A stretch of 64,000 bases of DNA, from the NCBI GenBank assembly GCA_958295935.1, contig OY282385.1, positions 2,521,545 to 2,585,544 of the forward strand, given 5' to 3'. Below the pieces are notes generated by a model. That model saw nothing but the letters and a program-made list of their open reading frames with translations, had not been told where the DNA came from and searched no databases. This stretch comes from an uncultured Dehalococcoidia bacterium (GTDB lineage: Bacteria; Chloroflexota; Dehalococcoidia; Lucifugimonadales; Lucifugimonadaceae). Positions 1-64,000 of the stretch are shown here, piece by piece. Made by a program: the position numbers and the translations under genes. Numbering within the stretch: the stretch's first letter is position 1; each line of letters begins with the position of its first letter.

Positions 1-374
1 TCTCCGAGCGAGGAAGGGATCGGACTCGTTCCTACTCAGGCGGGATGAAGCGCCGGCTGAACCTTGCGATCGCGCTTGTAGCGCGCCCTGATCTGGTACT
101 GCTGGATGAGCCCACCGTGGGCGTGGATCCACAGTCCCGCAACCGCATCTTCGACACGGTGGAGGCACTGAATCAGCAGGGGATGACCGTTGTGTATACG
201 ACTCACTATATGGAAGAGGCTGACCGCCTTTGCGACCGCATCATGATCATGGACCGCGGGCGTATTGTGGGGGAGGGTACGCCTCGCGATCTCAAGGAGC
301 CGCTTGGAGACCCTGCCGAGGTTACGCTAGAGGACGTGTTCCTTAGCCTTACGGGCCGGAATCTCCGCGACTAA
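1..374 (+). CDS. ABC-2 type exporter, ATP-binding subunit (5' truncated)
   Basis: This is the C-terminal part of an ABC ATPase; the frame is open from base 3 and the start lies before the window. Visible in order are the ABC signature (SGGMKRR, just after base 36), Walker B (VLLLDEP), the D-loop, and the H-switch in [11 protein letters not shown]. The tail contains an EDVFLSLTG segment typical of CcmA/NatA-type ATPases that work with ABC-2 permeases. It would energise the two permeases encoded directly downstream, 21 bases away. The internal ATG at base 45 lies inside the signature motif, so it is not a start. The substrate cannot be read from the sequence; such exporters move drugs, lipids, sodium or polysaccharides. 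Confidence 0.93.
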
Positions 375-395
375 CAGGTTTTTCGGTACAGTTCT

Positions 396-1580
396 ATGCC
401 GTTCTATATGGCGCTAATCGAGATCAAGCGTTATTTCAGGGATCCTGGGGATCTGACGTTGTCTCTGGCGCTTCCCGTAGCGTTGTTGGCGCTCATGTTG
501 GGCGCGTTCGGCGGGGACTCGTCCTTTAGCGGTACGGCTTCGATCGTGGATCTGGACGGAACGCCTGAGTCGAGGCGGCTCATCGAGATCATTGGCGCGG
601 AGCCGGGTATAGACGTCGAACTGCTGGATGAGTCGCGGGCTGACCGGCTGCTTGCGGGCTCGTCTCGCTTGTTGGTGATGGTGGTGCACCGGGGTTACGG
701 CGAGGGTTTGATGGGTGGAGGGGGCAGGCCATTGATCGAGTTCAGGCAACGGGGAAGCGGCGGTGACGAGGGTCTCATAGTGGCTTCGATAGTTCGGGGC
801 GCGGTTGGGAAACAGGCGCGTGAGGCCGTAGCGCTGAGCCAGGCCCGGGTAGTAGCGGCTAGCAACGAACTCAGCGCGAGCGGGGAGGAGATAGAGCGGG
901 CCGTCCTGGATGCGGTTGAGCGTGACAGGGAAGCGCCTATCGTGTCTGTGCGCGTGGAAGACGCAGGAGTTGGCACGCCTACGTTCAACATATTCTTTCC
1001 GGGTATTCTCACGATGATGGTTATGTTCGCGGTCACGACCAGCGCGAGCGCAATCGTGGAGGAAAAACGTGACGGCAGGCTGGAACGTCTGCTCACAACC
1101 CGTCTTGGCGTGACCGGTATCTTCATAGGGAAGTTTCTGTCCGGTCTGTCGCGCGGGTTCTTGCAGGCACTATTGCTGTGCACTCTTGGGCTGGCCGTGT
1201 TCCGCTCATTCAGTCCGGCGGACTATGGCCAGATCGTGGTTGTAACGCTGTTCCTGGCCGCGTGCGCTGCGGCGGTTGGGATGGCTATCGCCTCGGTTGC
1301 CCGGACTAGCGAGCAGGCAAATTGGGCGGGGGTGGTCGTCACCATGGTGACGGCGGTTGTAGGGGGTTCATTCTTCGAGCCTGCCGGCGGCGGAGTTCTG
1401 GACGTGATTGGTCGGATTTCGCCTGTCCGTTACGGTAACGATGCGCTGAGGGACATTTTGTCCGGCTCGGCGAATTTGGGCGGTCTGTGGGTGGAGCTTG
1501 CTGTGCTGGCAGGGGTATCAGCGGTTCTCCTTGTCATCTCTCGCCGGCTTTTCTCTGCGTTGCAAGGGGAGGCCGTGTGA
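396..1580 (+). CDS. ABC-2 type transporter permease, first of a pair
   Basis: A 394-residue integral membrane protein of the ABC2_membrane_3 type. One hydrophobic segment lies near residues 20-40, followed by a large extracytoplasmic region to about residue 195, then about five membrane segments in the C-terminal half. The conserved EEKRDGRLERLL stretch before the second membrane block is typical of ABC-2 permeases and contacts the ATPase. The stop codon overlaps the start of the next permease by four bases (GTGA), indicating translational coupling. With the upstream ATPase it forms a one-ATPase, two-permease exporter. Substrate unknown. Confidence 0.9.
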   Translation: MPFYMALIEIKRYFRDPGDLTLSLALPVALLALMLGAFGGDSSFSGTASIVDLDGTPESRRLIEIIGAEPGIDVELLDESRADRLLAGSSRLLVMVVHRGYGEGLMGGGGRPLIEFRQRGSGGDEGLIVASIVRGAVGKQAREAVALSQARVVAASNELSASGEEIERAVLDAVERDREAPIVSVRVEDAGVGTPTFNIFFPGILTMMVMFAVTTSASAIVEEKRDGRLERLLTTRLGVTGIFIGKFLSGLSRGFLQALLLCTLGLAVFRSFSPADYGQIVVVTLFLAACAAAVGMAIASVARTSEQANWAGVVVTMVTAVVGGSFFEPAGGGVLDVIGRISPVRYGNDALRDILSGSANLGGLWVELAVLAGVSAVLLVISRRLFSALQGEAV

Positions 1581-2794
1581 CGCCCTGGATTCGGCATGCG
1601 CTGCTGATTTCGTTCAAGGATTTCACGCAATGGCGTCGAGATCTATGGGCCTTCGGCTTTTCCTTGGGATTTCCGATCGCCTTTGCGACGGCCTTCTTCT
1701 TCTTTCTGAGTCCGGCGCTGGAGTCAGGGGCGGAGGAATCTGGCGAGCCGCTTGTAGTCCACGTTTCTGCTACGTGGGAGGCCGAGGATGCATTTGGCCA
1801 GCAGATCACTGCGGGGCTTACGACATCAGATGCCGATGAGCGGATCCGTTTTGTCTGGATTTCTCATGAGGATGGGCTGCGGGATGTTAAGGAAGGTCGG
1901 ATCGACGGCTTCATTAGCTTCCCGGGGTCCTTCACCGCGGATGTTTCGCAGGGTCGAGGGTCCGAGTTGGTGGTCTTCTCCGGTGGAGATGCGCAGGCGG
2001 AGGCTCGCCTGGTTAGCGTCGCCAACTCGCTGGCAGGCGAGTTTAGGCTACAGGGGATAGTTACGTCGGCGCTGGCGAGGCTGTCGGGCGGCTCCGGCTC
2101 GGTATCGCCGGGGTCTACGGCTAGTGGGTTCGATTCGTCGCAGTCCGGGGGTGCGGTCGAATTCTCGGTGACCGAGGTGGGAGACATAAAGCCGCCCAAT
2201 GCCGCGAACGTTACGGTGCCCGGCTACCTGGTGATGTTCATCTTCATGGCCGCTGCGTTTACGGCGTTGACGATAGCCGAGGAGCGGGAGTCGGGCATGC
2301 TGGAACGTATGGCCACCTCCGGCGCGAGGCCGACGGCGATCATTTCCGGCAAGTTCCTTTCTTCTATGTACCGGGGCGTGATCCAAGTCATCATCCTCGG
2401 TGTCTTTGGGGTGTTGGCGTTCAACATCTCGCTGGGAGAGGTTCCGGCCGCGACGGCGGTGGTTGCGCTGCTGATGGCGTTGGCCTCGTCTGCTTTCGGG
2501 GTTCTGCTTGCTTCGTTCGCGCGGTCGGCGCGTGTGGCTACGCCGGCGGCCGTGCTGGTGTCGCTTGTGGCTGCTCCGCTAGGCGGGTCCTGGTGGCCGC
2601 TTTTCATACTTGACGATTGGATGCGCGACTTGGCCCTCATCACGCCGCACGGGTGGGCCAATACGGCTTTCAACCGGCTGATGCTGTTTGGCGGCGATTT
2701 TGGTTCGGTGGCCTATGAGATGCTTGCACTGGCAGGGTTCGCCCTGGGCTTCATCCTGATAGCGGTCTGGCGCTTCCGCGTTTCTCCTCTCTAA
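1577..2794 (+). CDS. ABC-2 type transporter permease, second of a pair
   Basis: A 405-residue paralogue of the preceding permease: N-terminal membrane segment (about residues 22-42), extracytoplasmic domain, EERESGMLERM motif, then a C-terminal block of about five membrane helices. I chose the GTG that overlaps the upstream TGA (GTGA). The in-frame ATG 90 bases upstream would add a run of residues encoded inside the previous gene that do not resemble the family. Two non-identical permeases imply a heterodimeric membrane channel. The central region contains a Gly/Ser-rich low-complexity stretch. Confidence 0.9.
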   Translation: MTPWIRHALLISFKDFTQWRRDLWAFGFSLGFPIAFATAFFFFLSPALESGAEESGEPLVVHVSATWEAEDAFGQQITAGLTTSDADERIRFVWISHEDGLRDVKEGRIDGFISFPGSFTADVSQGRGSELVVFSGGDAQAEARLVSVANSLAGEFRLQGIVTSALARLSGGSGSVSPGSTASGFDSSQSGGAVEFSVTEVGDIKPPNAANVTVPGYLVMFIFMAAAFTALTIAEERESGMLERMATSGARPTAIISGKFLSSMYRGVIQVIILGVFGVLAFNISLGEVPAATAVVALLMALASSAFGVLLASFARSARVATPAAVLVSLVAAPLGGSWWPLFILDDWMRDLALITPHGWANTAFNRLMLFGGDFGSVAYEMLALAGFALGFILIAVWRFRVSPL

Positions 2795-3194
2795 CTCTCG
2801 GCGTCAACCGTGGGAAATAGAAACGCCTATTGGCCGCTATTTCCAGCGCTATCAGGCACCTTGACGATTGCCAGCCTGTCTTACTATGGCAGCACGTTAG
2901 CGCGGCATTTCACTTCGTCTGTGAATCTTGGGAATCCACTTGAAGTAGGTGCGCCGTTGCCTGTTGCCCCGTATGCTGTAACGCCTTGGACGGGCATCTG
3001 ATAGCGCTTTCCGCCCGTTACCCGGCAAGCCTGCCGTGTCTTGAGGCGACTTTGCGCAGTCTGTGGCTTTGCCGGCGCTTCCCTTGCGAGCGCGTGTCGA
3101 CGGGTCGCATATGGCGGAGTAGTCTGTCGGGCGGCCTTTGGCGGGTCATCGCGGCCTTTGGCGGGCCGACCACGAATCAACAGGAAAACAGTCG
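2795..3194 (+). other. Intergenic region with a hairpin and a short direct repeat
   Basis: No convincing gene. At 2813-2844 an 8-bp perfect inverted repeat (GGAAATAG / CTATTTCC, 16-base loop) follows the exporter operon; it lacks a T-run, so it is at best a weak terminator or mRNA 3'-end structure. At 3131-3145 and 3151-3165 the 15-mer GCGGCCTTTGGCGGG is repeated with a 20-base period shortly before the dehydrogenase gene. Confidence 0.5.
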
Positions 3195-4298
3195 ATGAGT
3201 ACCGAAAGACCGCAAATCGGCCTTGCTTGCAACCTGGAGAGCCGGGATAGCGACGCCGTGCCTGAAGAGGTTGAACGTTTGGAGGAGTTCGCCGATTTCC
3301 ACTATCGGGAGTTCAATGAGCGGTCGGACTGGTATTCCGCGCCGCCTCCCAATGAGGCTGTGGACAGTGAGTTGATCGAGTTTGCGAGGGGTCTCGACGG
3401 TCTCATCGTTTGCCACGGCTCTCCGAGGGTCACGGGCTCGATCCTCGACGCTGCGCCGCGAGTGAGGATCGTGGGGGAGTTGGAGGGCGACCGCTTTGCG
3501 CAGCGGATAGATGCCGAGGCTGCCGCCATGCGGGGCGTCCGGGCGGTAGATACCACCAACGGGTCTTCTTACGGGGTGGCGGAGTGGGCCCTCGCCATGG
3601 GCATGATCGGTCTGCGCAACGCCGGTTTCCTGTTTCGACGGCTGATCGCGGGGGATTACCTTTGGGAGGACCGCGACGAGTGGACCAAGGACCCTGGATA
3701 CCAGAAGGCTGAGCTAACGGGCCGGACGGTGGGGCTGATAGGGGCCGGGCACATAGGTCGCCGCTTGCTGGAGTTGCTGAAGCCTTTCCGGGTGTCTGCG
3801 TTCGTGCATGATCCCTACGTTCCAAGGGAGTTGGCCGACATCTACGACGTTACCTTCACCTCTTTGGACAACGTGCTTTCCCTGTCGGAGGTTGTGTTTT
3901 GCCTTGCGCCTCACACACCGGCCACGGAGGGCATGATCGGGGCTCGTGAGATTTCCTCGATGAGGCCGGGGACCGTATTCGTGAATGTGTCCCGGGGGGT
4001 GATTGTGGACTCCAATGCGTTGATCGAGCGGCTTAGACTGAACGACATGATCGCTTCTCTGGACGTATTCGATCCTGAGCCGATACCTGTGGATTCGCCT
4101 ATTCGGGATTTGCCGAACGTTTTTCTGACGCCGCACATAGCGGGCGTAAACGCGTTGGGCGGGGCTAGATTCTTCAGTCTGATGGTGGACGAGATGCGGC
4201 GGTTTTTCTCGGGCCACGAGACTCGTTACGATCTGCTGCCCAGGACGCTCGCCAACCGGCGGGGAGAAGAGCCGGGGAGCTTGCGCGATTGGGTTTGA
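3195..4298 (+). CDS. D-2-hydroxyacid dehydrogenase family protein
   Basis: A 367-residue NAD(P)-dependent oxidoreductase of the D-isomer-specific 2-hydroxyacid dehydrogenase superfamily. The Rossmann motif GLIGAGHIG lies near residue 180. The C-terminal half has the usual catalytic landmarks: Arg in NVSRGVIVD, the acidic residue in FDPEP, and the His in LTPHIAG near residue 312. The start was set at the ATG preceded by AGGAAAA; an upstream in-frame ATG would add 19 residues without family similarity. The enzyme would interconvert a 2-hydroxy acid and a 2-keto acid; substrate not predictable. It precedes a ThDP enzyme and a D-aminoacylase-like hydrolase on the same strand, suggesting a small catabolic cluster. 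Confidence 0.88.
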   Translation: MSTERPQIGLACNLESRDSDAVPEEVERLEEFADFHYREFNERSDWYSAPPPNEAVDSELIEFARGLDGLIVCHGSPRVTGSILDAAPRVRIVGELEGDRFAQRIDAEAAAMRGVRAVDTTNGSSYGVAEWALAMGMIGLRNAGFLFRRLIAGDYLWEDRDEWTKDPGYQKAELTGRTVGLIGAGHIGRRLLELLKPFRVSAFVHDPYVPRELADIYDVTFTSLDNVLSLSEVVFCLAPHTPATEGMIGAREISSMRPGTVFVNVSRGVIVDSNALIERLRLNDMIASLDVFDPEPIPVDSPIRDLPNVFLTPHIAGVNALGGARFFSLMVDEMRRFFSGHETRYDLLPRTLANRRGEEPGSLRDWV

Positions 4299-4434
4299 CA
4301 GCCCAGGCGGGCCGTATTCAGTTCGATTGCGTGTTCGCGGGCGCGGTGAGAAGCGGGTTGAAAATCTCATCTGATGCTAGCCGGAACCTGGCAGCGTCGT
4401 GCAACGTCGATTGCAATTACGGGGGGTTAGAACT

Positions 4435-6102
4435 ATGGCGAAAATGAGCGGTGGCGAGGCCTTGGTCAAGTCGCTCGTTCGAGAAGGCGTCGAGGTGGTG
4501 TTCGGCCTGCCCGGCGTTCAGATGTACGGGATCATCGCTGCGATTCGGGATGAGCCGGGCATTCGCTTGATCACGACTCGCCATGAGCAGGCCACCACGT
4601 ACATGGCTGACGGCTACGCTCGGGCTTCGGGTAAACCCGGTGTGGCGCTGGTGGTGCCTGGCGAGGGCCTTTACAACGCCGGGTCCGGGCTTGCTACGGC
4701 GTATGCGCGATCTTCTCCGGTACTCGTCATAGCGGGGCAGATACCGCGCTCGCAGATTGGAAAGGACCTCGGCGGTCTGCATGAGGTGGCCGATCAGATG
4801 GAGGTTATACGGCCGGTCACGAAGTGGCGTCGGCAGGTGTTGAGCCCTGCTGAGACTCCGGCCTGTGTGTCCGAGGCGTTCAGACAGATGCGCAATGGCC
4901 GCCCCCGGCCGGTGGAGATAGAGATGCCGCCGGAGGCTATGGTGGAGCGTGAGGAGGTGGAGTTAGAGGAGCCTGGGCCTGTGGTGCGGGGAAGGCCATC
5001 GCGCGATCTTCTTGAGAAGGCTGCTCGAACTATCGCCGAGGCGAGGTCGCCCGTCATATACGCCGGTGGAGGAGTGGCTCGGTCAGACGCGGAGGCGGCC
5101 CTGGTGAGTTTGGCGGAGGCGACGAACATACCCGTCATCGTCTCTGCCGGCGGCAAGGGAAGCATTCCGGACGGCCACCCGCTTTGCTATGGCTCGTCTC
5201 TTGGCCCTAGAGGCGCGCTGTATGAGGTGATGGAGGTTGCGGACGTGATTATAGGAATCGGGACGCGTTTTTCACTTCGCAATCCGGCCGGGAACTCGGC
5301 TACGTTGGTGCACATAAACGCGGACGATACGGAATTTGGCAAGACTCACTCCAACACTCTGGCGCTTCATGGGGATGCGAAGGCGACTATGGAGGCTCTG
5401 GTTCCGCACCTTCTCGCGGCCGGGGTTGGGGAACGCCCGTCGCCTGCGAAAGCGGTCGCTGCTGCTCGGCGCCGAGTGGAGGACGTGAGCAGCATCGAGC
5501 GAAACGAGCCTCAGCACACGGTTCTCGAAGCGCTCCAGACGGGCATACCGGAAGATGCCTTCGTGGTATGGGGAATGACGCAGCTGGGCTACTACTCTCG
5601 CGTTCACTATCGCGTGTATGAGCCTAAGACGTACATAGACTCGGGGTATGCGGGCAACCTGGGCTACTCTTTCCCGACTGCGCTGGGCGCGAAAGTGGCG
5701 CAGCCCGGCCGGCCGGTGGTGTGCGTGGTGGGCGATGGAGGGTTTATGTACAACTCTTCCGAGCTGTCAACGGCGGTGAAGTACGGGATCAACACGGTGA
5801 CCGTGGTGTTCAACGACGGGGCTTACGGGAACGTGGCCCGCGACCTGGACGAGGACTTTGGCGGAGCCTACGAGGCGGACTTCGTGAACCCGGACTTCGT
5901 CAAGTTTGCGCAGGCGTTCGGCGCGATCGGGATGAGGGCCAGCGACCCGCTGGAACTTGCTGAGTTGATCCCGGCTGCGCTTGAGAAGGGCGGGCCGGTG
6001 ATCATCGACGTACCGGTCGAGCGGATGCCTCGGCCAAGGGTCTGGGCTGCCCGTGCGCCGTGGACCAAGCCCCAAGAGGGTCTTATTGGACAGCCGGGTT
6101 AG
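4435..6102 (+). CDS. Thiamine-diphosphate-dependent enzyme, acetolactate synthase-like
   Basis: A 555-residue three-domain ThDP enzyme. The N-terminal pyrimidine domain has the catalytic Glu in TTRHEQAT near residue 50, the middle domain is the FAD/DHS-like fold, and the C-terminal pyrophosphate domain has GDGGFMYN near residue 435 ending in the NDGAYGN part of the GDG-to-N metal motif. Length and order match acetolactate synthase, benzoylformate decarboxylase, sulfoacetaldehyde acetyltransferase and related enzymes. No ilvN-type regulatory subunit follows, which argues against a biosynthetic acetolactate synthase; a 2-keto-acid decarboxylase/lyase role fits the neighbouring dehydrogenase better (inference). 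The ATG used follows a GGGGGG purine stretch; an upstream ATG would add 12 residues. Confidence 0.9.
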   Translation: MAKMSGGEALVKSLVREGVEVVFGLPGVQMYGIIAAIRDEPGIRLITTRHEQATTYMADGYARASGKPGVALVVPGEGLYNAGSGLATAYARSSPVLVIAGQIPRSQIGKDLGGLHEVADQMEVIRPVTKWRRQVLSPAETPACVSEAFRQMRNGRPRPVEIEMPPEAMVEREEVELEEPGPVVRGRPSRDLLEKAARTIAEARSPVIYAGGGVARSDAEAALVSLAEATNIPVIVSAGGKGSIPDGHPLCYGSSLGPRGALYEVMEVADVIIGIGTRFSLRNPAGNSATLVHINADDTEFGKTHSNTLALHGDAKATMEALVPHLLAAGVGERPSPAKAVAAARRRVEDVSSIERNEPQHTVLEALQTGIPEDAFVVWGMTQLGYYSRVHYRVYEPKTYIDSGYAGNLGYSFPTALGAKVAQPGRPVVCVVGDGGFMYNSSELSTAVKYGINTVTVVFNDGAYGNVARDLDEDFGGAYEADFVNPDFVKFAQAFGAIGMRASDPLELAELIPAALEKGGPVIIDVPVERMPRPRVWAARAPWTKPQEGLIGQPG

Positions 6103-6113
6103 GGGTTTTCTCC

Positions 6114-7700
6114 ATGATCGACCTGCTGATTGAAAACGCGCGAATCATAGACGGCACGGGCAATCCGTGGTTCGGGGGTTCGGCGCTGGTGACGGGGGAC
6201 ACGCTGGTCGTCCGTCGGGGCGAGATCGATGGTGTTGAGGCGAAGCGTACGGTTGACGCCAAGGGCAGGGTGGTATGTCCGGGATTCATCGACCTTCATT
6301 CACACGCCGGTCTTACGATACTTGGGGAACCTCACCATGATCCCAAGGTGCGGCAGGGTGTTACTACCGAGCTGGTTGGGATCGATGGCATATCGCACGT
6401 TCCTTTCAAGAGCCGGGAGGAACTGGAGCGATACATCTGGCTGGATTCCGGCCTCAACTGGCGTCCACCGGATGCGGACTGGTTGACGGCCTCGGATCTC
6501 CTTTCGCGGTACGACAATTCGGTCGCCATCAACGTGGCGGTTATCGTGGGCAACTCGCCGCTACGGATTTGGGGGGTGGGCTGGGACAACCGCCCTGCGA
6601 CGGACGTGGAGATAGCGGACATGCAAGCGGTGTTGCGGGAAGCGATGGAGGAGGGGGCCTGGGGTCTTTCGACCGGCCTCGACTACCCGCCGGGCGGTTT
6701 CGCGGACACGGGGGAGTTGGTTGCGCTATCCGAAACAGCGGCCTCTCTGGGCGGTTTCTATCACACGCACACGCGAGCTGCGTTGTTGGCGAAGGGCCAC
6801 CTGGAGCCGTGGCAGGAGGCTCTCGAGATAGGCCGCAGGTCGGGTATACCGGTGCACCTGACCCACTACCGGCAGAGCAGACAGGGGCTGGGGAGTCATC
6901 GCGATTACCTGGGCCTCGTGGAAGATGCGCGGGCGGCGGGTATGGACGTCACCTTCGATTGCTACACCTACCCTTACTCGGGCACGAGCATAGTTATCAT
7001 GATCCCGTTTTGGGCCAAAGAGGGCGGCCCTGAGAGGCTGATCTCAGCGCTGAAGGATCCGGATGATCGGGCAAGGATGGCGAAGGAGATCAGGTCTCGG
7101 TCTGACTTTCCGGCGGCTTGGGGCGAGAATTGGCTTACGAATTTCCGAAGACCTGAGAACAGTCGCTACGATGGGAAATCGATAGCTGAGATAGCGGAAT
7201 TGCGTGAGCAGGAGCCTGCGGAAGCCCTGTTCGACCTGTTGCTATCGGAGAACCTGGGGATATCCACCGTTGGTCTGGGCACCAACCCGCAAACGCTTCC
7301 GGCGTTTGTTTCTCATCCCGCGGGTATGATCGCCTCGGACGCCATCCTGTTCGGAGAGCACCCGAATCCCCGCACCTACGGCTGTTTTCCCGTAGTGCTG
7401 GCCGAGTTCGTGAGGGCGGAAAGGCATCTCCGGCTCTCTGAGGCGATTCGCAAGATGACGTCGTTCCCGGCTCAGCGTCTCGGATTGCGGGACCGCGGCA
7501 TGCTGCGAGACGGTTTCAAGGCGGACGTGGTTATCTTCGACCCTGAGAGGGTCAAGACTCGTGCTTCCAAGGATGACCCCAAGCAGTACCCGGTTGGCAT
7601 AGATTACGTAATCGTGAATGGTCAGATGGTGATTGACGAGGGCCAAAACACGGGAGCGCTGCCGGGCAGGGGGCTCAGGCGGGGCGGCGCGCGGACGTAG
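6114..7700 (+). CDS. N-acyl-D-amino-acid deacylase family amidohydrolase
   Basis: A 528-residue metal-dependent amidohydrolase. It starts with the typical small beta-sandwich segment, then the metal-binding HSH of IDLHSHAG near residue 60, further metal-site candidates in FYHTHTR and HLTHYRQS, and near the C-terminus the D-aminoacylase hallmark FGEHPNPRTYGCFP. This fits the D-aminoacylase/dihydroorotase-like branch that deacylates N-acyl-D-amino acids or related amides. The start lies 11 bases after the preceding stop; a longer reading would begin inside the ThDP gene. Together with the upstream genes it may form a pathway from an amide to a hydroxy/keto acid (inference). Confidence 0.9.
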   Translation: MIDLLIENARIIDGTGNPWFGGSALVTGDTLVVRRGEIDGVEAKRTVDAKGRVVCPGFIDLHSHAGLTILGEPHHDPKVRQGVTTELVGIDGISHVPFKSREELERYIWLDSGLNWRPPDADWLTASDLLSRYDNSVAINVAVIVGNSPLRIWGVGWDNRPATDVEIADMQAVLREAMEEGAWGLSTGLDYPPGGFADTGELVALSETAASLGGFYHTHTRAALLAKGHLEPWQEALEIGRRSGIPVHLTHYRQSRQGLGSHRDYLGLVEDARAAGMDVTFDCYTYPYSGTSIVIMIPFWAKEGGPERLISALKDPDDRARMAKEIRSRSDFPAAWGENWLTNFRRPENSRYDGKSIAEIAELREQEPAEALFDLLLSENLGISTVGLGTNPQTLPAFVSHPAGMIASDAILFGEHPNPRTYGCFPVVLAEFVRAERHLRLSEAIRKMTSFPAQRLGLRDRGMLRDGFKADVVIFDPERVKTRASKDDPKQYPVGIDYVIVNGQMVIDEGQNTGALPGRGLRRGGART

Positions 7701-7903
7701 CTACTCCTGGGAGGTTAGCCAGTTGGGTTGTACGATTGCCATGAAGATAGGCGGCTTTGCGCGCTTGGGTATTGCGCACGGCCGACGCTTTCCATGCACA
7801 ATTCCCGCGAGGGCCGAACCCACGGGATGGGTACCGACCGCGAGGGCTGCCGCCTACTTCGACCACCGACCATTTATCGCGCCTGTCTTGGTCCTGCGGG
7901 CAA

Positions 7904-7932
7904 TTGTCCGCAATATGGCGCTCTGCTAGGAT
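7904..7932 (+). promoter_or_regulatory. Candidate sigma70-type promoter of the oxidoreductase operon
   Basis: TTGTCC and TAGGAT are separated by exactly 17 bases; each matches four of six consensus positions. Transcription from about 7939 would leave a 28-base leader containing the GGAGGG ribosome site at 7956-7961. Supported only by spacing and position. Confidence 0.4.
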
Positions 7933-7966
7933 TGAGACGGCTTTTCAATGTCTCTGGAGGGTGCAT

Positions 7967-8455
7967 TTGGCCACCACCAAAGCGGAACTGGGTGACAGCA
8001 TCCGGGAGCGTGTACGCTGCGCTCTGAAACAGCAGCCCCAACCGACGGTTACCGTGCTGTCGTCGTTGCTTGCGGTGCAGGACGCGATCCACTACCTTCC
8101 GGACGAGGCCATCGAAGAGACGGCGGGCTTCTGCAAAGCCAGCGTGAACGAGGTTTGGAGCGTGGCTTCGTTCTACACTAATTTTCGCTTCACTCCGCCA
8201 GGGGCTCACGTGATCGAGGTTTGCTGGGGGCCGTCGTGCCACTTGGCAGGGGCGCAGGGCGTGCTTGCAGCGGTTCAACAGGAGCTCAACCTATTCAGAG
8301 AGGGCGAGACGGATGACCGCCGGGCTACGCTGCGTTACAACACCTGCCTGGGGGCGTGCGCTCTTGCGCCGGTAATCTCCATCGACCACCATCTGAAAGG
8401 CCGGATAACGGCGGGAGATGCCAAAGACCTGGCCGGCGGCCTGCTTGTCGATTAG
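7967..8455 (+). CDS. nuoE: NuoE-like [2Fe-2S] subunit of an NAD-linked oxidoreductase
   Basis: A 162-residue thioredoxin-fold [2Fe-2S] protein of the NuoE/HoxE/FdsG family. It has an N-terminal helical bundle and the four cluster ligands as CWGPSC and CLGAC, spaced as in the family. The start is the TTG placed 6 bases after GGAGG; the open frame extends much further upstream but those residues are not family-like. It heads a three-gene operon with NuoF-like and formate-dehydrogenase-alpha-like genes, the gene order of soluble NAD-dependent formate dehydrogenases and hydrogenase-type diaphorases. Its role is to shuttle electrons within the diaphorase unit. Confidence 0.9.
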   Translation: MATTKAELGDSIRERVRCALKQQPQPTVTVLSSLLAVQDAIHYLPDEAIEETAGFCKASVNEVWSVASFYTNFRFTPPGAHVIEVCWGPSCHLAGAQGVLAAVQQELNLFREGETDDRRATLRYNTCLGACALAPVISIDHHLKGRITAGDAKDLAGGLLVD

Positions 8456-8489
8456 ATAAGCTGCCTTATTCCCAATTGGACTCTGTCCC

Positions 8490-10208
8490 ATGTCAACCGC
8501 ATTTGAAGAACTGACCAACCGCGCAGCGGGTCGCTGGCAGGAACTTACGGACGGCGCGGAGCCGTGGATAAGGGTCGGCGGCGGGGTGTCGGGCCAGGCG
8601 GCAGGCTCGGATGAGATTTTCACCTCGGTTCTGGAATCGCTCGACCGGTTCGACGTTAGCGCTAGGGTGTCGCGGGTTGGGTCACTGGGCCTGATGTACC
8701 TTGAGCCCATAGTGGACGTTACTCTTCCGGGTGGGTCGCGCGTCTTCTATGGGAACGTCACCAAGGATATTGCGAACCAGATTATAGAGAGGCACGCGGG
8801 GGGCGGCAGTCCGGTTACCAGCCGGGCGTTCGCTTTCGAGGGCGAGAAAACCGGGGGTCTGGAGGGGGTGCCGCGTCTGGAGGACCTGCCTGAGTTCCGG
8901 GCGCAGGTCAGGATAGCGACGCGTAATTGCGGAAGGATAGACCCTTACGACATACTCCAGTACGCGGCGCATGGCGGTTACTCGGCTCTCGAAAAAGCTC
9001 TCTTCAGAATGACGCCTGAGCAGGCTCTGGATGAGGTGAAGGCGTCCGGGCTTCGAGGTCGGGGGGGAGCCGCGTTTCCCACAGGTGTGAAGTGGAGTTT
9101 CCTTGCGCCAAGCAAAGCGCCTGACAAGTACGTTCTTTGCAACTGCGAAGAGGGGGATCCTGGGGCGTTCAACGACAAGGGCATCCTGGAAAGCGATCCT
9201 CATACGCTGATCGAGGGGATGATCCTCAACGGGTACGCTACCAACTCCAACTACGGCTACGTCTTCATCCGGCACGGGCACGACATACCTATCGAAGCGA
9301 CACGACACGCGGTGGGGCAAGCGTATGAACACGGCTTGTTGGGGAAGAACATTCTGGGGTCCGGTTTCAGTTTCGACCTGGAGGTAGCCCTGACCGGCGA
9401 CTCGTACGTGGCGGGCGAGGAGACGGCCTTGATGGAGGCGATAGAGGGCAAACGCTCTTTGCCTCGTTACAAGCCTCCTTTCCCTGCCGCTGCCGGTCTG
9501 TGGCAAAAGCCCAGCAACATCAACAACGTCAAGACGCTCGCTTACGTGCCTCAGATAGTCTTCAACGGGGGTAAGTGGTTCAAGTCGATAGGCACCGAGT
9601 CCAGCGCGGGTACTGCTATCGTGTGCCTGACCGGTCACATCAAGCGGCCGGGTATGTACGAAGTACCGATGGGTATGTCGATACGCGAGGTTTTGGAGCA
9701 GGTCGGGGGCGGTGTCTCGCCCGGAAAGCGGATCAAGGTTCTGCAGACCGGTGGGCCTTTGGGCGGGGTGCTTGGCGACGAATCCTTCGACGTGAAGATC
9801 GACTTCGACGAGATGTCCAAAGCTGGAGCGATCCTTGGTTCCGGCGGCATCATCGTGGGCAATGAAACGGTGGACGTAGTGGACCTGATCCGTGCGCTGG
9901 TGGCTTTCAACCAGTACGAGTCATGCGGGAAGTGCTTCCCGTGCCGGCTTGGCAACACGCACATGCTGGAAACGCTGGATCGTCTTTGCAAGTACGAGGC
10001 CAAACCGGCCGACCTGAAGCTGATGGACAGGATTGGCGAAAGCATGAAGCTGGGGTCTCTGTGCGGTCACGGGCAGCTCGGCTACAACCCCGTTGCGTCT
10101 GCGCTCAAGTACTTCGAGGAAGAGTTCCGGGTGCGCTTGCGTGTGACTCAGCCGGAGGGCAAATCAACAAACGGCTCGATGATCCTGCCAACCAGGACAC
10201 GGCCCTGA
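8490..10208 (+). CDS. nuoF: NuoF-like NAD(H)/FMN-binding diaphorase subunit
   Basis: A 572-residue diaphorase subunit. An N-terminal domain of about 150 residues resembles the thioredoxin-like extension of FdsB/HoxF-type proteins but has no cluster cysteines. Then follow the NADH-binding GRGGAAFPTG, the FMN-associated NCEEGDPGAF, an SLBB-like segment, and the [4Fe-4S] ligands in ESCGKCFPC with a further Cys in GSLCGHG. It oxidises or reduces NAD(H) and exchanges electrons with the NuoE-like subunit and the large catalytic subunit encoded 14 bases downstream. Confidence 0.93.
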   Translation: MSTAFEELTNRAAGRWQELTDGAEPWIRVGGGVSGQAAGSDEIFTSVLESLDRFDVSARVSRVGSLGLMYLEPIVDVTLPGGSRVFYGNVTKDIANQIIERHAGGGSPVTSRAFAFEGEKTGGLEGVPRLEDLPEFRAQVRIATRNCGRIDPYDILQYAAHGGYSALEKALFRMTPEQALDEVKASGLRGRGGAAFPTGVKWSFLAPSKAPDKYVLCNCEEGDPGAFNDKGILESDPHTLIEGMILNGYATNSNYGYVFIRHGHDIPIEATRHAVGQAYEHGLLGKNILGSGFSFDLEVALTGDSYVAGEETALMEAIEGKRSLPRYKPPFPAAAGLWQKPSNINNVKTLAYVPQIVFNGGKWFKSIGTESSAGTAIVCLTGHIKRPGMYEVPMGMSIREVLEQVGGGVSPGKRIKVLQTGGPLGGVLGDESFDVKIDFDEMSKAGAILGSGGIIVGNETVDVVDLIRALVAFNQYESCGKCFPCRLGNTHMLETLDRLCKYEAKPADLKLMDRIGESMKLGSLCGHGQLGYNPVASALKYFEEEFRVRLRVTQPEGKSTNGSMILPTRTRP

Positions 10209-10222
10209 CCGGAGCGCAACGG

Positions 10223-12985
10223 ATGCCGGACAACATCTCTTTTACTATCGACGGCCAGGAGGTTACCGGTAAGCCGGGTCAGACCGTTTTACAGGCTGCG
10301 ATGGACTCGGGCTTGTATATCCCTTATCTGTGCTACTTCCCGAAGATGAAGCCCTATGGGGCATGTCGGGCGTGTGTGGTGCAGACCGAGATGGGCGAGA
10401 GGAAATCGATAGTAGCCTCGTGTACCACGCCGATAGCCCCGGGCCTGGTCGTCGACTCCAAGACGGAGCAGGTAACGGATTTGCGGCGGGGCATTATCGA
10501 GTTGCTGATGGCCGAGCACCCGCATGGCTGTCTGACCTGTCACCGGGTCGAGCTCTGTGGGCCACAGGACATCTGCCAGAGGCACGTATCGGTTACGGAT
10601 CGATGCACGATTTGTCCGAAGAACGAGCGTTGCGAACTGAAGGACACGGTTCGCAGCGTGGAGCTGGACCTTCGTACACCGCTCAACTACCACCGCCGGA
10701 ACCTTCCGATACATACGGACGATCCGTTTTATGACCGCGACTACAACCTTTGCATAGTGTGCGCGCGGTGCGTGAGGGTGTGCGAGGAGGTTCGTTTCGA
10801 CAACGCGATAACGCTTACGAACCGCTCGGGGGTTGCGCTAGTGGGTACGTCTCGCGGGGAGTCGCTGCTGGAGTCGGGCTGCGAGTTCTGCGGTGCGTGC
10901 ATTGACGTTTGTCCCACGGGGGCTCTAGTAGAGCGCGATTACAAGTGGGAAAAGGCGGCTCGTCAGGTCACTACGATCTGCACGAACTGCCCGGTGGGGT
11001 GCCAGATGGTGGCGGAGGTGAACCGATTCAACAAGGTAGTTCGCTTCATAGGGGATCTTGCTGGTGAGAGCAATAACGGCCAAGCCTGTTGGAAGGGCAA
11101 GTTCGCGTATGACTACCCGAACCACAAGTCTCGCCTGAAGTATCCCTACGTTCGCGAGGGCGGGATTCTGAAGCGTGTTACCTGGGAGCAGGCGCTGGAT
11201 CGCATCGCGGCGGGATTTGGGGACAGGGACGGATCCAAGGTGGCGGTGATCGCGTCGCCGCGCGGCAGCAATGAGGACAACTACGTTGCTCAGAAGTTCG
11301 CGAGGTCGGTACTCAAGACGGACAACGTTGACACTGCGCTGAACCTGACTCCGAGAGTTGCGAGCACGCTTCAGAAGAGGTTTGGTTCTGCGGGATCCAC
11401 CAATCCGATATGGGATTTGGAGGGGTCGAAGTGCGTGATGGTCGTTTCTGGGAACCCTACCGAGGAGCAGAACGTGCTTGCCGTGCCGCTAAAGAAGGCT
11501 GCCAGGGCAGGTGCGCACGTTATAGTGATCGACCCCAGAGAGACGGAGCTCACCCGTTACGCCTCTGATTGGATTCGTCCCAAGCCGGGCACAGAGCACA
11601 TCCTGCTTGTGGGTATGGCAAGGACGATCATCGACGAAGCGTTAGAGCACAAAGAGTACGTCTCCAGTCGTTGTTCAGGTATAGACGAGCTGAAACGCTC
11701 ATTGTGGAAGTTCGATCTGAGCGCGGTTTCCCGCGTGACCGGTGTCGAGGACACCATCATTCGCGAGGTTGCCCGCAATTTCGCGAAGAAAGCCCCTGCC
11801 TCGATCTTGTTCGGCGTGGACACCGTTCCGGTGGACCTCCACGGAGCGTTGACCGACGCGATCCTCAACCTTTCTCTGATAACTGGGAACGTCGGGGTGA
11901 AGTCGGGCGGAGTGTTCCCGCTTTACGCAGGCGCGAACACTCTTGGATCGCTCGACGCGGGCTGTTCACCGATGGCTGAACGAGGGACGGATCTGACGGT
12001 GGAGCCCGGCTTGAACGGGGCGACGCCTCCCCCGATGAGAGACGGAGTGGCCGATCTGTTTGCGGGTATGCGAAGCGGTGAGATCGAGGCGGCTATCGTG
12101 ATGGCCGACGGTATGAACCCCGGGGCCGGGCCCCTTGGCGACGCGGCCTCGGCATTGAGGAGTCTGGACTTTCTCGTAGTTTCGGCGGTGTTTGACGATG
12201 AGGTTACGGCTGCCGCGGACGTAGTGCTTCCTGCTTCCACCTACACTGAACAGACCGGTACGCTCACGAATCTTGAGCGCCGCGTCCAGTTGATACGAAC
12301 GGCGTGGACTCCCCGGAATGAAGAGCGGTCTGGGTGGCAAACGTTTGCGTCATTGGCGCGGCGTATGGAGGCAGAGGGCTTTGATTTCCAGGATTCTGGC
12401 GGCGTGTTCGAGGAGTTGGCCTCGGTTGTGCCGGGATATGCGGGTCTCAGCCACGATCGGCTAGAGGCAGGCGGAATACAGACGCCATGCCCGTCCAGCG
12501 ATAGTCCCGGGGCTGCGATGCTTCATGCAGAGGAGCCGGACGACGACGCGGGTAGGCTGGCGATCGTGCCGCTCCCGTTCATCGGCGCTGCGGCTCCATC
12601 GTCGGATCTGGTACTGGCTCCAGGTCGCGTATTGAGCCAGCCCGACAAACCGGTGCAGGTAACCCGGCGCGGCGATATGAACTACCTGCACAGGGTGGAG
12701 GTGGTGAAGGTTCACGAGGAGGATGCAAAGGCGATGTCGCTTATGGAAGGCGACGCGGTTGAAGCTCTGGACGACCATGGCAGCAGGTTGGCCGTCGGGG
12801 TGGCTTCCTTGGGGTCTCCTCAGCCCGGTCTGATCTCTGTAACTACGCTCTTTGCCGAGGTTGCTTTGGGGATGCATGATGCGGATTCTCCGGATCCCTC
12901 GCCTCGCATTCCGGGCCTGCCGCTTCAGCCGGTTCGTCTGGTCAAAGCAGCGGACCTTGCGGCGTATGCGGTCTCGTCCGACTGA
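10223..12985 (+). CDS. Large molybdopterin-type iron-sulfur subunit, formate dehydrogenase alpha/NuoG-like, catalytic Cys/Sec apparently missing
   Basis: A 920-residue protein: N-terminal plant-type [2Fe-2S] domain (cysteines in YLCYF and ACRAC), a His-Cys3-type site (HPHGCLTC), an extra CTICPKNERC motif, two [4Fe-4S] motifs (CIVCARCVRVC and CEFCGACIDVC), then the molybdopterin domain with its own cluster (CTNCPVGC ... CWKGK) and a C-terminal dinucleotide-binding domain. This is the layout of FdsA. In formate dehydrogenases the NVD segment after the second cluster is followed by a Cys/Sec-His pair; here the segment reads NVDTALNLTP, so Thr and Pro stand in those places. The start ATG gives a normal N-terminus; longer readings begin inside nuoF. 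I infer a NAD-linked complex whose substrate is not formate, or an electron-transfer-only subunit. Confidence 0.85.
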   Translation: MPDNISFTIDGQEVTGKPGQTVLQAAMDSGLYIPYLCYFPKMKPYGACRACVVQTEMGERKSIVASCTTPIAPGLVVDSKTEQVTDLRRGIIELLMAEHPHGCLTCHRVELCGPQDICQRHVSVTDRCTICPKNERCELKDTVRSVELDLRTPLNYHRRNLPIHTDDPFYDRDYNLCIVCARCVRVCEEVRFDNAITLTNRSGVALVGTSRGESLLESGCEFCGACIDVCPTGALVERDYKWEKAARQVTTICTNCPVGCQMVAEVNRFNKVVRFIGDLAGESNNGQACWKGKFAYDYPNHKSRLKYPYVREGGILKRVTWEQALDRIAAGFGDRDGSKVAVIASPRGSNEDNYVAQKFARSVLKTDNVDTALNLTPRVASTLQKRFGSAGSTNPIWDLEGSKCVMVVSGNPTEEQNVLAVPLKKAARAGAHVIVIDPRETELTRYASDWIRPKPGTEHILLVGMARTIIDEALEHKEYVSSRCSGIDELKRSLWKFDLSAVSRVTGVEDTIIREVARNFAKKAPASILFGVDTVPVDLHGALTDAILNLSLITGNVGVKSGGVFPLYAGANTLGSLDAGCSPMAERGTDLTVEPGLNGATPPPMRDGVADLFAGMRSGEIEAAIVMADGMNPGAGPLGDAASALRSLDFLVVSAVFDDEVTAAADVVLPASTYTEQTGTLTNLERRVQLIRTAWTPRNEERSGWQTFASLARRMEAEGFDFQDSGGVFEELASVVPGYAGLSHDRLEAGGIQTPCPSSDSPGAAMLHAEEPDDDAGRLAIVPLPFIGAAAPSSDLVLAPGRVLSQPDKPVQVTRRGDMNYLHRVEVVKVHEEDAKAMSLMEGDAVEALDDHGSRLAVGVASLGSPQPGLISVTTLFAEVALGMHDADSPDPSPRIPGLPLQPVRLVKAADLAAYAVSSD

Positions 12986-13124
12986 TCTGCCGCCGCGTTT
13001 GCCGCCTGTGCATCTCGCGGGGGTACACTGAATCTAATGACTGTTACATCAACCTGGTTTCGCGTTGGTCGGGGTCTGAGGACTCGCCCGTTTGGCTGCG
13101 CGTTCTGGAAAGGGACTTCTCAAG

Positions 13125-13451
13125 ATGGTGAAACCCACGGACGTTAGCGACTCTGACTTCCAGTCGGTAGTCGTAGAATCGGATGCTCCTGTCCTAGTGG
13201 ACTTTTGGGCCGAGTGGTGCGGGCCCTGCAAGATGATCGCGCCGGTGTTGGACGAGTTGGCCGGGGAATACGAGGGCAAGGTGAAGTTCACCAAGCTGAA
13301 CGTGGACCTGAATCCTCAAACCTCGGCCAAGTACGGGGTGCGGAGCATTCCCACGATGTTGATCTTCCGGGGGGGGAATCCGGTCAGCCAGGTGGTCGGC
13401 GCGGTGCCCAAGAAGACTTTAGAGGACAAGCTCGAAGCGGCTATTGCCTGA
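13125..13451 (+). CDS. trxA: Thioredoxin
   Basis: A 108-residue classical thioredoxin with the redox centre WCGPCK near residue 33, the cis-Pro segment SIPTM and a C-terminal amphipathic helix; the length equals the usual size of bacterial thioredoxin. The ATG was chosen because it gives that length and follows AAAGGG; an alternative TTG 33 bases upstream would add a basic tail. It keeps cytoplasmic protein thiols reduced using a thioredoxin reductase not present in the window. Confidence 0.95.
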   Translation: MVKPTDVSDSDFQSVVVESDAPVLVDFWAEWCGPCKMIAPVLDELAGEYEGKVKFTKLNVDLNPQTSAKYGVRSIPTMLIFRGGNPVSQVVGAVPKKTLEDKLEAAIA

Positions 13452-13534
13452 TCGTCTTGTGACGCCTCTCATCGCAGGGGTCTGGGGTGTTATTTCCCAC
13501 AGCGGGGCTATTCTCCTTTTCCCCTGCCAACGCC

Positions 13535-13563
13535 TTGATTTGGCGCGTGGTACGTGAGATAAC
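13535..13563 (+). promoter_or_regulatory. Candidate promoter of the selenocysteine tRNA gene
   Basis: TTGATT and GATAAC are separated by 17 bases and lie so that transcription would begin about 3 bases before the tRNA 5' end. Each hexamer matches four of six consensus positions. Position relative to the tRNA is the main support. Confidence 0.4.
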
Positions 13564-13572
13564 CGACACTTC

Positions 13573-13670
13573 GGGAGTGGATGGGTCCCGGTGGGCTTCA
13601 CGGACTTCAAATCCGCTGGCAGGCTGCCTTCGCCGTCTGCGGAGGGTTCGACTCCCTCGCACTCCCGCCA
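13573..13670 (+). tRNA. selC: tRNA-Sec (anticodon TCA)
   Basis: A 98-base selenocysteine tRNA with CCA encoded. The acceptor stem GGGAGTG pairs with CACTCCC, followed by discriminator G and CCA. The anticodon loop CTTCAAA carries TCA and is closed by CGGA/TCCG. The variable arm is long (GCAGGC ... GTCTGC, with a TTCG inside), and the T arm is GAGGG-TTCGACT-CCCTC. Long variable arm, TCA anticodon and G73 together identify tRNA-Sec, which reads UGA through SelB. The eighth acceptor pair expected in bacterial tRNA-Sec would be a G-G mismatch here. No selA, selB or selD is in the window. Confidence 0.92.
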
Positions 13671-13780
13671 CAAGATTTCTTAGCTGAGCAGTGATGGATG
13701 GGTGGCTACCGTTTCGACTTGCTGTCGCTCTCGTCATGCGGCGCCTCTCTTTGCGATTCGGTATTAACTGCGCGGTGCGT

Positions 13781-13807
13781 AACCTGCCCCGGCGAGCGCG
13801 GCAGGTT
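13781..13807 (+). promoter_or_regulatory. Inverted repeat before the DUF1800 gene
   Basis: AACCTGCC and GGCAGGTT form a perfect 8-bp inverted repeat with an 11-base loop, directly followed by TATGAT (13809-13814), a good -10-like hexamer. It could be an operator at the promoter of the DUF1800-DUF1501 unit or a hairpin ending the tRNA transcript. No good -35 is seen and no T-run follows. Confidence 0.3.
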
Positions 13808-13854
13808 GTATGATTTGGGCAATCGTTTCTACATGCCTCGGGGAATCCATTGCC

Positions 13855-15258
13855 ATGGCTGAAACTGACAGGGGCCTCGTTGCGCACCTGATGCGCAGAG
13901 CGGGGTTCGGCGCGACACAGGACGAGCTGGACGAGCTCACGGCCAAGCCGTACGAGCAGATGGTCGACGACCTTCTTCACCCGGAGCGTTTTCCGGAGGT
14001 TGACGACATTCTTCTGCGCCGCTACTACCTGGAGCTCAACAATCCGGATACGCACGGCACCTGGCAGGCTCATTGGATCTACCGGATGGTGAATACGAAG
14101 CGGCCTCTTCAGGAGAAGATTGCGCTTTTTTGGCACCACGTCTTTGCGACTTCGATAGGCAAGAGCGAGCATACGCCGTCTGCGGTGGCTCAGATCGAGA
14201 CGTTTCGGCGGAACGGTCTTTCGGATCTGCGTACTATCTATCTGGACCTTGCTCGCGACCCGGCTATGTTGTTCTGGCTGGACAACTGCGAGAACCACTC
14301 CGGTGAGCCCAACGAGAACTGGGGCCGCGAGTTGCTGGAGCTTTTCTCGATGGGTGTTGGCAACTACACGGAGCAGGACATCAAGGAGGCTTCGCGGGCG
14401 TTTACGGGATGGACGTTCGTGCAGCCGCTTCCCCTCGATCCGTACTCCCGTTATCCGTCTGAGTTTCTCTACCTGCCCGGCGACCACGACGACGGGGAGA
14501 AGACGTTCCTGGGCCACACCGGTCGATTCACCGGGCAGGACATCATCGACATCGTGGCGGCACAGCCTGCGACTGCGAATTTCATCTCTCGACACCTGTA
14601 TAACTTCTTCGTGTCTGACGAGCCTCAGGTACCGGCCTGGAGCATAGTTCCGCCGCAGGATCCGGAGGCGATAGAGGTCTTGGCCGATGCGTGCCGGAGT
14701 TCGGGCGGGAGCGTGCGCGAAATGCTGCGGGCGCTGTTTCTGTCGGACTTCTTCAAGGCGGCGCGCTTCAAGAAGGTCAAGAGCCCTGCGGAGCTGGTTG
14801 CCGGCGCGATCAAGTTATCGGGTATGCACCGCGATCCTCAGCCTGGTTTGGGGGATCTTTCGGGTGCGACGGCGGTGATGGGTCAATCCCTTCTGACTCC
14901 GCCCACTGTGGAGGGCTGGCACACGGGTCGTGAGTGGATAGACGCGGGCACGCTGAACGAGCGCGTCAATTTTGCGGTGGATCGTCTGTCAGATCCTGAA
15001 ACGCCTGGAATCCGGCGCATCATCGACCGTCTGGAGTGCGAGGGCAGCCCACTTTCGCCTGACAGATTCGTTGACACGTGCCTCGATCTTGCCGGGCCTG
15101 TGGAGGCCAGCGAGGACACCCGGAAGCAGTTGCTGGAGCATGCGGCGCAGGGCGGCGACCTCGACTTCGAGACCGAGAGGGGCCGCGAGCGCAGCGCTGA
15201 GCGCGCGGTGCGTATGATTCAGGCGGTCGTATCGTCAGTGGAGTACCAGTTCGCCTGA
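13855..15258 (+). CDS. DUF1800 family protein
   Basis: A 467-residue DUF1800 protein. The N-terminal LMRRAGFGAT is the family signature, followed by FWHHVFAT, LDNCENHSG, GRELLELFSMG and AFTGWTF blocks and a C-terminal PTVEGWHTG. Biochemical function of the family is not known. DUF1800 genes are typically followed by DUF1501 genes, as here. No signal peptide is evident, unlike many family members. The start ATG gives exactly the same length as the minus-strand paralogue in this window; an upstream ATG would add 15 residues. The two copies are closely similar along their whole length. Confidence 0.93.
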   Translation: MAETDRGLVAHLMRRAGFGATQDELDELTAKPYEQMVDDLLHPERFPEVDDILLRRYYLELNNPDTHGTWQAHWIYRMVNTKRPLQEKIALFWHHVFATSIGKSEHTPSAVAQIETFRRNGLSDLRTIYLDLARDPAMLFWLDNCENHSGEPNENWGRELLELFSMGVGNYTEQDIKEASRAFTGWTFVQPLPLDPYSRYPSEFLYLPGDHDDGEKTFLGHTGRFTGQDIIDIVAAQPATANFISRHLYNFFVSDEPQVPAWSIVPPQDPEAIEVLADACRSSGGSVREMLRALFLSDFFKAARFKKVKSPAELVAGAIKLSGMHRDPQPGLGDLSGATAVMGQSLLTPPTVEGWHTGREWIDAGTLNERVNFAVDRLSDPETPGIRRIIDRLECEGSPLSPDRFVDTCLDLAGPVEASEDTRKQLLEHAAQGGDLDFETERGRERSAERAVRMIQAVVSSVEYQFA

Positions 15259-15289
15259 TCTGTGCAGGCGACTCATCAGGAACTGTCCG

Positions 15290-16438
15290 ATGCCAGAAAA
15301 CGGAGCGGCGCCCACTCTAGTCGTAGTTCAGCTAACCGGCGGCAACGACTTCATGAACACAGTTATCCCCTACGGGAATGACCTCTATTACGACTTTCGG
15401 CCCGTGGTGAGCATTCCGGAGGATCGAGTACTTCCGATTGACGCCAATCTGGGCTTCAATCCTCATTTTGCTCCGGTGCACGACCTCTATCAGAGGGGAG
15501 ACGCGGCCATCGTGCAGGGGGTGGGTTACCCGGATTCCAGCCGTTCTCACTTTCGCAGCATGGATATCTGGCACACGTGCGAGCCGGACACTGTGGCGAC
15601 GGAGGGCTGGTTGGGCAAGACAGTTCGAGAGCTTGATCCGGGCAAGTCCAATCCTCTGACTGCCATCAGCTTTGGTCGCGGTATGCCTAGGGCGCTTGTG
15701 GCTCAGGACGTTACGGTGACGTCGGTTGGGGATTTGGACACGTACGGGCTGATGAATGGCATTCAGGCCCGGCAGCAGCGGCAGGAAGCGCTTGACCTCT
15801 TCAAGCGCATATACACGCCCGCGGTTGGGAGCGGCCCGGTCACGGACTACCTGGCGCGGACGGGCATAGACGTTCTGCGCGGCGCTGACAAGTTGAAAGA
15901 GGCGCCGAAAGTCTATTCGTCTTCAGTGGAGTACGGCTCTGACCCGATCGGGCGCAGCCTGCGCGACGTGGCTCGGGTACACCTTGCAGGTCTGGGCACC
16001 CGCATTTTCTACACTCAACACGGGGGCTACGATACGCATGCGAACGAGGTGCCGACGCATCCGAAGCTGTTGACCGATCTTTCCCGTGCGATAGGGGACT
16101 TCTTTGCGGACCTGCGGGAGCACGACGCGCATCATGACGTTGCGTTGATGGTGTTTACCGAGTTTGGGCGGCGCGTGAGAGACAACAACAGCGGCACGGA
16201 TCACGGTGCGGGAGGCGGAGCGTTCGTGATAGGGGAGAGGGTGAGGGGCGGGCTTCATGCCGAGTATCCCTCGCTGGACCCTGCGGAGCACGACAGCGGC
16301 GACCTGAAGCACACCTACGACTTCAGGGGGTTGTACGCCACCTTGCTGGAGGACTGGCTTGGCGTGGAGTCTGCGCCGATAGTTGGGGGGAACTTCGAGA
16401 AGCTGCCTCTGTTTGTGCAGGGCGGGCGCGGGGGATAG
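15290..16438 (+). CDS. DUF1501 family protein
   Basis: A 382-residue DUF1501 protein, a family related to sulfatase/alkaline-phosphatase-fold enzymes. Visible blocks are QLTGGNDFMNT near the start, SRSHFRSMDIWHT, FYTQHGGYDTH, FTEFGRRVRDN and GTDHGAGGGAF, where the Asp/His residues probably form the metal-like site. There is no Tat or Sec signal, so the product is probably cytoplasmic. It follows its usual DUF1800 partner by 31 bases. A paralogue of similar length lies on the minus strand. Confidence 0.92.
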   Translation: MPENGAAPTLVVVQLTGGNDFMNTVIPYGNDLYYDFRPVVSIPEDRVLPIDANLGFNPHFAPVHDLYQRGDAAIVQGVGYPDSSRSHFRSMDIWHTCEPDTVATEGWLGKTVRELDPGKSNPLTAISFGRGMPRALVAQDVTVTSVGDLDTYGLMNGIQARQQRQEALDLFKRIYTPAVGSGPVTDYLARTGIDVLRGADKLKEAPKVYSSSVEYGSDPIGRSLRDVARVHLAGLGTRIFYTQHGGYDTHANEVPTHPKLLTDLSRAIGDFFADLREHDAHHDVALMVFTEFGRRVRDNNSGTDHGAGGGAFVIGERVRGGLHAEYPSLDPAEHDSGDLKHTYDFRGLYATLLEDWLGVESAPIVGGNFEKLPLFVQGGRGG

Positions 16439-16550
16439 GCCTCGGGGAATCTTTTTCGGCTTTGAATTTTGACGATGCCAGCCGTTGCGATAAGGTGGAG
16501 AGGTGAACCTGAACATGAATCGTCCCGGTAGATAGAACGAATCGGCAAAG

Positions 16551-16928
16551 ATGATCGACACCCTTACAACAGCCCGCCGATTGAAGGCCGCTGGAATGGC
16601 CGAGGCACAGGCGGAAGCAGTAGCCGAGGCCGTCCTTCTGGCCTCGGAGATGCCGGCTGAACAGTTCGCAACGAAGGGGGAGTTAAAGGCTGAGATCGCG
16701 GAGTTGAAGGCTGAGTTTGCGGGGTTAAGGGGGGAATTCGCGGAGTTGAGGGGAGAGACCGCTGAGTTGAAGGCTGAGTTGAAGTCGGACATCGCGGGGT
16801 TGAAGGCTGAGTTGAAGTCGGACATCGCGGGGTTGAAGGGAGAGTTTGCGGGGTTAACGTTCCGGACCATGGTTCTCATGGTCACTGTCGGGGGCTTGAT
16901 TGTAGCCGCTGTCAAGTTGATTCCCTGA
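16551..16928 (+). CDS. Coiled-coil protein with C-terminal membrane anchor, DUF1640-like
   Basis: A 125-residue protein. Residues 1-45 form an alanine-rich helical segment (ARRLKAAGMAEAQAEA) resembling the start of DUF1640/CCDC90-type proteins. Residues 45-103 are a long heptad-rich coiled coil built of Glu/Lys/Leu repeats. Residues 104-124 are a single hydrophobic helix, so the protein is likely tail-anchored. The coiled coil contains a tandem 33-base DNA repeat. It stands between DUF1501 and the methyltransferase gene, and no counterpart exists at the other DUF1501 copy, so it may have come with the restriction system. No function is assigned. Confidence 0.75.
   Translation: MIDTLTTARRLKAAGMAEAQAEAVAEAVLLASEMPAEQFATKGELKAEIAELKAEFAGLRGEFAELRGETAELKAELKSDIAGLKAELKSDIAGLKGEFAGLTFRTMVLMVTVGGLIVAAVKLIP
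16767..16832 (+). repeat. Tandem 33-bp repeat inside the coiled-coil gene
   Basis: Two perfect 33-base copies (starting 16767 and 16800, each beginning TTGAAGGCTGAG), in frame, each encoding 11 residues of coiled coil. A partial third copy follows. Copy number could vary without breaking the frame. Confidence 0.85.
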
Positions 16929-16961
16929 TCCCCGGATTCCAATAGGCGATCTTCAGCCCTC

Positions 16962-17972
16962 ATGACTCAACATTCCGACCCCGTGGTCAAGCCCAACCCG
17001 GTGGACTCAGCCCCGCTCGATCCTCTTCCGCAGCAGGAGGAGTTTTGGCGTGCGCCGGCGCGCTTCGGCTCGGTGCCGGTGGATGCGGAGCCTCTGGGCT
17101 GGGATCAGCGGCGCGGCTTTCAGAAGCACTATCCTCGTGTGGACCTGCCCACGCAGATAATCGAGCGGGTCGAGTTGGGCAATGCTGAGCCGCACGAACC
17201 CAACCGCCTTATCTGGGGCGACAATCTGCACGTGATGCGACAGCTTCCTTCGAGCAGCATCGACCTGATCTACATCGACCCTCCGTTCTTCTCCGGCCGT
17301 CAGTACAACGTGATGTGGGGCGACTCGAACGAGGTGCGCTCCTTCGAGGACATTTGGAAGGGCGGACTGGATGGTTATCTGGTGTGGCTGAACGCCCGCC
17401 TGTACGAGATGAAACGTCTGCTCAAGGACACGGGATCAATCTACGTGCATTGCGATTGGCACGCCAGCCACTACATCAAGGTGGAGATGGACAAGATTTT
17501 CGGGCACGAGAATTTCCAGAATGAGATTGTGTGGCGTTATGGTCTAGGTGCGTTTAGATCGAAAAATCATTATCCAAGAAAGCACGACGTGTTACTGTTT
17601 TATAGCAAATCCTTGAACCAAACTTTCAATGTTCAGCGGGGCGAACCTACCGCGGCCATGCTACAAAAATACTCACATATCGACGAAAAGGGCGAGCGAT
17701 ATATGATGTCATATGGCCGGCGTTATTATCTGAAGGGCGGTAGACCTATAGATACAATATGGGATATACCGGCGATTGCTCCAACAAGCAGAGAACGCAT
17801 TGGCTATCCAACTCAGAAACCTGAGGCGTTGCTGGAGCGGATAATACGCGTGTCGTCGAATAAAGGCGATGTAATTGCGGATTTCGTCGGGGGGGGGGGG
17901 GTACAACCCTCTCTGTTGCGCAAAGATTGCATCGCCGGTGGATCGGCTGCGATCAATCTCGCGTTGCAGTAG
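16962..17972 (+). CDS. Type III-like adenine DNA methyltransferase (Mod), N-terminal part, frame ends after a poly-G tract
   Basis: As read, this frame encodes 336 residues: the beta-class methyltransferase motif IV as IDPPFFSG, the motif region SIYVHCDWHA, a target-recognition segment, then the YPTQKPEALLERII region before the AdoMet-binding motif. The latter begins DFVGGGG and is broken by a run of 13 G, after which this frame soon stops. Reading the tract as 11 or 14 G joins it to the downstream frame, giving GTTLSVAQRL and a protein of about 608 residues ending at 18787. The target-recognition segment (about 17520-17885) is clearly more AT-rich than its flanks. With the helicase and nuclease that follow it would methylate adenine to protect self DNA. 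Confidence 0.85.
   Translation: MTQHSDPVVKPNPVDSAPLDPLPQQEEFWRAPARFGSVPVDAEPLGWDQRRGFQKHYPRVDLPTQIIERVELGNAEPHEPNRLIWGDNLHVMRQLPSSSIDLIYIDPPFFSGRQYNVMWGDSNEVRSFEDIWKGGLDGYLVWLNARLYEMKRLLKDTGSIYVHCDWHASHYIKVEMDKIFGHENFQNEIVWRYGLGAFRSKNHYPRKHDVLLFYSKSLNQTFNVQRGEPTAAMLQKYSHIDEKGERYMMSYGRRYYLKGGRPIDTIWDIPAIAPTSRERIGYPTQKPEALLERIIRVSSNKGDVIADFVGGGGVQPSLLRKDCIAGGSAAINLALQ
17889..17901 (+). repeat. Homopolymeric G13 tract in the methyltransferase gene
   Basis: Thirteen consecutive G inside the sequence encoding the glycine-rich AdoMet-binding motif. The two halves of the gene are in different frames on either side; 11 or 14 G would restore one frame. Mononucleotide runs in mod genes are a classical slippage switch. 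Confidence 0.9.
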
Positions 17973-18787
17973 CGGTTACAGCCGAGCGGCTTAAGCAGCA
18001 GGCACAGACGCGCGGCTTAGGCGAGGCGGACTATCCCGACTTCACGGTCGAGCAGTGGGGTGTTTACGAGGCTGCCCGGCTGTCTGAGATGCCGTCGTCT
18101 GAGTTCCGCGAGTTCGTGTTGTGGGCCTACGGGGCTACTCGCGTTGGGGATGACGGCCCATACATTCATGGCTGGCGCAATCGCCGCCCCATCTGGGTGG
18201 GCGAACCGGGGATGGCCTCTCAGGCTACAGCCGAGGACGTTCGGGACTTTGCGAACGCGATAAGGCGAAGCGTCGAGTATCGCGACGCGAATCTGCGGGA
18301 TGGGACGATGCTGGCGTGGGGGTTTCTGGACAACGCGAAGGAGGCTGCCGAGCAACTACGGCGACGGGAGCAGGTAGACGTCAACTTCGTCCGCCTGAAG
18401 CAGATCCGCATAGGCGACACTGACTTTCGCGAGCACGTGGTTGGCCACTCCACCAAGTGGGCGGACTACAGCGAGTTCCTGACGTTCGTCCAGCCGCCTG
18501 AGGTTTCGGTGGCGTACCGCGCTCTTGGCGGCCTTGCGGTCACTTTCGACGCGGGGGACTCTGCGGTCGTCAATCCCGGTGCGGAGATAGTGAACGTCCA
18601 GTGGGACTTCAACTATGACGGGCGGAACTTCACGGCCACTTCGGGGTATTCCTTCAAGCATAAGAAGGAGATCCAGCTTCTGGTTACCCGCAAGTTCGAC
18701 CGGGCAGGCAGGTTCAGGGTGGCGTGCCGCGTGCAGGACAGTCGCGGGGGCGAGGGGACGTGGGACGGCGTGGTAGAGGTTAGTTAG
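17927..18787 (+). CDS. Type III-like methyltransferase, C-terminal part with PKD-like domain
   Basis: The second half of the same gene in the shifted frame; the frame is open from the G tract, so the listed TTG start is only nominal. The first residues (RRWIGCDQSRVAV) continue the AdoMet-binding region. A Mod C-terminal domain follows. The last 95 residues or so (from about 18510) resemble a PKD beta-sandwich: VTFDAGDS, VQWDFNYDG and AGRFRVACRVQD match the pattern of that fold. A PKD-like domain on a DNA methyltransferase is unusual and may mediate partner contact. The helicase gene starts three bases after the stop. Confidence 0.8.
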   Translation: MHRRWIGCDQSRVAVAVTAERLKQQAQTRGLGEADYPDFTVEQWGVYEAARLSEMPSSEFREFVLWAYGATRVGDDGPYIHGWRNRRPIWVGEPGMASQATAEDVRDFANAIRRSVEYRDANLRDGTMLAWGFLDNAKEAAEQLRRREQVDVNFVRLKQIRIGDTDFREHVVGHSTKWADYSEFLTFVQPPEVSVAYRALGGLAVTFDAGDSAVVNPGAEIVNVQWDFNYDGRNFTATSGYSFKHKKEIQLLVTRKFDRAGRFRVACRVQDSRGGEGTWDGVVEVS

Positions 18788-18790
18788 CGC

Positions 18791-20800
18791 ATGGAAAACA
18801 GGTTCAGCCGCTACGAGGACGAGTTTCAGCAGTGGGTTCAGGGCGGTTATCCGGGGGTCAAGACTGAGACGTTGGAATACATCCGCCACCTCAGCGATCC
18901 CGAGGACGACGCGATGCCGCGCAGGGGGACTCTATGGCCGCATCAGTGGGACTCGTTCCTGCGCGTCGTATATGCGTATGAGATACGTCGTGAGGAGCTT
19001 GCTCGGCCTGGGGGGGTGCTGCTGAACGTGGTGACCGGCGGCGGCAAGACGGCGATTATTGCGGGGTTGATGGCGTGGCTGCGTATCGCCCACGGGGTGC
19101 AGAAGTTCGTGCTGCTGTGTCCGAACCTGATAGTGCGCGATCGTCTGGAGGAGGACTTCCGGAAAGGTAAGGTGTTTGCGGACCGAGGTCTGATTCCGGC
19201 CGGCGGGATTGTGAGGAAGGACGACTTCGAGCTGACCACGTTGGGGAGCGGTCGGCCAGGCGGTTGGGCGAATTTGTTGGGGGCGAGCGTCATTTTGGGC
19301 AACATCCACCAGTTCTATCTCAGCAACGCTTCGGGTCAGAGCAATCTGTCGGGCCTGATGAACGGGCCGGATTTCGCGCTGTTCAACGACGAGGCTCACA
19401 ATTCTCCCGCGCCGGAGTGGGAGTCTGCACTTGAGAAGATGGGTCCCAAAACCGTGCTGCGGGTGGATACTACGGCCACGCCGGATCGCGCGGACGGGAA
19501 GACGCCGGATAGCAGTATGGTCTACGAGTACCTGATACAGGACGCGCTTTCGGACAGGCTGATCAAGACGCCTGTGGTGTATCAGCCCAACATCGAGACG
19601 GTGGAGTTGACGTATACCGACGCGGGTTCAGGGGAGACCAGGGGCGTCGAGGAGATCGACTGGGCGGAGGTGGACCGGCTGGGTCTGAGCGCGACGCAGT
19701 GGGTAACCGACGATAAGCCGATGCAGCAGCAGATGGCGATAGCGTTGGCACGCCTGCGCGAGCAGGAGCGTAGGGCCAAGAGCCGCTATCAGCCGATTCT
19801 ATTCGTGGTGGCGGTTTGCAAGCTGGACGCTCAGAAGGCGGCTAAGACTCTCAGCAAACATTTTAGGATCAAGACGCTGCTGGTCACCGAGGACAGCACG
19901 GAGACAGAGCGGCGCCAGGCGACGGAGTTGGGGAGGGCTCGGGGCGGGAGCAACCCGTACAAGGCTGTGGTGAGCGTGCTGATGCTGCGGGAGGGTTGGG
20001 ACGCGGCGGAGGTTGGCGTCATCCTGCTGCTACGGAAGTTCAGTAGTCGCGTATACGGGCAGCAGGTGATTGGGCGTGGGCTGCGCCGCGTGCGCGTCGG
20101 GAACGTCTCGGAGGACGAGTCGCAGATATGCGCGGTGGTGGATCATCCGAAGCTGAAGCATCAATGGCTGTGGGACATTTTCGGCAGTAAAGTACGCACG
20201 GCGGTGGGGCTTGATGACGAATACGACGAGGATGAAGACCTTCCGGCTCCTCCTCCGCGCCAGATGCTGGTGAATCCGGGGAACGTTATTGAAGTGCCGG
20301 ATCCGTCTGAAGATGACGACGGCGAGTTTGAGCTGGATATTTCCTTCGAGCCGGCCGAGCCGTTGAGGAACTGGCGTGAGAAGCTGGAGGGATTGACCTA
20401 TCCGGTCGAGACGGTGACCATCACGGATCAGAGCATTTCTAGCGTCCAGAGAACGGAGCTAGCGCCTGGCGGTTGGACGGTGCGGGAAAGGGCGCCCGTT
20501 TATGGGGCGGGTGTTGGCGTGGAAGTTGGCACGGAGGAGCTTGCGGGGGGTGTCAAGGATGGGTTGCTGGAGATGGCGGAGAGGCTGCTGGACCACGCGG
20601 GGCATACTCGGCAGTATCAGGGCCCGGTCTACAGCATTCTGCTGGAGCACGTGCGGACGAAGTTTCTGGACGGGGCTTCTACGGGTCTTGCGGAGAGACC
20701 TCGCCTGGAGGCGGCGCTGCGGATGCTCCCGTTGGTCGAAGAGAGGATCAAGGGCGTGCCCGGCCTGATCGAGGGTATGGTGAAGTATGGCGATAAGTAA
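18791..20800 (+). CDS. Superfamily 2 helicase, type III restriction Res-like
   Basis: A 669-residue DNA translocase/ATPase: motif I TGGGKTA near residue 83, DEAH box (NDEAHN) near 203, motif III TTATP, and motif VI QVIGRGLRRV near residue 420. An acidic stretch (DEYDEDED) follows the helicase core. It resembles the ATPase part of type III restriction subunits but lacks the C-terminal nuclease domain; a separate PD-(D/E)XK gene overlaps its end by 14 bases. It is therefore the motor of the restriction complex formed with the upstream methyltransferase. The start lies directly after the methyltransferase stop. Confidence 0.85.
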   Translation: MENRFSRYEDEFQQWVQGGYPGVKTETLEYIRHLSDPEDDAMPRRGTLWPHQWDSFLRVVYAYEIRREELARPGGVLLNVVTGGGKTAIIAGLMAWLRIAHGVQKFVLLCPNLIVRDRLEEDFRKGKVFADRGLIPAGGIVRKDDFELTTLGSGRPGGWANLLGASVILGNIHQFYLSNASGQSNLSGLMNGPDFALFNDEAHNSPAPEWESALEKMGPKTVLRVDTTATPDRADGKTPDSSMVYEYLIQDALSDRLIKTPVVYQPNIETVELTYTDAGSGETRGVEEIDWAEVDRLGLSATQWVTDDKPMQQQMAIALARLREQERRAKSRYQPILFVVAVCKLDAQKAAKTLSKHFRIKTLLVTEDSTETERRQATELGRARGGSNPYKAVVSVLMLREGWDAAEVGVILLLRKFSSRVYGQQVIGRGLRRVRVGNVSEDESQICAVVDHPKLKHQWLWDIFGSKVRTAVGLDDEYDEDEDLPAPPPRQMLVNPGNVIEVPDPSEDDDGEFELDISFEPAEPLRNWREKLEGLTYPVETVTITDQSISSVQRTELAPGGWTVRERAPVYGAGVGVEVGTEELAGGVKDGLLEMAERLLDHAGHTRQYQGPVYSILLEHVRTKFLDGASTGLAERPRLEAALRMLPLVEERIKGVPGLIEGMVKYGDK

Positions 20801-21140
20801 GCGCGGTATCTACGAGGAGCCGGGCAAGAGCCCGTATAGTTTCGAGCGGTATGACAGCGCCCTCGAGCGGAAGATGATGGTTAGGTTGGAGGATGACGTT
20901 GAGGTTGCGAAGTGGCAGAAGCGTCATGGCATTTCGATTGAGTGGATCGACGCCCATGGGCGCAGGTGCAACTATCGCCCGGATTTTCTGGTGGAGTACA
21001 CGGATGGCCGAAAGGCATTGATAGAGGTGAAGAATCCTGCCATGATGGATTCTCCGTCGGTGTTGCGTAAGGAAAGCGCTGCGCGGGAGTGGTGCCGTCG
21101 GCGCGGTATGGTCTATGAGTTGGCGACGGTGCAGGGTTGA
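20787..21140 (+). CDS. Small PD-(D/E)XK nuclease, separate cleavage subunit
   Basis: A 117-residue protein with a compact nuclease core: Glu in SALERKM near residue 28, Asp in YRPDFLVEY near residue 67, and EVK in ALIEVKN near residue 80, matching the E...D-x(n)-E-x-K arrangement of TnsA/Res-like nucleases. The gene overlaps the helicase stop by 14 bases, so the two are probably co-translated and form a split version of a type III Res subunit. It would cut unmethylated DNA when the methyltransferase-helicase complex is active. Confidence 0.78.
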   Translation: MAISKRGIYEEPGKSPYSFERYDSALERKMMVRLEDDVEVAKWQKRHGISIEWIDAHGRRCNYRPDFLVEYTDGRKALIEVKNPAMMDSPSVLRKESAAREWCRRRGMVYELATVQG

Positions 21141-21145
21141 TCGAG

Positions 21146-22210
21146 ATGCTGGCTGAAGAACGAAAATCGACGAGGCCGTATGGCCTGCTGCGTGTGGGCT
21201 TCCGGTACGAGAAAACCCTCGGGATGCGTCGGCTGACGAATACGCCGATATCGGTGGTCGTGTGCGACGACGGGGACCTGCTGATTCTGTGTCGCGGGGA
21301 GAATCTGTGCTTCGTGCGCAGGTTGTCGATCGAGGATGACGACAAGGGAGCGTTCAACCTGGTTGGCGGGGGCGGGCCGGTGGGCGGCAGTTTCAGCGCG
21401 GCCGGTCGATTCACGTGGCCGGCCGCGATGGTTCGCGATTCTGAGGAGCGGTTGTGGATATCGGACGAGGCGTTGCACACGGTCTCTGCGATTACGGCGG
21501 AGGGGGAGGTGTTGACGCAGTGGGGGAGTCATGGGTCGGGCCCGGGCGAGTTGGATCGTCCGTCGGGCCTCGCGATTGATTTGGACGGGAGCCTGTTGGT
21601 GGCCGATGCCTGGAATCATCGGGTACAGAGGTTTTCCCAAGACGGGGCTTACATTTCGAGCTGGGGGACGCATGGGCAGGGGAGAGGCGAGTTTGATCTG
21701 CCATGGGGTATTTGCGTGGATGAGGAGGCCTTCGTGTACGTGTGCGACTGGCAGAACGACCGGGTGCAGAAGCTCGACCGGGACGGGCGTCACGTGATGA
21801 CGATCGGGGAGAGGGGCTCTGAGGATGGTCAGTTCAACCGACCCACCGGGGTGGCGGTGGACCGGGATGGGGATATCTACGTGGCGGACTGGGCGAATCA
21901 CCGGGTACAGGTTTTCAATGCGGATGGTTTGTTCGTGGAGAAGTTCATCGGCGACGCGACGCTGTCCAGGCAGGCGCGGGAGTACATGATTACCAACCTG
22001 ATGGCGATGCGTCTGCGTGAGATGACGGCCATCGAGCCTCAAAAGCGCTTCAGATGGCCTGTCTCGGTTACGGTTGACGCGGATGGCCGCATGTTCGTAC
22101 CGGACTATGGTTCGCAACGGATACAGATCTACCGCAAGGAAGTCATTCGTTTGGGGCCGGGCGAGATAGCGCCTCGGCCTCGTTCGCATAGTTTGTATAC
22201 GCAGTTCTAG
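21146..22210 (+). CDS. NHL-repeat beta-propeller protein
   Basis: A 354-residue protein made of about five NHL-type blades. The clearest repeats contain GPGELDRPSGLAID, ADAWNHRVQRF, GEFDLPWGICVD, DWQNDRVQKL and DWANHRVQVF. There is no signal peptide. The ATG used follows AGGG; an in-frame TTG nine bases upstream overlaps the nuclease stop (TTGA) and is an alternative. It is a close paralogue of the minus-strand NHL protein in this window, which stands directly after DUF1501. Here the two are separated by the restriction system. Function unknown; such propellers usually bind proteins or ligands. Confidence 0.88.
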   Translation: MLAEERKSTRPYGLLRVGFRYEKTLGMRRLTNTPISVVVCDDGDLLILCRGENLCFVRRLSIEDDDKGAFNLVGGGGPVGGSFSAAGRFTWPAAMVRDSEERLWISDEALHTVSAITAEGEVLTQWGSHGSGPGELDRPSGLAIDLDGSLLVADAWNHRVQRFSQDGAYISSWGTHGQGRGEFDLPWGICVDEEAFVYVCDWQNDRVQKLDRDGRHVMTIGERGSEDGQFNRPTGVAVDRDGDIYVADWANHRVQVFNADGLFVEKFIGDATLSRQAREYMITNLMAMRLREMTAIEPQKRFRWPVSVTVDADGRMFVPDYGSQRIQIYRKEVIRLGPGEIAPRPRSHSLYTQF

Positions 22211-22300
22211 GCGGCGGCTGGCTACCACGCTTGGGGCGCTTGGGCGCGGTGGTTGTCGTAGAGGCGGCCCTCGGCTTTTGGGGTGTCTGCCTGTGTTCCA

Positions 22301-23542
22301 TCAAGATAGAGCGGAGTGGGCTTTGTCCCTGATTGCGAAGGTCTCGGCGGCGAGGTCGGTTATGTAACGGCCTATGACGAGCGAGGAGGTGGCGCCTGGC
22401 GAGGGGGCGTTGAGTACGTGGATAGCGTCTTTGGTTCTCTCGATTCGGAAGTCGTCTAGCAGGTTGCCGCTTCGGTCTACGGCTTGTGCGCGAACGCCCG
22501 ACCCTCCGCTCTGCAAGTCTTCTTTGCGAACCTCGGGGATCATGCGCTGCAAGTCCCGAACGAAGACGCTCTTGCGCAGAGATCGGTTGATCTCCATCAT
22601 GCCTGTCTTCCAGTCTCTCATGGTGAGGCGCCAGAAGCCTGGGAATGCAATGGTTCCGAGGAAGTCCGGGAGGTTGAAGTCTCGTTTTTCGTATCCCTCT
22701 CTGGCCATAGCGAGAACTGCGTTGGGGCCGGCTTCGGTGAAGCCTTTCATGGTCTTGGTGAAGTGCACTCCGAGGAAAGGGAATGCGGGGTTTGGAACCG
22801 GGTAGATTAGCCCTCGCACCAGGTTTTCCCGCTCTTTCCGCAGTGTGTAGTATTCGCCCCGGAAGGGGATGATGCGTAGGTCGGTCTTTGCGCCCATCAT
22901 GTTGGCCACGACGTCGGCGTGCAGTCCTGCGCAGTTGATGACGCGTTTTGCGTGAAACTCTCCGGCGCGGGTTTCGAGTACGGATGCTCCGTTTTTTCCG
23001 ACGACCCGGCGAAGTTTCGCGTTGAAGTGTATTTTTCCTCCCGCTTCGAGTATGCGCTTTGCGTAGGCTGCGGCAACTTTGCGAAAGTCCACTATGCCGG
23101 TGTTTGGCGCCCATACGGCCTTTATGACGTTGACGTGGGGCTCGATCCGGTCACGCACTTCGTCCCCGGATACGAGTTGTAGCCCCTCGACCTGATTTGC
23201 CGCGCCGCGCTCGTAGAGCGCCTGCAGCCTGGGTAGTTCGTCTTTGCGCGTGGCTATGATCACCTTGCCGCAACGTTCGAAGGGTATGCCGTTTTCCTCG
23301 CAGAACCGGGTCATCGAGGATCTGCCCTCGACGCAGAACCGGGCTTTGAAGGATCCCGGCTTGTAGTAGATGCCGGAGTGGATGACCCCTGAGTTGTGGC
23401 CGGACTGCTGGGAGGCGACTCCCGGGGCCTTTTCTATTACCCCTACTCTGAGGCCGGGGAAACGGGTTTGTAGATTCATCGCGGTGGATAGCCCGATAAT
23501 GCCCGCGCCGATCACCGCTACGTCGAATGTGCTGTCCGGCAT
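22301..23542 (-). CDS. lhgO: L-2-hydroxyglutarate oxidase (LhgO-like FAD enzyme)
   Basis: A 413-residue DAO-family flavoprotein. The N-terminal FAD motif VIGAGIIGLSTA is followed by the family-specific SGVIHSGIYYKPGS segment and by PNTGIVDF. These mark the LhgO/YgaF branch, which oxidises L-2-hydroxyglutarate to 2-oxoglutarate and passes electrons to the membrane quinone pool. The ATG at residue 16 of the longest reading was chosen since the family starts just before the FAD motif and a GGCAAGAA sequence precedes it. It is divergent from the lut operon, another set for 2-hydroxyacid oxidation. Confidence 0.88.
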   Translation of the reverse strand: MPDSTFDVAVIGAGIIGLSTAMNLQTRFPGLRVGVIEKAPGVASQQSGHNSGVIHSGIYYKPGSFKARFCVEGRSSMTRFCEENGIPFERCGKVIIATRKDELPRLQALYERGAANQVEGLQLVSGDEVRDRIEPHVNVIKAVWAPNTGIVDFRKVAAAYAKRILEAGGKIHFNAKLRRVVGKNGASVLETRAGEFHAKRVINCAGLHADVVANMMGAKTDLRIIPFRGEYYTLRKERENLVRGLIYPVPNPAFPFLGVHFTKTMKGFTEAGPNAVLAMAREGYEKRDFNLPDFLGTIAFPGFWRLTMRDWKTGMMEINRSLRKSVFVRDLQRMIPEVRKEDLQSGGSGVRAQAVDRSGNLLDDFRIERTKDAIHVLNAPSPGATSSLVIGRYITDLAAETFAIRDKAHSALS

Positions 23543-23711
23543 TTCTTGCCCTTCGATACTCGCAGGTGGAGGACGGCATGCGCTCACATGCCGGTCTATG
23601 TGGAAAGGATATATCTTTGCTTCCCGAATCTTGCGATGTCATTGTTCCAGCGTATCGGTGCACGCGGGTTGTGTTTGACACAGGCCGGCCCGTATCTCTA
23701 AGTTGACTGCC

Positions 23712-24500
23712 ATGTCCATGTCTTTCGGAGCCGGCTCCCCGCCCCGGCGCGTATCGCTTTTCTCCACCTGCCTCGTCGATCAGTTCTATCCGGAGATTGG
23801 GGAGAGCGTCGTAAACGTCCTGGAGCGGCTTGGGGTGGAGGTGGATTTTCCCGAGGGGCAGACCTGTTGCGGGCAGCCTGCGTTCAACAGCGGGTATCTA
23901 CCGGACGCCAGAGCGGTGGCTCGTCGGTTTCTCGAGGTGTTCGAGGGGGATCAGCCGATAGTCGTTCCTTCGGGGTCGTGCTGCGCTATGGTGCGCAATT
24001 TCTATCCTGAGTTGTTTCACGGAGAGCGGGAGATGCTGGATCGTGCGGCGCAGGTCGGGGCTCGGCTGTATGAGTTCTCCGAGTTCCTGGTGGACGTACT
24101 TGGCAGGCCGGACGCAGGGGGCCGACTGGATTGTTCCGCGGTGTATCACAAGTGTTGCCACCTTCTGCGGGAGATCGGAGTGGATGAACAGCCCAAGGCT
24201 CTGTTGGAGGGTATAGCGGGCATGGATTTGCGCCCTCTGGAACGGGCCGAGGTGTGCTGCGGCTTCGGAGGGACTTTTTCCATCAAGATGCCGGATATTT
24301 CCACTGCGATGCTCGATGAGAAGCTGGACAACGTGGAGGCGTCGGGTGCGGGAGCGCTCATCGCGGGCGATGCGGGTTGCATAATGCACATGGCGGGCGG
24401 TCTGCGGCGTCGGGGTTCAGGGATACGGGTTGCTCACCTTGCTCAGGTTCTGGACGAGTCTGTCGAGACCCTTCCGGGCCGCGCGCCCAGGCCATTTTGA
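23712..24500 (+). CDS. lutA: L-lactate oxidation iron-sulfur protein LutA
   Basis: A 262-residue protein with two CCG domains: CCGQP near residue 57 and CCGFGG near residue 180, plus CC and Cys pairs typical of LutA/YkgE and heterodisulfide-reductase-like proteins. LutA works with LutB and LutC in oxidation of L-lactate to pyruvate. The three genes are contiguous here (3-base gap, then 4-base overlap). Two close ATG codons (23712 and 23718) and a TTG at 23703 are possible starts. No lutP permease or lutR regulator gene is adjacent. Confidence 0.9.
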   Translation: MSMSFGAGSPPRRVSLFSTCLVDQFYPEIGESVVNVLERLGVEVDFPEGQTCCGQPAFNSGYLPDARAVARRFLEVFEGDQPIVVPSGSCCAMVRNFYPELFHGEREMLDRAAQVGARLYEFSEFLVDVLGRPDAGGRLDCSAVYHKCCHLLREIGVDEQPKALLEGIAGMDLRPLERAEVCCGFGGTFSIKMPDISTAMLDEKLDNVEASGAGALIAGDAGCIMHMAGGLRRRGSGIRVAHLAQVLDESVETLPGRAPRPF

Positions 24501-24503
24501 TCC

Positions 24504-25919
24504 GTGCGTGCACGTACACGAGAGTTTCGTTCCCGGGCCGCGGCCACTATGGCCGATCCGCGCCTCAAATCGGCGTTGGAGGGGGTGTACGAAGGTTTTC
24601 ACAAGGGTCGTCTGGCGGCCGCGGCCGCAACTATGGGGTGGGAAGAGCAGCGCACGCTTGGCCGGGCGATCAAGGAGCATACGATCGAGCACCTGGACTA
24701 CTACCTTGAGGTTCTTGCGGAAAAGGTGGAGGGTAACGGCGGAAACATCTTTTTCGCGAGAGACTCGGCTGAGGCTAATGGGTACGTTCTGGACGTCGTG
24801 CGGCGTAGAGACGTGCGGACGGTCATAAAGACCAAGTCGATGGTTTCGGAAGAGACGGGTCTCAATCATGCGCTGGAGGATGCGGGAGTAGAGGCGGTGG
24901 AGACCGACTTGGGGGAATACATCATCCAGCTTTCCGGGGAGACTCCTTACCACATCATCGCTCCGGCGATTCACAAGTCGAAGGAAGAGGTGTCCCGTCT
25001 TCTTGCGGGCAGGTCTGGGGGGGAACGATTCGAGCGTGCCGAGGACCTGACCCTGCAGGCGCGGGCTCAGCTGCGCGAGGTGTTCAAGCGGGCGGACATG
25101 TCTGTTACGGGAGCGAATTTTGCGGTTGCGGAGTCGGGCGGGATAGTGCTTGTAACCAATGAGGGCAATGGGCGCATGGCGACCTCTGTGCCCCGCATCC
25201 ACGTTGCGGCGATGGGCATGGAGAAGGTGGCGCCGTCGATCGCGGACCTGGGCGTACTGCTGCGCATTCTCATTCGCTCGGCTACGGGCCAGCGCATCTC
25301 CTCATACGTGACTATGGTCAACGGGCCTCGCCGGTCAGATGAGGAGGACGGGCCAGAGGAGTTTCACCTCGTCGTCATCGACAATAACCGCAGCAAGCTG
25401 CTGGCAGACCCGGCGCTGCGGGAGGCTCTGTACTGTATACGCTGCGGGGCCTGCATGAATGCCTGCCCGGTCTATCGGAAGGTGGGGGGGCATAGTTACG
25501 GCTGGGTGTACCCGGGGCCGATAGGGGCCGTCGTGACGCCGGTTCTAACGGGCCTGGACGCGGGCAAGGACCTGCCGTTCGCGTCGACTCTTTGCGGCGC
25601 GTGCAGGGAGGCATGTCCTGTCAAAATCGACCTGCCTCGCATGTTGCTGGATCTGAGAGCGAAGGCGGTTGAATCGTCCGGCTCGAGGGTCGAGGGTTTG
25701 GTGTGGAGGTCGTGGCGGGCCGGAATGACGGGACGCGCCAGGTTTGACACAGCGTCCCGCGCTGCTCGCTGGTCGATGAGGCCGTTCTCGCGCAGGGAGT
25801 GGGTGAGGCGCTTGCTTCCGCCTCTGTCTCGCTGGACCGCGAGCCGCGATTTTCCACTACCGGCGGCCCGGCCTCTTCGGTCTCGGTTCAAGCGCCGAAG
25901 GAGGGGAGGGCAACGGTGA
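24504..25919 (+). CDS. lutB: L-lactate oxidation iron-sulfur protein LutB
   Basis: A 471-residue LutB: N-terminal LUD domain (KSMVSEETGLN, TDLGEYIIQLSG, NFAVAESGGIVLVTNEGNGR) and a C-terminal ferredoxin-like region with CIRCGACMNACPVY near residue 312 and CGACREACPVK near 363, binding two [4Fe-4S] clusters. The GTG start three bases after lutA is preferred over the ATG 15 codons later, since the N-terminal residues it adds match the length and pattern of Bacillus LutB. It is the electron-transfer core of the lactate-oxidising complex. Confidence 0.92.
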   Translation: MRARTREFRSRAAATMADPRLKSALEGVYEGFHKGRLAAAAATMGWEEQRTLGRAIKEHTIEHLDYYLEVLAEKVEGNGGNIFFARDSAEANGYVLDVVRRRDVRTVIKTKSMVSEETGLNHALEDAGVEAVETDLGEYIIQLSGETPYHIIAPAIHKSKEEVSRLLAGRSGGERFERAEDLTLQARAQLREVFKRADMSVTGANFAVAESGGIVLVTNEGNGRMATSVPRIHVAAMGMEKVAPSIADLGVLLRILIRSATGQRISSYVTMVNGPRRSDEEDGPEEFHLVVIDNNRSKLLADPALREALYCIRCGACMNACPVYRKVGGHSYGWVYPGPIGAVVTPVLTGLDAGKDLPFASTLCGACREACPVKIDLPRMLLDLRAKAVESSGSRVEGLVWRSWRAGMTGRARFDTASRAARWSMRPFSRREWVRRLLPPLSRWTASRDFPLPAARPLRSRFKRRRRGGQR

Positions 25920-26671
25920 CGGAGCGGCGGCGATTTCTGGCATCGGTGAGGCAGGCGCTTGGGCGATCGTCGGGCGCTCCTCCGCGACCCGCGCCCGGCG
26001 GAGCGTCGGTTTCGGAAGATGAGTTGGGGCGAATGGCCCTTCAGGTGAGGGCGGTGATGGCCGAGAGGGCGGCTGGCTTGCTCGATGAACTGGCGGCTGC
26101 CGCTTCCAGGGCCGGGTGGGTCGTACATCGCGCGGCCAGCAACACAGATGCCGCGGCCGCGGTCACGGGGATATGTGTGGACGCGGGCGCCCGGCACGTC
26201 CTGAAGAGCGGCGAGGCGTCTGTGCTTGCATTGTCGGGATTGAGCGAGTCTCTGAACTCTGCCGGAATCGAGGTGGAGCCGATGGTGAGGCCGGACGAGG
26301 AGACTGCCGAGAGTAGAGAAGAGGCTGCCCGCTTGCGGGCAAGCGCGTTTGAGACCGACGTTGGAATTACCGGCTCGGACTATGCGATTGCGGAGACGGG
26401 GACGGTGGTCATCCATCCTCGCCGGGGGCTTTCACGCTTGATCTCATTGGCGCCGCCTCGCCACGTTGCGGTTGTGCGCAAAGGTACGGTGCTGCCCTCT
26501 CTGGACGAGTTGTTCCTGCTGGAGCGGGAAGCGCAGGCAAGTGGGACTTTGGCCTCTTCCATGAACCTGATTACAGGCCCCAGCCGCACCGGCGACATAG
26601 AGGCGGTGATCGTCACGGGGATTCACGGCCCTGTCGAAGTGCACGCGGTGCTGGTGGATCAGGAGCTTTAG
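25916..26671 (+). CDS. lutC: L-lactate oxidation protein LutC (LUD domain)
   Basis: A 251-residue LUD-domain protein. The hallmark stretch is ITGSDYAIAETGTVV, followed by RLISLAPPRHVAVV and ITGPSRTGDIE. The GTG overlapping the lutB stop (GTGA) is preceded by AGGGGAGGG and was chosen over a longer reading that begins inside lutB. It completes the LutABC set. The stop overlaps the 3' end of the convergent glycerate kinase gene by four bases. Confidence 0.92.
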   Translation: MTERRRFLASVRQALGRSSGAPPRPAPGGASVSEDELGRMALQVRAVMAERAAGLLDELAAAASRAGWVVHRAASNTDAAAAVTGICVDAGARHVLKSGEASVLALSGLSESLNSAGIEVEPMVRPDEETAESREEAARLRASAFETDVGITGSDYAIAETGTVVIHPRRGLSRLISLAPPRHVAVVRKGTVLPSLDELFLLEREAQASGTLASSMNLITGPSRTGDIEAVIVTGIHGPVEVHAVLVDQEL

Positions 26672-27813
26672 CGGGTCCTCGCTCCTGCGGCAAAGGCCCT
26701 GGCAGCCTCTTCGGCAAGGGCGCGGACCAGCCTGCGGGTGTCGGCCATGGCTTCGTTCAGCGTCATTGGCCGGTCAACCAGGGTGAACATTGCGTCTATT
26801 CCAAGGTCGTGCACCTCTTGGTAACCCTCGCCTAGGGAACCCGCCAAGCCTAATACCGGCGTGCCTTGCTTCTTGGCGATACGCGCGACGCCTACGGGGG
26901 CTTTGTTGAACACCGTCGAGGCGTCGATCTGGCCTTCTCCTACGATGACGAGGTCTGCGCCGTCCAGTTTCTCTTCAAGGGCTACGGCGTCTAGAACGAT
27001 ATCCACGCCGGCTCTCAAGTCGGCGTCTAAGAACCCCATCAGCCCTGCGCCGAGGCCTCCGGCCGCGCCCGCGCCCGGTCGGTTACGCACGTTGGCGCCC
27101 AAGTCTCGCTGCATGACGTCTGCAAAGTGACTCAGCGCGCTGTCGAGTTCGGCGACAGTTTCCGGTGAGGCGCCTTTCTGTGGTCCAAAGACTGCTGAGG
27201 CGCCGGTTGGCCCGCATAGAGGATTGTTGACGTCGCACGCGACGACGACTTTTGCCGAGCGTACGCGTGGGTCTACGTCGGCGGTGTCTATTCTTTCGAG
27301 TCTGGCCAGAGCGGCGCCTCCCGGCTGCAGGTCTTTCCCTTGCTTGTTCAGCAGACGCGCGCCGAGGGCCTGCATCACGCCCGCTCCGCCGTCGTTGGTA
27401 GCGCTTCCGCCTATGCCTATGATGAACCTGTCGTGTCCGGTATCCAACGCTGCCAGTATTAGCTCGCCCACTCCCCTTGTCGTAGTCTTTCGCGGGTCTC
27501 GTTCATCAAGCTGAAGCAGGGCGAGGCCGGAAGAACGCGCCATTTCGATCACGGCCGTTTCTCCGTCTCCAAGGGCGCCCCATTCCGCTGTTACGGGCTT
27601 TCCCAGCGGGCCTGTGACGGTGGCCGATTCGATATGCCCGCCGGAGGCGTCGGTCAAGGTTTCGAGCGTTCCATCTCCGCCATCGGCCACGGGGACGATG
27701 ACCGTTTCCGCTCCGGGGAGGGCTCGCTTTACGCCTTCTTCCATAGCACGCGCGATTTCGATGGCGGAAAGGCTTCCCTTGAACGCCTGTGGGGCTATTA
27801 CGATCTTTGGCAT
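26668..27813 (-). CDS. Glycerate 2-kinase, GarK/GlxK family
   Basis: A 381-residue type 1 glycerate kinase. It opens with IAPQAFKGSLSA, followed by VADGGDGTLE, GIGGSATNDGGAG near residue 135, and VIVGEGQIDAST near residue 285, all characteristic of the family. It phosphorylates D-glycerate to 2-phosphoglycerate, feeding C2/C3 acids into glycolysis. It lies convergent to the lut operon and upstream of no obvious partner; the adjacent SDR and the hydroxyacid enzymes nearby give a common theme of small hydroxyacid use. Confidence 0.93.
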   Translation of the reverse strand: MPKIVIAPQAFKGSLSAIEIARAMEEGVKRALPGAETVIVPVADGGDGTLETLTDASGGHIESATVTGPLGKPVTAEWGALGDGETAVIEMARSSGLALLQLDERDPRKTTTRGVGELILAALDTGHDRFIIGIGGSATNDGGAGVMQALGARLLNKQGKDLQPGGAALARLERIDTADVDPRVRSAKVVVACDVNNPLCGPTGASAVFGPQKGASPETVAELDSALSHFADVMQRDLGANVRNRPGAGAAGGLGAGLMGFLDADLRAGVDIVLDAVALEEKLDGADLVIVGEGQIDASTVFNKAPVGVARIAKKQGTPVLGLAGSLGEGYQEVHDLGIDAMFTLVDRPMTLNEAMADTRRLVRALAEEAARAFAAGARTR

Positions 27814-27867
27814 GTCGATGGAGCCGTATCTTTCCGTAACCTAGGGGTCCAAGGCGCGGAATGAGGG

Positions 27868-28641
27868 CTAGAGGGAATGGCTCTGCCCGCCGTCTACGAC
27901 GATGCAGGCGCCGGTTATAAGATCAGCACGGGTCGAGGCCAGGAAGGCGCAGAGGTTTCCTATAGGCTCCGGCCATCCGAAGCGCCCCATGGGGAGTTGA
28001 GACTCGATGAACTGTTCGACCACCTCCGGCGGCTGCTCGTTCTGGAATCGCTCCCAACTGCCGCCTGGGTGCAATATGGACCCGGGAGCGATGGAGTTGA
28101 CCGTGACGCCGTCCCCGGCGAGGGAGAGCCCGGCGTGCTTGGTGGCTGCGATCAGGGCCGCCTTTGCGGACATGTAGCCTATGTTCCCGCCGTGCTCGCG
28201 GCCCCATATAGAGGCTATGTTGATGATCCGGCCCCAACCTTGGCGCTGCATGTGCGGCAGGGACAGCCTGGAGAGTTCATAGCCGCTGAACAGGTTGAAG
28301 TCGAACACTGCGCGGTAGCTATCGAGGGGTGTCTCCGCTATGTCCGTGACGCCCATAGACCCGCCCGCGTTGTTGACCAGGATGTCTACGGGGCCCAATC
28401 CCTCGACCGTTTCTGAGTGTACTCGCGCCATGTCTTCGACGTGGGTAACGTCCGCGGTAACTCCGAAAGACTTTACGCCCATAGACTCCAGTTCAGACAC
28501 GGTTTGCTGGATGGTGCTGGGCGTGCGCCCGCATATGGCGACGTTCACGCCTTCCGCGGCAAGCGAGAGAGCGCATTGCCTGCCCAGCCCTCGGCTTCCG
28601 CCTGTAATGAGCGCGTTCTTGCCAGAGATTCCCAGATCCAT
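27868..28641 (-). CDS. Short-chain dehydrogenase/reductase
   Basis: A 257-residue classical SDR: coenzyme motif TGGSRGLG near residue 13, NNAGG near 91, catalytic Ser in NIASIWG and YMSAK near residue 157, and the C-terminal DLITGACIVVDGGQS. The arginine after the glycine motif (CGRTPS) suggests NADP preference. The ATG chosen follows GGAGGA at 8 bases; a reading eight codons longer lacks such a site. It probably oxidises or reduces a small hydroxy/keto compound. Substrate not predictable. Confidence 0.9.
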   Translation of the reverse strand: MDLGISGKNALITGGSRGLGRQCALSLAAEGVNVAICGRTPSTIQQTVSELESMGVKSFGVTADVTHVEDMARVHSETVEGLGPVDILVNNAGGSMGVTDIAETPLDSYRAVFDFNLFSGYELSRLSLPHMQRQGWGRIINIASIWGREHGGNIGYMSAKAALIAATKHAGLSLAGDGVTVNSIAPGSILHPGGSWERFQNEQPPEVVEQFIESQLPMGRFGWPEPIGNLCAFLASTRADLITGACIVVDGGQSHSL

Positions 28642-28704
28642 GAGGTAGTTCCTCCGTTTTATCAAGCAGTGTGCAGGTTATCTCGGGATGTATCGGTCTG
28701 GACG

Positions 28705-29337
28705 TTACCACCTGTCGGTGTGCAAATGCGATTCAAGAGGATCTCGCCTGGGAGGTCCGTATCGCACGCCGTCCGGATACCCTATGGGTAGCAAGGCGGC
28801 GGCCCGGTATTGCTCCGGTATGCCTAGCGCGGCCCTGATTTCCGGCTCGTACTTCGACCACCCGTTGGTCAGTACGCTCGCCAGTCCTAGGCCACGCGCG
28901 GCGAGCAACATATTTTGAACCGACGGGTAGATGCTCGAACCGTCATAGAAGGCTGGGTTCTCTCCGCCGGTGTACAGGCACACCAGGATCATCACGGGGG
29001 CAGATGCGAAATGCTCCATCAGGTGACGCGCCGACCGATGGTTGACAGTGTCCGGTTGGGTCGGTTGCCCCTGTTCGGCGTCGGCCCATGCGCGCCGGTA
29101 GAAACTTGCCAGCTTCTGCTTAGCCTCGGGGTCCCGGATTACGATGAATTCCCAGGGCTGGGAATTGCCCCCGCTTGGGGCTTTGATCCCAGCTTCGATA
29201 ATGCGCCGTACATAGCGATCAGGCACGGGGTCGGGCTTGACATAACGGAGAGCGCGTTGGGTATCTATTGCTTCGAACAGCCCGATATTTGCATCTGCCT
29301 GCTGTGCCTGCATGGGCGGCTTGTTCCTACGCATCAT
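28705..29337 (-). CDS. Nitroreductase family FMN oxidoreductase
   Basis: A 210-residue nitroreductase-fold protein. RALRYVKPDPVP near the N-terminus and APSGGNSQPWEF near residue 53 form the FMN site; LLAARGLGLASVL and GIPEQYRAAALLPIGYP are also typical. It reduces nitro, quinone or flavin substrates with NAD(P)H. Its first ATG overlaps the gmk stop (ATGA), implying coupling to gmk; a second ATG eight codons later (29313) with AGGAA upstream is an alternative start. Confidence 0.88.
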   Translation of the reverse strand: MMRRNKPPMQAQQADANIGLFEAIDTQRALRYVKPDPVPDRYVRRIIEAGIKAPSGGNSQPWEFIVIRDPEAKQKLASFYRRAWADAEQGQPTQPDTVNHRSARHLMEHFASAPVMILVCLYTGGENPAFYDGSSIYPSVQNMLLAARGLGLASVLTNGWSKYEPEIRAALGIPEQYRAAALLPIGYPDGVRYGPPRRDPLESHLHTDRW

Positions 29338-29948
29338 GCCTCCATTGTGCGCCGTCGCCGGCGCAACGATTCCTGCCGGATGATGTTCCTCACTTCGTCC
29401 ACAGCCTGATCCAGTTTGCCGTCTTTGTTTGCAACTACATAGTCAAACAGGGGCGCTTCCCGGATTTCCCTTCTCGCCGCGTTGAGCCGTCTTTTCATTT
29501 CACCGGCAGAGTTCACGCCCCGCTCTTCGAGGCGCGTCCTTAGAGAGCTTTCGGAAGGCGGGGAGATAAAGACGAACACGGCTTCAGGGAGTATGGCTCT
29601 CAGCCTCTTTGCGCCCTGAACGTCCACTCTGATGAGTGCGTGCTTCCCGGCGGCCAGAGCGCGTTGCACCTGCTCCTTTGGCACTCCGTAGTAGTTGCCG
29701 TAGACCTGTGCCCACTCCAGCAGTTCGCCGCTGTCAACCATCTTTAGAAACTGCTCGCGGCTCACGAAGTAGTGGTTGATCCCTTCCCGTTCACCGGGGC
29801 GCGGCTCCCTCGTGGTAGCGGTAATCGTGAAGTGGTGGTCGAATTCTGCCTTGGCCATACGTTCCAGGAGGGCGTCTTTCCCCACGCCTGAGGGCCCGGA
29901 GATCACGATGGCCAGTGGCTTCCCTGTCTGTTCCAGCGCCTCTGGCAC
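29334..29948 (-). CDS. gmk: Guanylate kinase
   Basis: A 204-residue guanylate kinase. The P-loop is GPSGVGKD, with Asp in place of the usual Ser/Thr after the Lys; the GMP-binding part has TATTREPRPGE and YFVSREQF, and GKHALIRVDVQGAK follows. It converts GMP to GDP. I prefer the GTG just after the aroA stop, which gives the normal length; the longest reading begins at 30017 inside aroA and would add 23 unlike residues. The gene lies in an aroA-gmk-nitroreductase run with overlapping ends. Confidence 0.9.
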   Translation of the reverse strand: MPEALEQTGKPLAIVISGPSGVGKDALLERMAKAEFDHHFTITATTREPRPGEREGINHYFVSREQFLKMVDSGELLEWAQVYGNYYGVPKEQVQRALAAGKHALIRVDVQGAKRLRAILPEAVFVFISPPSESSLRTRLEERGVNSAGEMKRRLNAARREIREAPLFDYVVANKDGKLDQAVDEVRNIIRQESLRRRRRTMEA

Positions 29949-29952
29949 GTAT

Positions 29953-31257
29953 TCACCCGACAATTCCGCCAAGCCGCCTGACTTCGTTCCAAAAACCTGG
30001 ATATGAAACGCTTGCAACTTCTCCGTTCGACACCGTCACAGGCTGTTCGCCCACCAGACCAGCAACGCCGATGCTCATGGCCAGCCGGTGGTCGTTTCGG
30101 GGGTCGAAGGTACCGCCCATGATCCGGCCTGCGCCCATGATCGACATACCGTCGGGACGTCCTTCACATTCGACACCCGCGCTTCGCAGCCAGTCGATGG
30201 TGGCCTCTATGCGGTCTGTTTCCTTTACCCGCAGTTCCGCGGCGTCCCGTATGGTGGTGACTCCCTCGGCCATTGCCGCGGCTACTGCAAGCACCGGTAT
30301 TTCGTCGATCAGGAGCGGCACCAGGGGGTGGCCGATCTCGGTCCCGCGTAACCGGCTAGATCTAACTACGACGTCGGCCACGGGTTCGCCGGCGACAATT
30401 CGCTGTTCGGTTAGTTGAAGGTTGGCGCCCATGGCTCTCAGGGCGGTCAGAACTCCGGTGCGGCTGGGGTTTATTCCTACGCCTCTGATGCAGAGTTCGG
30501 CGTTCTGGTGAGTTGCGGCGGCTACCATCCAGAATGCAGCGGAGCTGATGTCTCCGGGAACCTGCACGTCTACGGCGTTCAAGCGGCAGGGTGAGACAGA
30601 GACGTGAAGTCCTTCAACCTTTACGGGGGCTCCCATGGCTCCCAGCATTCGCTCGGTGTGGTCCCTGGACAAGGCCGGCTGGCTTATGCGTGTGGGGCCT
30701 TCCGCGCGCAGTCCTGCCAGCAAGAGTGCGGACTTCAATTGCGCGCTGGCGACCGGCAGTTCATAGTCGATTCCTCTCAGCTTTCCGCCCTGGAAGATGA
30801 GAGGCGCCAGGGTGTCTCGGCGTCGTCCCCGGATTTCTGCGCCCATCTGGCTTAAGGGATCGATTACCCGGCCCATGGGACGCCCGTTGAGTGAGTCGTC
30901 GCCTGTCATGACGGCGAGGAAGGGCCTGCCTGCGAGTGCGCCTGCCATGAGCCGCATCGTGGTGCCGCTGTTTCCTGCGTCGAGTACGTTGTCGGGCTCG
31001 ATCCACGCGTCTCCCGTTCCTCGAACGTGTAGGGAGTCCCCGGCGTCACTGTTGGATGGGGTTCGTTCGATCCGTACGCCGAGAGCCCTGAGCAGGTGCA
31101 CTGTGGAGGTGCAATCGTTGCCCGGGGAGAAATTGGTAACGAGTGCGTCGCCTTTGGCAAGGCTGTTGAAGATTGCGGCGCGGTGGGAAACCGACTTGTC
31201 TCCGGGCGCGGTTATATCGCCTCGCAAAGCCCGGGGCCGGCTGATGGTTATCGGCAT
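29953..31257 (-). CDS. aroA: 3-phosphoshikimate 1-carboxyvinyltransferase (EPSP synthase)
   Basis: A 434-residue EPSP synthase: GDKSVSHRA near residue 19 and LDAGNSGTTMRL near residue 92 bind phosphate and PEP, LNGRPMGRVIDPL near 123, and RVKETDRI plus NDHRLAMS near the C-terminus complete the active site. It makes EPSP from shikimate-3-phosphate and PEP. It follows tyrA by 11 bases, so the two form an aromatic amino acid unit. The first glycine-containing loop is of the Gly-Asn-Ser-Gly-Thr type usual for class I-like enzymes. Confidence 0.95.
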   Translation of the reverse strand: MPITISRPRALRGDITAPGDKSVSHRAAIFNSLAKGDALVTNFSPGNDCTSTVHLLRALGVRIERTPSNSDAGDSLHVRGTGDAWIEPDNVLDAGNSGTTMRLMAGALAGRPFLAVMTGDDSLNGRPMGRVIDPLSQMGAEIRGRRRDTLAPLIFQGGKLRGIDYELPVASAQLKSALLLAGLRAEGPTRISQPALSRDHTERMLGAMGAPVKVEGLHVSVSPCRLNAVDVQVPGDISSAAFWMVAAATHQNAELCIRGVGINPSRTGVLTALRAMGANLQLTEQRIVAGEPVADVVVRSSRLRGTEIGHPLVPLLIDEIPVLAVAAAMAEGVTTIRDAAELRVKETDRIEATIDWLRSAGVECEGRPDGMSIMGAGRIMGGTFDPRNDHRLAMSIGVAGLVGEQPVTVSNGEVASVSYPGFWNEVRRLGGIVG

Positions 31258-31268
31258 GTTTGGGGTGT

Positions 31269-32303
31269 TTATGGGAGGTGTCGCCGATCGTACTTGGTCG
31301 GGTCTCGCTTGGAGTCTCCGGTTCTGCCGAGCAGCCTGGCGCCGGCGCTTCCGAGAAACATCTGCATGATGCCTTCGCTTGCGGTCGGCAGGGCATTTTG
31401 CGCGGAGGACTGGCTGCCGGGTTCTATACCTGCCACGACGCGCATTCTTGCCTCCCAGGAATGTACGAAAGTGTCCATGAGGGGGCCATCCGGGTCTTCA
31501 CGTTCATCGTCGTTCTGTATAGAGATTTTCAGTTCCTGCAACCTCATGGCGGCCTGATCGATCCAGTGTGCCAGCATGTCGGAGTTGGTGTTGCACATGG
31601 CGTAGTTGGATGCGGGGTCGATTTCGGCGAGTTCGGTCATGCTGTTGAACTCGGTTCCGGCGAAGCGGCTTATTTCTCGCCACGAAGGGCTGGATGCTGC
31701 GGTGGACATCAGTACGGAGGCTATCAAGGTGGGCAGTCCGTTTACGGCGGCCATGTAGCTATCGTGCTCGTGTGCATCGACGAAGAAGGCTTTGGCGCCG
31801 ATTTGGTCGACCATTTTGGAGACTTCCATGACTGAACCCTGTGGGGCTCTTGGGCTTGCAATTATGGCCCACCTGGATCCTGCGAATATGGCGCCGGAGG
31901 CGTTATCCTGGCCTGCGAGGCCTCCTCCTACGAGGGGGTTTCCGCCTATGAACCCGACGCTTGCGGGCAGAATTTCGTCTGCCACTTCCAAGATTGCGCG
32001 CTTGGTGTTGGCGGTGTCGGTGATGGTGGCGTTCCGCTCGAGGTGGTTTGCGATGGCGTCGAGCACGTCGGGAATGGCATATGCAGGTATGGCGAGTACG
32101 ACGAGGTCGGATCCTGCGACTGCCTGATCGAGGTTCCAGATCGCCCGGTCGACTGCGCCGATCTTCTGCGCCTGGTTGTGCACCTTTCGCTCTCCGTCGT
32201 AGCCGATCACCTCAAGCTTGTTGCCATAGGCGGCTCGGAGGGCCAAACCGAGGGAAGCGCCTATGTATCCGAGGCCTATGATGGTAATGCGTTCCAATCT
32301 CAT
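31269..32303 (-). CDS. tyrA: Prephenate dehydrogenase family protein
   Basis: A 344-residue protein with the N-terminal NAD-binding motif GLGYIGASLG, then VVLAIPAYA, DTANTKRAI and the GGNPLVGGG segment equivalent to the H-P-MaG motif of TyrA. The expected substrate-site His of the usual HPMAG is not present (GGNPLVG), which is worth noting. The C-terminal helical dimerisation domain is present. It would convert prephenate to 4-hydroxyphenylpyruvate. It sits directly before aroA on the same strand, which supports the assignment. Confidence 0.82.
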   Translation of the reverse strand: MRLERITIIGLGYIGASLGLALRAAYGNKLEVIGYDGERKVHNQAQKIGAVDRAIWNLDQAVAGSDLVVLAIPAYAIPDVLDAIANHLERNATITDTANTKRAILEVADEILPASVGFIGGNPLVGGGLAGQDNASGAIFAGSRWAIIASPRAPQGSVMEVSKMVDQIGAKAFFVDAHEHDSYMAAVNGLPTLIASVLMSTAASSPSWREISRFAGTEFNSMTELAEIDPASNYAMCNTNSDMLAHWIDQAAMRLQELKISIQNDDEREDPDGPLMDTFVHSWEARMRVVAGIEPGSQSSAQNALPTASEGIMQMFLGSAGARLLGRTGDSKRDPTKYDRRHLP

Positions 32304-32472
32304 CTCTCCCTGAGCAGCGCGGGGTTTGTCGACGTTCCGCGTTGAGTATCGTGGTTGGTTGAGTGGACGAGACCGAGATCCCGGTTACAACTCACTTTAA
32401 AGTTATCAGACAGCGCAGCAATCGAGCGCAGTTTTCGCGGGGTAGAGCAGGGGCTGGGGAGTTCGGCGTCTG

Positions 32473-33228
32473 CTATTCGCTCCAATCGTCTTCCTCGTAG
32501 TCCGGGTGGCCGAAGCCGGTTACTCCCCCGGCAGCTGTTGGCAGCAATGGGCTGCGTTCCTCGCTCCGCTCTCTGGGGTCCAGATTTTTGATGGCATCAC
32601 GAAGATTTTCCAACTCCTTGGGGTCGGATTGGTCGGCGTTTATCACGAGAGCTGATATTGGGAGGTCTCTGAGCGCTTCCAACTCGTTCTCATCGGGGAG
32701 ACGTTCAACCTCCAGGAATATGTTCTTGGTGAACAGGGATACGGTTTCCTGTAGTTCAATGACTCCCTCTACCGTCAAGGGGGCGGATGGATCCGGCGCG
32801 CGAATGAGGAGGAATTCGAAAGGCATGTCTTCGATAGCGCGGGCTTTGCGGTCGGTGAGTTCGTGTTGGAGCGTTAAACCTCGGCTCATGCCGTCGTCTC
32901 GGAGGATCAAAGAGGCTGCTTCGCCGGACTCGACAAGCACGAAGTCGCACCCTGCTTCCTTTAGCGAGTCCAATCCTTCCGGGCTGGCGTTCGACAAGGC
33001 AGCGCCCCATATTCCCTTCCATCCAGACGGGCTTTGGTCTATGTCTAGGTCACCGTCGGCGAGAAGTGCGTCCAAGGACTTGGCGACTTTGGCGAGAGGC
33101 TTTTTTCGAGCGGTTTTGCCGACGATAAGCATCAATGGGATCTTCTGCCGCGTTTGCTGCTGCCCAAATCCAATGGGTGCGGGTTCCGCCATTCCCAGGT
33201 TCGAGAGCGTGTCTATAAGCTTGCTCAA
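32473..33228 (-). CDS. Unrecognised protein coupled to PAC2
   Basis: A 251-residue protein I do not recognise. The chosen TTG overlaps the stop of the PAC2 gene (TTGA) and is preceded by AAGGA; an ATG 12 codons later is an alternative. The much longer open reading upstream is only the PAC2 gene in another frame. Alternating strand/helix segments (LMLIVGK, DFVLVES, FLLIRAP, NIFLEVE, ALVINAD) suggest a TIM-barrel-like alpha/beta fold. The C-terminal 30 residues are acidic and low in complexity. Tight linkage with PAC2 implies a shared function. Confidence 0.7.
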   Translation of the reverse strand: MSKLIDTLSNLGMAEPAPIGFGQQQTRQKIPLMLIVGKTARKKPLAKVAKSLDALLADGDLDIDQSPSGWKGIWGAALSNASPEGLDSLKEAGCDFVLVESGEAASLILRDDGMSRGLTLQHELTDRKARAIEDMPFEFLLIRAPDPSAPLTVEGVIELQETVSLFTKNIFLEVERLPDENELEALRDLPISALVINADQSDPKELENLRDAIKNLDPRERSEERSPLLPTAAGGVTGFGHPDYEEDDWSE

Positions 33229-34181
33229 CTCAGGTCTCGTCCTTCTGTTCCGGAAGGGCCTCTCTGACGGCGCAGGAATTCTTCCAGTTCCTGCACGATC
33301 AGGCCGGGTTCTTTCTGCCGCGAAGATTCCTCTTCGGTGTCGTACCGCTCCTCCAGGCGTTTCACGTATCCTGCTATGTCGCTTTCTCCTTCCAATGCGC
33401 GGGTCAGGTTTGCGGCGTACTCCTCCGACTCCACCCGTAGCTTGTCCATCTCTATGCTCCGGGGTAGGAAGGGTTGCAGTTTTTCCAGGATGGCGTGCGT
33501 CAGGGAGGGATTGTGTGATACCTGAACGTAGTGGGGTGCGTGGCCCCATATGCTTACCCACGGGACGTCGTGTTTCGAGTAGGCGTCGGTTATTACGGAG
33601 GTAAGGCCAGACGGCCCTTCGTAAGTGGGTCTGGGGAACCGTAGGCTTTCGAAGCCGGGCCCTAATTGGTCCTGACCTGCGGACACTGTTACGCGGGGCG
33701 ATCTTGTGTGTGGGACTGAGTCGAGGAGGGCACCCACGGTGACCAGTAGATCGACTTTGGACGGGTCGGCTACTTCCAGAAACTTTTCTGCGTATAGCTT
33801 CCATCGCAGATGCGGTTCGACGCCGAGGAAGGTGACGGCGTCTCTCTCGCTCTGCCTGTCGGAGTCGTCCGGCTGCCAATAGAAGAACTGGTTCGTCGGC
33901 CACTCGAGTTTCCGTACTCCTTGGTCGTCGTAACTGACCATGGGGCGCTGCTGAGAAAAATCGTAGAAGAGTTCCGGGTCGATCCCTGCCAATTTCCCGG
34001 CGGGGAGTTGGCGGTTCACCTCCCGGATGGCACGGGTGGCGGCTTCCGCCGCGTCCGACCAGCCTGCCCATGCGGCGATGAGAATCGTTCGCCTGAGCTT
34101 TGGACGCTCGAAGTATTTGAGTATGTGCAATTGGCCTCGTTGGGAATGTGCCGGCGAACCGGGCCGCGGTGACTGATTCAT
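33225..34181 (-). CDS. PAC2 family protein
   Basis: A 318-residue PAC2 (proteasome-assembly-chaperone-2-like) protein. Typical parts are the N-terminal ILIAAWAGWSDAAEAAT, the central VTVGALLDSVPHTR and GPSGLTSVITDA, and VSIWGHAPHYVQ. The family is found in archaea, Actinobacteria and Chloroflexota, often annotated as ATP-grasp-superfamily-like; its bacterial role is not established. The last 60 residues are charged and helical. It is followed by the unknown gene with a four-base overlap. Confidence 0.88.
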   Translation of the reverse strand: MNQSPRPGSPAHSQRGQLHILKYFERPKLRRTILIAAWAGWSDAAEAATRAIREVNRQLPAGKLAGIDPELFYDFSQQRPMVSYDDQGVRKLEWPTNQFFYWQPDDSDRQSERDAVTFLGVEPHLRWKLYAEKFLEVADPSKVDLLVTVGALLDSVPHTRSPRVTVSAGQDQLGPGFESLRFPRPTYEGPSGLTSVITDAYSKHDVPWVSIWGHAPHYVQVSHNPSLTHAILEKLQPFLPRSIEMDKLRVESEEYAANLTRALEGESDIAGYVKRLEERYDTEEESSRQKEPGLIVQELEEFLRRQRGPSGTEGRDLS

Positions 34182-34534
34182 ACGGGGTCTACAGTCTAGC
34201 GCTTGTCAGCGCCGGAGCAGCGAGGGGGGATGGCGCTGGCTGCGCTGGTCTAACCGCCTCATGGGACTTTGTGATCTTTTCTATTTGAGTCGGTGATTGC
34301 AAGTGTGCATTTCGGCTGTGTGTGTGGCAGGATCATCTTTGTAGTTGGAACAAGGCGCGATGCTATGGTTGCAGATCTACGTTCTTTGTACCCGGATTAC
34401 TCTTGGAATGGCCGATATATTCTCTCCGTAGTACTTTGCTTATGCGGGGGGCAGCGTATGCATCACGGAGTCGCGGTATATCTGCGTGCTTTCCCGCGGC
34501 TCCGCGCGCTGTGGGATGTGGCCCGCGCCGGGTC
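34182..34534 (+). other. Intergenic region containing the tail copy of the GIY-YIG repeat
   Basis: No gene. The part from 34439 onward is the downstream flank of the GIY-YIG array and is duplicated at 36192. The stretch 34260-34430 is more AT-rich than the surroundings and holds nothing I recognise. Confidence 0.5.
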
Positions 34535-34578
34535 TTACCTGTTCCAGGGCGGTCTGAGCGATGCTATCAGTCTGCTCT
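34439..34578 (+). repeat. Direct repeat, copy 1, 3' flank of the GIY-YIG array
   Basis: About 140 bases nearly identical to 36192-36331 with no indels between copies (constant offset of 1753). The similarity continues into the coding domain. It shows that whole units, including non-coding tails, were duplicated. Confidence 0.85.
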
Positions 34579-36178
34579 CGGCCTCCAGGCGAGCGTGCTC
34601 GTCGACTTCTATTGAATGGAACCACAGAGCTAAGTTCTCGCCGGTCCTGGTTTTCTCGTAGATGAGGTTGTTGATCCGGCAATTCGTATCCTGACCGCCC
34701 CAGTAGCAGTTCTGAGGCGAAACGCCGAATCCTGTTGTTCCCCAGCGGTCTTCCAGATTCTGGCACTCGCCGACATAGAGTGGATCATCTCCATTCGCAA
34801 GAACATATACGCCGCTCTGCTGCCAACCCTTCGCCACCAGGAACCGGCAGAACGGCCCCTGCCCGTACTTGCTCAGCGGGAGATTCTGTTCATTGCGGAA
34901 CCTGTGCTGCGGCAATTCTCCGATGACTTTGCGGTATTCGTCGCACTTCGGCAGAATCGGTCCGACGTATGAGAAGAGGATTCCGGCAAAGACGCGTCCG
35001 TTTTCCGCCGTAGCTTTCTTGCTTATCGGACCCGCCGGGGATGTCGGGGATACGGTGACAGGGTTGGCCCAGGCCGGCGACGACTCGCGCGGCCTGGATG
35101 TCGGTGGACTGGGGAAGGCGGTATGAGTGAGGTTCCAGGGCGGATTCAGTTCGGCAACCAGCTTGGCCTTGAGCATTTCGCGCTCTGCGTCGTTTTCAAG
35201 GGCGTGGAACCATAGGACAGCTTCCGCTCCCCGCTTGGCCTCGTCGAGTATCAGAGCGTTGATCCGGCAGTGAGTTTGTTGCCCTCCTATGCGAACTGCT
35301 GACGGCGTTATGCGGCCAACGAAGTTCCAAATCATTGCAAGGTTCTTGCACATGCCCACGTAGTGCGCTGCGCCGCGGTAAGAGAGAACGTAGACTCCGC
35401 TGCGCCGCCAACGGTTTTCTTGCGCAATCCTGAACCGGCAGAACGGCCCCTTGCCGTATCTGTGCATTTGCACATCGCTCGGCAGTTTCGGACTTTCCTC
35501 GATCAGCACGCCCTTACAGTCGCGCTTCGGCAGAATCGGTCCGACGTATGAGAAGAGGGTCCCCGCAAAGACGCGTCCGCTTTCCGCCGTACCTTTCTTG
35601 CTTGTCGGACGCGCCGGGGATGCCGGGGATACGGCGACAGGGTTGACCCAAGCCGGCGACGGCTCGCGCGGCCTGGACGTCGGTGGACTGGGCAGGGCGG
35701 TAGAAGTGAGGTTCCAGGGCGGATTCAGTTCGGCAACCAGTCTGGCCTTGAGCGCTGTGCGGTCTACGGCGTTTTCAAGGGCGTGGAACCACAGATCGAA
35801 GTTCTCTCCGGTCCTGGTTTTCTCGTAGATGAGGTTGTTGATTCGGCAATTCGTATCCTGACCGCCCTTGTAGCAGTTCCTAGGCGAAATGCCGCCGAAG
35901 CCTCTTGTTCCCCAGCGGTCTTCCAGATTCTGGCACTCGCCGACGTAGAGTGGATTATCTCCATTCGCAAGAACGAATACGCCGCTCTGCTGCCAACCCT
36001 TCGCCACGCGGAACCGGCAGAACGGCCCCTGCCCGTACTTGCTCAGCGGGAGGTTCTGCTCATTGCGGAACCTGTGCTGCGGCAATTCTCCGATGACTTT
36101 GCCGTATTCGTCGCACTCCGGCAGAATCGGTCCGACGTATGAGAAGAGGATTCCGGCAAAGACGCGTCGGCTTTCCAC
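34535..36178 (-). CDS. Triple GIY-YIG nuclease-domain protein
   Basis: A 547-residue protein of three tandem GIY-YIG-type units of about 185 residues joined by Pro/Ser-rich linkers. Each unit begins RVFAG.LFSYVGPILP and holds a GVYVL/GVFVL strand, a YVGECQNLEDRW helix with the catalytic Arg, and NCRINNLIYE with the catalytic Glu. The middle unit differs: NLAMIW lacks the Arg and ALILD has Asp at the Glu position, so it is probably inactive. Translation seems to begin at a GTG preceded by AAGGAAGG, a sequence itself derived from a linker. A single-domain gene lies immediately upstream. Likely a DNA nuclease linked to restriction or repair; target unknown. Confidence 0.82.
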   Translation of the reverse strand: MESRRVFAGILFSYVGPILPECDEYGKVIGELPQHRFRNEQNLPLSKYGQGPFCRFRVAKGWQQSGVFVLANGDNPLYVGECQNLEDRWGTRGFGGISPRNCYKGGQDTNCRINNLIYEKTRTGENFDLWFHALENAVDRTALKARLVAELNPPWNLTSTALPSPPTSRPREPSPAWVNPVAVSPASPARPTSKKGTAESGRVFAGTLFSYVGPILPKRDCKGVLIEESPKLPSDVQMHRYGKGPFCRFRIAQENRWRRSGVYVLSYRGAAHYVGMCKNLAMIWNFVGRITPSAVRIGGQQTHCRINALILDEAKRGAEAVLWFHALENDAEREMLKAKLVAELNPPWNLTHTAFPSPPTSRPRESSPAWANPVTVSPTSPAGPISKKATAENGRVFAGILFSYVGPILPKCDEYRKVIGELPQHRFRNEQNLPLSKYGQGPFCRFLVAKGWQQSGVYVLANGDDPLYVGECQNLEDRWGTTGFGVSPQNCYWGGQDTNCRINNLIYEKTRTGENLALWFHSIEVDEHARLEAESRLIASLRPPWNR

Positions 36179-36191
36179 CGTACCTTCCTTG

Positions 36192-36331
36192 CTTATGCGG
36201 GGGGCAGCGTATGCATCACGGAGTCGCGGTATGTCTGCGTGCTTTCCCGCGGCTGCGCGCGCTGTGGGATGTGGCCCGCGCCGGGCGCTACTTGTTCCAG
36301 GGTGGTCTGAGCGATGCTATCAGTCTGCTCT
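36192..36331 (+). repeat. Direct repeat, copy 2, 3' flank of the single GIY-YIG gene
   Basis: Second copy of the 140-base repeat found at 34439. It follows the single-domain nuclease gene and separates it from the triple gene. Confidence 0.85.
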
Positions 36332-36758
36332 TGGCCGCCAAGCGAACGTGTTTGTCGCCTTCTATTGAGTGGAACCACAGATCGAAGTTCTCGCCGGTCC
36401 TGGTTTTCTCGTAGATGAGGTTGTTGATTCGGCAATTCGTATCCTGACCGCCCTTGTAGCAGTTCCTAGGCGAAATGCCGCCGAAGCCTTTTGTTCCCCA
36501 GCGGTCTTCCAGATTCTGGCACTCGCCGACATAGAGTGGATTATCTCCATTCGCAAGAACGAATACGCCGCTCTGCCGCCAACCCTTCGCCACCTGGAAT
36601 CGGCAGAACGGCCCCTGCCCGTACTTGCTCAGCGGGAGGTTGCGCTCATTGCGGAACCTGTGCTGCGGCAATTCTCCGATGACTTTGCCGTATTCGTCGC
36701 ACTCCGGCAGAATCGGTCCGACGCGCTCGAAGTCATATCCTGCGAAGGTGCGTCCCAT
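36288..36758 (-). CDS. Single-domain GIY-YIG nuclease
   Basis: A 156-residue protein equivalent to one unit of the triple gene: MGRTFAGYDFERVGPILP, then GVFVL, YVGECQNLEDRW and RINNLIYE, so all GIY-YIG landmarks including Arg and Glu are present. It ends SLRPPWNK like the last unit of the triple protein. Since its N-terminus (FAGYDFERVGPI) is closest to the usual form of this family, it is probably the ancestral copy from which the others arose. Its ATG overlaps the stop of a small upstream reading frame (TAATG). Confidence 0.83.
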   Translation of the reverse strand: MGRTFAGYDFERVGPILPECDEYGKVIGELPQHRFRNERNLPLSKYGQGPFCRFQVAKGWRQSGVFVLANGDNPLYVGECQNLEDRWGTKGFGGISPRNCYKGGQDTNCRINNLIYEKTRTGENFDLWFHSIEGDKHVRLAAKSRLIASLRPPWNK

Positions 36759-37024
36759 TAGGCACCTGGAATCTTGGTGGGCCGTAGAACCGCGTTGAGC
36801 GTTTGCCGGTTCGAGATTGTCACGTTACGCCGCTGAGCGCTGGGATACGCGTTCATCTGAGCCTTGTCGATTCCCGTCTCTGAAGGATGGACGCCTTCAG
36901 GCCCGTCAAGCGCGGGCAGACCGTCGAACGTAGTGTTGATATTCGAGCCACAGGGCGGTTCTACGAACTTGATTCCGTCATTCCTGCCTGGGCAGGAATC
37001 CCGGCTGTCCTGGGACTCGGCCAT
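36758..37024 (-). CDS. Small reading frame of doubtful status upstream of the GIY-YIG gene
   Basis: An 88-codon frame whose stop overlaps the nuclease start (TAATG), which suggests coupling. Residues from about 20 on (SNINTTFDGLPALDGPEG) look like protein, but the first 20 residues are encoded in a repeat-like palindrome, so the true start is probably lost. It may be the 3' remnant of a larger gene that once preceded the nuclease, such as a restriction-modification partner. I cannot identify it. Confidence 0.3.
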   Translation of the reverse strand: MAESQDSRDSCPGRNDGIKFVEPPCGSNINTTFDGLPALDGPEGVHPSETGIDKAQMNAYPSAQRRNVTISNRQTLNAVLRPTKIPGA

Positions 37025-37359
37025 CCCGGCCTTTCTGAAAGTCTCTCCCGTATCTGGGGGCCGGACATGCTACGAATCGAGATACTTGCACAGTTCCGCA
37101 AGCGGGTCAACAACATGCGAGTGGAAAGTCACCGTCAGCGTAGACCTCGCGGCTCCCGGATTCCTGCCTGCGCCGGGAGACTGGTCTGTTCACAAGGCTT
37201 ATGGTACGTGTAAATGACGGTTGCACTATGTCTAGAAACATCAACACTATCTGGTCGCCTGTTTGGAAGTGTATGATCTTTCTATGTTTATGCAATAAAC
37301 GAATATGTCAAGATTATTGCATTGCTGGAATCAGCCATGACGTGGATTTAATAGCGCAT
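37025..37359 (+). other. Intergenic region with palindromic repeats and an AT-rich stretch
   Basis: No gene seen. A palindrome ATTCCTGCC-tg-GGCAGGAAT lies just before this stretch (about 36980-37000), and a related sequence with CTCCCGG/CCGGGAG arms recurs near 37150-37175; both share ATTCCTGCCTG and look like members of one dispersed palindromic family. From about 37200 the DNA is notably AT-rich. Confidence 0.45.
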
Positions 37360-38178
37360 CTAATGCGAAAAGCGGGTTACGTAGCGCACGATGGAAGAAT
37401 CATAGGGCAGGGAATGGCCGTCGAACGCGGGTTGGTTGGTGAGGTCGGTCTTGGCCATCGGGGTTCCGTTTGCCAGTTCTCGCACCGCCATCTCCGCCAA
37501 CTTGGGCAGGGAGGCCACGTCCTCGGCGTTGTATCGAATGAGCGTATCCAGCGCGCCCTCTTCTCCCTGCTGCGCCAACTCCCAGAGCAGAACTGCGTGA
37601 AAGCCGTTGAGGCCAGACAACTCGCCGGGGCGGTGCAGGCCGGTAGCGTACTCGATGCGCTTCAGCCCGCCTCGGTAGCCCAGTCTGTAGAGAACCCAGC
37701 GCAGATCGATATGGGCAAAGGCATCGGGAATGTCGGGAAACTCGGTGCGAAGAAACGGTAGGTCGAAGGAGGCGCCGTTGTAAGTGATTACCAGTCGGTA
37801 TCTACCGAGTATTTCGGGTAGCTCATCGAGGTCGTCCCCGCGCGTAAGCGCTCGGAAACCGCTTTTGTCCAGCAGCCCGACCATCGTGGTGTAGGAGTAG
37901 TCGGGAGAGAGTCCGGTGGTTTCTATGTCGAGGAATACGGCGTCGTCCAGAAAATCGGCGTAGAGTCGCCACCGCTCTCGTCCGGGCAGGCGCTGCTGGA
38001 AGTAACGGGCGTCCCGCTGAGCGAGCTTCGAGGAGGACTCCGCGAGTCCGGAGACGTGAGCCGCGTCGGCTCGTCCCGATCGGGCCAGGGCGTCCCATGT
38101 CGTCAGGCCCTGTTCCCACCACGCCTCTTCGGTGGCGGGGCCTACTCCTCTCAGATGTTGGAACGAATGGACTAACAG
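37360..38178 (-). CDS. YprB-like RNase H-fold exonuclease, probable CTG start
   Basis: A 272-residue protein. Its N-terminus has a helix-hairpin-helix-like FQHLRGVGPATEEAWW, then RWRLYADF and the DEDD exonuclease motif I as FLDIETTG, a motif II-like YNGASFDLPFLRTEF, and a final YNAEDVASL. This is the arrangement of YprB-type ribonuclease-H-like proteins. No ATG, GTG or TTG exists in this frame between the upstream stop and codon 99, although the conserved N-terminal region is fully encoded. A CTG at 38178 is preceded by GGAGAG at 5 bases and gives the expected N-terminus. It would act as a 3'-5' exonuclease on DNA or RNA. Confidence 0.78.
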   Translation of the reverse strand: MLVHSFQHLRGVGPATEEAWWEQGLTTWDALARSGRADAAHVSGLAESSSKLAQRDARYFQQRLPGRERWRLYADFLDDAVFLDIETTGLSPDYSYTTMVGLLDKSGFRALTRGDDLDELPEILGRYRLVITYNGASFDLPFLRTEFPDIPDAFAHIDLRWVLYRLGYRGGLKRIEYATGLHRPGELSGLNGFHAVLLWELAQQGEEGALDTLIRYNAEDVASLPKLAEMAVRELANGTPMAKTDLTNQPAFDGHSLPYDSSIVRYVTRFSH

Positions 38179-38233
38179 GGCTGCTCTCCGAGAGGGGAAT
38201 GGTTGTTGGGCGGTACGCGTGGCCGGGGGGAAG

Positions 38234-38866
38234 TTACTTGCGCGTATATGTACCGCTGAGGTTTCCTACTGCGATGACGCGGCCGCGCATGGCAGCGATC
38301 ACCTGGCCGCCCTTCGATCTCGGTTCCAGGGAGAGTGTTTCGGCGAGAGCGTATACCCAGAAGCGGTATTCATGGGCAGGCCCGGCAGGCGGGCATGGCC
38401 CTCCGTAGCCTATGCGCCCGAAGTCGTTCTCTCCCTGTATCCCGCCGTCGAGGTTGGTATTGGCTCTGACTCCCGCGTCCAGGCTTCTCAAATCTCCGGG
38501 CAGGTTGTAGAGGGTCCAGTGGATGAATGGGCCGCGAGGCGCGTCGGGGTCGTCTACGATGATCACAATCGAGCGTGTGCCCGGCGGGGGCGGGCTCCAG
38601 GCCAGTTGAGGCGAGGCGTCATTTCCGTCGCAGGTGTGCTCAACCGGAATATCGCTGCCTGCCTGAAAGCTACTGCTGTGGACCGTCAATTCAGCAGCGG
38701 CAGCCATATCCTGAGGCAAAACCGTAGGGGATTCAGATCCGCCGCCTCCACAGGCCAGCAGCGCGAAGGAGGTGACGGCCGCAGCTGCAAGGGCCGCCAT
38801 TGCACGGTTGATTGGCGTGTCAATCGTCCTTCGACGGATCGGAATCAGCGAGGCGTTCTGCAACAA
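38234..38866 (-). CDS. YbhB/YbcL family (PEBP-like) lipoprotein
   Basis: Up to 210 residues. A lipoprotein signal (hydrophobic AALAAAAVTSFALLAC with the lipobox Cys followed by Gly) precedes a Raf-kinase-inhibitor-like/PEBP domain: HTCDGNDASPQLAW, VDDPDAPRGPFIHW near the anion site, GYGGPCPPAGPAHEY and FWVYAL. It is likely anchored outside the membrane; substrate unknown. The start is uncertain: the first ATG overlaps the HEPN gene but provides a basic n-region, while an ATG at 38800 gives a shorter leader without basic residues. Confidence 0.85.
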   Translation of the reverse strand: MLQNASLIPIRRRTIDTPINRAMAALAAAAVTSFALLACGGGGSESPTVLPQDMAAAAELTVHSSSFQAGSDIPVEHTCDGNDASPQLAWSPPPPGTRSIVIIVDDPDAPRGPFIHWTLYNLPGDLRSLDAGVRANTNLDGGIQGENDFGRIGYGGPCPPAGPAHEYRFWVYALAETLSLEPRSKGGQVIAAMRGRVIAVGNLSGTYTRK

Positions 38867-39266
38867 AGCTCTGCACGTCGTTCGCGATCTCCAGGGCGCG
38901 GTCAGAATCGAGGCTCTCGTAAACTTCGGCAGGGATTCCTCCCGGCAGCCCGGAGGGGTATCTGGCGCCCAGGTAGTGCTTGTCGAGCAACATGGCGACC
39001 GACCTTATGAAGTCGAAAGAGGGGTCAAGGGCCATTGCGTCCTGGCAAAGGTCTGCGAGGGAGTTTCCCCATACTCTCTCGGCACCCTTTGAATAGAGGT
39101 ATCCGGCGACTGCTTTGTGTGCGGACTGGTGGCACATGAAGCAGGCCAAGGCGTGGCGACCGGCCTGGGCGGCCATATTGGCGTCCTTAAGGTCATGTTG
39201 CGACTGGGCGATCCACCGCCTGCCTTCATCAGCGCTTATAGCGTCCTGCGAATGGTCAGCCGCCAA
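38820..39266 (-). CDS. HEPN domain protein
   Basis: A 148-residue all-helical HEPN protein: RRWIAQSQHDLKDANMA and CFMCHQSAHKAVAGYLYSKG match the two conserved helices. It overlaps by 11 bases the end of a nucleotidyltransferase gene, the usual MNT-HEPN order in which HEPN is an RNase toxin and MNT its antitoxin. The classical R-x4-6-H RNase motif is not evident, so the pair may be inactive or of the non-toxic HEPN subtype. Confidence 0.82.
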   Translation of the reverse strand: MAADHSQDAISADEGRRWIAQSQHDLKDANMAAQAGRHALACFMCHQSAHKAVAGYLYSKGAERVWGNSLADLCQDAMALDPSFDFIRSVAMLLDKHYLGARYPSGLPGGIPAEVYESLDSDRALEIANDVQSFVAERLADSDPSKDD

Positions 39267-39597
39267 ATAAGACCTCCCCGTATGCCTTCATTTCGAGCAG
39301 GACCGGGTCTCTGTCTTCCAGTTCTTCAAATTCGTCCGGAGTGTAGACCATGAAACGGGCGCCTACGGAGGGGCGCAAGTGGCTAAAGAAGAAGTCCGCC
39401 CTACGGTGGAACGGCTCATTTGTATCCTGCACGAGCACCAGATCAAGTTCGGTATCCGGTGCGATGTTCCCTCTTGCGACGTCCCCCGTCAGATAGGCTC
39501 GATACACGCCAAACGGGGGAAGCTCCTTTACAAAGCGATCCAGTTCGGCCTCAAGGAGTTGCCGTCGTTGGCGGGCGAACCCGAACATCATGGGCAT
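39256..39597 (-). CDS. MNT-type nucleotidyltransferase, HEPN partner
   Basis: A 113-residue Pol-beta-superfamily minimal nucleotidyltransferase. The motif region reads YLTGDVARGN and PDTELDLVLV. Compared with the common GS...D-x-D form, Gly is followed by Asp and the first metal Asp is Glu, so catalytic activity may be altered. Strand-helix pattern and size are normal. It is expected to adenylylate or otherwise neutralise the HEPN protein encoded by the overlapping next gene. Confidence 0.78.
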   Translation of the reverse strand: MPMMFGFARQRRQLLEAELDRFVKELPPFGVYRAYLTGDVARGNIAPDTELDLVLVQDTNEPFHRRADFFFSHLRPSVGARFMVYTPDEFEELEDRDPVLLEMKAYGEVLFGG

Positions 39598-39681
39598 GGG
39601 GTCATAGTCCGGGTTTGATCGGGTCCAAACGGTTGGAGCGTGCGCTTGCTCGCTGCGTACGCGGTGCGGAGTTGCCCCGAG

Positions 39682-40707
39682 TCATACGGTGTACAGAGTG
39701 GGTGACTTTCTCGGCGGAGCGATCTCGCCCTCTGCAAGGGGGTACGCCTCCTTCTTGTAGACCTGCACTCTGTGCCGTCCAAAGTCCGGTGCGTACATGA
39801 GACCATCGGGGCCGATTCGCGCGGACGCGGGCGAGACGAATTTCTTTTCCGGTTCGGTGCTGACGCTCTCCCTGGCTCTTAGCGCAGCGACGTTGTTCTG
39901 GATGTAGATTCGGCCGATCCTGGAAAGAGTGGCGTCGCCGGTGAACTGGCGCACGTAGCGGCCATTTGGATCGAACATCTGGATCCTGTGATTTCCCCGG
40001 TCGGCTACGTATATGTCTCCGTGCTGGTCGACTTCCACTCCGGCCGGGCGGTTGAACTCTCCCTGTCCAGCGCCTGAGCTACCGAAGGACATCACGAACT
40101 CCCCGTCTGGGGTGAAGCGCTGTATGCGGTCGTTTCTCCAGTCTGAAACGAGGACCATTCCCTCGTCGTCGATAGTCACTCCCCAGGGCATGTTGAGCTG
40201 GCCCTCTCGGTCGCCCAAGGACCCGAAGGTGGAGATGAAGCGTCCGTCCTTGGTGAATTTCTGGATGCGGTGGTTCAAAGTGTCTGAGACGTAGAGATTC
40301 TCTTCTGCATCGAACGCCATTCCGGAGGGTCGGTCGAGTTCGCCTGGGGCGGATCCACGCGTTCCCCATTCTTTGATGAACTCTTCGTCGGGGCCGATCA
40401 GGATCACGGCGTGTTTGGCCTCATCGGAGACGTAGAACGTGCCTGCACTGTCCCGGATTAGCGTAACGGGCCACTCGAAATGACCGCTTCCGAAGGTGTC
40501 CAGGTCCTCGTCTTTCCAGTTGATGCGGCGAATGTTGTTTCCAATCCCGCGTTGCCTGCACAGGACGAACAGCAAGCCGTCGTCTCCAAAGGCTATGTCC
40601 ACGGGGTTCTGGGTGACCCGGCGCATTCCAAGGGTTGCATAGTATGGATAGCCTGCCCTGAGCAAAGCATAGGGGCGGCTACCGTTCATCTTTTGTGCTG
40701 CCTGCAT
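39682..40707 (-). CDS. NHL-repeat beta-propeller protein, second copy
   Basis: A 341-residue propeller, paralogue of the plus-strand NHL protein. Shared features include SRPYALLRAGYPYYATLGMRR at the N-terminus and blades with GELDRPSGMAFD, SDTLNHRIQKF, LNMPWGVTID, DWRNDRIQRF and DRGNHRIQMF. No signal peptide. The ATG follows AGGGGGG at 4 bases. It stands 41 bases after DUF1501 on the same strand, so DUF1800-DUF1501-NHL form one transcription unit here. Confidence 0.9.
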   Translation of the reverse strand: MQAAQKMNGSRPYALLRAGYPYYATLGMRRVTQNPVDIAFGDDGLLFVLCRQRGIGNNIRRINWKDEDLDTFGSGHFEWPVTLIRDSAGTFYVSDEAKHAVILIGPDEEFIKEWGTRGSAPGELDRPSGMAFDAEENLYVSDTLNHRIQKFTKDGRFISTFGSLGDREGQLNMPWGVTIDDEGMVLVSDWRNDRIQRFTPDGEFVMSFGSSGAGQGEFNRPAGVEVDQHGDIYVADRGNHRIQMFDPNGRYVRQFTGDATLSRIGRIYIQNNVAALRARESVSTEPEKKFVSPASARIGPDGLMYAPDFGRHRVQVYKKEAYPLAEGEIAPPRKSPTLYTV

Positions 40708-40748
40708 TTACCCCCCTTTTCGAGACTGTCTTTGGATGCGGTCCGGGA

Positions 40749-41912
40749 TCAGACGCCTACCAACGTCTTTCTGAACGGCTGGATCTGCTCGAAGTCTCCT
40801 TTGACGATCTCGGCCGGCTGAATGCCCATCCATTGTTCCAGCATGGTTCCGTATATTCCCCGGAAGTCTATGGTGTGCCGCATGTCTTCGTCGTTCAGCC
40901 AGTCTTTGCGCTCGATGGAGGGATATTGCGAGTAGAGTCCGCCATCGACGTTTTCGCCAATGATGAACGCGCCTCCGCCGGAGCCGTGGTCGGTACCGCT
41001 TCCGTTGTCCTGAATTCTGCGCCCGAACTCGGTAAATACCAAGACGGCGACCTCTTCCGCTGCGTCATGTTCCCGAAGGTCGGTCAGGAAATCGGTTATG
41101 GCGACCGATAGTTCGCCCAGCAGTTTGGCGTGTACCGGCACCTCCTGTGCGTGGTGGTCGTAGCCGCCGTGCTGGGTGTAGAAGATTCTGGTACCGAGGC
41201 CTGCGGTATGTACCCTTGCAACGTCTCGCAGTCCCTGGGCTATCTGGTTGTCTGCGTACTCGACGCTGGAAGAATACTTCTGCGGGGCGACTGAGATGAT
41301 GTCGGCGCCCCGCAAGACGTCCTGACCGGTCTGCCCGAGGTAGTCCATCACGGCGCCTGTTCCTATGGCGGGTGTATAGACTCGTTTGAAGGTTTCCAGC
41401 CTGCGCTGTCGTTCCTGGTGGCGTTCAATGCCGGTCATGAGTCCGTAGTTGTCGAGGTTTCCTACGGACGTGGCGGTCACTCCCGGGGCGGCCATAGCGC
41501 GCGGAAGACCTCGGCCAAAGCTCACTCCGGTGAGGGGATTCTTGCCCTCGGGGTCTATCTCCCTGATGACCTTGGCGAGCCATCCCTCGGTTGCAATAGC
41601 GTTGGGCTCGCAGGTGTGCCAGATGTCCATAGCCCGGAAGTGGGATCGGCTGGAGTTCTCATAGCCTATGCCCTGGACAATGGCGACGCTGCCGCTCTTG
41701 TAGAGGTCTCTGAGCGGTCCTGCGGAGGGGTGGAAGGCGAGATCGCCGTTTATGGGCAGTGCCTTGTCCTCCGGTATTCCGACCAGGGGGCGGACGTCGT
41801 GGTATATCCCGTTGGTGTACGGGATGACCGTGTTCATGAAGTCGTTGCCGCCGGAGAGCTGGATGATGACCAGCACCGGTTCTTTCTTACGTCCGTTGCG
41901 TCCGTTTTCCAT
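40749..41912 (-). CDS. DUF1501 family protein, second copy
   Basis: A 387-residue paralogue of the plus-strand DUF1501 protein, sharing QLSGGNDFMNTVIPY, SRSHFRAMDIWHTCEPN, FYTQHGGYDHH, FTEFGRRI and GTDHGSGGGAFIIGE. The Asp/His-rich blocks suggest a sulfatase/phosphatase-like metal site. The last residues (FEQIQPFRKT) differ from the other copy. It lies 20 bases after the DUF1800 gene. No export signal. Confidence 0.92.
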   Translation of the reverse strand: MENGRNGRKKEPVLVIIQLSGGNDFMNTVIPYTNGIYHDVRPLVGIPEDKALPINGDLAFHPSAGPLRDLYKSGSVAIVQGIGYENSSRSHFRAMDIWHTCEPNAIATEGWLAKVIREIDPEGKNPLTGVSFGRGLPRAMAAPGVTATSVGNLDNYGLMTGIERHQERQRRLETFKRVYTPAIGTGAVMDYLGQTGQDVLRGADIISVAPQKYSSSVEYADNQIAQGLRDVARVHTAGLGTRIFYTQHGGYDHHAQEVPVHAKLLGELSVAITDFLTDLREHDAAEEVAVLVFTEFGRRIQDNGSGTDHGSGGGAFIIGENVDGGLYSQYPSIERKDWLNDEDMRHTIDFRGIYGTMLEQWMGIQPAEIVKGDFEQIQPFRKTLVGV

Positions 41913-41932
41913 GGCGTGCGGTCTCCTGCCGA

Positions 41933-43336
41933 TCAGGCGAACTGGTATTCTCTCGTGGCGAGTACCAGGGTGAGCATCTCGCCTATTCTTTCTTCACTCC
42001 TGGTTCGTTCCTTTTCGGCGCTAAAAGTGAGGTCGCCCTCCGCTTTGGCGAGTTTTACGAGTTCGTCCCGGGTTTCGGGGGTAAGTCCTACGTATCCTGA
42101 AAGTTCCTCAAGGGTGTGGACGAACTGTTCGGGCGATACCCGCTCGCCGGATGCTGCGATGGTGTCTATGACGTGCCGGGTGCCTGGCTTGTCTGCGTCC
42201 TTGACCATATCGACGGCGTAGTTGATGCGCTCAGTCAGTGTACCGCCGTCGATCCATTCTTTTCCGGTGTGCCATCCCTCAACGGTGGGCGGGTCCATCA
42301 ACCTTTGTCCCATGGCCCCCATTATGGCCTCGGTGTTTTCCAGCGCGGGTTCCGGCGTGCGGAATTCCCCTGAGAGCTTGATCACGCCGGCGACGTATTC
42401 CGCGGGCGACTTGACCCGCTGGTGCATGGCCTTCTTGAAGAAGTCCGAATTGAGCAGCGTTCGCATTACGGACCTCATGTCTGCATCGGACTCCTGGTAG
42501 GAGGCGACGAGTTCATCTATGGCGGCCGGGTCTCGAGGGGGTTCTATGCTCCACGCCGGGACCTGTGGTTCGTCGGCAACGAAGAAGTTGTAGAGGTGGC
42601 GCGATATGAACCTGGCTGCGGCTTCCTGGTTGACTATGATCTCGATGATGTCTTGGCCGTTGAAGTTGCCCGTGTGCCCCAAGAAGGTCTTTTCACCGTC
42701 GTCGTGATCGTCAGGCCTGTATTCGAACTTGCTGCCGAAGTGTCCGTAGGGATAGAGGGGAAGGGGCTGCTCGAAGGTCCACCCGGTGAAGGCCCTGGCT
42801 ACGTTCTTGATGTCGGTCTCGGTGTAGTTCCCGATGCCCATGGAGAAGAGTTCGAGCAACTCCCGGCCGTAGTTTTCGTTAATCGATCCTGAGTGGTTCT
42901 CGCAGTTGTCGAGCCAGTAGATCATGGCTGGGTCTCTGGACAGTTCGATGAGGATCGTCCTCAAATTTCCCAGTCCGTTCTCTCGGAACATCTGAATCTG
43001 GTCGATCATGGTCGGCGTGTGCTCGCTCTTGGTCCAGCCTGTGGCGAACACGTGGTGCCAAAAGAGGGCCATCTTCTCTTCGAGCGGGCGCCTGGAGTTG
43101 GTCATTCGGTACATCCACCGGGCGTTCCAGTCGCCTTGGCCGTCCTTGCTGACAGTGTGAGGCAGGTAGCGGGAAATTATGTCCTCTTCAAGGTCTGGCG
43201 CCCGTTCCGGGTGTATCAGCTCCTCTACGACGTCCTCGTAGGGCCGTCCTTCCAGCCTTTGCAAGTCTTCCCGTGAGGCCCCGAACCCTGCTCTGCGAAG
43301 GAGGTGGGCCAATAGCGGCCGCTGGTTATCAGCCAT
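41933..43336 (-). CDS. DUF1800 family protein, second copy
   Basis: A 467-residue paralogue of the plus-strand DUF1800 protein: LLRRAGFGAS, MALFWHHVFATG, YWLDNCENHSG, YGRELLELFSMGIGNYT and PPTVEGWHTGKEW. The ATG chosen is preceded by GGGAGATAGAA and gives exactly the length of the other copy; an upstream ATG would add seven residues. Both copies end in the same REYQFA/VEYQFA tail. First gene of the DUF1800-DUF1501-NHL unit. Confidence 0.93.
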   Translation of the reverse strand: MADNQRPLLAHLLRRAGFGASREDLQRLEGRPYEDVVEELIHPERAPDLEEDIISRYLPHTVSKDGQGDWNARWMYRMTNSRRPLEEKMALFWHHVFATGWTKSEHTPTMIDQIQMFRENGLGNLRTILIELSRDPAMIYWLDNCENHSGSINENYGRELLELFSMGIGNYTETDIKNVARAFTGWTFEQPLPLYPYGHFGSKFEYRPDDHDDGEKTFLGHTGNFNGQDIIEIIVNQEAAARFISRHLYNFFVADEPQVPAWSIEPPRDPAAIDELVASYQESDADMRSVMRTLLNSDFFKKAMHQRVKSPAEYVAGVIKLSGEFRTPEPALENTEAIMGAMGQRLMDPPTVEGWHTGKEWIDGGTLTERINYAVDMVKDADKPGTRHVIDTIAASGERVSPEQFVHTLEELSGYVGLTPETRDELVKLAKAEGDLTFSAEKERTRSEERIGEMLTLVLATREYQFA

Positions 43337-43675
43337 TTCTATATCTCCCATATTCACACCTTCGGCGGCTGGCCGCGTGGTGGACTTCGGTTCTCTGTGC
43401 TATAGCCTTCATGCGCGACTCGTCGCGCCCGCGATGCGTTTTCGAGACAAGTACGCCCACTTTATAGCAAAATCGCGGCGCGGGCATCCCAATTTACGCT
43501 CGCTCTCTCGCTCTACGGTGCAGATAGGTAGGGGGAGACCTCTGTTCGCGTCTACTCCCATGGCGGGCCTCGGCAGGGAACGGGCCTTCCTGGTCGAGGG
43601 CCGATGCGTCATGGAGCGGTATCGGCCTGGTCATGACGCAGCGCGGGTCGCTAGGGGGCAGTTCGGCGGCGGCGG
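43337..43675 (+). other. Intergenic region upstream of the DUF1800 unit
   Basis: No gene recognised. On the minus strand a TATAAAGT sequence (about 43458-43465) is the best promoter-like element for the DUF1800-DUF1501-NHL unit, but no well-spaced -35 is seen. Nothing else stands out. Confidence 0.3.
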
Positions 43676-45163
43676 TCAGTCATCTGCCTGGGTCAAGTGT
43701 TTTACGGCAAAATCCTCTTCCGGAGAGTAGACCAGTTTCTTGCGGCCTCTGATTGCGAAGTAGATCAACCCCGCGGCGAACCATACAGCGCATCCGTAGA
43801 CGCCCAAGCGGTAGTCGGGGCTTAGGAATAGAAAGCACAGGGTAGCGAAGGCGATGACTGCGGCTACGATCGCTCCTATGTTGCCGAGGGGGCTGACGTA
43901 GGGCCGCTCGATGGCGGGGAATCGTCTCCTCAGCAATACGAATGCGATCATCTGCATGACGTATGCGATGACTGCTCCGAAGACGGCCATGTTGAGGAGT
44001 ACGGCTCCAACGGGCACGTCCTGGCCGAGCCAGTCATCTCCGAACTCGATGAGCAGTGCAACGCAGTATCCGACGACCGCCCCTGCGATCAAGGCTACGT
44101 TGGGAGTCTTGCGTTTTGGGAGCGTCACGGAAAGCCATTGCGGGAAGTAACCGGAGCGCGACAGGGAGTATATGTTGCGGCCGTATGCGTAGATGATGGT
44201 GTGGAAGCTGGCGACGAGGCCGGCGACGGCGATCAGTGCGAGAACGGAGGCGCCGATGCCGTCTCCGAAGATTGTGGTGAAAGCCAGGAAGAGGGGTTCG
44301 TTAGATTTCCCAACTTCTGCCGCGCCGGGTGCGATTCCGGCGTTCAGGAACAGTGTCAAGACGGAGGCTACGATCAGAGTAAGAATGCCCCATAGCAGAG
44401 CTTTGGGCATATCTCGCTTGGGGTTGCGCGACTCTTCGGAGGCCAGGGGGAGTTGTTCGATGGCGAGGTAGAACCATATGGCAAAGGGCAGGGCCTGAGC
44501 GACACCGCCCCATCCGAATGGGAGGAAGCGGGAGTTTCCGGGTTCGGGTTCGATGTTGAAGGCCATGTCCCAGCTGAAATGCGGGATTGCGCCTATCCAG
44601 AACACAAGCAGAATCGCCAGGGTGAGCGTGGTGATGGCGACGGAGAATTTGAAAGCCGCTTCGACTCCGACGATGTTCAGGCCTACGAAGAGGGCGTAGA
44701 AGATCAGCCACCAGACGGGCGCGGGAATCTCAATGCCGAACATACTGTTGAGCACGGCGCCCATATAGCCTCCAATGCCGACGACTATCACCGCTGGGGT
44801 TAGTATGTATTCGATATTTTCGGACAGCCCGGTGACGAATCCTCCCCATGGCCCCATGGCAGTCCGCCCGAAGGAATAGGCGCCGCCCGTGTGCGGCAAG
44901 GCGGGGGCCATCTCTGCGATGGAGTAGCAGATGCCGACGTACATGACTGCGACGATGCCGGTTGCTACTGCCAGGCCTCCAAAGCCGCCTACGCCGAGCC
45001 CAAAGTTCCAGCCGAAGAAGTCCCCGGAGATAACTGCGCCTACGCCGAGCGCCCACAGGGAGAACACCCCGGCGTAGCGTTTCAGTCCGCGCTTCTCGAA
45101 GTAGTTATCCTCGGCAACGCGGTACTCCACGGAGCCGATCTTGCGTTTATCTGAGTCGGTCAC
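43676..45163 (-). CDS. APC-family permease, ethanolamine-permease-like
   Basis: A 495-residue membrane protein with about 12 hydrophobic helices. The N-terminal part (YFEKRGLKRYAGVFSLWALG, ISGDFFGWNFG, AEMAPALPHTGGAYSF, SENIEYILTPAVIV) closely follows the ethanolamine permease branch of the amino acid-polyamine-organocation superfamily. It would import ethanolamine or a related amine or amino acid by cation symport. No ethanolamine ammonia-lyase genes are nearby, so the substrate is uncertain. It is transcribed divergently from the hsd operon. Confidence 0.88.
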   Translation of the reverse strand: MTDSDKRKIGSVEYRVAEDNYFEKRGLKRYAGVFSLWALGVGAVISGDFFGWNFGLGVGGFGGLAVATGIVAVMYVGICYSIAEMAPALPHTGGAYSFGRTAMGPWGGFVTGLSENIEYILTPAVIVVGIGGYMGAVLNSMFGIEIPAPVWWLIFYALFVGLNIVGVEAAFKFSVAITTLTLAILLVFWIGAIPHFSWDMAFNIEPEPGNSRFLPFGWGGVAQALPFAIWFYLAIEQLPLASEESRNPKRDMPKALLWGILTLIVASVLTLFLNAGIAPGAAEVGKSNEPLFLAFTTIFGDGIGASVLALIAVAGLVASFHTIIYAYGRNIYSLSRSGYFPQWLSVTLPKRKTPNVALIAGAVVGYCVALLIEFGDDWLGQDVPVGAVLLNMAVFGAVIAYVMQMIAFVLLRRRFPAIERPYVSPLGNIGAIVAAVIAFATLCFLFLSPDYRLGVYGCAVWFAAGLIYFAIRGRKKLVYSPEEDFAVKHLTQADD

Positions 45164-45344
45164 CTTGCTCGGTTCACTTTGCCAGGCGGGTTACTCTTCC
45201 AATCCGGGACGGGTCATCTCATATCCGCAATGGGGCCTGTGGCTTTGCAAGGTCGTCGGCAACTCCGGAGCGGACGGCGGTCTCGGTGTTTGGGAGGGTC
45301 GGCTGCGGGGCGCCGTGCGGGGCATTTGATCGCGCTTTACTACT

Positions 45345-45350
45345 TATACT
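45345..45350 (+). promoter_or_regulatory. -10 element suggesting a leaderless hsdM transcript
   Basis: TATACT ends seven bases before the hsdM ATG, so transcription would start at or next to the start codon. No ribosome site precedes the ATG. The -35 region is poor (TTTGAT, 14 bases upstream). Confidence 0.35.
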
Positions 45351-45356
45351 GCATAC

Positions 45357-47213
45357 ATGGCAAATATGACAGACAAGCGCGCGGTCAGCTCGACTCTGCA
45401 AGGCATCCGCGCCAGGCTCGGCCTGACGCGGGAGCGTCTCGCGGAGCGTCTTGGGGTTTCCTTTGCCGCGGTGAATCGCTGGGAGGATGGCGGGGCGATG
45501 CCCCGCAAGGTGTCTCGGACGGCCATCGCCGCGCTTGCCGCGGAGGCAGGCATAGAGGTCGTTGCCGGCGTCCGTTCGTCCGTCGATGGAAGCGAGGCGG
45601 CGTCCCGCGTGACCCGTCGTCGGTCCCGCAGGCGCCAGGCCGCGGTTCCATCGACCAAGCCCATGGAGCAGATGCTGTGGGATGCGGCCTGTTCCATCCG
45701 GGGCCAGAAAGACGCGTCCAAGTTCAAGGACTACCTGCTGCCTTTGCTCTTCCTCAAGCGTCTTTCGGACGTCTTCGACGACGAGATGGCGCGCCTGGCC
45801 AAGGAGTTAGGCGGCATAGAGTCGGCCAAGGAGATAGCGGAGGACGACCACGAAGTGCTGCGCTTCTACCTGCCTTTGGAGGCGCGCTGGTCGGTCATCA
45901 GCGGGCGGGAAGGCCACGATTGGCCTGACGACGAATGGGGGCAGAGCACGCGTCCGAGGGACATAGGCGACCATCTGACCAAGGCGGTCAGGGCGGTCGT
46001 CAAGCGGAACCCCACTCTTTCGGGGGTGATCGACCTGGTGGACTTTGCGGAGGAGCGCAACGGGGTGCGCGACATCGACGCGGCTCGGCTGTCCGCGGTC
46101 GTCGAGACCTTCAGCGATCCCCGCTACCGGCTTGGCCTCGACGACGTTCAGCCGGACTTCCTGGGGCGCGCCTATGAGTACCTTCTCAGAAAGTTCGCGG
46201 AGGGATCCGGTCAGAGTTCGGGAGAGTTCTTCACTCCGACGGAGGTCGGATTTCTGATGGCGCACCTGATGCGGCCCAAGTCTGGCGAGCGCTGCCACGA
46301 CTACGCCTGCGGCTCTGCCGGACTGCTCATCAAGCTTCAGTTGGCGGCCCGTGAGCTCGACCCTGCGAGCCGCGGGGTTCCGCTCAAGCTGTACGGTCAG
46401 GAGTTGCAGGCGGACAGCTACGCGGTGGCCCGCATGAACGCCGTCATCCACGACATGTCGGAGGTTCAGATCGAGCGCGGCGACACGATGACAAGCCCGA
46501 AGTTCCGGGACGCTTCCAGCCGGATTGCGACCCACGACGTCGTGGTGGCCAATCCCATGTGGAACCAGAATTTCGACTCCGGCGTCTTCGTGAACGACCC
46601 GTTCGACCGTTTCCGCGCTGCGGGCGGCATCACCACGGGGAAGGGGGACTGGGCCTGGCTTCAGCACACTCTGGCGTGTATGAACGAGCGCGGTCGTGCG
46701 GCCGTGGTGCTGGACACCGGCGCGGTGACGCGCGGCTCGGGGGCGAAGCACGAGGACAGGGAGCGGAACATCCGCAAGTGGTTCGTCGAGCGGGACCTGA
46801 TCGACGGCGTGATCCTGCTGCCGGACAACCTCTTCTACAACACCAGCGCGGCGGGCATCATCGTGGCGCTATCGAAGCGCAAGCCGGCGGCGCGGCAAGG
46901 GAAGATCGTGCTTCTGAACGCCAGCCGGAGGGTGCGCAAGGGCCGGCCCAAGAACTTCATTCCGGAGGAGGACATACGCCCGTTGGCGGATATGTTCCTG
47001 AAGGGCGAGCCGGTGGAGGGCGAGGCGGCGGTCATAACGCGGGAGCAGGCTAAGGAAGCGGACTACAACCTGAGCCCTAGCCGATGGGTGGGGCAGGGGG
47101 ATGCCGTCGTCCAGCGTCCGATCAGGGAGATCATTGCGGAGATGCGGAGTCTCGATGAATCGGCCCGCGAGATCGACGTTCGGCTGAAGGACATGTTGGC
47201 GCGTCTGCAATAG
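45357..47213 (+). CDS. hsdM: Type I restriction-modification system methyltransferase HsdM with N-terminal HTH
   Basis: A 618-residue protein. Residues 12-60 are an Xre-like helix-turn-helix ([20 protein letters not shown]). After a basic linker comes the HsdM N-terminal helical domain ([16 protein letters not shown]), then the methyltransferase: [16 protein letters not shown], the AdoMet site [12 protein letters not shown], and motif IV as [10 protein letters not shown] instead of the usual NPPF/Y. The HTH could bind the own promoter and regulate the operon (inference). It is the first gene of a long operon containing hsdS, hsdR and several inserted defence-type genes. Its 3' end is copied in a chimeric gene downstream. 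Confidence 0.93.
47003..47090 (+). repeat. hsdM 3'-end segment duplicated downstream (copy 1)
   Basis: This part of hsdM (encoding [16 protein letters not shown]...SPSRWVG) recurs at 47810-47889 with few changes and a 9-base deletion. It marks a recombination junction. Confidence 0.8.
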
Positions 47214-47249
47214 GCGCGGGAGCTCAGGACCGCAAGGAGGGTTGAGAGC

Positions 47250-47627
47250 ATGGGAGCGACGCACGTGACCGTAGCCATACGCAATCCGGCGCAGCCGGAT
47301 CGGACTTGGGAGGGGCTGTTCCTGGTCGATACGGGGGCGACGGATTCTCTGGCGCCCAGGTCGTGTCTGGAAGCCATCGGCCTTGAGCCGAGGGGTCGGC
47401 GAGTGTACGAACTGGCGGACGGCAGCGAGCTGGTTCTGGACGTCACGGTTGCGGAGATCGAGTTCATGGGTGAGGTGGTCGGGGGTACTGTCATCATGGG
47501 TTCGGACGATGCGGAGCCGCTGCTTGGGGTGACGGCTCTGGAATCGGTGGGCATTGTGGTAGACCCTCTGAACCAGCGTTTGAAGAGGCTGCCGGCGGTG
47601 CGGCTCAAGGGGCTGGGTATTCGATGA
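47250..47627 (+). CDS. Retropepsin-like aspartic protease
   Basis: A 125-residue single-domain aspartic protease-like protein. The active-site motif is LFLVDTGATDSLAP with Asp27, and the C-terminal part has LLGVTALESVGIVVD, equivalent to the hydrophobic-hydrophobic-Gly segment of retropepsins. One domain implies a homodimer. It lies between hsdM and a chimeric ORF, with an ATGA overlap, so it is part of the operon. Function in restriction is unknown; it could process a partner protein or act as a toxin-antitoxin component. Confidence 0.82.
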   Translation: MGATHVTVAIRNPAQPDRTWEGLFLVDTGATDSLAPRSCLEAIGLEPRGRRVYELADGSELVLDVTVAEIEFMGEVVGGTVIMGSDDAEPLLGVTALESVGIVVDPLNQRLKRLPAVRLKGLGIR

Positions 47628-48016
47628 ATACAGCGCGGGCAAGGCGTCCTATTGGGGAGTTGTGCGACCTGATCGCAGAGCCGGTCAGGCCGGGCACTCG
47701 ACCGGATGCGCTCTATCTGGGGCTGGAGCATCTGGCGTCTGGGCGGCTGGTTCGGATTGGCGGCGGTCAGGCGTCGGAGATGCGAAGCAGTACGTCGGCT
47801 GGCGTGAGGGGTGAGCCGGTGGAGGGTGAAGTCGCGGTGATAACGCGGGAGCAGGCGGACTACAAACTGAGCCCTAGCCGTTGGGTGGGTACAACCGGGG
47901 CCAACGACGAAGAGTCCTTGAATAACCTAGTTGACGCGCTCGGGTCTATCTCGGTTACAGAAAGCTCACTTGATAACCAGATCACGTCAACTTTCAATAC
48001 AGTGGAACGCATGTAA
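47624..48016 (+). CDS. Chimeric ORF: HsdS N-terminal fragment fused to an HsdM C-terminal fragment
   Basis: A 130-residue frame. Residues 1-58 resemble the start of a specificity subunit (PDALYLGLEHLASGRL, SEMRSST), while residues 63-89 ([27 protein letters not shown]) match the end of HsdM encoded upstream. The last 40 residues are of lower GC and resemble the helical HsdM tail. The frame is intact with ATGA and TAATG overlaps to its neighbours. It is probably a recombination product between two hsd loci, kept in frame by chance or because coupling is needed for hsdS translation. Confidence 0.75.
   Translation: MNTARARRPIGELCDLIAEPVRPGTRPDALYLGLEHLASGRLVRIGGGQASEMRSSTSAGVRGEPVEGEVAVITREQADYKLSPSRWVGTTGANDEESLNNLVDALGSISVTESSLDNQITSTFNTVERM
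47810..47889 (+). repeat. hsdM 3'-end segment, copy 2, inside the chimeric ORF
   Basis: Second copy of the hsdM tail segment found at 47003-47090, lacking nine bases relative to it. Confidence 0.8.
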
Positions 48017-49254
48017 TGGTCTCGGAGATTATCCCAAGCAACTGGGCATTGTATTCTATTGCTGGGCTCAACGTAGGTGAAGTGAGTATGCTTAATCCAA
48101 CCAAATTTCCGGACGAAGAATTTGAATACTACAGTATTCCTGCTTATCAAAATGCAGAAACACCAGAGATGACGAAAGGGCGCGACATCCTCAGTCAGAA
48201 ATTGCTGATCCCTGAGGTGTGCGTTCTTTTTGGTAAGTTGAACCCGCGCGTGGAAAAAGTATGGAATGTCAAGTCGTACAATCCTTCTCGGCGCATAGCA
48301 TCCACCGAATGGCTTCCTATTATGCCCAAGCCAGGTATCGACCAAGATTATGTCTATTTCCTCATGCACTCCAAATGGGTGATGCCAATTGCGCAAACCC
48401 TAGTTTCGGGATCCACACCAAGCCGCCAGCGAGTCGATCCTGATGCATTTTATAAGATACTTGTTCCAGTACCTGAGTTAGACGAGCAACAGGCGATCAG
48501 TGCGGCACTCAGTCAGGTGCGCGACGCAATCGGGGTACAGGGCCAGAGCATTGCGGTCGCACAGGATTTGAAACGCGCGGCGATGCGGACGCTGTTCACG
48601 CGGGGCCTGCGGGGTGAGGCGCAGAGGGAGACGGAGATCGGGCCGGTGCCGGAGAGTTGGGAGGTGGTGTCTATTGAAAATTCAATTCGGCCCTATAGGT
48701 TCAATCGCGGCATACAGGTGCCCAGATCAGCTTATGCGACAACAGGGACATGGCCAATTATCGATCAGGGACAAGAATTCATTGCAGGTTATATCGACGA
48801 CCAGAAACGAATTGTCCGGCCCGAATGTCCGATCATTATTTTTGGAGACCATACCCGGGTATTTAAATTTGTGGATTTCGATTTCGCATTAGGAGCAGAT
48901 GGAACGAAACCACTCCTGGCCGAGGACGGATTTGACTCTAAATATCTCTATTATTCATTTAGCAACCTGGATGTCCCTTCGAGAGGCTATAATCGTCATT
49001 ACCGTGTATTGATTCAAATGCACATTAAGAAACCATCACTCGCAGAACAGCAAGAGATCGCTGCCATCCTCGAAGCCATCGACCGTAAGATAGACTTGCA
49101 TCGGCGCAAGCGCGCTGTGCTGGAGGAGTTGTTCAGGGCGCTGCTGCACAAGCTGATGACGGGTGAGATACGGGTGGGGGAGCTGGGGACGGTGGGAGCG
49201 GGGGAGAATAGCGACGACCAAAAGGCACCCGAACCGATAGGGGATCTGGTATGA
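48016..49254 (+). CDS. hsdS: Type I restriction-modification specificity subunit HsdS
   Basis: A 412-residue HsdS with two target-recognition domains, each followed by a conserved helix region: first ELDEQQAISAALSQVRDAI, then SLAEQQEIAAILEAIDRKID with the end LEELFRALLHKLMTGEIRV. The second domain starts at IGPVPESWEVV. The recognition domains (about 48020-48470 and 48675-49040) are AT-rich relative to the conserved helices, the usual sign of domain exchange. It determines the sequence recognised by both HsdM and HsdR. Its start overlaps the preceding stop (TAATG), and its end overlaps the next gene by four bases. Confidence 0.93.
   Translation: MVSEIIPSNWALYSIAGLNVGEVSMLNPTKFPDEEFEYYSIPAYQNAETPEMTKGRDILSQKLLIPEVCVLFGKLNPRVEKVWNVKSYNPSRRIASTEWLPIMPKPGIDQDYVYFLMHSKWVMPIAQTLVSGSTPSRQRVDPDAFYKILVPVPELDEQQAISAALSQVRDAIGVQGQSIAVAQDLKRAAMRTLFTRGLRGEAQRETEIGPVPESWEVVSIENSIRPYRFNRGIQVPRSAYATTGTWPIIDQGQEFIAGYIDDQKRIVRPECPIIIFGDHTRVFKFVDFDFALGADGTKPLLAEDGFDSKYLYYSFSNLDVPSRGYNRHYRVLIQMHIKKPSLAEQQEIAAILEAIDRKIDLHRRKRAVLEELFRALLHKLMTGEIRVGELGTVGAGENSDDQKAPEPIGDLV
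49117..49187 (+). repeat. hsdS 3'-end segment duplicated downstream (copy 1)
   Basis: Encodes LEELFRALLHKLMTGEIRVGEL; recurs at 51078-51147 fused to a nucleotidyltransferase fragment. Confidence 0.8.
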
Positions 49255-50888
49255 GATTCAAGAGAGCTACGATCAAGGACTTCAAGCGGTTCACGGACTT
49301 AACCGTTCACAACATTCCAGAAACGGCTCGCCTGATTATGCTAGCCGGTCCGAACGGGAGCGGCAAATCATCATTCTTCGATGCTTTGCATATTTGGGGT
49401 GAATCAAAATCCGGGCGCTCCTCTACCTGGGAGGCTGAATACCATGCGAAGAGATATTCTCCGGAGCTTGGTCATGCCAATTGGAATGACCGAATCCAAA
49501 CAGAGTTACATGAGGACCTTCCGGACAATGTCTATGACAACAGGAAGACTTTCTACATCAGATCTGCGTATAGAAACGATCCTGAATTCCTCATAGGTAA
49601 TCTTATGCGCCAAGGAGACCCTCTGGATCAAATCCCAGTTAGGCGTATGATCGACAACGACGCGAGTGTAAGTCGGAACTACCAGAAGCTGGCTAGCAAA
49701 GGCTTTGAAGATTTATATGAGCAAGGCGACGGATCGACGACATTCACTAAATACCGGAAGGAAAGCATCGGGGATATTCGAGATGCTTTGTGCCAATTAT
49801 TTCCTGACTTGAAGCTGAATGGCTTGGGAAATCCTTTGCACGATGGCACTTTCAGATTTACCAAGGGTGTAAGCCAAGGGTTCGTCTATAAAAACCTATC
49901 TGGGGGAGAGAAGGCTGCGTTCGACCTTATCTTGGATATGGTCATCGCTCGACGCGATTACGACGACACTCTCTATTGTATTGACGAGCCTGAATCGCAC
50001 ATGAATTCACGCCTTCAAGCGGAACTTCTATCAGTTCTGTATGGCCTCATCCCCGGAAAGTGTCAATTGATGTTGGCTACGCACTCTATTGGTATGATGC
50101 GACGCGCGCGGGATATTGGAAAAGAGAATCCTGGGACCGTGGTATTTCTTGACTTTGGAAACCATGATTTCGACCAAAAGATAGTGATTGAACCAACCAA
50201 GCCGGATCGAACTTTCTGGAAAGCTGTTCATGAGGTCGCGCTAGATGATCTGGCAGCACTTATTGCTCCAGAAAAAGTGATTATCTGCGAGGGTGAACCG
50301 AAGAGTACAAATATCAAACGGAACTACTCGCATGATGCGCGTTGCTATGACCAAATCTTCAGCGACGAATTTCCAGAGGCGCGATTCGTTCCTGGAGGCA
50401 ATGATCGTGAAGTAGCAGAGGACAAACGTGGTATCGAGTATACGCTTGGTACATTGACCAAGGGCACCGAGGTCGTCAAACTTATCGACCGAGATGCCAG
50501 ATCTCCTGAAGAGGTTATCGATTTAGGGGAGGACGGCACTCGGGTGCTGTCACGGCGCAACTTGGAGTCTTACCTCTTTGATGACGAGGTTCTTAGTGCG
50601 CTTGCGGCGTCGGTTGGCAAGAAGGACAAGATCAAGGCGCTTCTCGCGAGGAAGGAAGCTATCCGCTCTGCAAGACCCAACGACGCCCCCGACGACCTCA
50701 AGCCAGCCAGTGGTGAGATTTACCTCGCGTGTAAGGGTATTCTGAGCCATCCCAATCCCGGAAACGACGCAAAGTCATTCATGCGCTATACGCTGACCCC
50801 GCTCGTCAAGCCTGGGATGGACGTGTACAAGGAACTGAGGCGTGACATCTTCGGCCCGGATGATGGCGACGTTTCGCAGATGGATTAG
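49251..50888 (+). CDS. AAA ATPase with TOPRIM/DUF4435-like C-terminal region, defence-type
   Basis: A 545-residue SMC/OLD-type ATPase: Walker A GPNGSGKSS near residue 33, ABC-like signature LSGGEKAAF near 219, Walker B LYCIDEPE near 244, and the H-loop ATHS. The C-terminal part (from about residue 340) has IICEGEPKS, KLIDRDARS and SRRNLESYLF, a pattern like TOPRIM or DUF4435 nuclease domains. It thus resembles OLD/GajA proteins, or a fused form of the two PARIS proteins. It overlaps hsdS by four bases (ATGA). Codon GC is lower than that of hsdM, suggesting acquisition. Probably senses phage and degrades nucleic acid. Confidence 0.78.
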   Translation: MRFKRATIKDFKRFTDLTVHNIPETARLIMLAGPNGSGKSSFFDALHIWGESKSGRSSTWEAEYHAKRYSPELGHANWNDRIQTELHEDLPDNVYDNRKTFYIRSAYRNDPEFLIGNLMRQGDPLDQIPVRRMIDNDASVSRNYQKLASKGFEDLYEQGDGSTTFTKYRKESIGDIRDALCQLFPDLKLNGLGNPLHDGTFRFTKGVSQGFVYKNLSGGEKAAFDLILDMVIARRDYDDTLYCIDEPESHMNSRLQAELLSVLYGLIPGKCQLMLATHSIGMMRRARDIGKENPGTVVFLDFGNHDFDQKIVIEPTKPDRTFWKAVHEVALDDLAALIAPEKVIICEGEPKSTNIKRNYSHDARCYDQIFSDEFPEARFVPGGNDREVAEDKRGIEYTLGTLTKGTEVVKLIDRDARSPEEVIDLGEDGTRVLSRRNLESYLFDDEVLSALAASVGKKDKIKALLARKEAIRSARPNDAPDDLKPASGEIYLACKGILSHPNPGNDAKSFMRYTLTPLVKPGMDVYKELRRDIFGPDDGDVSQMD

Positions 50889-50951
50889 CGCGATCGGTGT
50901 GCTCTACGTCTGGGCTAGCAGTGAGTGCTGGCAGAAAGTGAACGTGGATCA

Positions 50952-51191
50952 ATGAATTCAGAGCTGGCGCTTCGTAGGGATGCTGTTGCGGCATTCTGCC
51001 GGGAGCGCGGGATCAAGCGGTTTGCTATCTTTGGCTCGGCGCTGCGGGATGACTTTGGGCCGGAGAACGATATAGACGTGCTGGTGGAGTTGTTCAGGGC
51101 GTTGCTGCACAAGCTGGTGGTGGGTGAGATACAGGTGGGGGAGCTAGGTTTGGCGGCGGTGGATAAGCAAAGCGTGGGGGCGGGTTTATGA
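50952..51191 (+). CDS. Chimeric ORF: nucleotidyltransferase fragment fused to an HsdS tail
   Basis: A 79-residue frame. Residues 1-45 are the start of a Pol-beta minimal nucleotidyltransferase with the metal motif FGSALRDD and ENDIDVLVE. Residues 46 onward (LFRALLHKLVVGEIQVGELG) match the C-terminal end of HsdS encoded 2 kb upstream. The nucleotidyltransferase is cut after its second motif, so it is unlikely to be active. The ATG at 50952 fits the family start; a longer reading is possible. The stop overlaps the TIR gene by four bases (ATGA). Confidence 0.7.
   Translation: MNSELALRRDAVAAFCRERGIKRFAIFGSALRDDFGPENDIDVLVELFRALLHKLVVGEIQVGELGLAAVDKQSVGAGL
51078..51147 (+). repeat. hsdS 3'-end segment, copy 2
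   Basis: Second copy of the HsdS tail segment at 49117-49187, in frame with a truncated nucleotidyltransferase. Confidence 0.8.
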
Positions 51192-52366
51192 CGGAGTCGA
51201 TGGCTCGACCGGCTTTTGCGTTATACGTCGCTTGGCACCCAGACTATGTAAGAGGAGCAGCGATTGCTGAGAGACTTTTACATCACTTTCGCTCCCACCG
51301 TTGCCGCGATATCGTTGGCGGAGCCGGTGTATCGGTACTCTTCCGAAGCGCCAATGCCCCCGGTCTTGAAACGCCGCTATCCATTGAGTGGGGTGATGCG
51401 GAGGTTACAGCGGTGGTCGTGCTGATCGACGATATGCTCGTGGGCGACCCTGAGTGGGTACGGTACGTTCAAACACTTGTGAGCGAGGCTGCCGCCGGGA
51501 GATCTGGCGCTCGCGTATTTCCCGTCAAAATGGAGCCTGGGGTCCTTGGTATGGACCTTGACGTACAGGCGGTACTTTGGGATCGCTGGGCTGGAAGTGA
51601 CGCAGCGAAAAAGCAGCGGTTAATCCGAGATCTCACTTATGAATTCATCCGGATGCTTAGGCACCACTTGGGAAGTCTCCAGCATTCAGAAGATCCGGAC
51701 GTTTTTAAAAATCGCCTGAAGAACATCAGTGTCTTCCTCAGTCATTCCAAGCACGACGAATACGGAGAGACAGTCGCAGAATCTATTCGTGAATGGCTTT
51801 ACCGTAACAGTTTGGTGAAGAATTTCCTTGACGTCTATGATATTCCAGCGGGTCTGTCATTCACCTCTGTGATAGATCATTTCATAAATGTTGGAGCGCT
51901 CTTAACTATCTACACTGACTCTTATTCTTCTCGGCCATGGTGCCACTATGAAGTTATAACGGCTAAGCGCAACAATATCCCCATGCTGGTCGTGGACTGC
52001 CTGGAGGGAATTGACGGGCGTGCCCTGCCATATCTCGGGAACGTGCCGGTTATTCGAATGGATCCCAATCTCATGGATCGGGTCGAACAGATCGCGGGCT
52101 TACTGCTTGAGGAGGTATTCAAGCACTTCCTTTGGCGATGCCGCGTAGAGAGAATGAGATGGTCCCATCCACAAATCATCTTTCTGGCGCGCCCGCCGGA
52201 GCTGATTTCTCTTGCGGCCTTACCGCGTAGCGAGAGTGAAGGCAACCGAGTGATTGTTTATCCTGATCCTCCGCTCGGCGCCGAGGAGACCCGCCTTCTA
52301 TTGGACGCGGGTGTTGATGTATGCTTGTTTAGCCTAACGCAGTGGCAAGGAGAGGCCGGAGCATGA
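51188..52366 (+). CDS. TIR-domain protein with two TIR-like domains
   Basis: A 392-residue protein. Residues 10-125 form a divergent TIR-like domain (FALYVAWHPDYVRGAAIAERL, AVVVLIDDMLVGD). Residues 178-300 form a clearer TIR domain: ISVFLSHSKHDEYG, FLDVYDIPAG, and RPWCHYEVITAKR, in which Glu255 is at the catalytic position of NAD-cleaving TIR domains. It overlaps by four bases (ATGA) a gene for a SLOG-like protein. In known systems such as Thoeris a TIR enzyme makes a signal from NAD that a SLOG domain senses. By analogy this TIR protein is the likely sensor/signal producer (inference). Confidence 0.82.
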   Translation: MTESMARPAFALYVAWHPDYVRGAAIAERLLHHFRSHRCRDIVGGAGVSVLFRSANAPGLETPLSIEWGDAEVTAVVVLIDDMLVGDPEWVRYVQTLVSEAAAGRSGARVFPVKMEPGVLGMDLDVQAVLWDRWAGSDAAKKQRLIRDLTYEFIRMLRHHLGSLQHSEDPDVFKNRLKNISVFLSHSKHDEYGETVAESIREWLYRNSLVKNFLDVYDIPAGLSFTSVIDHFINVGALLTIYTDSYSSRPWCHYEVITAKRNNIPMLVVDCLEGIDGRALPYLGNVPVIRMDPNLMDRVEQIAGLLLEEVFKHFLWRCRVERMRWSHPQIIFLARPPELISLAALPRSESEGNRVIVYPDPPLGAEETRLLLDAGVDVCLFSLTQWQGEAGA

Positions 52367-53181
52367 GCCTGACGGGCACTCAAGGGCAAAATGTCATTGC
52401 TATCTCGACGTCGGATAGCCCTGACATGGCCCACTTGGGGCTAAGCGCGAGCCACCTACAAGAGGCGGTGGCGGATTTTGCCATCTATCTCCTGGCATCT
52501 GGGGCGAGCCTCTCATACGGCGGCGACCTGCGGCGTCGGGGTTTCACAGAGTTGCTCTTCGACTTGGTTATGCGCTACCGGCAGCAAGAGGAGACCGGGG
52601 TGCGGGTGACTGACTACCTAGCTTGGCCAGTCCACATCGGTATCGCAGCCGATGACTTGCATGAGCATAACGCTAATCTTGTAGAGTTCGCTCGACTCGT
52701 ACTCATCGGACAAGACGGCGGTCGAATGTCTATGGAAGACCGCCAAGCGCTTGCGTCACGTGAACCCACTGATGATGAATGGTCAGCAGGGCTAACCTCT
52801 ATGCGGCAGGTCATGCGTAGGGAAACGACCTCTCGGATAGCGCTTGGCGGGCGGGTGGAGGGCTACAAGGGGGCTATGCCAGGTATTGCAGAGGAATCGT
52901 TGCTGTCACTTCGAGCTGGCCAACCGCTCTTCCTGATCGGCGGGTTCGGGGGTTGCACGCGGGATATTGCGGAAACTGTAGGGCTTGTGGATGCTTGGTC
53001 CGGCAACAGTCGGACCTGGTGCGGTCGCGAATGGTTCGAGCCTTACGAACCGGAGGACTTGCACAATGGGCTCTCCACTGAGGAGAACCGTGTGCTTGCG
53101 AGTACGCCGCATATCGATCAGGCCGTATCCTTGGTCATGATGGGTTTGCATAGGTTGGGCAACGGCATCACTGCGACTTAA
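52363..53181 (+). CDS. SLOG-domain-like protein, TIR partner
   Basis: A 272-residue alpha/beta protein. The N-terminal half resembles a SLOG Rossmann-type domain: ISTSDSPDMAHLGLS, AIYLLASGASLSYGGDLRR and GFTELLFDLV. In the second half, PLFLIGGFGGCTRDIAE is a second nucleotide-binding-like loop. No catalytic nuclease or membrane segment is seen, so this protein would bind a nucleotide signal rather than act alone, unless the effector activity is in an unrecognised part. The ATG overlaps the TIR stop and follows AGGAGAGG. Tight coupling suggests stoichiometric production with the TIR protein. Confidence 0.72.
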   Translation: MSLTGTQGQNVIAISTSDSPDMAHLGLSASHLQEAVADFAIYLLASGASLSYGGDLRRRGFTELLFDLVMRYRQQEETGVRVTDYLAWPVHIGIAADDLHEHNANLVEFARLVLIGQDGGRMSMEDRQALASREPTDDEWSAGLTSMRQVMRRETTSRIALGGRVEGYKGAMPGIAEESLLSLRAGQPLFLIGGFGGCTRDIAETVGLVDAWSGNSRTWCGREWFEPYEPEDLHNGLSTEENRVLASTPHIDQAVSLVMMGLHRLGNGITAT

Positions 53182-53311
53182 AACTGAATCACCAGCCCCT
53201 TTGTTCTATGGAATCTTGTTGAAGCAGCATTTCTCGATCGCGGTAGATGTGAATATGACTTGAGCCGGCGAATGAGGCGAGCTAATTCATAGAAGGAACG
53301 CCGTCCCCACC

Positions 53312-53494
53312 ATGCCCCCTGATCAAATTACAGCCACAGCCACCTCCGGCGAGTTGGGGACGCTGGGTTTCAAGGAAACCACCGGGACGCGCCGCAACTC
53401 CTCGACTTGCGCCAGGTGCCAGCCTATGAGAATTCGCTTCGTGGGCATTAACAGTTACCATCGCGTCTTCAGCGCTGGTCATATCATTGGCTAG
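53312..53494 (+). pseudogene. Remnant of an AlbA_2/Schlafen-like DNA-binding protein
   Basis: The first 35 codons read QITATATSGELGTLGFKET followed by TGTRRNS, similar to the beginning of AlbA_2-type proteins (ESETLEFKETTG...). Similarity is lost after STCARC and the frame ends 25 codons later. Genes for AlbA_2 proteins are common inside type I loci, so this is probably what remains of one. The remaining part of the 340-base gap between the SLOG gene and hsdR shows nothing else. Confidence 0.4.
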
Positions 53495-53524
53495 CACGCG
53501 GCGTTATCGAGCATAGGACCGGTC

Positions 53525-56500
53525 TTGACGATCATGCGAATTACGGAAGCGGGTACGGCGCAGTTCCCGATGGTTCGCCATGCGTCGGAGGTCGGCTGGA
53601 TTTCCTTGTCACCGCAGGAGGCCCTTGCCTTGCGGGGAGGGACTGGCGGGATGCTGTTTCGGGGCGTGCTTGAGGGGACGCTTCGCCGATTCAACCGTTG
53701 GATGTCGGACGACGCCATCCGTTCCGTAATCGAAGAGCTGCAGGCTCTTCGGCCGACTATCGAGGGCAACCGCGAGATGCTGTCCTGGATGCGCGGCGAG
53801 CGGTCACGGTATGACGAGGCGGAGCGTCGTCGTCGTCGGGTAGTGTTGATCGACTTCGAGGACACGGGGGCTAACGCCTTGCACGTCACCTGGGAGTGGC
53901 GACTCACGCCCCTGGCGCGCAAGGGCAGCCGTGCGGACGTCATGTTCCTGGTGAACGGCTTGCCGGCGGCCATCGTCGAGCACAAGAATCCGATGGACCG
54001 CGATGCCATAGAGCGGGGCGTTACGCAGCTGCAGCGCTACGAGCGGGAGACGCCCGAATTGCTGGGGTCGGCGCAGTTGTTCAACGTGACCCACGCGCTG
54101 GACTATTGGTACGGCGTCACGTGGAACATATCCCGCCGGTTCATGGCTCGCTGGAAGGAGCGCGCTGAGGATAGCTACCGGTTTGCCGTCCAGTCGTTCT
54201 TCGAGCCGACCGATTTTCTGCGGACTCTGCGCGACTGGATTCTCTTCTACGTGGAGGACGGGGAGACGCGAAAGTCCGTGCTGCGTCAGCACCAGCGTCG
54301 CGCGGTGGATCTCATTGTGGACCGCTGCGCCGAGCCGGTGAAGCGGCGCGGCCTGGTCTGGCATACCCAGGGATCTGGCAAGACGTTCACGCTGCTCACG
54401 TCCGCCCGTTTGATCCTGGAAAGCAAGGATCGTTTTGGTGCGGCGACGGTGGTGGTGGTGGTGGACCGCGCCGAGTTGGAAGGCCAGCTTGCGCAGTGGG
54501 TCGAGCGGCTGTTGGGCGAAATGCAGGGGCAGGCCATACCGGTATGGCGCGCCGACTCCAAGGACAAATTGCGGGAGCTGTTCGAGACGGACAAGCGCGG
54601 CTTGATCATCTCGATGATCCACAAGTTCGAGGGCATCGAGAAGGACGCCAACGTTCGCGACAGCATCTACGTGTTCATCGACGAGGCGCATCGCTCGGTG
54701 GCCAGAGATTTGGGCACGTATCTCATGGCGGCGCTGCCGAATTCGACCATCATCGGATTCACCGGCACGCCTGTTGCGCGAACGGCGCATGGGGAAGGAA
54801 CCTTCAAGATATTCGGGTCCGATGACGATCAGGGTTACCTGGACAAGTACTCGATAGCGGAGTCGATCGAGGACGAGACGACCCTTCCGATCCGCTACAT
54901 GATGGCGCCTAGCGAGATGACCGTGCCGGCGGAGCGGCTCGAAAAGGAGTTCTTCGCTCTGGCAGAGACGGAAGGCGTCACGGACGTCGATGAGTTGAAC
55001 CGCGTGCTGGACAGGGCGGTGGGGCTGCGTACCTTTCTGTCGGCGGACGATCGGATCGCGAAGGTTGCGGAGTTCGCGGCCGAGCATTTCAAGGAGAACG
55101 TGGATCCGCTCGGCTACAAGGCGTTCTTGGTCGCGGTGAACCGTGAAGCCTGCGCCAAGTACAAGCGCGCGCTGGACGAACTGCTGCCGCCGGAGTGGAC
55201 CGCGCCGGTCTACACGGCGAATGCCGATGACGCGGTCAAGCGGCCGTTGGTGGCGGAGCTACAGCTCTCATCCGAGCGCGAGGCGGACGTTCGGATCGCG
55301 TTCAAGAAGGCGAACGAGAACCCGAAGATACTCATCGTTACGGACAAGCTTCTGACCGGCTACGACGCGCCGAACTTGTACTGCATGTATCTCGACAAGC
55401 CGATGCGCAATCACGTGCTGCTCCAGGCGATAGCGCGGGTCAATCGGCCTTACGTTGACGCTAAGGGCCGCTCCAAGCCCATCGGCCTGATCGTGGACTT
55501 CGTGGGCGTGCTGCGCGAGTTGAGAAAGGCTTTGCAGTTCGACTCGTCGGACGTGAGCGGGGCGATCCAGGACCTCGACCTGCTGATGGGGGACTTTCGA
55601 TCCAAGATCGCCGAGGCGAGGGCGGAATATCTGGATGATCGGATTGATCGCGCAGAAGATCCAAGGCAGATCTCCGAGTTCAAGTCTCCATTTGACCTCC
55701 CCAGCGAGAGCGCAGACCGCCGTCTGGAGCGGACGGTGTACAAGCGTTTTCTCGAGCCCAAGGCGCGGGAGGAGTTCTTCGAGGTCTACAAGGGCGTCGA
55801 AACGCTGTGGGAGATACTCTCTCCATCAGCGGAATTGCGGGATCAGGTCGACACGTTCAAGGGCCTAGCCCAGCTCTACGCGGCTGTGCGGAGTGCGTAT
55901 GCGAGCCGGAGCATCTTCGAGTCGGATCTTGCGCTCAAGACTCAGCGCCTGGTCGAGAGCGGAGCCACTATGGAGGGTCTTGGGCAGATCACGAAGGCCC
56001 TTACGTTCGACGTGCGTACGCTGGAAGAGGTCCGGGGCGAGTCGGGCCCGGCCGAGGCCAAGGTGTTCAACCTGGTGCGCGGCCTGGGGCAGGAAGTCGA
56101 GGCCAACCCTGAGATGGAGTCCGTCTTGAGGCCCCTGAAGGAGCGCGCAGACTCCATCCTGAAGGATATGCAAGAGCGCAAGACGACCGAGCTGAAGGCG
56201 ATGGATCAGTTGGCCGCGCTCGTAAGGGAGAAGGAATCAGCCGTCAAGGCAGCGAGCGGCAGCGACCTCTCGCCGCGTGCGTTCGGCTTATATTGGGCGC
56301 TGAAGGACGATGGGAGGCTCCGGGCTGCCGGCGTGAACGCAATGGAGTTGGCGCGGGAAGCCGAATTGCTCTTGGGGCGCTTCCCCAACGCAGCTGTCAA
56401 CGCCGAAGAGAAGAAGCGGCTGCGCGCGGCCCTCTACCGGCCTCTGCTGAAACTGAACAAACACGACCGGCTAGGAGTTGTGGAGCAGGTCATGACTATC

Positions 56501-56533
56501 CTGCTAGGCGGAGGCGGCGATGGTGACGCGTGA
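53525..56533 (+). CDS. hsdR: Type I restriction endonuclease subunit HsdR
   Basis: A 1002-residue HsdR. The N-terminal nuclease domain has [11 protein letters not shown] and AAIVEHKNP, giving the Asp and the Glu-x-Lys of the PD-(D/E)XK motif. The helicase part has [11 protein letters not shown] near residue 283, FIDEAHRS near 390 and GFTGTPVA; the second lobe has LTGYDAP and AIARVNRPY. The C-terminal 300 residues are helical and bind the methyltransferase. A TTG start with AGGA at 7 bases is used; an ATG three codons later is the alternative. It translocates and cuts unmodified DNA with HsdM and HsdS. Confidence 0.94.
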
Positions 56534-56873
56534 GGAAAGGCGCGCCATGCTGTGCGAGCGGGTCGAGTCCTGGGCTCTGCGGCTGAAGGTGCGGACTCCG
56601 GCGGTGCGGGTTCAGCGCATGACGCGGAAGTGGGGGTCGTGCTCGACGTCCGGGGTCATCACGCTCGCGGTTGATCTGAGCGACGAGGAGGCGGGATTCC
56701 AGGACTTCGTCATTGCGCACGAGCTCCTGCATCTGCGGATACCGAACCACGGCAAGTTGTTCAAGGCGTTGATGAATGCATACGTGCCGGACTGGCGGAA
56801 GTACGGCTTGGGGAAGGAGAGGGCCGGCTACGTGGAGACGCGAGCTGCGCGGGGGCTCTGCGAGCACACGTAG
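56520..56873 (+). CDS. YgjP-like zinc metallopeptidase (DUF45)
   Basis: A 117-residue protein with [19 protein letters not shown] and the zinc site [15 protein letters not shown] (His67, Glu68, His71 and a further His), characteristic of the YgjP/DUF45 (WLM-related) group. Its start overlaps the hsdR end by 14 bases, an arrangement known for many type I loci. Family function is unproven; it may be a protease acting on restriction subunits. Confidence 0.88.
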
Positions 56874-56956
56874 GGGCCCGCGGGGCGGCTGGGAGGGCGG
56901 GGGCCAAAGGGGGTGTCACGCATGGGCTTGTTTTCGTCAAGCTTCACGCCGACAGA

Positions 56957-57829
56957 TCAGAAGTCTTGCTTGAGTCGCTCCAACAGTTCGCCTCGACCGG
57001 TTATCCCCAATCTATAAAGCCTGCGCGCGTTACTTAGCGCGTCACCTACATCTGGCCCGGGTTCAAGTCCGATGACGTCAATGATGTCGTTGCCATCAAT
57101 CGGCAGCATAGACTCGAAGTGATTTAGCACATCGCGCTCGATTAGACGAACGATCGCGGCTTCAGGGTCGTCATGTTTCGGAATTGTTTCGAAGAATTCA
57201 CGCCATTTCTCAAGTCTATACTGTCGGAATCTTGGAACGTCAAGCGTCTGACCAATTCGCGTAGTAACATCGCTGACAATCTCATCGAATCTAGCGGCTT
57301 GCCAATTTCGATCAAGACGGTATTTTAAACCATCAATGATGTGGTTCTCGTTTCCAGATTCAGCCATTGCCAATTCCAGCGCGTCTTGACATTGTGTAAG
57401 TACTGCACTAACTTCGGCACATAGGCACTCGAAGCAACTTCTCCAGCCTTTTCTGTCTTTAGGAGGGTTCGCACCGCAACTCTTTATGAACCACTTGTTA
57501 ACCTTTCGGGATATTGCGATGCTGCGTTCAGTAGAGTACCCTAGATTGTGAAAATGCCACGCCCTCAGATCATGTACTAGGTCACGTGCTGATTGTAGAT
57601 CGGCCTGCGAATGATCTTCTCTCGAAGGGAGTTTGAGTAGATACGGAATAGTGACTCTGCCTGACTCGAATATGAGAACGTAGCTCCATGCAATGAGTCG
57701 AAGGAATGATGCCTCATCGTCACTGGCGGGAGGATGAACTGATATTTCTGAGATGGCATCTTCACTTACAAACGTGCAAAGCAAGCTGCGCAATCGTGTG
57801 AATTCAGCATTCAGCTCCTGGAATTTCAT
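56957..57829 (-). CDS. Unknown helical partner of the SIR2-like/NTPase protein
   Basis: A 290-residue protein I do not recognise. It is rich in helices, with conserved-looking parts HPPASDDEASFLRLIAWSY, WHFHNLGYS, GWRSCFECLCAEV and RLEKWREFFETIP. Its start is one base after the stop of the large upstream gene (TGAGATG), so the two are translated together. The ATG chosen gives this arrangement; a longer reading overlaps the previous gene. No enzyme motif or membrane helix is seen. It may control or complete the upstream protein. Confidence 0.72.
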   Translation of the reverse strand: MKFQELNAEFTRLRSLLCTFVSEDAISEISVHPPASDDEASFLRLIAWSYVLIFESGRVTIPYLLKLPSREDHSQADLQSARDLVHDLRAWHFHNLGYSTERSIAISRKVNKWFIKSCGANPPKDRKGWRSCFECLCAEVSAVLTQCQDALELAMAESGNENHIIDGLKYRLDRNWQAARFDEIVSDVTTRIGQTLDVPRFRQYRLEKWREFFETIPKHDDPEAAIVRLIERDVLNHFESMLPIDGNDIIDVIGLEPGPDVGDALSNARRLYRLGITGRGELLERLKQDF

Positions 57830-57830
57830 C

Positions 57831-60800
57831 TCATCGCCTGATTGGATCTGCAATCGGACCTATGAAATTGAATGCAATCGCGAAGTCTGACAATGAGCGG
57901 CCGTACTTGATGTCTTCACGAGGGAAATCCTTCTCGATTAAACGGATGGTCTGGTTCAAGTCATCAACTCGAATGTTCCAACGCCCCTCCCCACGCTGAT
58001 TTTCTACCCGACCAGTGAAATTTCTTGGAGTACCGTTGATGTCAGAGACCACATGACGGAGGAATATCCGGCCGCGGTAGACGTAGTCAGTCTCCTGATA
58101 GAGGTGTCGGAAGATTTCACCAGCTGCATCGTAATCCCCTGTTAACCACGTTAGGACAGCTTCAAGGTAACGGGTCCCATACCGAGATGACTCGCCGGCC
58201 GCTTGGTTCAGCGTACGCACAATGTCGAGGAACTTCCGTCGCATGTCGCCCACAGGCAGCGGTTGACGTTCGCCACGGAGCGGACGGCGACGCATTTCCG
58301 CGATCCATCGGTTCTCCAACAGCAGCCACAGACACCTCTCGTCCTGCTGAATTTTGTCGAGACACGCGGTCAGGAAGTCGGCGGCTCTCTTGGCCCTTTC
58401 CAGGTCAGCAGGCATTTCGACCTCAACGTCATCTTTGTTCAATTCTGGGGCGTACTCCCTTGCGCGCAAGAAGTACCCGGCAGTCGAGCCAGACTCCTTG
58501 AGGGCGACATAGGCTTCCTCGGTTAGCCTGTGGTCTTGTAGTGTCTTCCCCACCAGCATCCGGCGTGACTCAAACCTCTCACGCTGGCCAGGCGACAGTG
58601 AGTCTTTCTCCACTTGATTTAGCCCAGAGTAGATGTCTGCTGCCAATTCCCCTCGTTGCAATTCGGTTAATTCTGTTGACTCTAAGAGGTCAGCAGGGGC
58701 CCACAAACCTACGTCATGCGGATAGTAGTTATCAGCAGCGCTTATCGCCTTACGCACCGCAACTCTCGCCGCTTGGTATGCAGACCAGATATCTGCGGAT
58801 GTCGCCTTTCGTCTAGCATGGTTGTTAGCCAAGAAACCGTATATAGCAGCGAGCTCGACGAGCAAGTTCTGTCGAGTTCGCCTCGCCGCTTGAATTTGCC
58901 CATTATCGATTCCATCAAGCGCGGCATGAACGGCCTCACGCGCTTCGTCCAGCAACTGGAACCATTGATGGTCATCCACTTCTCTTTCTCGGACTGCACT
59001 CCTCCGAAATGCAGACTCCTGCAACATCAGGCTCGCGTCTATCACGTTGAAGCGCTTGCGCAACTCTGTCAGCTTGCGGGCGAAGTCCACGTAGGAATGT
59101 TTGTAACCACTGCCGCGTGGTCCGTCTCTACCGACCTGTTGGAGGAGGTTCAGCAAGAAGCCGCGTTCGTGTATGTTGTCAATTCCGAGACGGGCCGATC
59201 CAACCATATCGACAAGAACTCTAGCCTCTGCTTGTGCCCCCCCTAAGCGTCGCTGGCAGATCAGTTGCGCCTCCAGCGTCAGCCGGGGGAGTACTAGCCA
59301 GTCGTTGCCTTCTGAATCGCGTGACTTCCAACGGAACAAGTCGAGATCACGAAATAACTCAGAAACAAAAGCGGCGTCTATCCGTTGATGTTGATCGCTG
59401 ACTGCTCTAAGCAGAAGGTTGACGGGGACAGGACAGTTGAGGCTGCCGGATACCATGACCATATCAATGATCTTTCCAGCAGATCCACCCTCCTGTGTTG
59501 AGGTATTGCCCGGTTGGTCGCTAAAAAGCGGCATATAGCTGCTAATGTAGCCTTTGTCGATTAGTTGGCAGTGGAGTTGGCTGATAGGATCAACAGCGCG
59601 GTGTTGGCTACCTCTCGCTTCTAATTGCCGCGCGGTCGCCCTAGCCTCCGCGCTAAGACCAGAACCAATTCGCGGCCTACTAGCAGGCAGGTGGCGATAT
59701 AAGATCGCCAAGAAGTTATCGCCTTCCAACTGAGTTTGCTCGGGTACGCCAAACTCTCTGAGCAGATCGGCTAACTTCGGCTTCTCATTCTCTGACAGCA
59801 CCGGAGGAGCCTTGATTCGCGGATACTGATTCGCGTCGTCGACTCGATACTGGGATCCAAGTACGACGGCCTTCCTTCCCCGACTCCGAAGGCCGCTCAG
59901 GAGTTCGTCATAGCTGTCAATACCCCTGTTCGCGTCGCAAACAATCAACGTGGCCCGAGCACCAGCCCTATCAGCGGTTAGACAGAATTCCGATATTTCT
60001 TCTGTTTGAGGGATACGTCCGACCGAGTAGAGCACTGGGTCTGCCTTCTGTTCACGGACTCTTGCCACAATCCGTGCGAGTGTGACCGACTTTCCAGTCC
60101 CGGATTGTCCTTCGACGACGATCGGCGAATCAAGCTTGGAATGGTCTGCAAGCGCGTCTGAGACTCGCCTGAATAGCTGTTCCTCGAAGTCCCTTTCTAT
60201 TGCGAATCCCCTTCTAACACCTTCTACCAATAGGCGAGGCCCTCCCAGAACTCCGTGAAATCTCCGAAACGAGTCGTATTCCGAATCCGGACCGAGGGGA
60301 GGCAGAAACGATGTCCAAGAGTCGTCCACGATGGATGCTACGGCCTCTACCCTTAGCCTCTCCTCTGGCGTTACATTGAAAGCCCTCCAATTTCCGAGAC
60401 TGACGGTACCAACGTCACCGGATTCTAGGGGAGTTATGTCCGCTAGGCGTCCAGTAGCCCGAAGTTCAGCGATGATGGTCCCCAGCCGCGCGGGTTCAAC
60501 AAGAATTTGGTTCTTCCGCTCCAACTCTGCGAAGTGCTCCACATCGTCGTCATCCATGCTCGGACGTCCCCCGAACCACAGAACTTGATTCGACGCCGCA
60601 TTGACAAGGATACCAAGCAAGTCCTCGAATCTGAGCCAGTCTTCACCGAACGAGAACCCATCTACTACAATAGTACCCAACGGCGTCGCAGTATCCAGCA
60701 TTCTGTTCAGGAGCGGCACTGTATGCTGGGTTCGTCGAGTTCTGAGTTCGATCAGGTTTGCTGGAGGCCACGCCTGCACGTCTTGCTCACCGGCGCGACT

Positions 60801-61211
60801 GAATAGATAGTAGATAGGAGTTCGTGCTGTACTACGGGCAGCGCGCGGATATTCACGCTCCGTTAGAATAGGTTCAGGTTGTCGACCTCCCTCAGAAAAT
60901 AGCTTTTGTAGCGTTGGGTCTATAGACGAAGTAAATACTGCGCTCCACGGCAATTCCCTCAGGATCTCTACATGTGGAGGATGAACGCGCTGCTCGAAGC
61001 GTTCGGCCAACCATTCGTAAAGGTCTTCTGTTAAAGGCAGCATTCCCGCCCAACTAGATTGACGGTCACCAGTCAGTCCAAGCTTGGTAGACACGTTTGT
61101 CAGGACCGTATCTCCGCGTTCGGAGTCGTACCAAGCATCCTGTCCCAACAGGAGGACTAGAGGGCGCTTTTCCTCAACGGTTGAGAGCAACAACTCACGT
61201 GCAGTGTGCAT
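57831..61211 (-). CDS. Large SIR2-like / P-loop NTPase protein, STAND-type
   Basis: A 1126-residue protein. Residues 1-240 resemble a SIR2-type domain (PLVLLLGQDAW, LPWSAVFTSSIDPTL, PIYYLFSRAGEQD), but the catalytic Asn and His of NADases seem replaced (TSSID, LFSRAG). A P-loop NTPase follows with VVEGQSGTGKSVTL near residue 372 and a Walker B-like TLIVCDAN. The last 500 residues are helical and TPR-like. This is the layout of STAND defence proteins: effector, switch, sensor. The ATG chosen has GGAG at 8 bases; upstream reading belongs to the antisense of a helicase remnant. Confidence 0.72.
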   Translation of the reverse strand: MHTARELLLSTVEEKRPLVLLLGQDAWYDSERGDTVLTNVSTKLGLTGDRQSSWAGMLPLTEDLYEWLAERFEQRVHPPHVEILRELPWSAVFTSSIDPTLQKLFSEGGRQPEPILTEREYPRAARSTARTPIYYLFSRAGEQDVQAWPPANLIELRTRRTQHTVPLLNRMLDTATPLGTIVVDGFSFGEDWLRFEDLLGILVNAASNQVLWFGGRPSMDDDDVEHFAELERKNQILVEPARLGTIIAELRATGRLADITPLESGDVGTVSLGNWRAFNVTPEERLRVEAVASIVDDSWTSFLPPLGPDSEYDSFRRFHGVLGGPRLLVEGVRRGFAIERDFEEQLFRRVSDALADHSKLDSPIVVEGQSGTGKSVTLARIVARVREQKADPVLYSVGRIPQTEEISEFCLTADRAGARATLIVCDANRGIDSYDELLSGLRSRGRKAVVLGSQYRVDDANQYPRIKAPPVLSENEKPKLADLLREFGVPEQTQLEGDNFLAILYRHLPASRPRIGSGLSAEARATARQLEARGSQHRAVDPISQLHCQLIDKGYISSYMPLFSDQPGNTSTQEGGSAGKIIDMVMVSGSLNCPVPVNLLLRAVSDQHQRIDAAFVSELFRDLDLFRWKSRDSEGNDWLVLPRLTLEAQLICQRRLGGAQAEARVLVDMVGSARLGIDNIHERGFLLNLLQQVGRDGPRGSGYKHSYVDFARKLTELRKRFNVIDASLMLQESAFRRSAVREREVDDHQWFQLLDEAREAVHAALDGIDNGQIQAARRTRQNLLVELAAIYGFLANNHARRKATSADIWSAYQAARVAVRKAISAADNYYPHDVGLWAPADLLESTELTELQRGELAADIYSGLNQVEKDSLSPGQRERFESRRMLVGKTLQDHRLTEEAYVALKESGSTAGYFLRAREYAPELNKDDVEVEMPADLERAKRAADFLTACLDKIQQDERCLWLLLENRWIAEMRRRPLRGERQPLPVGDMRRKFLDIVRTLNQAAGESSRYGTRYLEAVLTWLTGDYDAAGEIFRHLYQETDYVYRGRIFLRHVVSDINGTPRNFTGRVENQRGEGRWNIRVDDLNQTIRLIEKDFPREDIKYGRSLSDFAIAFNFIGPIADPIRR

Positions 61212-61228
61212 CAATCTGCTCCGAAGAA

Positions 61229-61247
61229 CGAGGTTCCAAAAACCTCG
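61229..61247 (-). promoter_or_regulatory. Perfect inverted repeat upstream of the SIR2-like gene
   Basis: CGAGGTT-CCAAA-AACCTCG, 7-bp arms, lies just before the GGAG ribosome site of the gene (18 bases from the ATG). It could be an operator or an RNA hairpin limiting translation. Confidence 0.4.
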
Positions 61248-61371
61248 TGTCTGGCGCGGGTGTGGTCGTCCACGACGGGTCTGTCTAAAACCACCATAGC
61301 CGAATACCCTTTCAGCTCGGCAGCGACTTAAAGTACACACCCTGCCTGTCACTGAACACTCTAGCACAAAA

Positions 61372-62136
61372 ATGTGGCCCAGCCTCATCATCACCGACGA
61401 ATCGCAGGACATCGAGGTCTCAGAACTGCGTTTTATGGCAGCCATGGGAACTGAACGGGCGGGCAGCCTCTTCTTTGCCGGGGACCGTGGTTAACGTATC
61501 TTCCAACAGCCGTTCTCGTGGCATGCGCTTGGTGTGGAGATACGCGGGCGCTCACGCACGTTGAAGATCAACTACCGAACCTCGCACCAGATCAGGAAGC
61601 GTTTCTATCTTCTATTGGGGACGGAGATAGCCGACGTCGACGGAGACACCGAGAAACGTTTGGGCACGATATCGGTGTTCAGCGAGCCAGAACCGTTAAT
61701 AGCCATTGCCGAATCTGCTGAGGAAGAATCTAGGGCGGTCGCCGATTGGCTAACCGATCTGATTGGAAAGGACTTGAAGCCTCACGAGATCAGCGTCTTC
61801 GTCAGGTCTGCCAACCAGATCGAGCGGGCTACTACTGCTGTTGAAACCTCCGGACTGCAGTTCACAGTTCTTGGCGACCATGTCCATACGACCGAAGGGC
61901 ACGTCTCCGTTGGCGCCATGCACTTGGCAAGGGACTAGAGTTCCGCGCCGCCGTTGTCATGGCCTACGACGAAGAGGTCATCCCGCTTCAGGAGCGGATC
62001 GAGTCGGTCACTGATGACTCGGACCTGGAAGAGGTCTATAACACCGAAAGGTATCTCCTATACGTCGCCTGCACCCGTGCCCGAGACTATCTCCTCATGA
62101 CCGGCGTCGGAGTTCCTGGACGACCTTCGAGTGTGA
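61372..62136 (+). pseudogene. Decayed UvrD/Rep-type helicase, N-terminus missing
   Basis: The sequence encodes a superfamily 1 helicase C-terminal half: TDESQDIE (Walker B), FAGDRG, INYRTSHQIR (motif IV-like), GTEIADVDGD, and YLLYVACTRARDYLL (motif VI). It is broken three times: an in-frame TAA at 61492-61494 in place of a Gln codon after FAGDRG, a frameshift near 61928 before GLEFRAAVVM, and another near 62110 before EFLDDLRV, where the TGA ends the family sequence. Nothing corresponding to the first 300 residues is present. The island's SIR2-like gene lies directly before it in opposite orientation, and its insertion may have removed the 5' part. Confidence 0.8.
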
Positions 62137-62434
62137 GTAGTGGCCGAGTAGGGGTTTGTGTCAAACCTTGGAGGTTGCGGGCTACACGCGGCGGAAGCGA
62201 TGGCGGGCGACAGGGCGGGGTAGGAGCTAGGTTGAAGGCTTTTTCCACCTCGGTCAGCGTGTGGCGGTTGACGGCGCGGGGGAGAAGCGCCTGAGGGGCC
62301 GTCAGGAATCGATGCATTTGCATTCCACTGCGCGCACCGGTGGGCGCGGTTCCGAAACGTAGGTCGTATCGTTCCGGTACGCTGCGACTCCGCCCACCGG
62401 CGGGTGTGGGACAATGTAATCTTCGAGGCCAATC
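62137..62434 (+). other. Non-coding gap between defence remnants
   Basis: No gene recognised. Holds the inverted repeat at 62337-62400. Some frames on the minus strand are open but show no family pattern. Confidence 0.4.
62337..62400 (+). repeat. Inverted repeat with 10-bp arms
   Basis: CCGGTGGGCG (62337-62346) and CGCCCACCGG (62391-62400) are perfectly complementary, separated by 44 bases. It lies 35 bases before the restriction-enzyme remnant. It could be a mobile element end, an operator, or part of a structured RNA. Confidence 0.45.
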
Positions 62435-62659
62435 ATGGTTAATCGCTTCTACGAACAACCCATACTCAATTCTCCCTATGAGTACCCGGCGATGCACTGG
62501 GAGCTTGACGCTCAGGGCGTGCGGATCGAGATGGTCGTGTGTAACCGGCGCGGCGCGGAGATCAAGTCGGGGAGGGATATTGCGAAGCGATTGCGACCCG
62601 GGGAGCCGGTTGGTCGGCGGGCGCTGGGCGACCTTATTACGAAGGTGCGCCGAGATTGA
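62435..62659 (+). pseudogene. Remnant resembling the start of a BPTD_3080-type restriction endonuclease
   Basis: A 74-codon frame beginning MVNRFYEQPILNSPYEYP, similar as I remember it to the N-terminus of the BPTD_3080 family of type III-like restriction enzymes, which are about 900 residues long. After HWELDAQG the resemblance stops, and the rest (RRGAEIKSGRDIAKRL) is of unknown origin. It is either a large-deletion remnant or a fusion of two fragments. Confidence 0.45.
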
Positions 62660-62678
62660 AACGAGGGTTTGGTAGCAG

Positions 62679-64000
62679 TTGAATTCTGACGCGGTGATAC
62701 ATGAAGGACAGGTGCTGACCGGGCCGTTGTTCAACGAGCCGATGCGGGTTGAGACCGTCCGCTCAAGCGGCGCTGATGCGGTGGAGGCGGGTCTGGTCGG
62801 TCAGCGGACGGAGCGGTTCCGTCGGGTTACGCTGACCTCTGCCGACGTCGCTGATCTGGTCATCGCCGACTCGACTCTTTCCTACGAGGGCGACGGGCGG
62901 CTCCTGCGGCTTGGCCTCCAGGCGTATTCCCTTGGCATCGCCTACGAGTTCGACCCCTACTTCGGTCTGTCCATCTCGCGGGTGGACCCGCTGCCGCACC
63001 AACTCGAGGCGGTCTACGAGCGCTTCTTGAAGCTTCCCAGCGTGCGATTCCTGCTGGCCGACGACGCTGGCGCGGGCAAGACGATCATGGCGGGGCTGCT
63101 CGCCCGCGAGCTCAAGCTTCGGGGGCTTGCGGAGAGGGTTCTCATCGTTTGCCCGGCGAACCTGACGTTCCAGTGGCAGCGGGAATTGAAGGAGAAGTTC
63201 GACGAGAGGTTCCTGATATTCAGGGGCGACGACATCCGCGATCAGTTCGGCGTCAACCAGTGGCTGGACCAGAAGCAGGTCATCACCTCTCTGGATCTGG
63301 CGAAGCGCGACGACATCTTGCCGGGCCTGCGGCAGGCTCGCTGGGACCTTGTGATCGTGGACGAGGCGCACCGCATGTCGGCGCGTGACGAGACGCACAA
63401 GAGTCAGCGCTACCGGCTGGGGGAGATTCTGCGTGACAGCGCCGACAACATACTGTTGTTGACTGCCACTCCGCATAAGGGTGACCCGCAGAACTTCACC
63501 TTGTTCCTGCAACTCCTCGACCGCGACGCCTATGCCGACGTGAAGTCCATCCGCGAGGCTATGGAGCGTAGGCGGGCGCCTTTCTATCTGCGTCGGACGA
63601 AGGAGGCGATGGTCTATTTCCCGGAACGGCAGCCGGATGGCGTCTGGGCTGCGAAACCGGTGTTCACGAAGCGAATTACCCGCACGGCCGACTTCACCAT
63701 CGACGGGGACGAGCTGGGCTTGTACGGAGAGGTGAGCCGGTTCGTGAAGAGTCAGAGCAGACGTGCATCGGCGCAGGGTGACGACCGGCGGGCTCGCGCG
63801 GTTGGCTTTCTCATGTCGCTGTACCAGAGGCGCCTTGCCTCCAGCGCGTACGCGATGCGCCGCTCGCTGGAGAACCGGGCCAGGCGATTGGAGGAGGGGC
63901 TCAAGCAGGCGCAGAGCCTTGCCAAGAAGGCGCCGCCGGACCTGCCCGATTGGGATGAGCTCGAGGAGTTGGAGGATGCTGACCGCGAGCGGCTGGAGCG
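62679..64000 (+). CDS. SNF2/RapA-like helicase, DrmD-like (3' truncated by window)
   Basis: Open from a TTG preceded by GAGG (12 bases) to the window end, 440 codons. N-terminal GQVLTGPLFNEPMRVETV and FRRVTLTSADVADLVI are characteristic of large defence-island helicases. The SNF2 motor has DDAGAGKTIMAGLL near residue 130, VDEAHRM near 229 and LTATPHKG near 260. DISARM DrmD and the related DUF3883-type helicases share this start. No DISARM methyltransferase or drmA/B/C is within the window, so the system cannot be named. A GTG five codons later is an alternative start. Confidence 0.85.
   Translation, partial: MNSDAVIHEGQVLTGPLFNEPMRVETVRSSGADAVEAGLVGQRTERFRRVTLTSADVADLVIADSTLSYEGDGRLLRLGLQAYSLGIAYEFDPYFGLSISRVDPLPHQLEAVYERFLKLPSVRFLLADDAGAGKTIMAGLLARELKLRGLAERVLIVCPANLTFQWQRELKEKFDERFLIFRGDDIRDQFGVNQWLDQKQVITSLDLAKRDDILPGLRQARWDLVIVDEAHRMSARDETHKSQRYRLGEILRDSADNILLLTATPHKGDPQNFTLFLQLLDRDAYADVKSIREAMERRRAPFYLRRTKEAMVYFPERQPDGVWAAKPVFTKRITRTADFTIDGDELGLYGEVSRFVKSQSRRASAQGDDRRARAVGFLMSLYQRRLASSAYAMRRSLENRARRLEEGLKQAQSLAKKAPPDLPDWDELEELEDADRERLE

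Follow-up and report, generated by a model that had tools for sequence, protein, structure and literature searches.

A tandem array of four GIY-YIG nuclease domains, including a conserved domain predicted to be inactive, in an uncultured Dehalococcoidia bacterium

What role a run of GIY-YIG nuclease domains may play when most of its members lack catalytic residues is the question raised by a locus on the minus strand of the window, that is, the whole stretch of 64,000 nucleotides analysed here. Two genes carry four such units in all, one in gene S and three (U1, U2 and U3) in a triple gene that starts 109 nt downstream of S. This division into a single-domain and a three-domain gene had been proposed in the original prediction and is borne out by open reading frames, Pfam and repeat analysis, the triple protein matching PF01541 with an E-value of 6.5e-8. 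In the following, P denotes the inactive-type domain and A the active-type domain.

Layout and genomic position of the array

The features are listed below, with their sources in brackets.

34182-37359, no strand: array-bearing stretch, 3178 nt, between the PAC2-like gene and the RNase H-like gene
34436-34534, minus: 3' non-coding flank, 99 nt, copy downstream of the triple gene (repeat analysis)
34535-36178, minus: triple gene, three GIY-YIG domains, 547 aa, GTG start (ORF list, Pfam, model)
34538-34999, minus: U3, aa 394-547, sole unit with the complete active-site set (profile, alignment, structure model)
35000-35131, minus: linker 2 (U2/U3), aa 350-393, predicted disordered (sequence and model)
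35132-35578, minus: U2, aa 201-349, conserved domain predicted inactive, first 20 codons active-type (sliding identity, tree, alignment)
35579-35710, minus: linker 1 (U1/U2), aa 157-200, predicted disordered (sequence and model)
35711-36169, minus: U1, aa 4-156, active-type core and dead-type C-terminus (sliding identity, alignment)
36176-36188, minus: GTG start and GGAAGG ribosome-binding-like site of the triple gene, linker-derived (sequence comparison)
36189-36196, minus: duplication junction, 8-nt TTGCTTAT in plus-strand reading (sequence comparison)
36189-36287, minus: 3' non-coding flank, 99 nt, copy downstream of S at an offset of 1753 (repeat analysis)
36288-36758, minus: gene S, single GIY-YIG domain, 156 aa (ORF list, Pfam, alignment)

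The units start 579, 591 and 586 nt apart in the repeat analysis; their duplication is thereby upheld, while the unit length of about 555 bases first given proves slightly short. Both linkers of the triple protein are about 44 aa long and Pro/Ser-rich, and the frames of S and the triple gene are all open, without a stop. These four copies are the only ones in the 2.75-Mb genome. An artefactual copy number was judged unlikely, because exact repeats in the array reach at most 96 nt, the copies differ by substitutions and the genome is assembled as one contig. Upstream, an 88-aa minus-strand open reading frame (36758-37024) terminates in a TAATG that it shares with the start of S, an arrangement that would permit translational coupling.

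The array lies between a PAC2-like gene (33225-34181) and an RNase H-like gene (37360-37884). In 21 relatives of the family these two genes are adjacent on the same strand, with a gap of -24 to 136 nt versus 3178 nt here, and the array is absent from the searched relatives of the family, a set that held no same-genus genome. Judged from these comparisons, the array is a lineage-specific insertion between otherwise adjacent genes. Base composition gives no foreign mark, the GC content being 0.58-0.60 in the array versus 0.56-0.63 around it.

Several other features of the region were recorded. The insertion also contains, on the upstream side of S (36975-37168), a short palindrome (CATTCCTGCC/GGCAGGAAT) that recurs in inverted form at a distance of 150 nt; its 21-base pattern is otherwise absent from the genome, so this may be what is left of a small mobile element. 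Genes for a type II/III-like methyltransferase and a type III-like restriction/helicase protein are located at 16962-20800, 14 kb from the array. On the other side, at 9 kb, HsdM, HsdS and HsdR form a type I restriction-modification set at 45357-56533; with them occur an ATPase gene (AriA/PtuA-like match) and, between HsdS and HsdR (51188-53181), two genes without PADLOC match. The sole tRNA gene in the window, at 13573-13670, is predicted to encode a selenocysteine tRNA, which points to the use of selenoproteins by this organism.

Active-site residues and fold of the four units

A family profile of 22 domains, searched against solved structures, matched UvrC (E 1.8e-6) and T4 EndoII (E 4.1e-6), unlike a phmmer search with S alone, which found no solved structure. 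The conserved Glu and Asn of the profile correspond to E76 and N88 of UvrC, with a spacing of 12. The set is complete in U3 (Tyr458, Tyr468, Arg478, Glu534, Asn546). S retains the YIG Tyr76, Arg86 and Asn155, with the GIY Tyr replaced by Phe66 and the catalytic Glu by Lys143; the same two replacements are seen in U1 (Phe68 and Lys144), and in U2 Arg has become Ile283 and Glu Lys337. All five residues are present in 14 of 14 homologues outside the fusions, in U3 and in the C-terminal domain of a two-domain relative (G039, listed below), and Lys occupies the catalytic Glu position in six rows of the 22-domain alignment. PDB titles call the corresponding Eco29kI variants Y49F (GIY Tyr) and E142Q (Glu) inactive.

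With Lys for Glu in S, U1 and U2, and Phe for the GIY Tyr in S and U1, three of the four units are degenerate. The view of a single degenerate middle domain among intact ones hence holds for U2 and fails for S and U1, which carry two lesions each. For U2 itself, loss of the catalytic Arg was correctly recognized; the Glu had been sought at the wrong position ('ALILD'), its true place being Lys337. At the position chosen earlier ('YEK', 'ILD'), homologues with an intact active site have E, Q, M, L or R. S, U1 and U2 are accordingly predicted to be catalytically inactive, and of the four units cutting would be expected of U3 only.

The cysteines of GPFC and NCR/NCK (Cys51 and Cys107 of the U3 domain in alignment A2; 34538-34999, minus strand) are invariant in 22 of 22 family domains, dead ones included. 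The pair may represent a metal site or a disulfide that is particular to the present GIY-YIG domain family.

The U3 structure was modelled from an alignment from which rows of plasmid records were left out (pLDDT 89.6). Its best match is T4 EndoII (PDB 2wsh; Z 12.4, rmsd 2.5, 118 of 133 residues aligned, model residues 1-154), followed by UvrC (Z 8.5), Hpy188I (7.4) and I-TevI (6.9). The likeness to T4 EndoII (denA) extends over the whole domain fold, N-terminal region included, with a Glu-Asn spacing of 12 in both, so that U3 displays the EndoII fold with its N-terminal extension and C-terminal Glu...Asn. The AlphaFold model of the triple protein has three folded cores and disordered linkers; with a pTM of 0.32 it reveals no domain arrangement and is too weak for statements on packing.

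Membership in the GIY-YIG superfamily is evident from PF01541, the complete U3 and the folds of UvrC, I-TevI, Hpy188I and EndoII; S, U1 and U2 belong to it by sequence, with incomplete active sites. Within the superfamily, the N-terminal domain of UvrC shares the fold, and its Tyr, Tyr, Arg, Glu76 and Asn88 align directly, but it is without the N-terminal region and the GPFC...NCR cysteine region carried by the array domains. Pfam found in the array proteins neither the further domains of UvrC/Cho (UvrB-binding, RNase H-like, HhH) nor NUMOD-type DNA-binding domains. As for type II enzymes such as Eco29kI and Hpy188I, no cognate methyltransferase lies beside the array, the nearest ones belonging to the type III-like (14 kb) and type I (9 kb) sets. 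CMoRE (PD-T4-3), which is defined by a third tyrosine, GIYxY-YIG (PMC12923530), was rejected as an assignment: U3 reads GVYVL, without Tyr at that position.

Origin of U2 and formation of the array

Three other genomes of the order carry this domain family:

G039, L005:772-1965: two-domain fusion, 397 aa, in a different family of the order
G050, L006:979-1965: two-domain fusion, 328 aa, in a different family of the order
G177, L012:1483-1959: single domain, in a third genome of the order

The distribution is sporadic (4 of 250 genomes of the order), and fused versions occur in 3 of the 250. The class and phylum samples gave no second-domain match, and no protein with fused GIY-YIG domains was found described in the literature searched, in agreement with the rarity that had been claimed for such fusions. 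Chains thus hold three domains here and two in G039 and G050, with S and G177 single, which departs from the single-domain chain of EndoII-like nucleases. Wider homologues come from Bacillota, haloarchaeal plasmids and viral contigs, several of them fused to DUF7669 or DUF7662; tblastn (E 1e-5) gave no match in 50,697 phage records, and the viral locus L070 yielded no frame under the filter applied. In G039, G050 and G177 the gene adjoins other, differing housekeeping genes, as judged from translations. From these varied neighbours, wide homologues and DUF fusions, the family appears horizontally spread and modular.

A reading of U2 as a recently degenerated duplicate finds no support. U2 belongs instead to an older conserved lineage, common to two other families of the order: together with the N-terminal domains of G039 and G050 it forms one clade (support 100/99), U3, S and U1 form a separate one (99/98), and Arg is already missing from the U2 orthologues in these two families. 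Core identity between genomes is 57-64% for P with P and 49-61% for A with A, indicating a similar degree of constraint on the dead P domain and the live A domain; P has 66 invariant columns, and the three A domains from those genomes have 63. The P domain is known from these three genomes. On the evidence of these sequences, the ancestral form was probably a dead domain joined to a live one. The G050 protein has lost its live partner, since both of its domains lack Arg and Glu (in the C-domain now Gln and Lys), and this pair, predicted to be fully dead, persists as an open frame. The C-terminus of its C-domain resembles that of its own P domain, parallel to U1 here.

Sliding identity shows the units of the array to be recombination mosaics. 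U1 and U2 are 84-88% identical in the C-terminal codons and about 50% over much of the core, whereas the first 20 codons of U2 are 89-93% identical to those of U1 and U3 (U2-U3 93%) and U2-U3 identity over much of the core is 37-52%. The first 13 residues of S are unlike those of U1, U2 and U3, and FERVG there matches the N-domain of G039; this short patch is suggestive of a P-like N-terminus. Synonymous divergence is 0.06-0.13 among the A cores and about 1.4-1.6 between P and A. For the recent A cores omega is 0.32-0.50, with Fisher p of about 0.02-0.06 from approximate counts, and purifying selection on them, S and U1 included, is weakly supported at best.

The flanks record a further event. 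Over 96 nt the two copies of the 3' flank share 96% identity, and the repeat continues without gaps into the coding part, to about 290 nt in total. The duplication, the offset of 1753 and the lack of indels reported earlier for a 140-base non-coding flank are confirmed; just 99 nt of it are non-coding, the rest being the coding ends of the genes. The octamer TTGCTTAT at 36189-36196 is common to the flank (34436-34443) and linker 2 (35019-35026), and by this comparison the transition from flank to linker there is a microhomology junction. As had been proposed, the triple-gene start and its ribosome site are built from a former linker: relative to the U1-U2 linker, two substitutions, A-to-G (giving GGAAGG) and C-to-T (GCG to GTG), yield both. 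A spacer of 4 nt separates GGAAGG from the GTG at 36178, the first start codon of the open frame and the presumed start.

A path that fits these observations, with an order of steps that can be proposed from the sequences, would begin with a P-linker-A protein, in which an inactive EndoII-like domain preceded an active one across a flexible linker. Tandem duplication from linker to flank via microhomology may have been followed by unequal crossing-over of A with P on two occasions, which produced the triple gene, and by a deletion in the upstream copy, of which S would remain. The products would be S, with a short P-like N-terminus and an A core; U1, an A core with a P C-terminus; U2, an A N-terminus with a P core; and U3, entirely A.

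Possible roles of the array and its inactive domains

The reading favoured here, with a probability of roughly 0.55, is that the array encodes an EndoII-like nuclease descended from a P-A ancestor, whose inactive copies have become tethered DNA-binding or assembly modules. It builds on what sequence comparison itself establishes (architecture, mosaic structure, conservation of P, loss of catalytic residues, lineage-specific insertion) and adds to it a DNA-binding or assembly role that P may have. The conserved P domain would serve as a non-catalytic subunit on a tether, binding DNA or holding it in place for cutting by U3; alternatively, it may offer the active domain a surface for dimer or tetramer formation. 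U1 and S would be either additional modules like P or decaying duplicates. That dead domains serve the live one as partners is suggested by the fact that the dead copy which diverges most has been retained by other families of the order.

The use of several subunits by homo-oligomeric GIY-YIG nucleases could serve as a model for P. Eco29kI and Hpy188I act as dimers, one strand being nicked per subunit, and UvrC nicks with one domain (PMC3161791); for this reason P is taken to replace a partner subunit. T4 EndoII, tetrameric according to the title of a structure paper cited in PMC3161791, has one domain per chain, whereas up to three unequal domains, most without catalytic residues, are fused here. 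In the one-domain relatives fused to DUF7669 or DUF7662 (Rummeliibacillus, Paenisporosarcina, Haloplanus, Halorubrum) the domain is of the same family, 35-39% identical to U3 with all active-site residues kept, and the accessory domain is a DUF; here it is an inactive copy of the nuclease domain. XPF-ERCC1 and Mus81-Eme1 each retain an inactive nuclease-like partner that assists the active one. The analogy with the array is functional only, as those proteins have another nuclease fold, consist of separate chains and are eukaryotic.

A possible though less probable explanation is decay, with S and U1 as recent non-functional duplicates in an array drifting to loss, whose importance lay in the old P-A core (U2-U3) alone or has vanished altogether. 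The two catalytic lesions in each of S and U1, the weakness of purifying selection, the sporadic occurrence of the family and the G050 protein, with Arg and Glu gone from both domains, are consistent with it. Against this, every frame is open, U1 has acquired a start and a ribosome-binding-like site, and conservation across families is as high for P as for A.

Defence or DNA degradation, somewhat more doubtful again, concerns the biological role and is compatible with P acting as a dead partner. The protein would be a stand-alone restriction-like enzyme, with P sensing foreign or modified DNA in place of DUF7669 or DUF7662, to which relatives fuse the same domain. The closest structure, T4 EndoII, degrades bacterial DNA without the cytosine modification of T4 (PMC1564403), and type III-like and type I restriction genes lie nearby. 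However, the immediate neighbours are not defence genes, a cognate methyltransferase is absent beside the array, PADLOC gave weak and partial matches only (to the PDC-S14 and HmaA models), and the literature search found nothing naming DUF7669 or DUF7662.

It is improbable that the array is a selfish homing-type element, that is, a free-standing GIY-YIG endonuclease inserting at intergenic sites and now partly inactivated in a burst-and-decay cycle: a 3.2-kb lineage-specific insertion amid conserved neighbours could be mobile, housekeeping neighbours differ among G039, G050 and G177, homologues occur on plasmids and viral contigs and lesioned copies lie beside intact ones, but no intron or intein context was seen, Pfam detected no sequence-specific DNA-binding domain, cleavage at insertion sites is putative and the conserved P domain is left unexplained. 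An equally long shot is an asymmetric version of the EndoII tetramer assembled from the four domains of S and the triple protein, with one live site (U3): repeated inactivation of copies would have converted an enzyme of identical subunits into a tethered nickase or tightly controlled nuclease.

Returning to the tethered-partner reading, the conserved dead domain is of more interest than the copy number. If P is a working pseudo-nuclease, the array would exemplify, among prokaryotic GIY-YIG proteins, the retention of a dead nuclease domain as a partner, and nature offers versions with one, two and three domains to compare. The locus also presents a nuclease array caught after duplication, chimera formation and de novo formation of a start site, in which the marks of recombination are still legible.

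What the first reader, a model, noticed from the sequence alone, without database searches (positions are those of the whole stretch)
51188..53181. TIR-SLOG two-gene module inside a type I restriction operon
A protein with two TIR-like domains (the second with Glu255 at the catalytic place) overlaps by four bases a stand-alone SLOG-like protein. In Thoeris the SLOG domain is attached to a SIR2 NADase and senses a TIR-made signal. Here no SIR2, protease or membrane effector is fused, so either the SLOG protein has a new effector activity or it controls another operon member, such as the AAA-TOPRIM protein or HsdR. This is my best candidate for an undescribed system.
Basis: partly seen in the sequence, partly recalled or inferred. 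Interest (0 to 1): 0.85.

Follow-up and report, generated by a model that had tools for sequence, protein, structure and literature searches.

The report
Thoeris-like TIR-SLOG pair missing its trigger
A two-gene bacterial anti-virus module related to the Thoeris immune systems sits inside a DNA-restriction operon; close relatives carry a third gene that probably makes its activating signal, and here that gene is reduced to a stump.

Summary
The pair is real. P0002 (52363-53181) is Pfam SLOG cluster2 (PF18163, E 3.3e-70). P0001 (51188-52366) carries one certain TIR domain with an invariant Glu255; a second, N-terminal TIR is not shown. They overlap by four bases. Relatives occur in five named phyla and in the window's own; four are single fused proteins. 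Only one of 20 tested loci shares the window's hsd genes.

In 16 of 22 related loci a ThsB-type TIR gene lies nearby. The intact orthologous operon of a same-phylum genome reads hsdM-hsdS-TIR-SLOG-ThsB-Schlafen-hsdR. The window keeps only the last ~32 codons of ThsB and the start of the Schlafen gene, so 'two genes, no partner' is a deletion product.

Best reading: TIR-SLOG is a signal-gated NADase effector and ThsB makes the signal. In the window it is orphaned, or served by ThsB genes elsewhere in the genome. The SLOG seems to keep ThsA's ligand residues, but that alignment is weak. The kind is known: SLOG-TIR systems are in print, and Thoeris type III pairs a TIR protein with a SLOG cluster3 protein. 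This is a SLOG cluster2 variant. Activity is untested.

The parts
51188..52366 (+). TIR protein (392 aa): unassigned N-terminal domain plus catalytic-type TIR domain (182-273) with Glu255
   Evidence: PF13676 E 3.4e-9; E255 in 15 of 15; 56% identical homologue in L030
52363..53181 (+). stand-alone SLOG cluster2 protein (272 aa), putative nucleotide-signal sensor
   Evidence: PF18163 E 3.3e-70; R148 14/14, position 164 K 8/R 5/V 1, E177 14/14
53194..53292 (+). 3' stump of a ThsB-type TIR gene (residues 170-201 plus stop); about 500 bp of the gene are missing before it
   Evidence: tblastn 21/32 identities, E 3e-7; local score 95 against a maximum of 34 in 500 shuffles
53291..53404 (+). 5' stump of a Schlafen AlbA_2 gene that is complete in L030
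   Evidence: tblastn 20/38 identities, E 2e-4; local score 77, no shuffle control
45357..47213 (+). HsdM of the host type I R-M operon (context)
   Evidence: PF02384 E 3.7e-74; 77.5% identical in L030
48016..49254 (+). HsdS (context)
   Evidence: PF01420 E 2e-11; PADLOC Specificity_I E 7e-60
49251..50888 (+).
   Evidence: PF13304 E 1.4e-17; AriAB-like in PADLOC E 1e-22; lies between two copies of the HsdS tail
50925..51191 (+). chimeric ORF: nucleotidyltransferase N-terminal half fused to a second copy of the HsdS C-terminal tail
   Evidence: PF01909 E 1.4e-6; tail matches HsdS residues 368-396
53525..56533 (+). HsdR (context)
   Evidence: TIGR00348 E 1.1e-129; 74.5% identical over residues 1-930 in L030, where the stretch ends

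Best explanation
The pair is the effector half of a Thoeris-like module. In intact relatives a ThsB-type TIR protein presumably senses infection and makes an ADP-ribose-derived nucleotide. The SLOG cluster2 protein binds it. The SLOG-associated TIR protein (Glu255) then destroys NAD+ and aborts infection, so the TIR takes the place that SIR2 has in ThsA. SHOWN by sequence: family identities, conserved TIR-SLOG coupling and fusions, a nearby ThsB in most relatives, an invariant catalytic-type Glu, loss of ThsB in the window. INFERRED: the ligand residues, the nucleotide signal, complex formation, NAD+ cleavage, phage defence. In the window the copy has lost its own signal maker, so it is either inert or driven in trans by one of seven other ThsB_TIR genes of the genome.
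For: TIR homologue directly upstream or fused in 21 of 22 related SLOG2 loci, some of them broken. Single-chain TIR-SLOG fusions in Gloeothece, Priestia, Aureispira and G727. All 9 plasmid records found with P0001 (E 1e-15) are among the 11 found with P0002 (E 1e-5). ThsB near 16 of 22. Intact operon L030 and intact TIR-SLOG-ThsB in G824, same family as the window. E. coli layout hyp-ThsB-ThsB-TIR-SLOG in the two records looked at. ThsA contacts R371/K388/E403 fall on R148/R164/E177 by motif register. A homologous SLOG is fused to a patatin lipase inside a Thoeris type III locus. Seven PF08937 genes elsewhere in G000.
Against: No activity is tested. The link from SLOG2 to ThsA and ThcA is weak: hhalign E 0.045 and 0.028 with probabilities under 2%; the SLOG2 profile scores neither (E 31 and 28 at Z=1000) and does not find ThsA in the PDB at E 10. 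The link to ThcB4 covers only its TIR domain (hhalign adds a weak stretch before it), not the N-terminal domain. In Thoeris types I, II and IV the TIR makes the signal (PMC12847820, passage), so which TIR is effector here is a guess. L017 and L037 carry TIR-SLOG with no clean ThsB within 10 kb, so ThsB may not be obligatory. The ThsB tally uses a profile built largely from the same loci. The structure models are unusable.
Confidence: 0.55

Rival explanations
1. The window copy is simply decaying. Both ORFs are still open because the loss of ThsB is recent, and the pair does nothing now. This concerns the window copy only and is compatible with the main explanation for intact relatives.
For: ThsB and Schlafen stumps; duplicated HsdS and HsdM ends nearby. 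The stump still matches G824's ThsB tail at 21 of 25 residues (counted by eye), so the loss looks recent and open ORFs prove little. Other copies are also broken: L003, L005, L006, L010, L038, and the SLOG of L002 is in two frames.
Against: TIR and SLOG of the window are open and keep the invariant residues. Seven ThsB_TIR genes elsewhere in the genome could act in trans.
Confidence: 0.4
2. The P0001 TIR is itself a signal maker (like ThsB) and the SLOG senses that signal and switches another operon product.
For: Such TIR proteins are filed with signal makers: PADLOC ThsB1|ThsB PDLC00434 matches ThcB4 at E 2.9e-71 and P0001 weakly at E 0.0092.
Against: No other gene recurs next to the pair as ThsB does. 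Fusion into one chain and ThsB next door suggest that TIR and SLOG act as one unit.
Confidence: 0.18
3. The SLOG is an enzyme, not a sensor: it processes or clears the TIR product, as LOG-type SLOG enzymes act on nucleotides.
For: SLOG enzymes and sensors share the fold, and viral SLOGs are proposed to degrade signals (PMC9503650, passages read). The E177-E178 pair is invariant in 14 of 14.
Against: Close coupling and fusion to the TIR and possible ThsA-like contact residues fit a sensor better, but do not exclude an enzyme.
Confidence: 0.14

Closest known systems
Thoeris type III (NCBIfam ThcB4 NF058526 + ThcA NF058525)
   Same: A protein of about 380 aa with a TIR domain, followed directly by a stand-alone SLOG, in a locus with ThsB-type TIRs (L036). 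The P0001-family profile detects the TIR domain of ThcB4, E 2.6e-6 with Z=1000 (hhalign E 2.7e-5).
   Different: ThcA is SLOG cluster3 (PF18180), P0002 is SLOG cluster2. P0001 scores 25.5 bits against a cut-off of 220; P0002 has no NCBIfam match at E 1. The N-terminal domains are not detectably alike.
Thoeris type I (ThsA SIR2-SLOG + ThsB)
   Same: A SLOG family (STALD) that weakly matches the fused SLOG2 of Priestia (E 4.1e-5, 23.6 bits against a cut-off of 24), a ThsB-type TIR partner in relatives; one type I copy (L044) also sits behind an hsdS-like gene.
   Different: No SIR2; the catalytic candidate is a TIR, and SLOG and effector are mostly separate genes.
SLOG-TIR systems predicted by the Aravind group
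   Same: SLOG-TIR systems are named as nucleotide-signal immunity (PMC7824862, PMC9503650, passages read).
   Different: The source paper (Burroughs et al. 2015, recalled) is not held, so I could not see whether this gene trio is drawn there.
SLOG-patatin effector in L036
   Same: N-terminal SLOG homologous to P0002 (hhalign E 9.8e-13, 217 columns).
   Different: Effector is a phospholipase (patatin, CBASS_lipase model), not a TIR.

Membership tests
Pfam SLOG cluster2 (PF18163) | score above curated cut-off | tested here: met
   237.1 bits against 25.3
Catalytic TIR domain | TIR profile above cut-off and the catalytic Glu | tested here: met
   37.7 bits against 28; E255 15/15
Catalytic TIR domain | NAD+ cleavage | not testable with these tools
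   needs an assay
Thoeris type III | ThcB4 above curated cut-off | tested here: not met
   25.5 bits against 220
Thoeris type III | ThcA above curated cut-off / SLOG cluster3 | tested here: not met
   no NCBIfam hit at E 1; ThcA is PF18180, P0002 is PF18163
Thoeris type III | TIR gene directly followed by a stand-alone SLOG gene | tested here: met
   same order in L036
Thoeris type III | additional TIR genes in the locus | tested here: not met
   window: only a ThsB stump; present in 16 of 22 relatives
Thoeris type I | SIR2-SLOG ThsA | tested here: not met
   no SIR2 match in P0001 or P0002 at E 1
Thoeris type I | ThsB next to the effector | tested here: not met
   only a stump in the window
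Thoeris type I | 3'cADPR-contact residues R371, K388, E403 | tested here: inconclusive
   R148, R164, E177 by motif register and well conserved, but the underlying profile alignment is weak (E 0.045; no signal)
Thoeris in general | anti-phage activity through a TIR-made nucleotide | not testable with these tools
   needs phage and nucleotide assays

The most novel reading that the evidence does not exclude
TIR-SLOG cluster2 modules are a separate Thoeris type with a TIR-to-TIR relay: a ThsB-type TIR makes a nucleotide, and a SLOG-gated second TIR is the killing NADase. In the window organism the pair has lost its own ThsB and listens to ThsB proteins of other loci, so one signal maker serves several effectors.
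Probability: 0.3. Interest if true: 0.68.

Novelty: new variant of a known kind. Interest (0 to 1): 0.45.

Why it matters
If right, it adds a third SLOG class to the Thoeris sensors (STALD in ThsA, cluster3 in ThcA, cluster2 here) and predicts a TIR acting as effector rather than signal maker, gated by a separate SLOG subunit. In E. coli, 12 of 5,426 genomes hold a match over the TIR gene and part of the SLOG gene, and both records I looked at carry the whole set with two ThsB genes, so it can be tested in laboratory strains. It also shows how a gene pair that looks like an odd two-gene system can be the remainder of a larger one.

Tried and rejected
Structure: AlphaFold2 on 7-row and 6-row alignments gave pLDDT 53.9 and 48.9. 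The Foldseek search of the SLOG model gave nothing at E 0.001; BcThsA appeared at rank 28, E 0.20, which I do not use. I did not search with the P0001 model.

Sequence search against solved structures found no credible relative of P0002, alone or as a profile, ThsA included. The P0001-family profile found TIR proteins among 38 hits (best 4lzp_B, deposited without a name, E 7.7e-8; 4c7m, a TIR domain protein, E 5.4e-6).

A control role over HsdR or the AAA ATPase was rejected because neither recurs next to the pair in the loci tested. Phage origin: no match to P0002 in 50,697 phage records at E 1e-5; one IMG/VR contig, L008; a second scan with the alignment confirmed none.

N-terminal TIR: not supported. 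Strict Thoeris type III membership: rejected on cut-offs.

Papers: 10 searches, of which I saw listings. 'SLOG cluster2', 'LD_cluster2' and 'PF18163' occur in 0 papers; 'ThcA' with 'Thoeris' in 0. I saw passages only of PMC9503650, PMC7824862, PMC7159879, PMC10022894, PMC11204291, PMC12847820, PMC13232231, PMC13373217 and PMC12390725. A paper on 12 E. coli TIR systems, cited in PMC12847820, was not among the rows listed to me (some lists were cut); it may already include this system.

Full report
1. What is there. P0001 (51188-52366, 392 aa) and P0002 (52363-53181, 272 aa) overlap by ATGA. P0002 is Pfam SLOG cluster2, E 3.3e-70, far above cut-off; P0001 has a TIR_2 domain at 182-273, E 3.4e-9, above cut-off. 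PADLOC has no match for P0002 at E 1 and only weak ones for P0001 (ThsB1|ThsB E 0.0092, PDC-S66 E 0.013). In 15 aligned sequences (P0001 and 14 others) F183, S185, H186, D215, W251 and E255 are invariant. L003, L006 and L010 were left out of that alignment as broken; L037, L038, L042, L046 and L048 were found later and are not in it. The N-terminal 170 residues are conserved but not shown to be TIR (E 0.15).

2. How general the pair is. I collected 22 distinct SLOG2 loci outside the window. L003 and L004 are merged (two contigs of one MAG), L042 and L043 are merged (same E. coli island), sub-loci of the same place are dropped, and L036 is left out because its SLOG is fused to a lipase. The TIR gene lies directly upstream, or is fused, in 21 of 22; L038 keeps only its tail. 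Several of the 21 are damaged: L003 a fragment with an internal gap, L006 in two frames, L010 split by an IS. Four are single TIR-SLOG chains: L012, L014, L019, L037. A search of 72,556 plasmid records with P0002 found 11 records (E 1e-5); a search with P0001 found 9 (E 1e-15), all among those 11. The 11 lie in Pseudomonadota, Cyanobacteriota, Actinomycetota, Bacillota and Bacteroidota. The window's own phylum is unnamed to me; from genome sizes I guess Chloroflexota. Frequency is low: 2 of 400 genomes of the phylum, the window genome being one of the two; 4 of 369 in the class of G400, counting G400 itself and G676, whose SLOG is the lipase-fused one; 3 of 149 relatives including the window genome. 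In E. coli 12 of 5,426 genomes have a 74% match covering 51% of the query, the TIR gene and part of the SLOG gene (near mode, so a lower bound).

3. The missing gene. In L030, from the same-phylum genome G033, the operon is HsdM (77.5% identical), HsdS, TIR (56%), SLOG (62%), a 201-aa ThsB_TIR (PF08937 E 9.5e-21), a Schlafen AlbA_2 protein and HsdR (74.5% over the part held). DNA anchors show that the window follows L030 to position 14545, jumps to 15047-15175, then to 16737: about 500 bp of ThsB and about 1.3 kb of the Schlafen region are absent. What is left of ThsB is residues 170-201 and the stop (21 of 32 identical, E 3e-7; local score 95 against at most 34 in 500 shuffles of the stump). 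What is left of Schlafen is its start (E 2e-4). G824, same family as the window, has TIR-SLOG-ThsB intact, with a tail that matches the window stump at 21 of 25 positions (counted by eye). A partial gene in the window and whole genes in relatives mean loss in the window rather than gain elsewhere. Two separate losses within about 400 bases argue against an assembly slip but do not exclude it.

4. ThsB as the third component. With a ThsB profile, plus PF08937 for L012 (about 3.9 kb away across the plasmid origin, my arithmetic), 16 of 22 loci have a ThsB near: L002, L003/4, L008, L009, L011-L016, L018, L019, L030, L042, L046, L048. The profile was built from 14 ThsB proteins, 12 of them from these loci, so this is a tally of presence, not an independent test. 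In L048 the match is on the other strand about 3 kb away and starts at profile position 22. Without: L005 (ThsB ends after about 30 positions, SLOG in several frames), L006 (SLOG truncated), L010 (TIR split; no PF08937 match on the plasmid at E 0.01), L017 (clean ThsB 13 kb away; weaker PF08937 matches, still over the cut-off, inside large ORFs at 4 and 7 kb, which would make it 17 of 22), L037 (nearest other PF08937 match 69 kb away; only 3.8 kb of flank held) and L038 (none in its genome). Four of the six exceptions are visibly damaged, but so are two loci that keep ThsB (L002, L003/4), so damage and ThsB loss are not tightly linked. L017 and L037 count against ThsB being obligatory.

5. Ligand residues. 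In BcThsA R371, K388 and E403 coordinate 3'cADPR (PMC10022894, passage read). L044 is a ThsA (6lhx E 4.4e-150). The alignment puts these residues at R375, K392 and E407 of L044 (numbers counted by me), and the profile comparison puts those on R148, R164 and E177 of P0002. Across 14 SLOG2 sequences: R 14/14; K 8, R 5, V 1; E 14/14. Against it: the comparison is weak (E 0.045, probability 1.2%), the SLOG2 profile gives no signal for ThsA or ThcA and does not find ThsA among solved structures at E 10. For it: the STALD model, which covers ThsA's SLOG, matches the Priestia SLOG2 at E 4.1e-5, just under its cut-off. I treat it as a motif argument only.

6. Relation to known systems. L036 holds a Thoeris type III by NCBIfam: ThcB4 E 1e-135, ThcA E 3e-73, in the order TIR, ThsB, ThsB, SLOG-patatin, ThcB4, ThcA, and a last gene that looks TIR-like (weak model hits only). 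ThcA is SLOG cluster3. The SLOG on the patatin is homologous to P0002 (hhalign E 9.8e-13; PF18163 E 9.5e-9). P0001 and P0002 do not reach the type III cut-offs. The window pair is therefore a parallel arrangement with another SLOG class. SLOG-TIR systems as such were predicted earlier (passages in PMC7824862 and PMC9503650; their source, Burroughs 2015, is recalled and not held).

7. Mechanism. Thoeris pairs a ThsB nucleotide maker with an effector carrying a sensor domain (PMC11204291, passages read). Fusion, gene order and the ThsB neighbour point to TIR-SLOG as that effector; the ligand residues would fit. The catalytic TIR and the pocket are inferred from sequence. In the window the pair may be dead or may use one of seven PF08937 genes elsewhere in the genome; only an experiment can tell.

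8. The R-M setting. Only L030 of 20 loci tested with the window's Hsd proteins shares the hsd context (L037 and L038 not tested, L046 only 3.6 kb), so it looks like the insertion site and not part of the system. A similar site behind an hsdS-like ORF (by eye) holds a type I Thoeris in L044. In the window a further insert, the AAA ATPase plus half a nucleotidyltransferase, lies between two copies of the HsdS tail.

Noticed in passing
49117-51185: The AAA ATPase gene and the N-terminal half of an MNT-type nucleotidyltransferase lie between two copies of the HsdS C-terminal tail; the half-gene is fused in frame to the second tail copy. L030 lacks the insert.
   Followed up: partly
47624-48016: Short ORF containing a duplicated fragment of the HsdM C-terminal end (tblastn 36% over residues 539-618).
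   Followed up: no
47250-47627: Clan AA aspartic protease gene (TIGR03698) between hsdM and hsdS; a fragment of the same gene persists at L030:11142-11252.
   Followed up: no
L027 (G000 494-502 kb): Cluster of four ThsB_TIR matches with a P-loop NTPase (KAP-like by eye) and an AAA ATPase (by eye); no SLOG2 found there by my profile. Possible source of signals in trans.
   Followed up: partly
L028:8578-8973 and L029:6670-7059: Short ThsB_TIR-like genes of about 130 aa, each beside a small membrane-protein-like gene (by eye); L029 also has HsdM and HsdR pieces.
   Followed up: no
L044:336-3629: A type I Thoeris (ThsA SIR2-STALD, ThsB, a TIR-like gene by eye) directly behind an hsdS-like ORF: defence cassettes may recur at this site of type I R-M operons.
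   Followed up: partly
L036:5696-7312: SLOG cluster2-like domain fused to a patatin phospholipase inside a Thoeris type III locus; a candidate signal-gated lipase effector.
   Followed up: partly
13573-13670: tRNA-Sec predicted by ARAGORN in the window.
   Followed up: no
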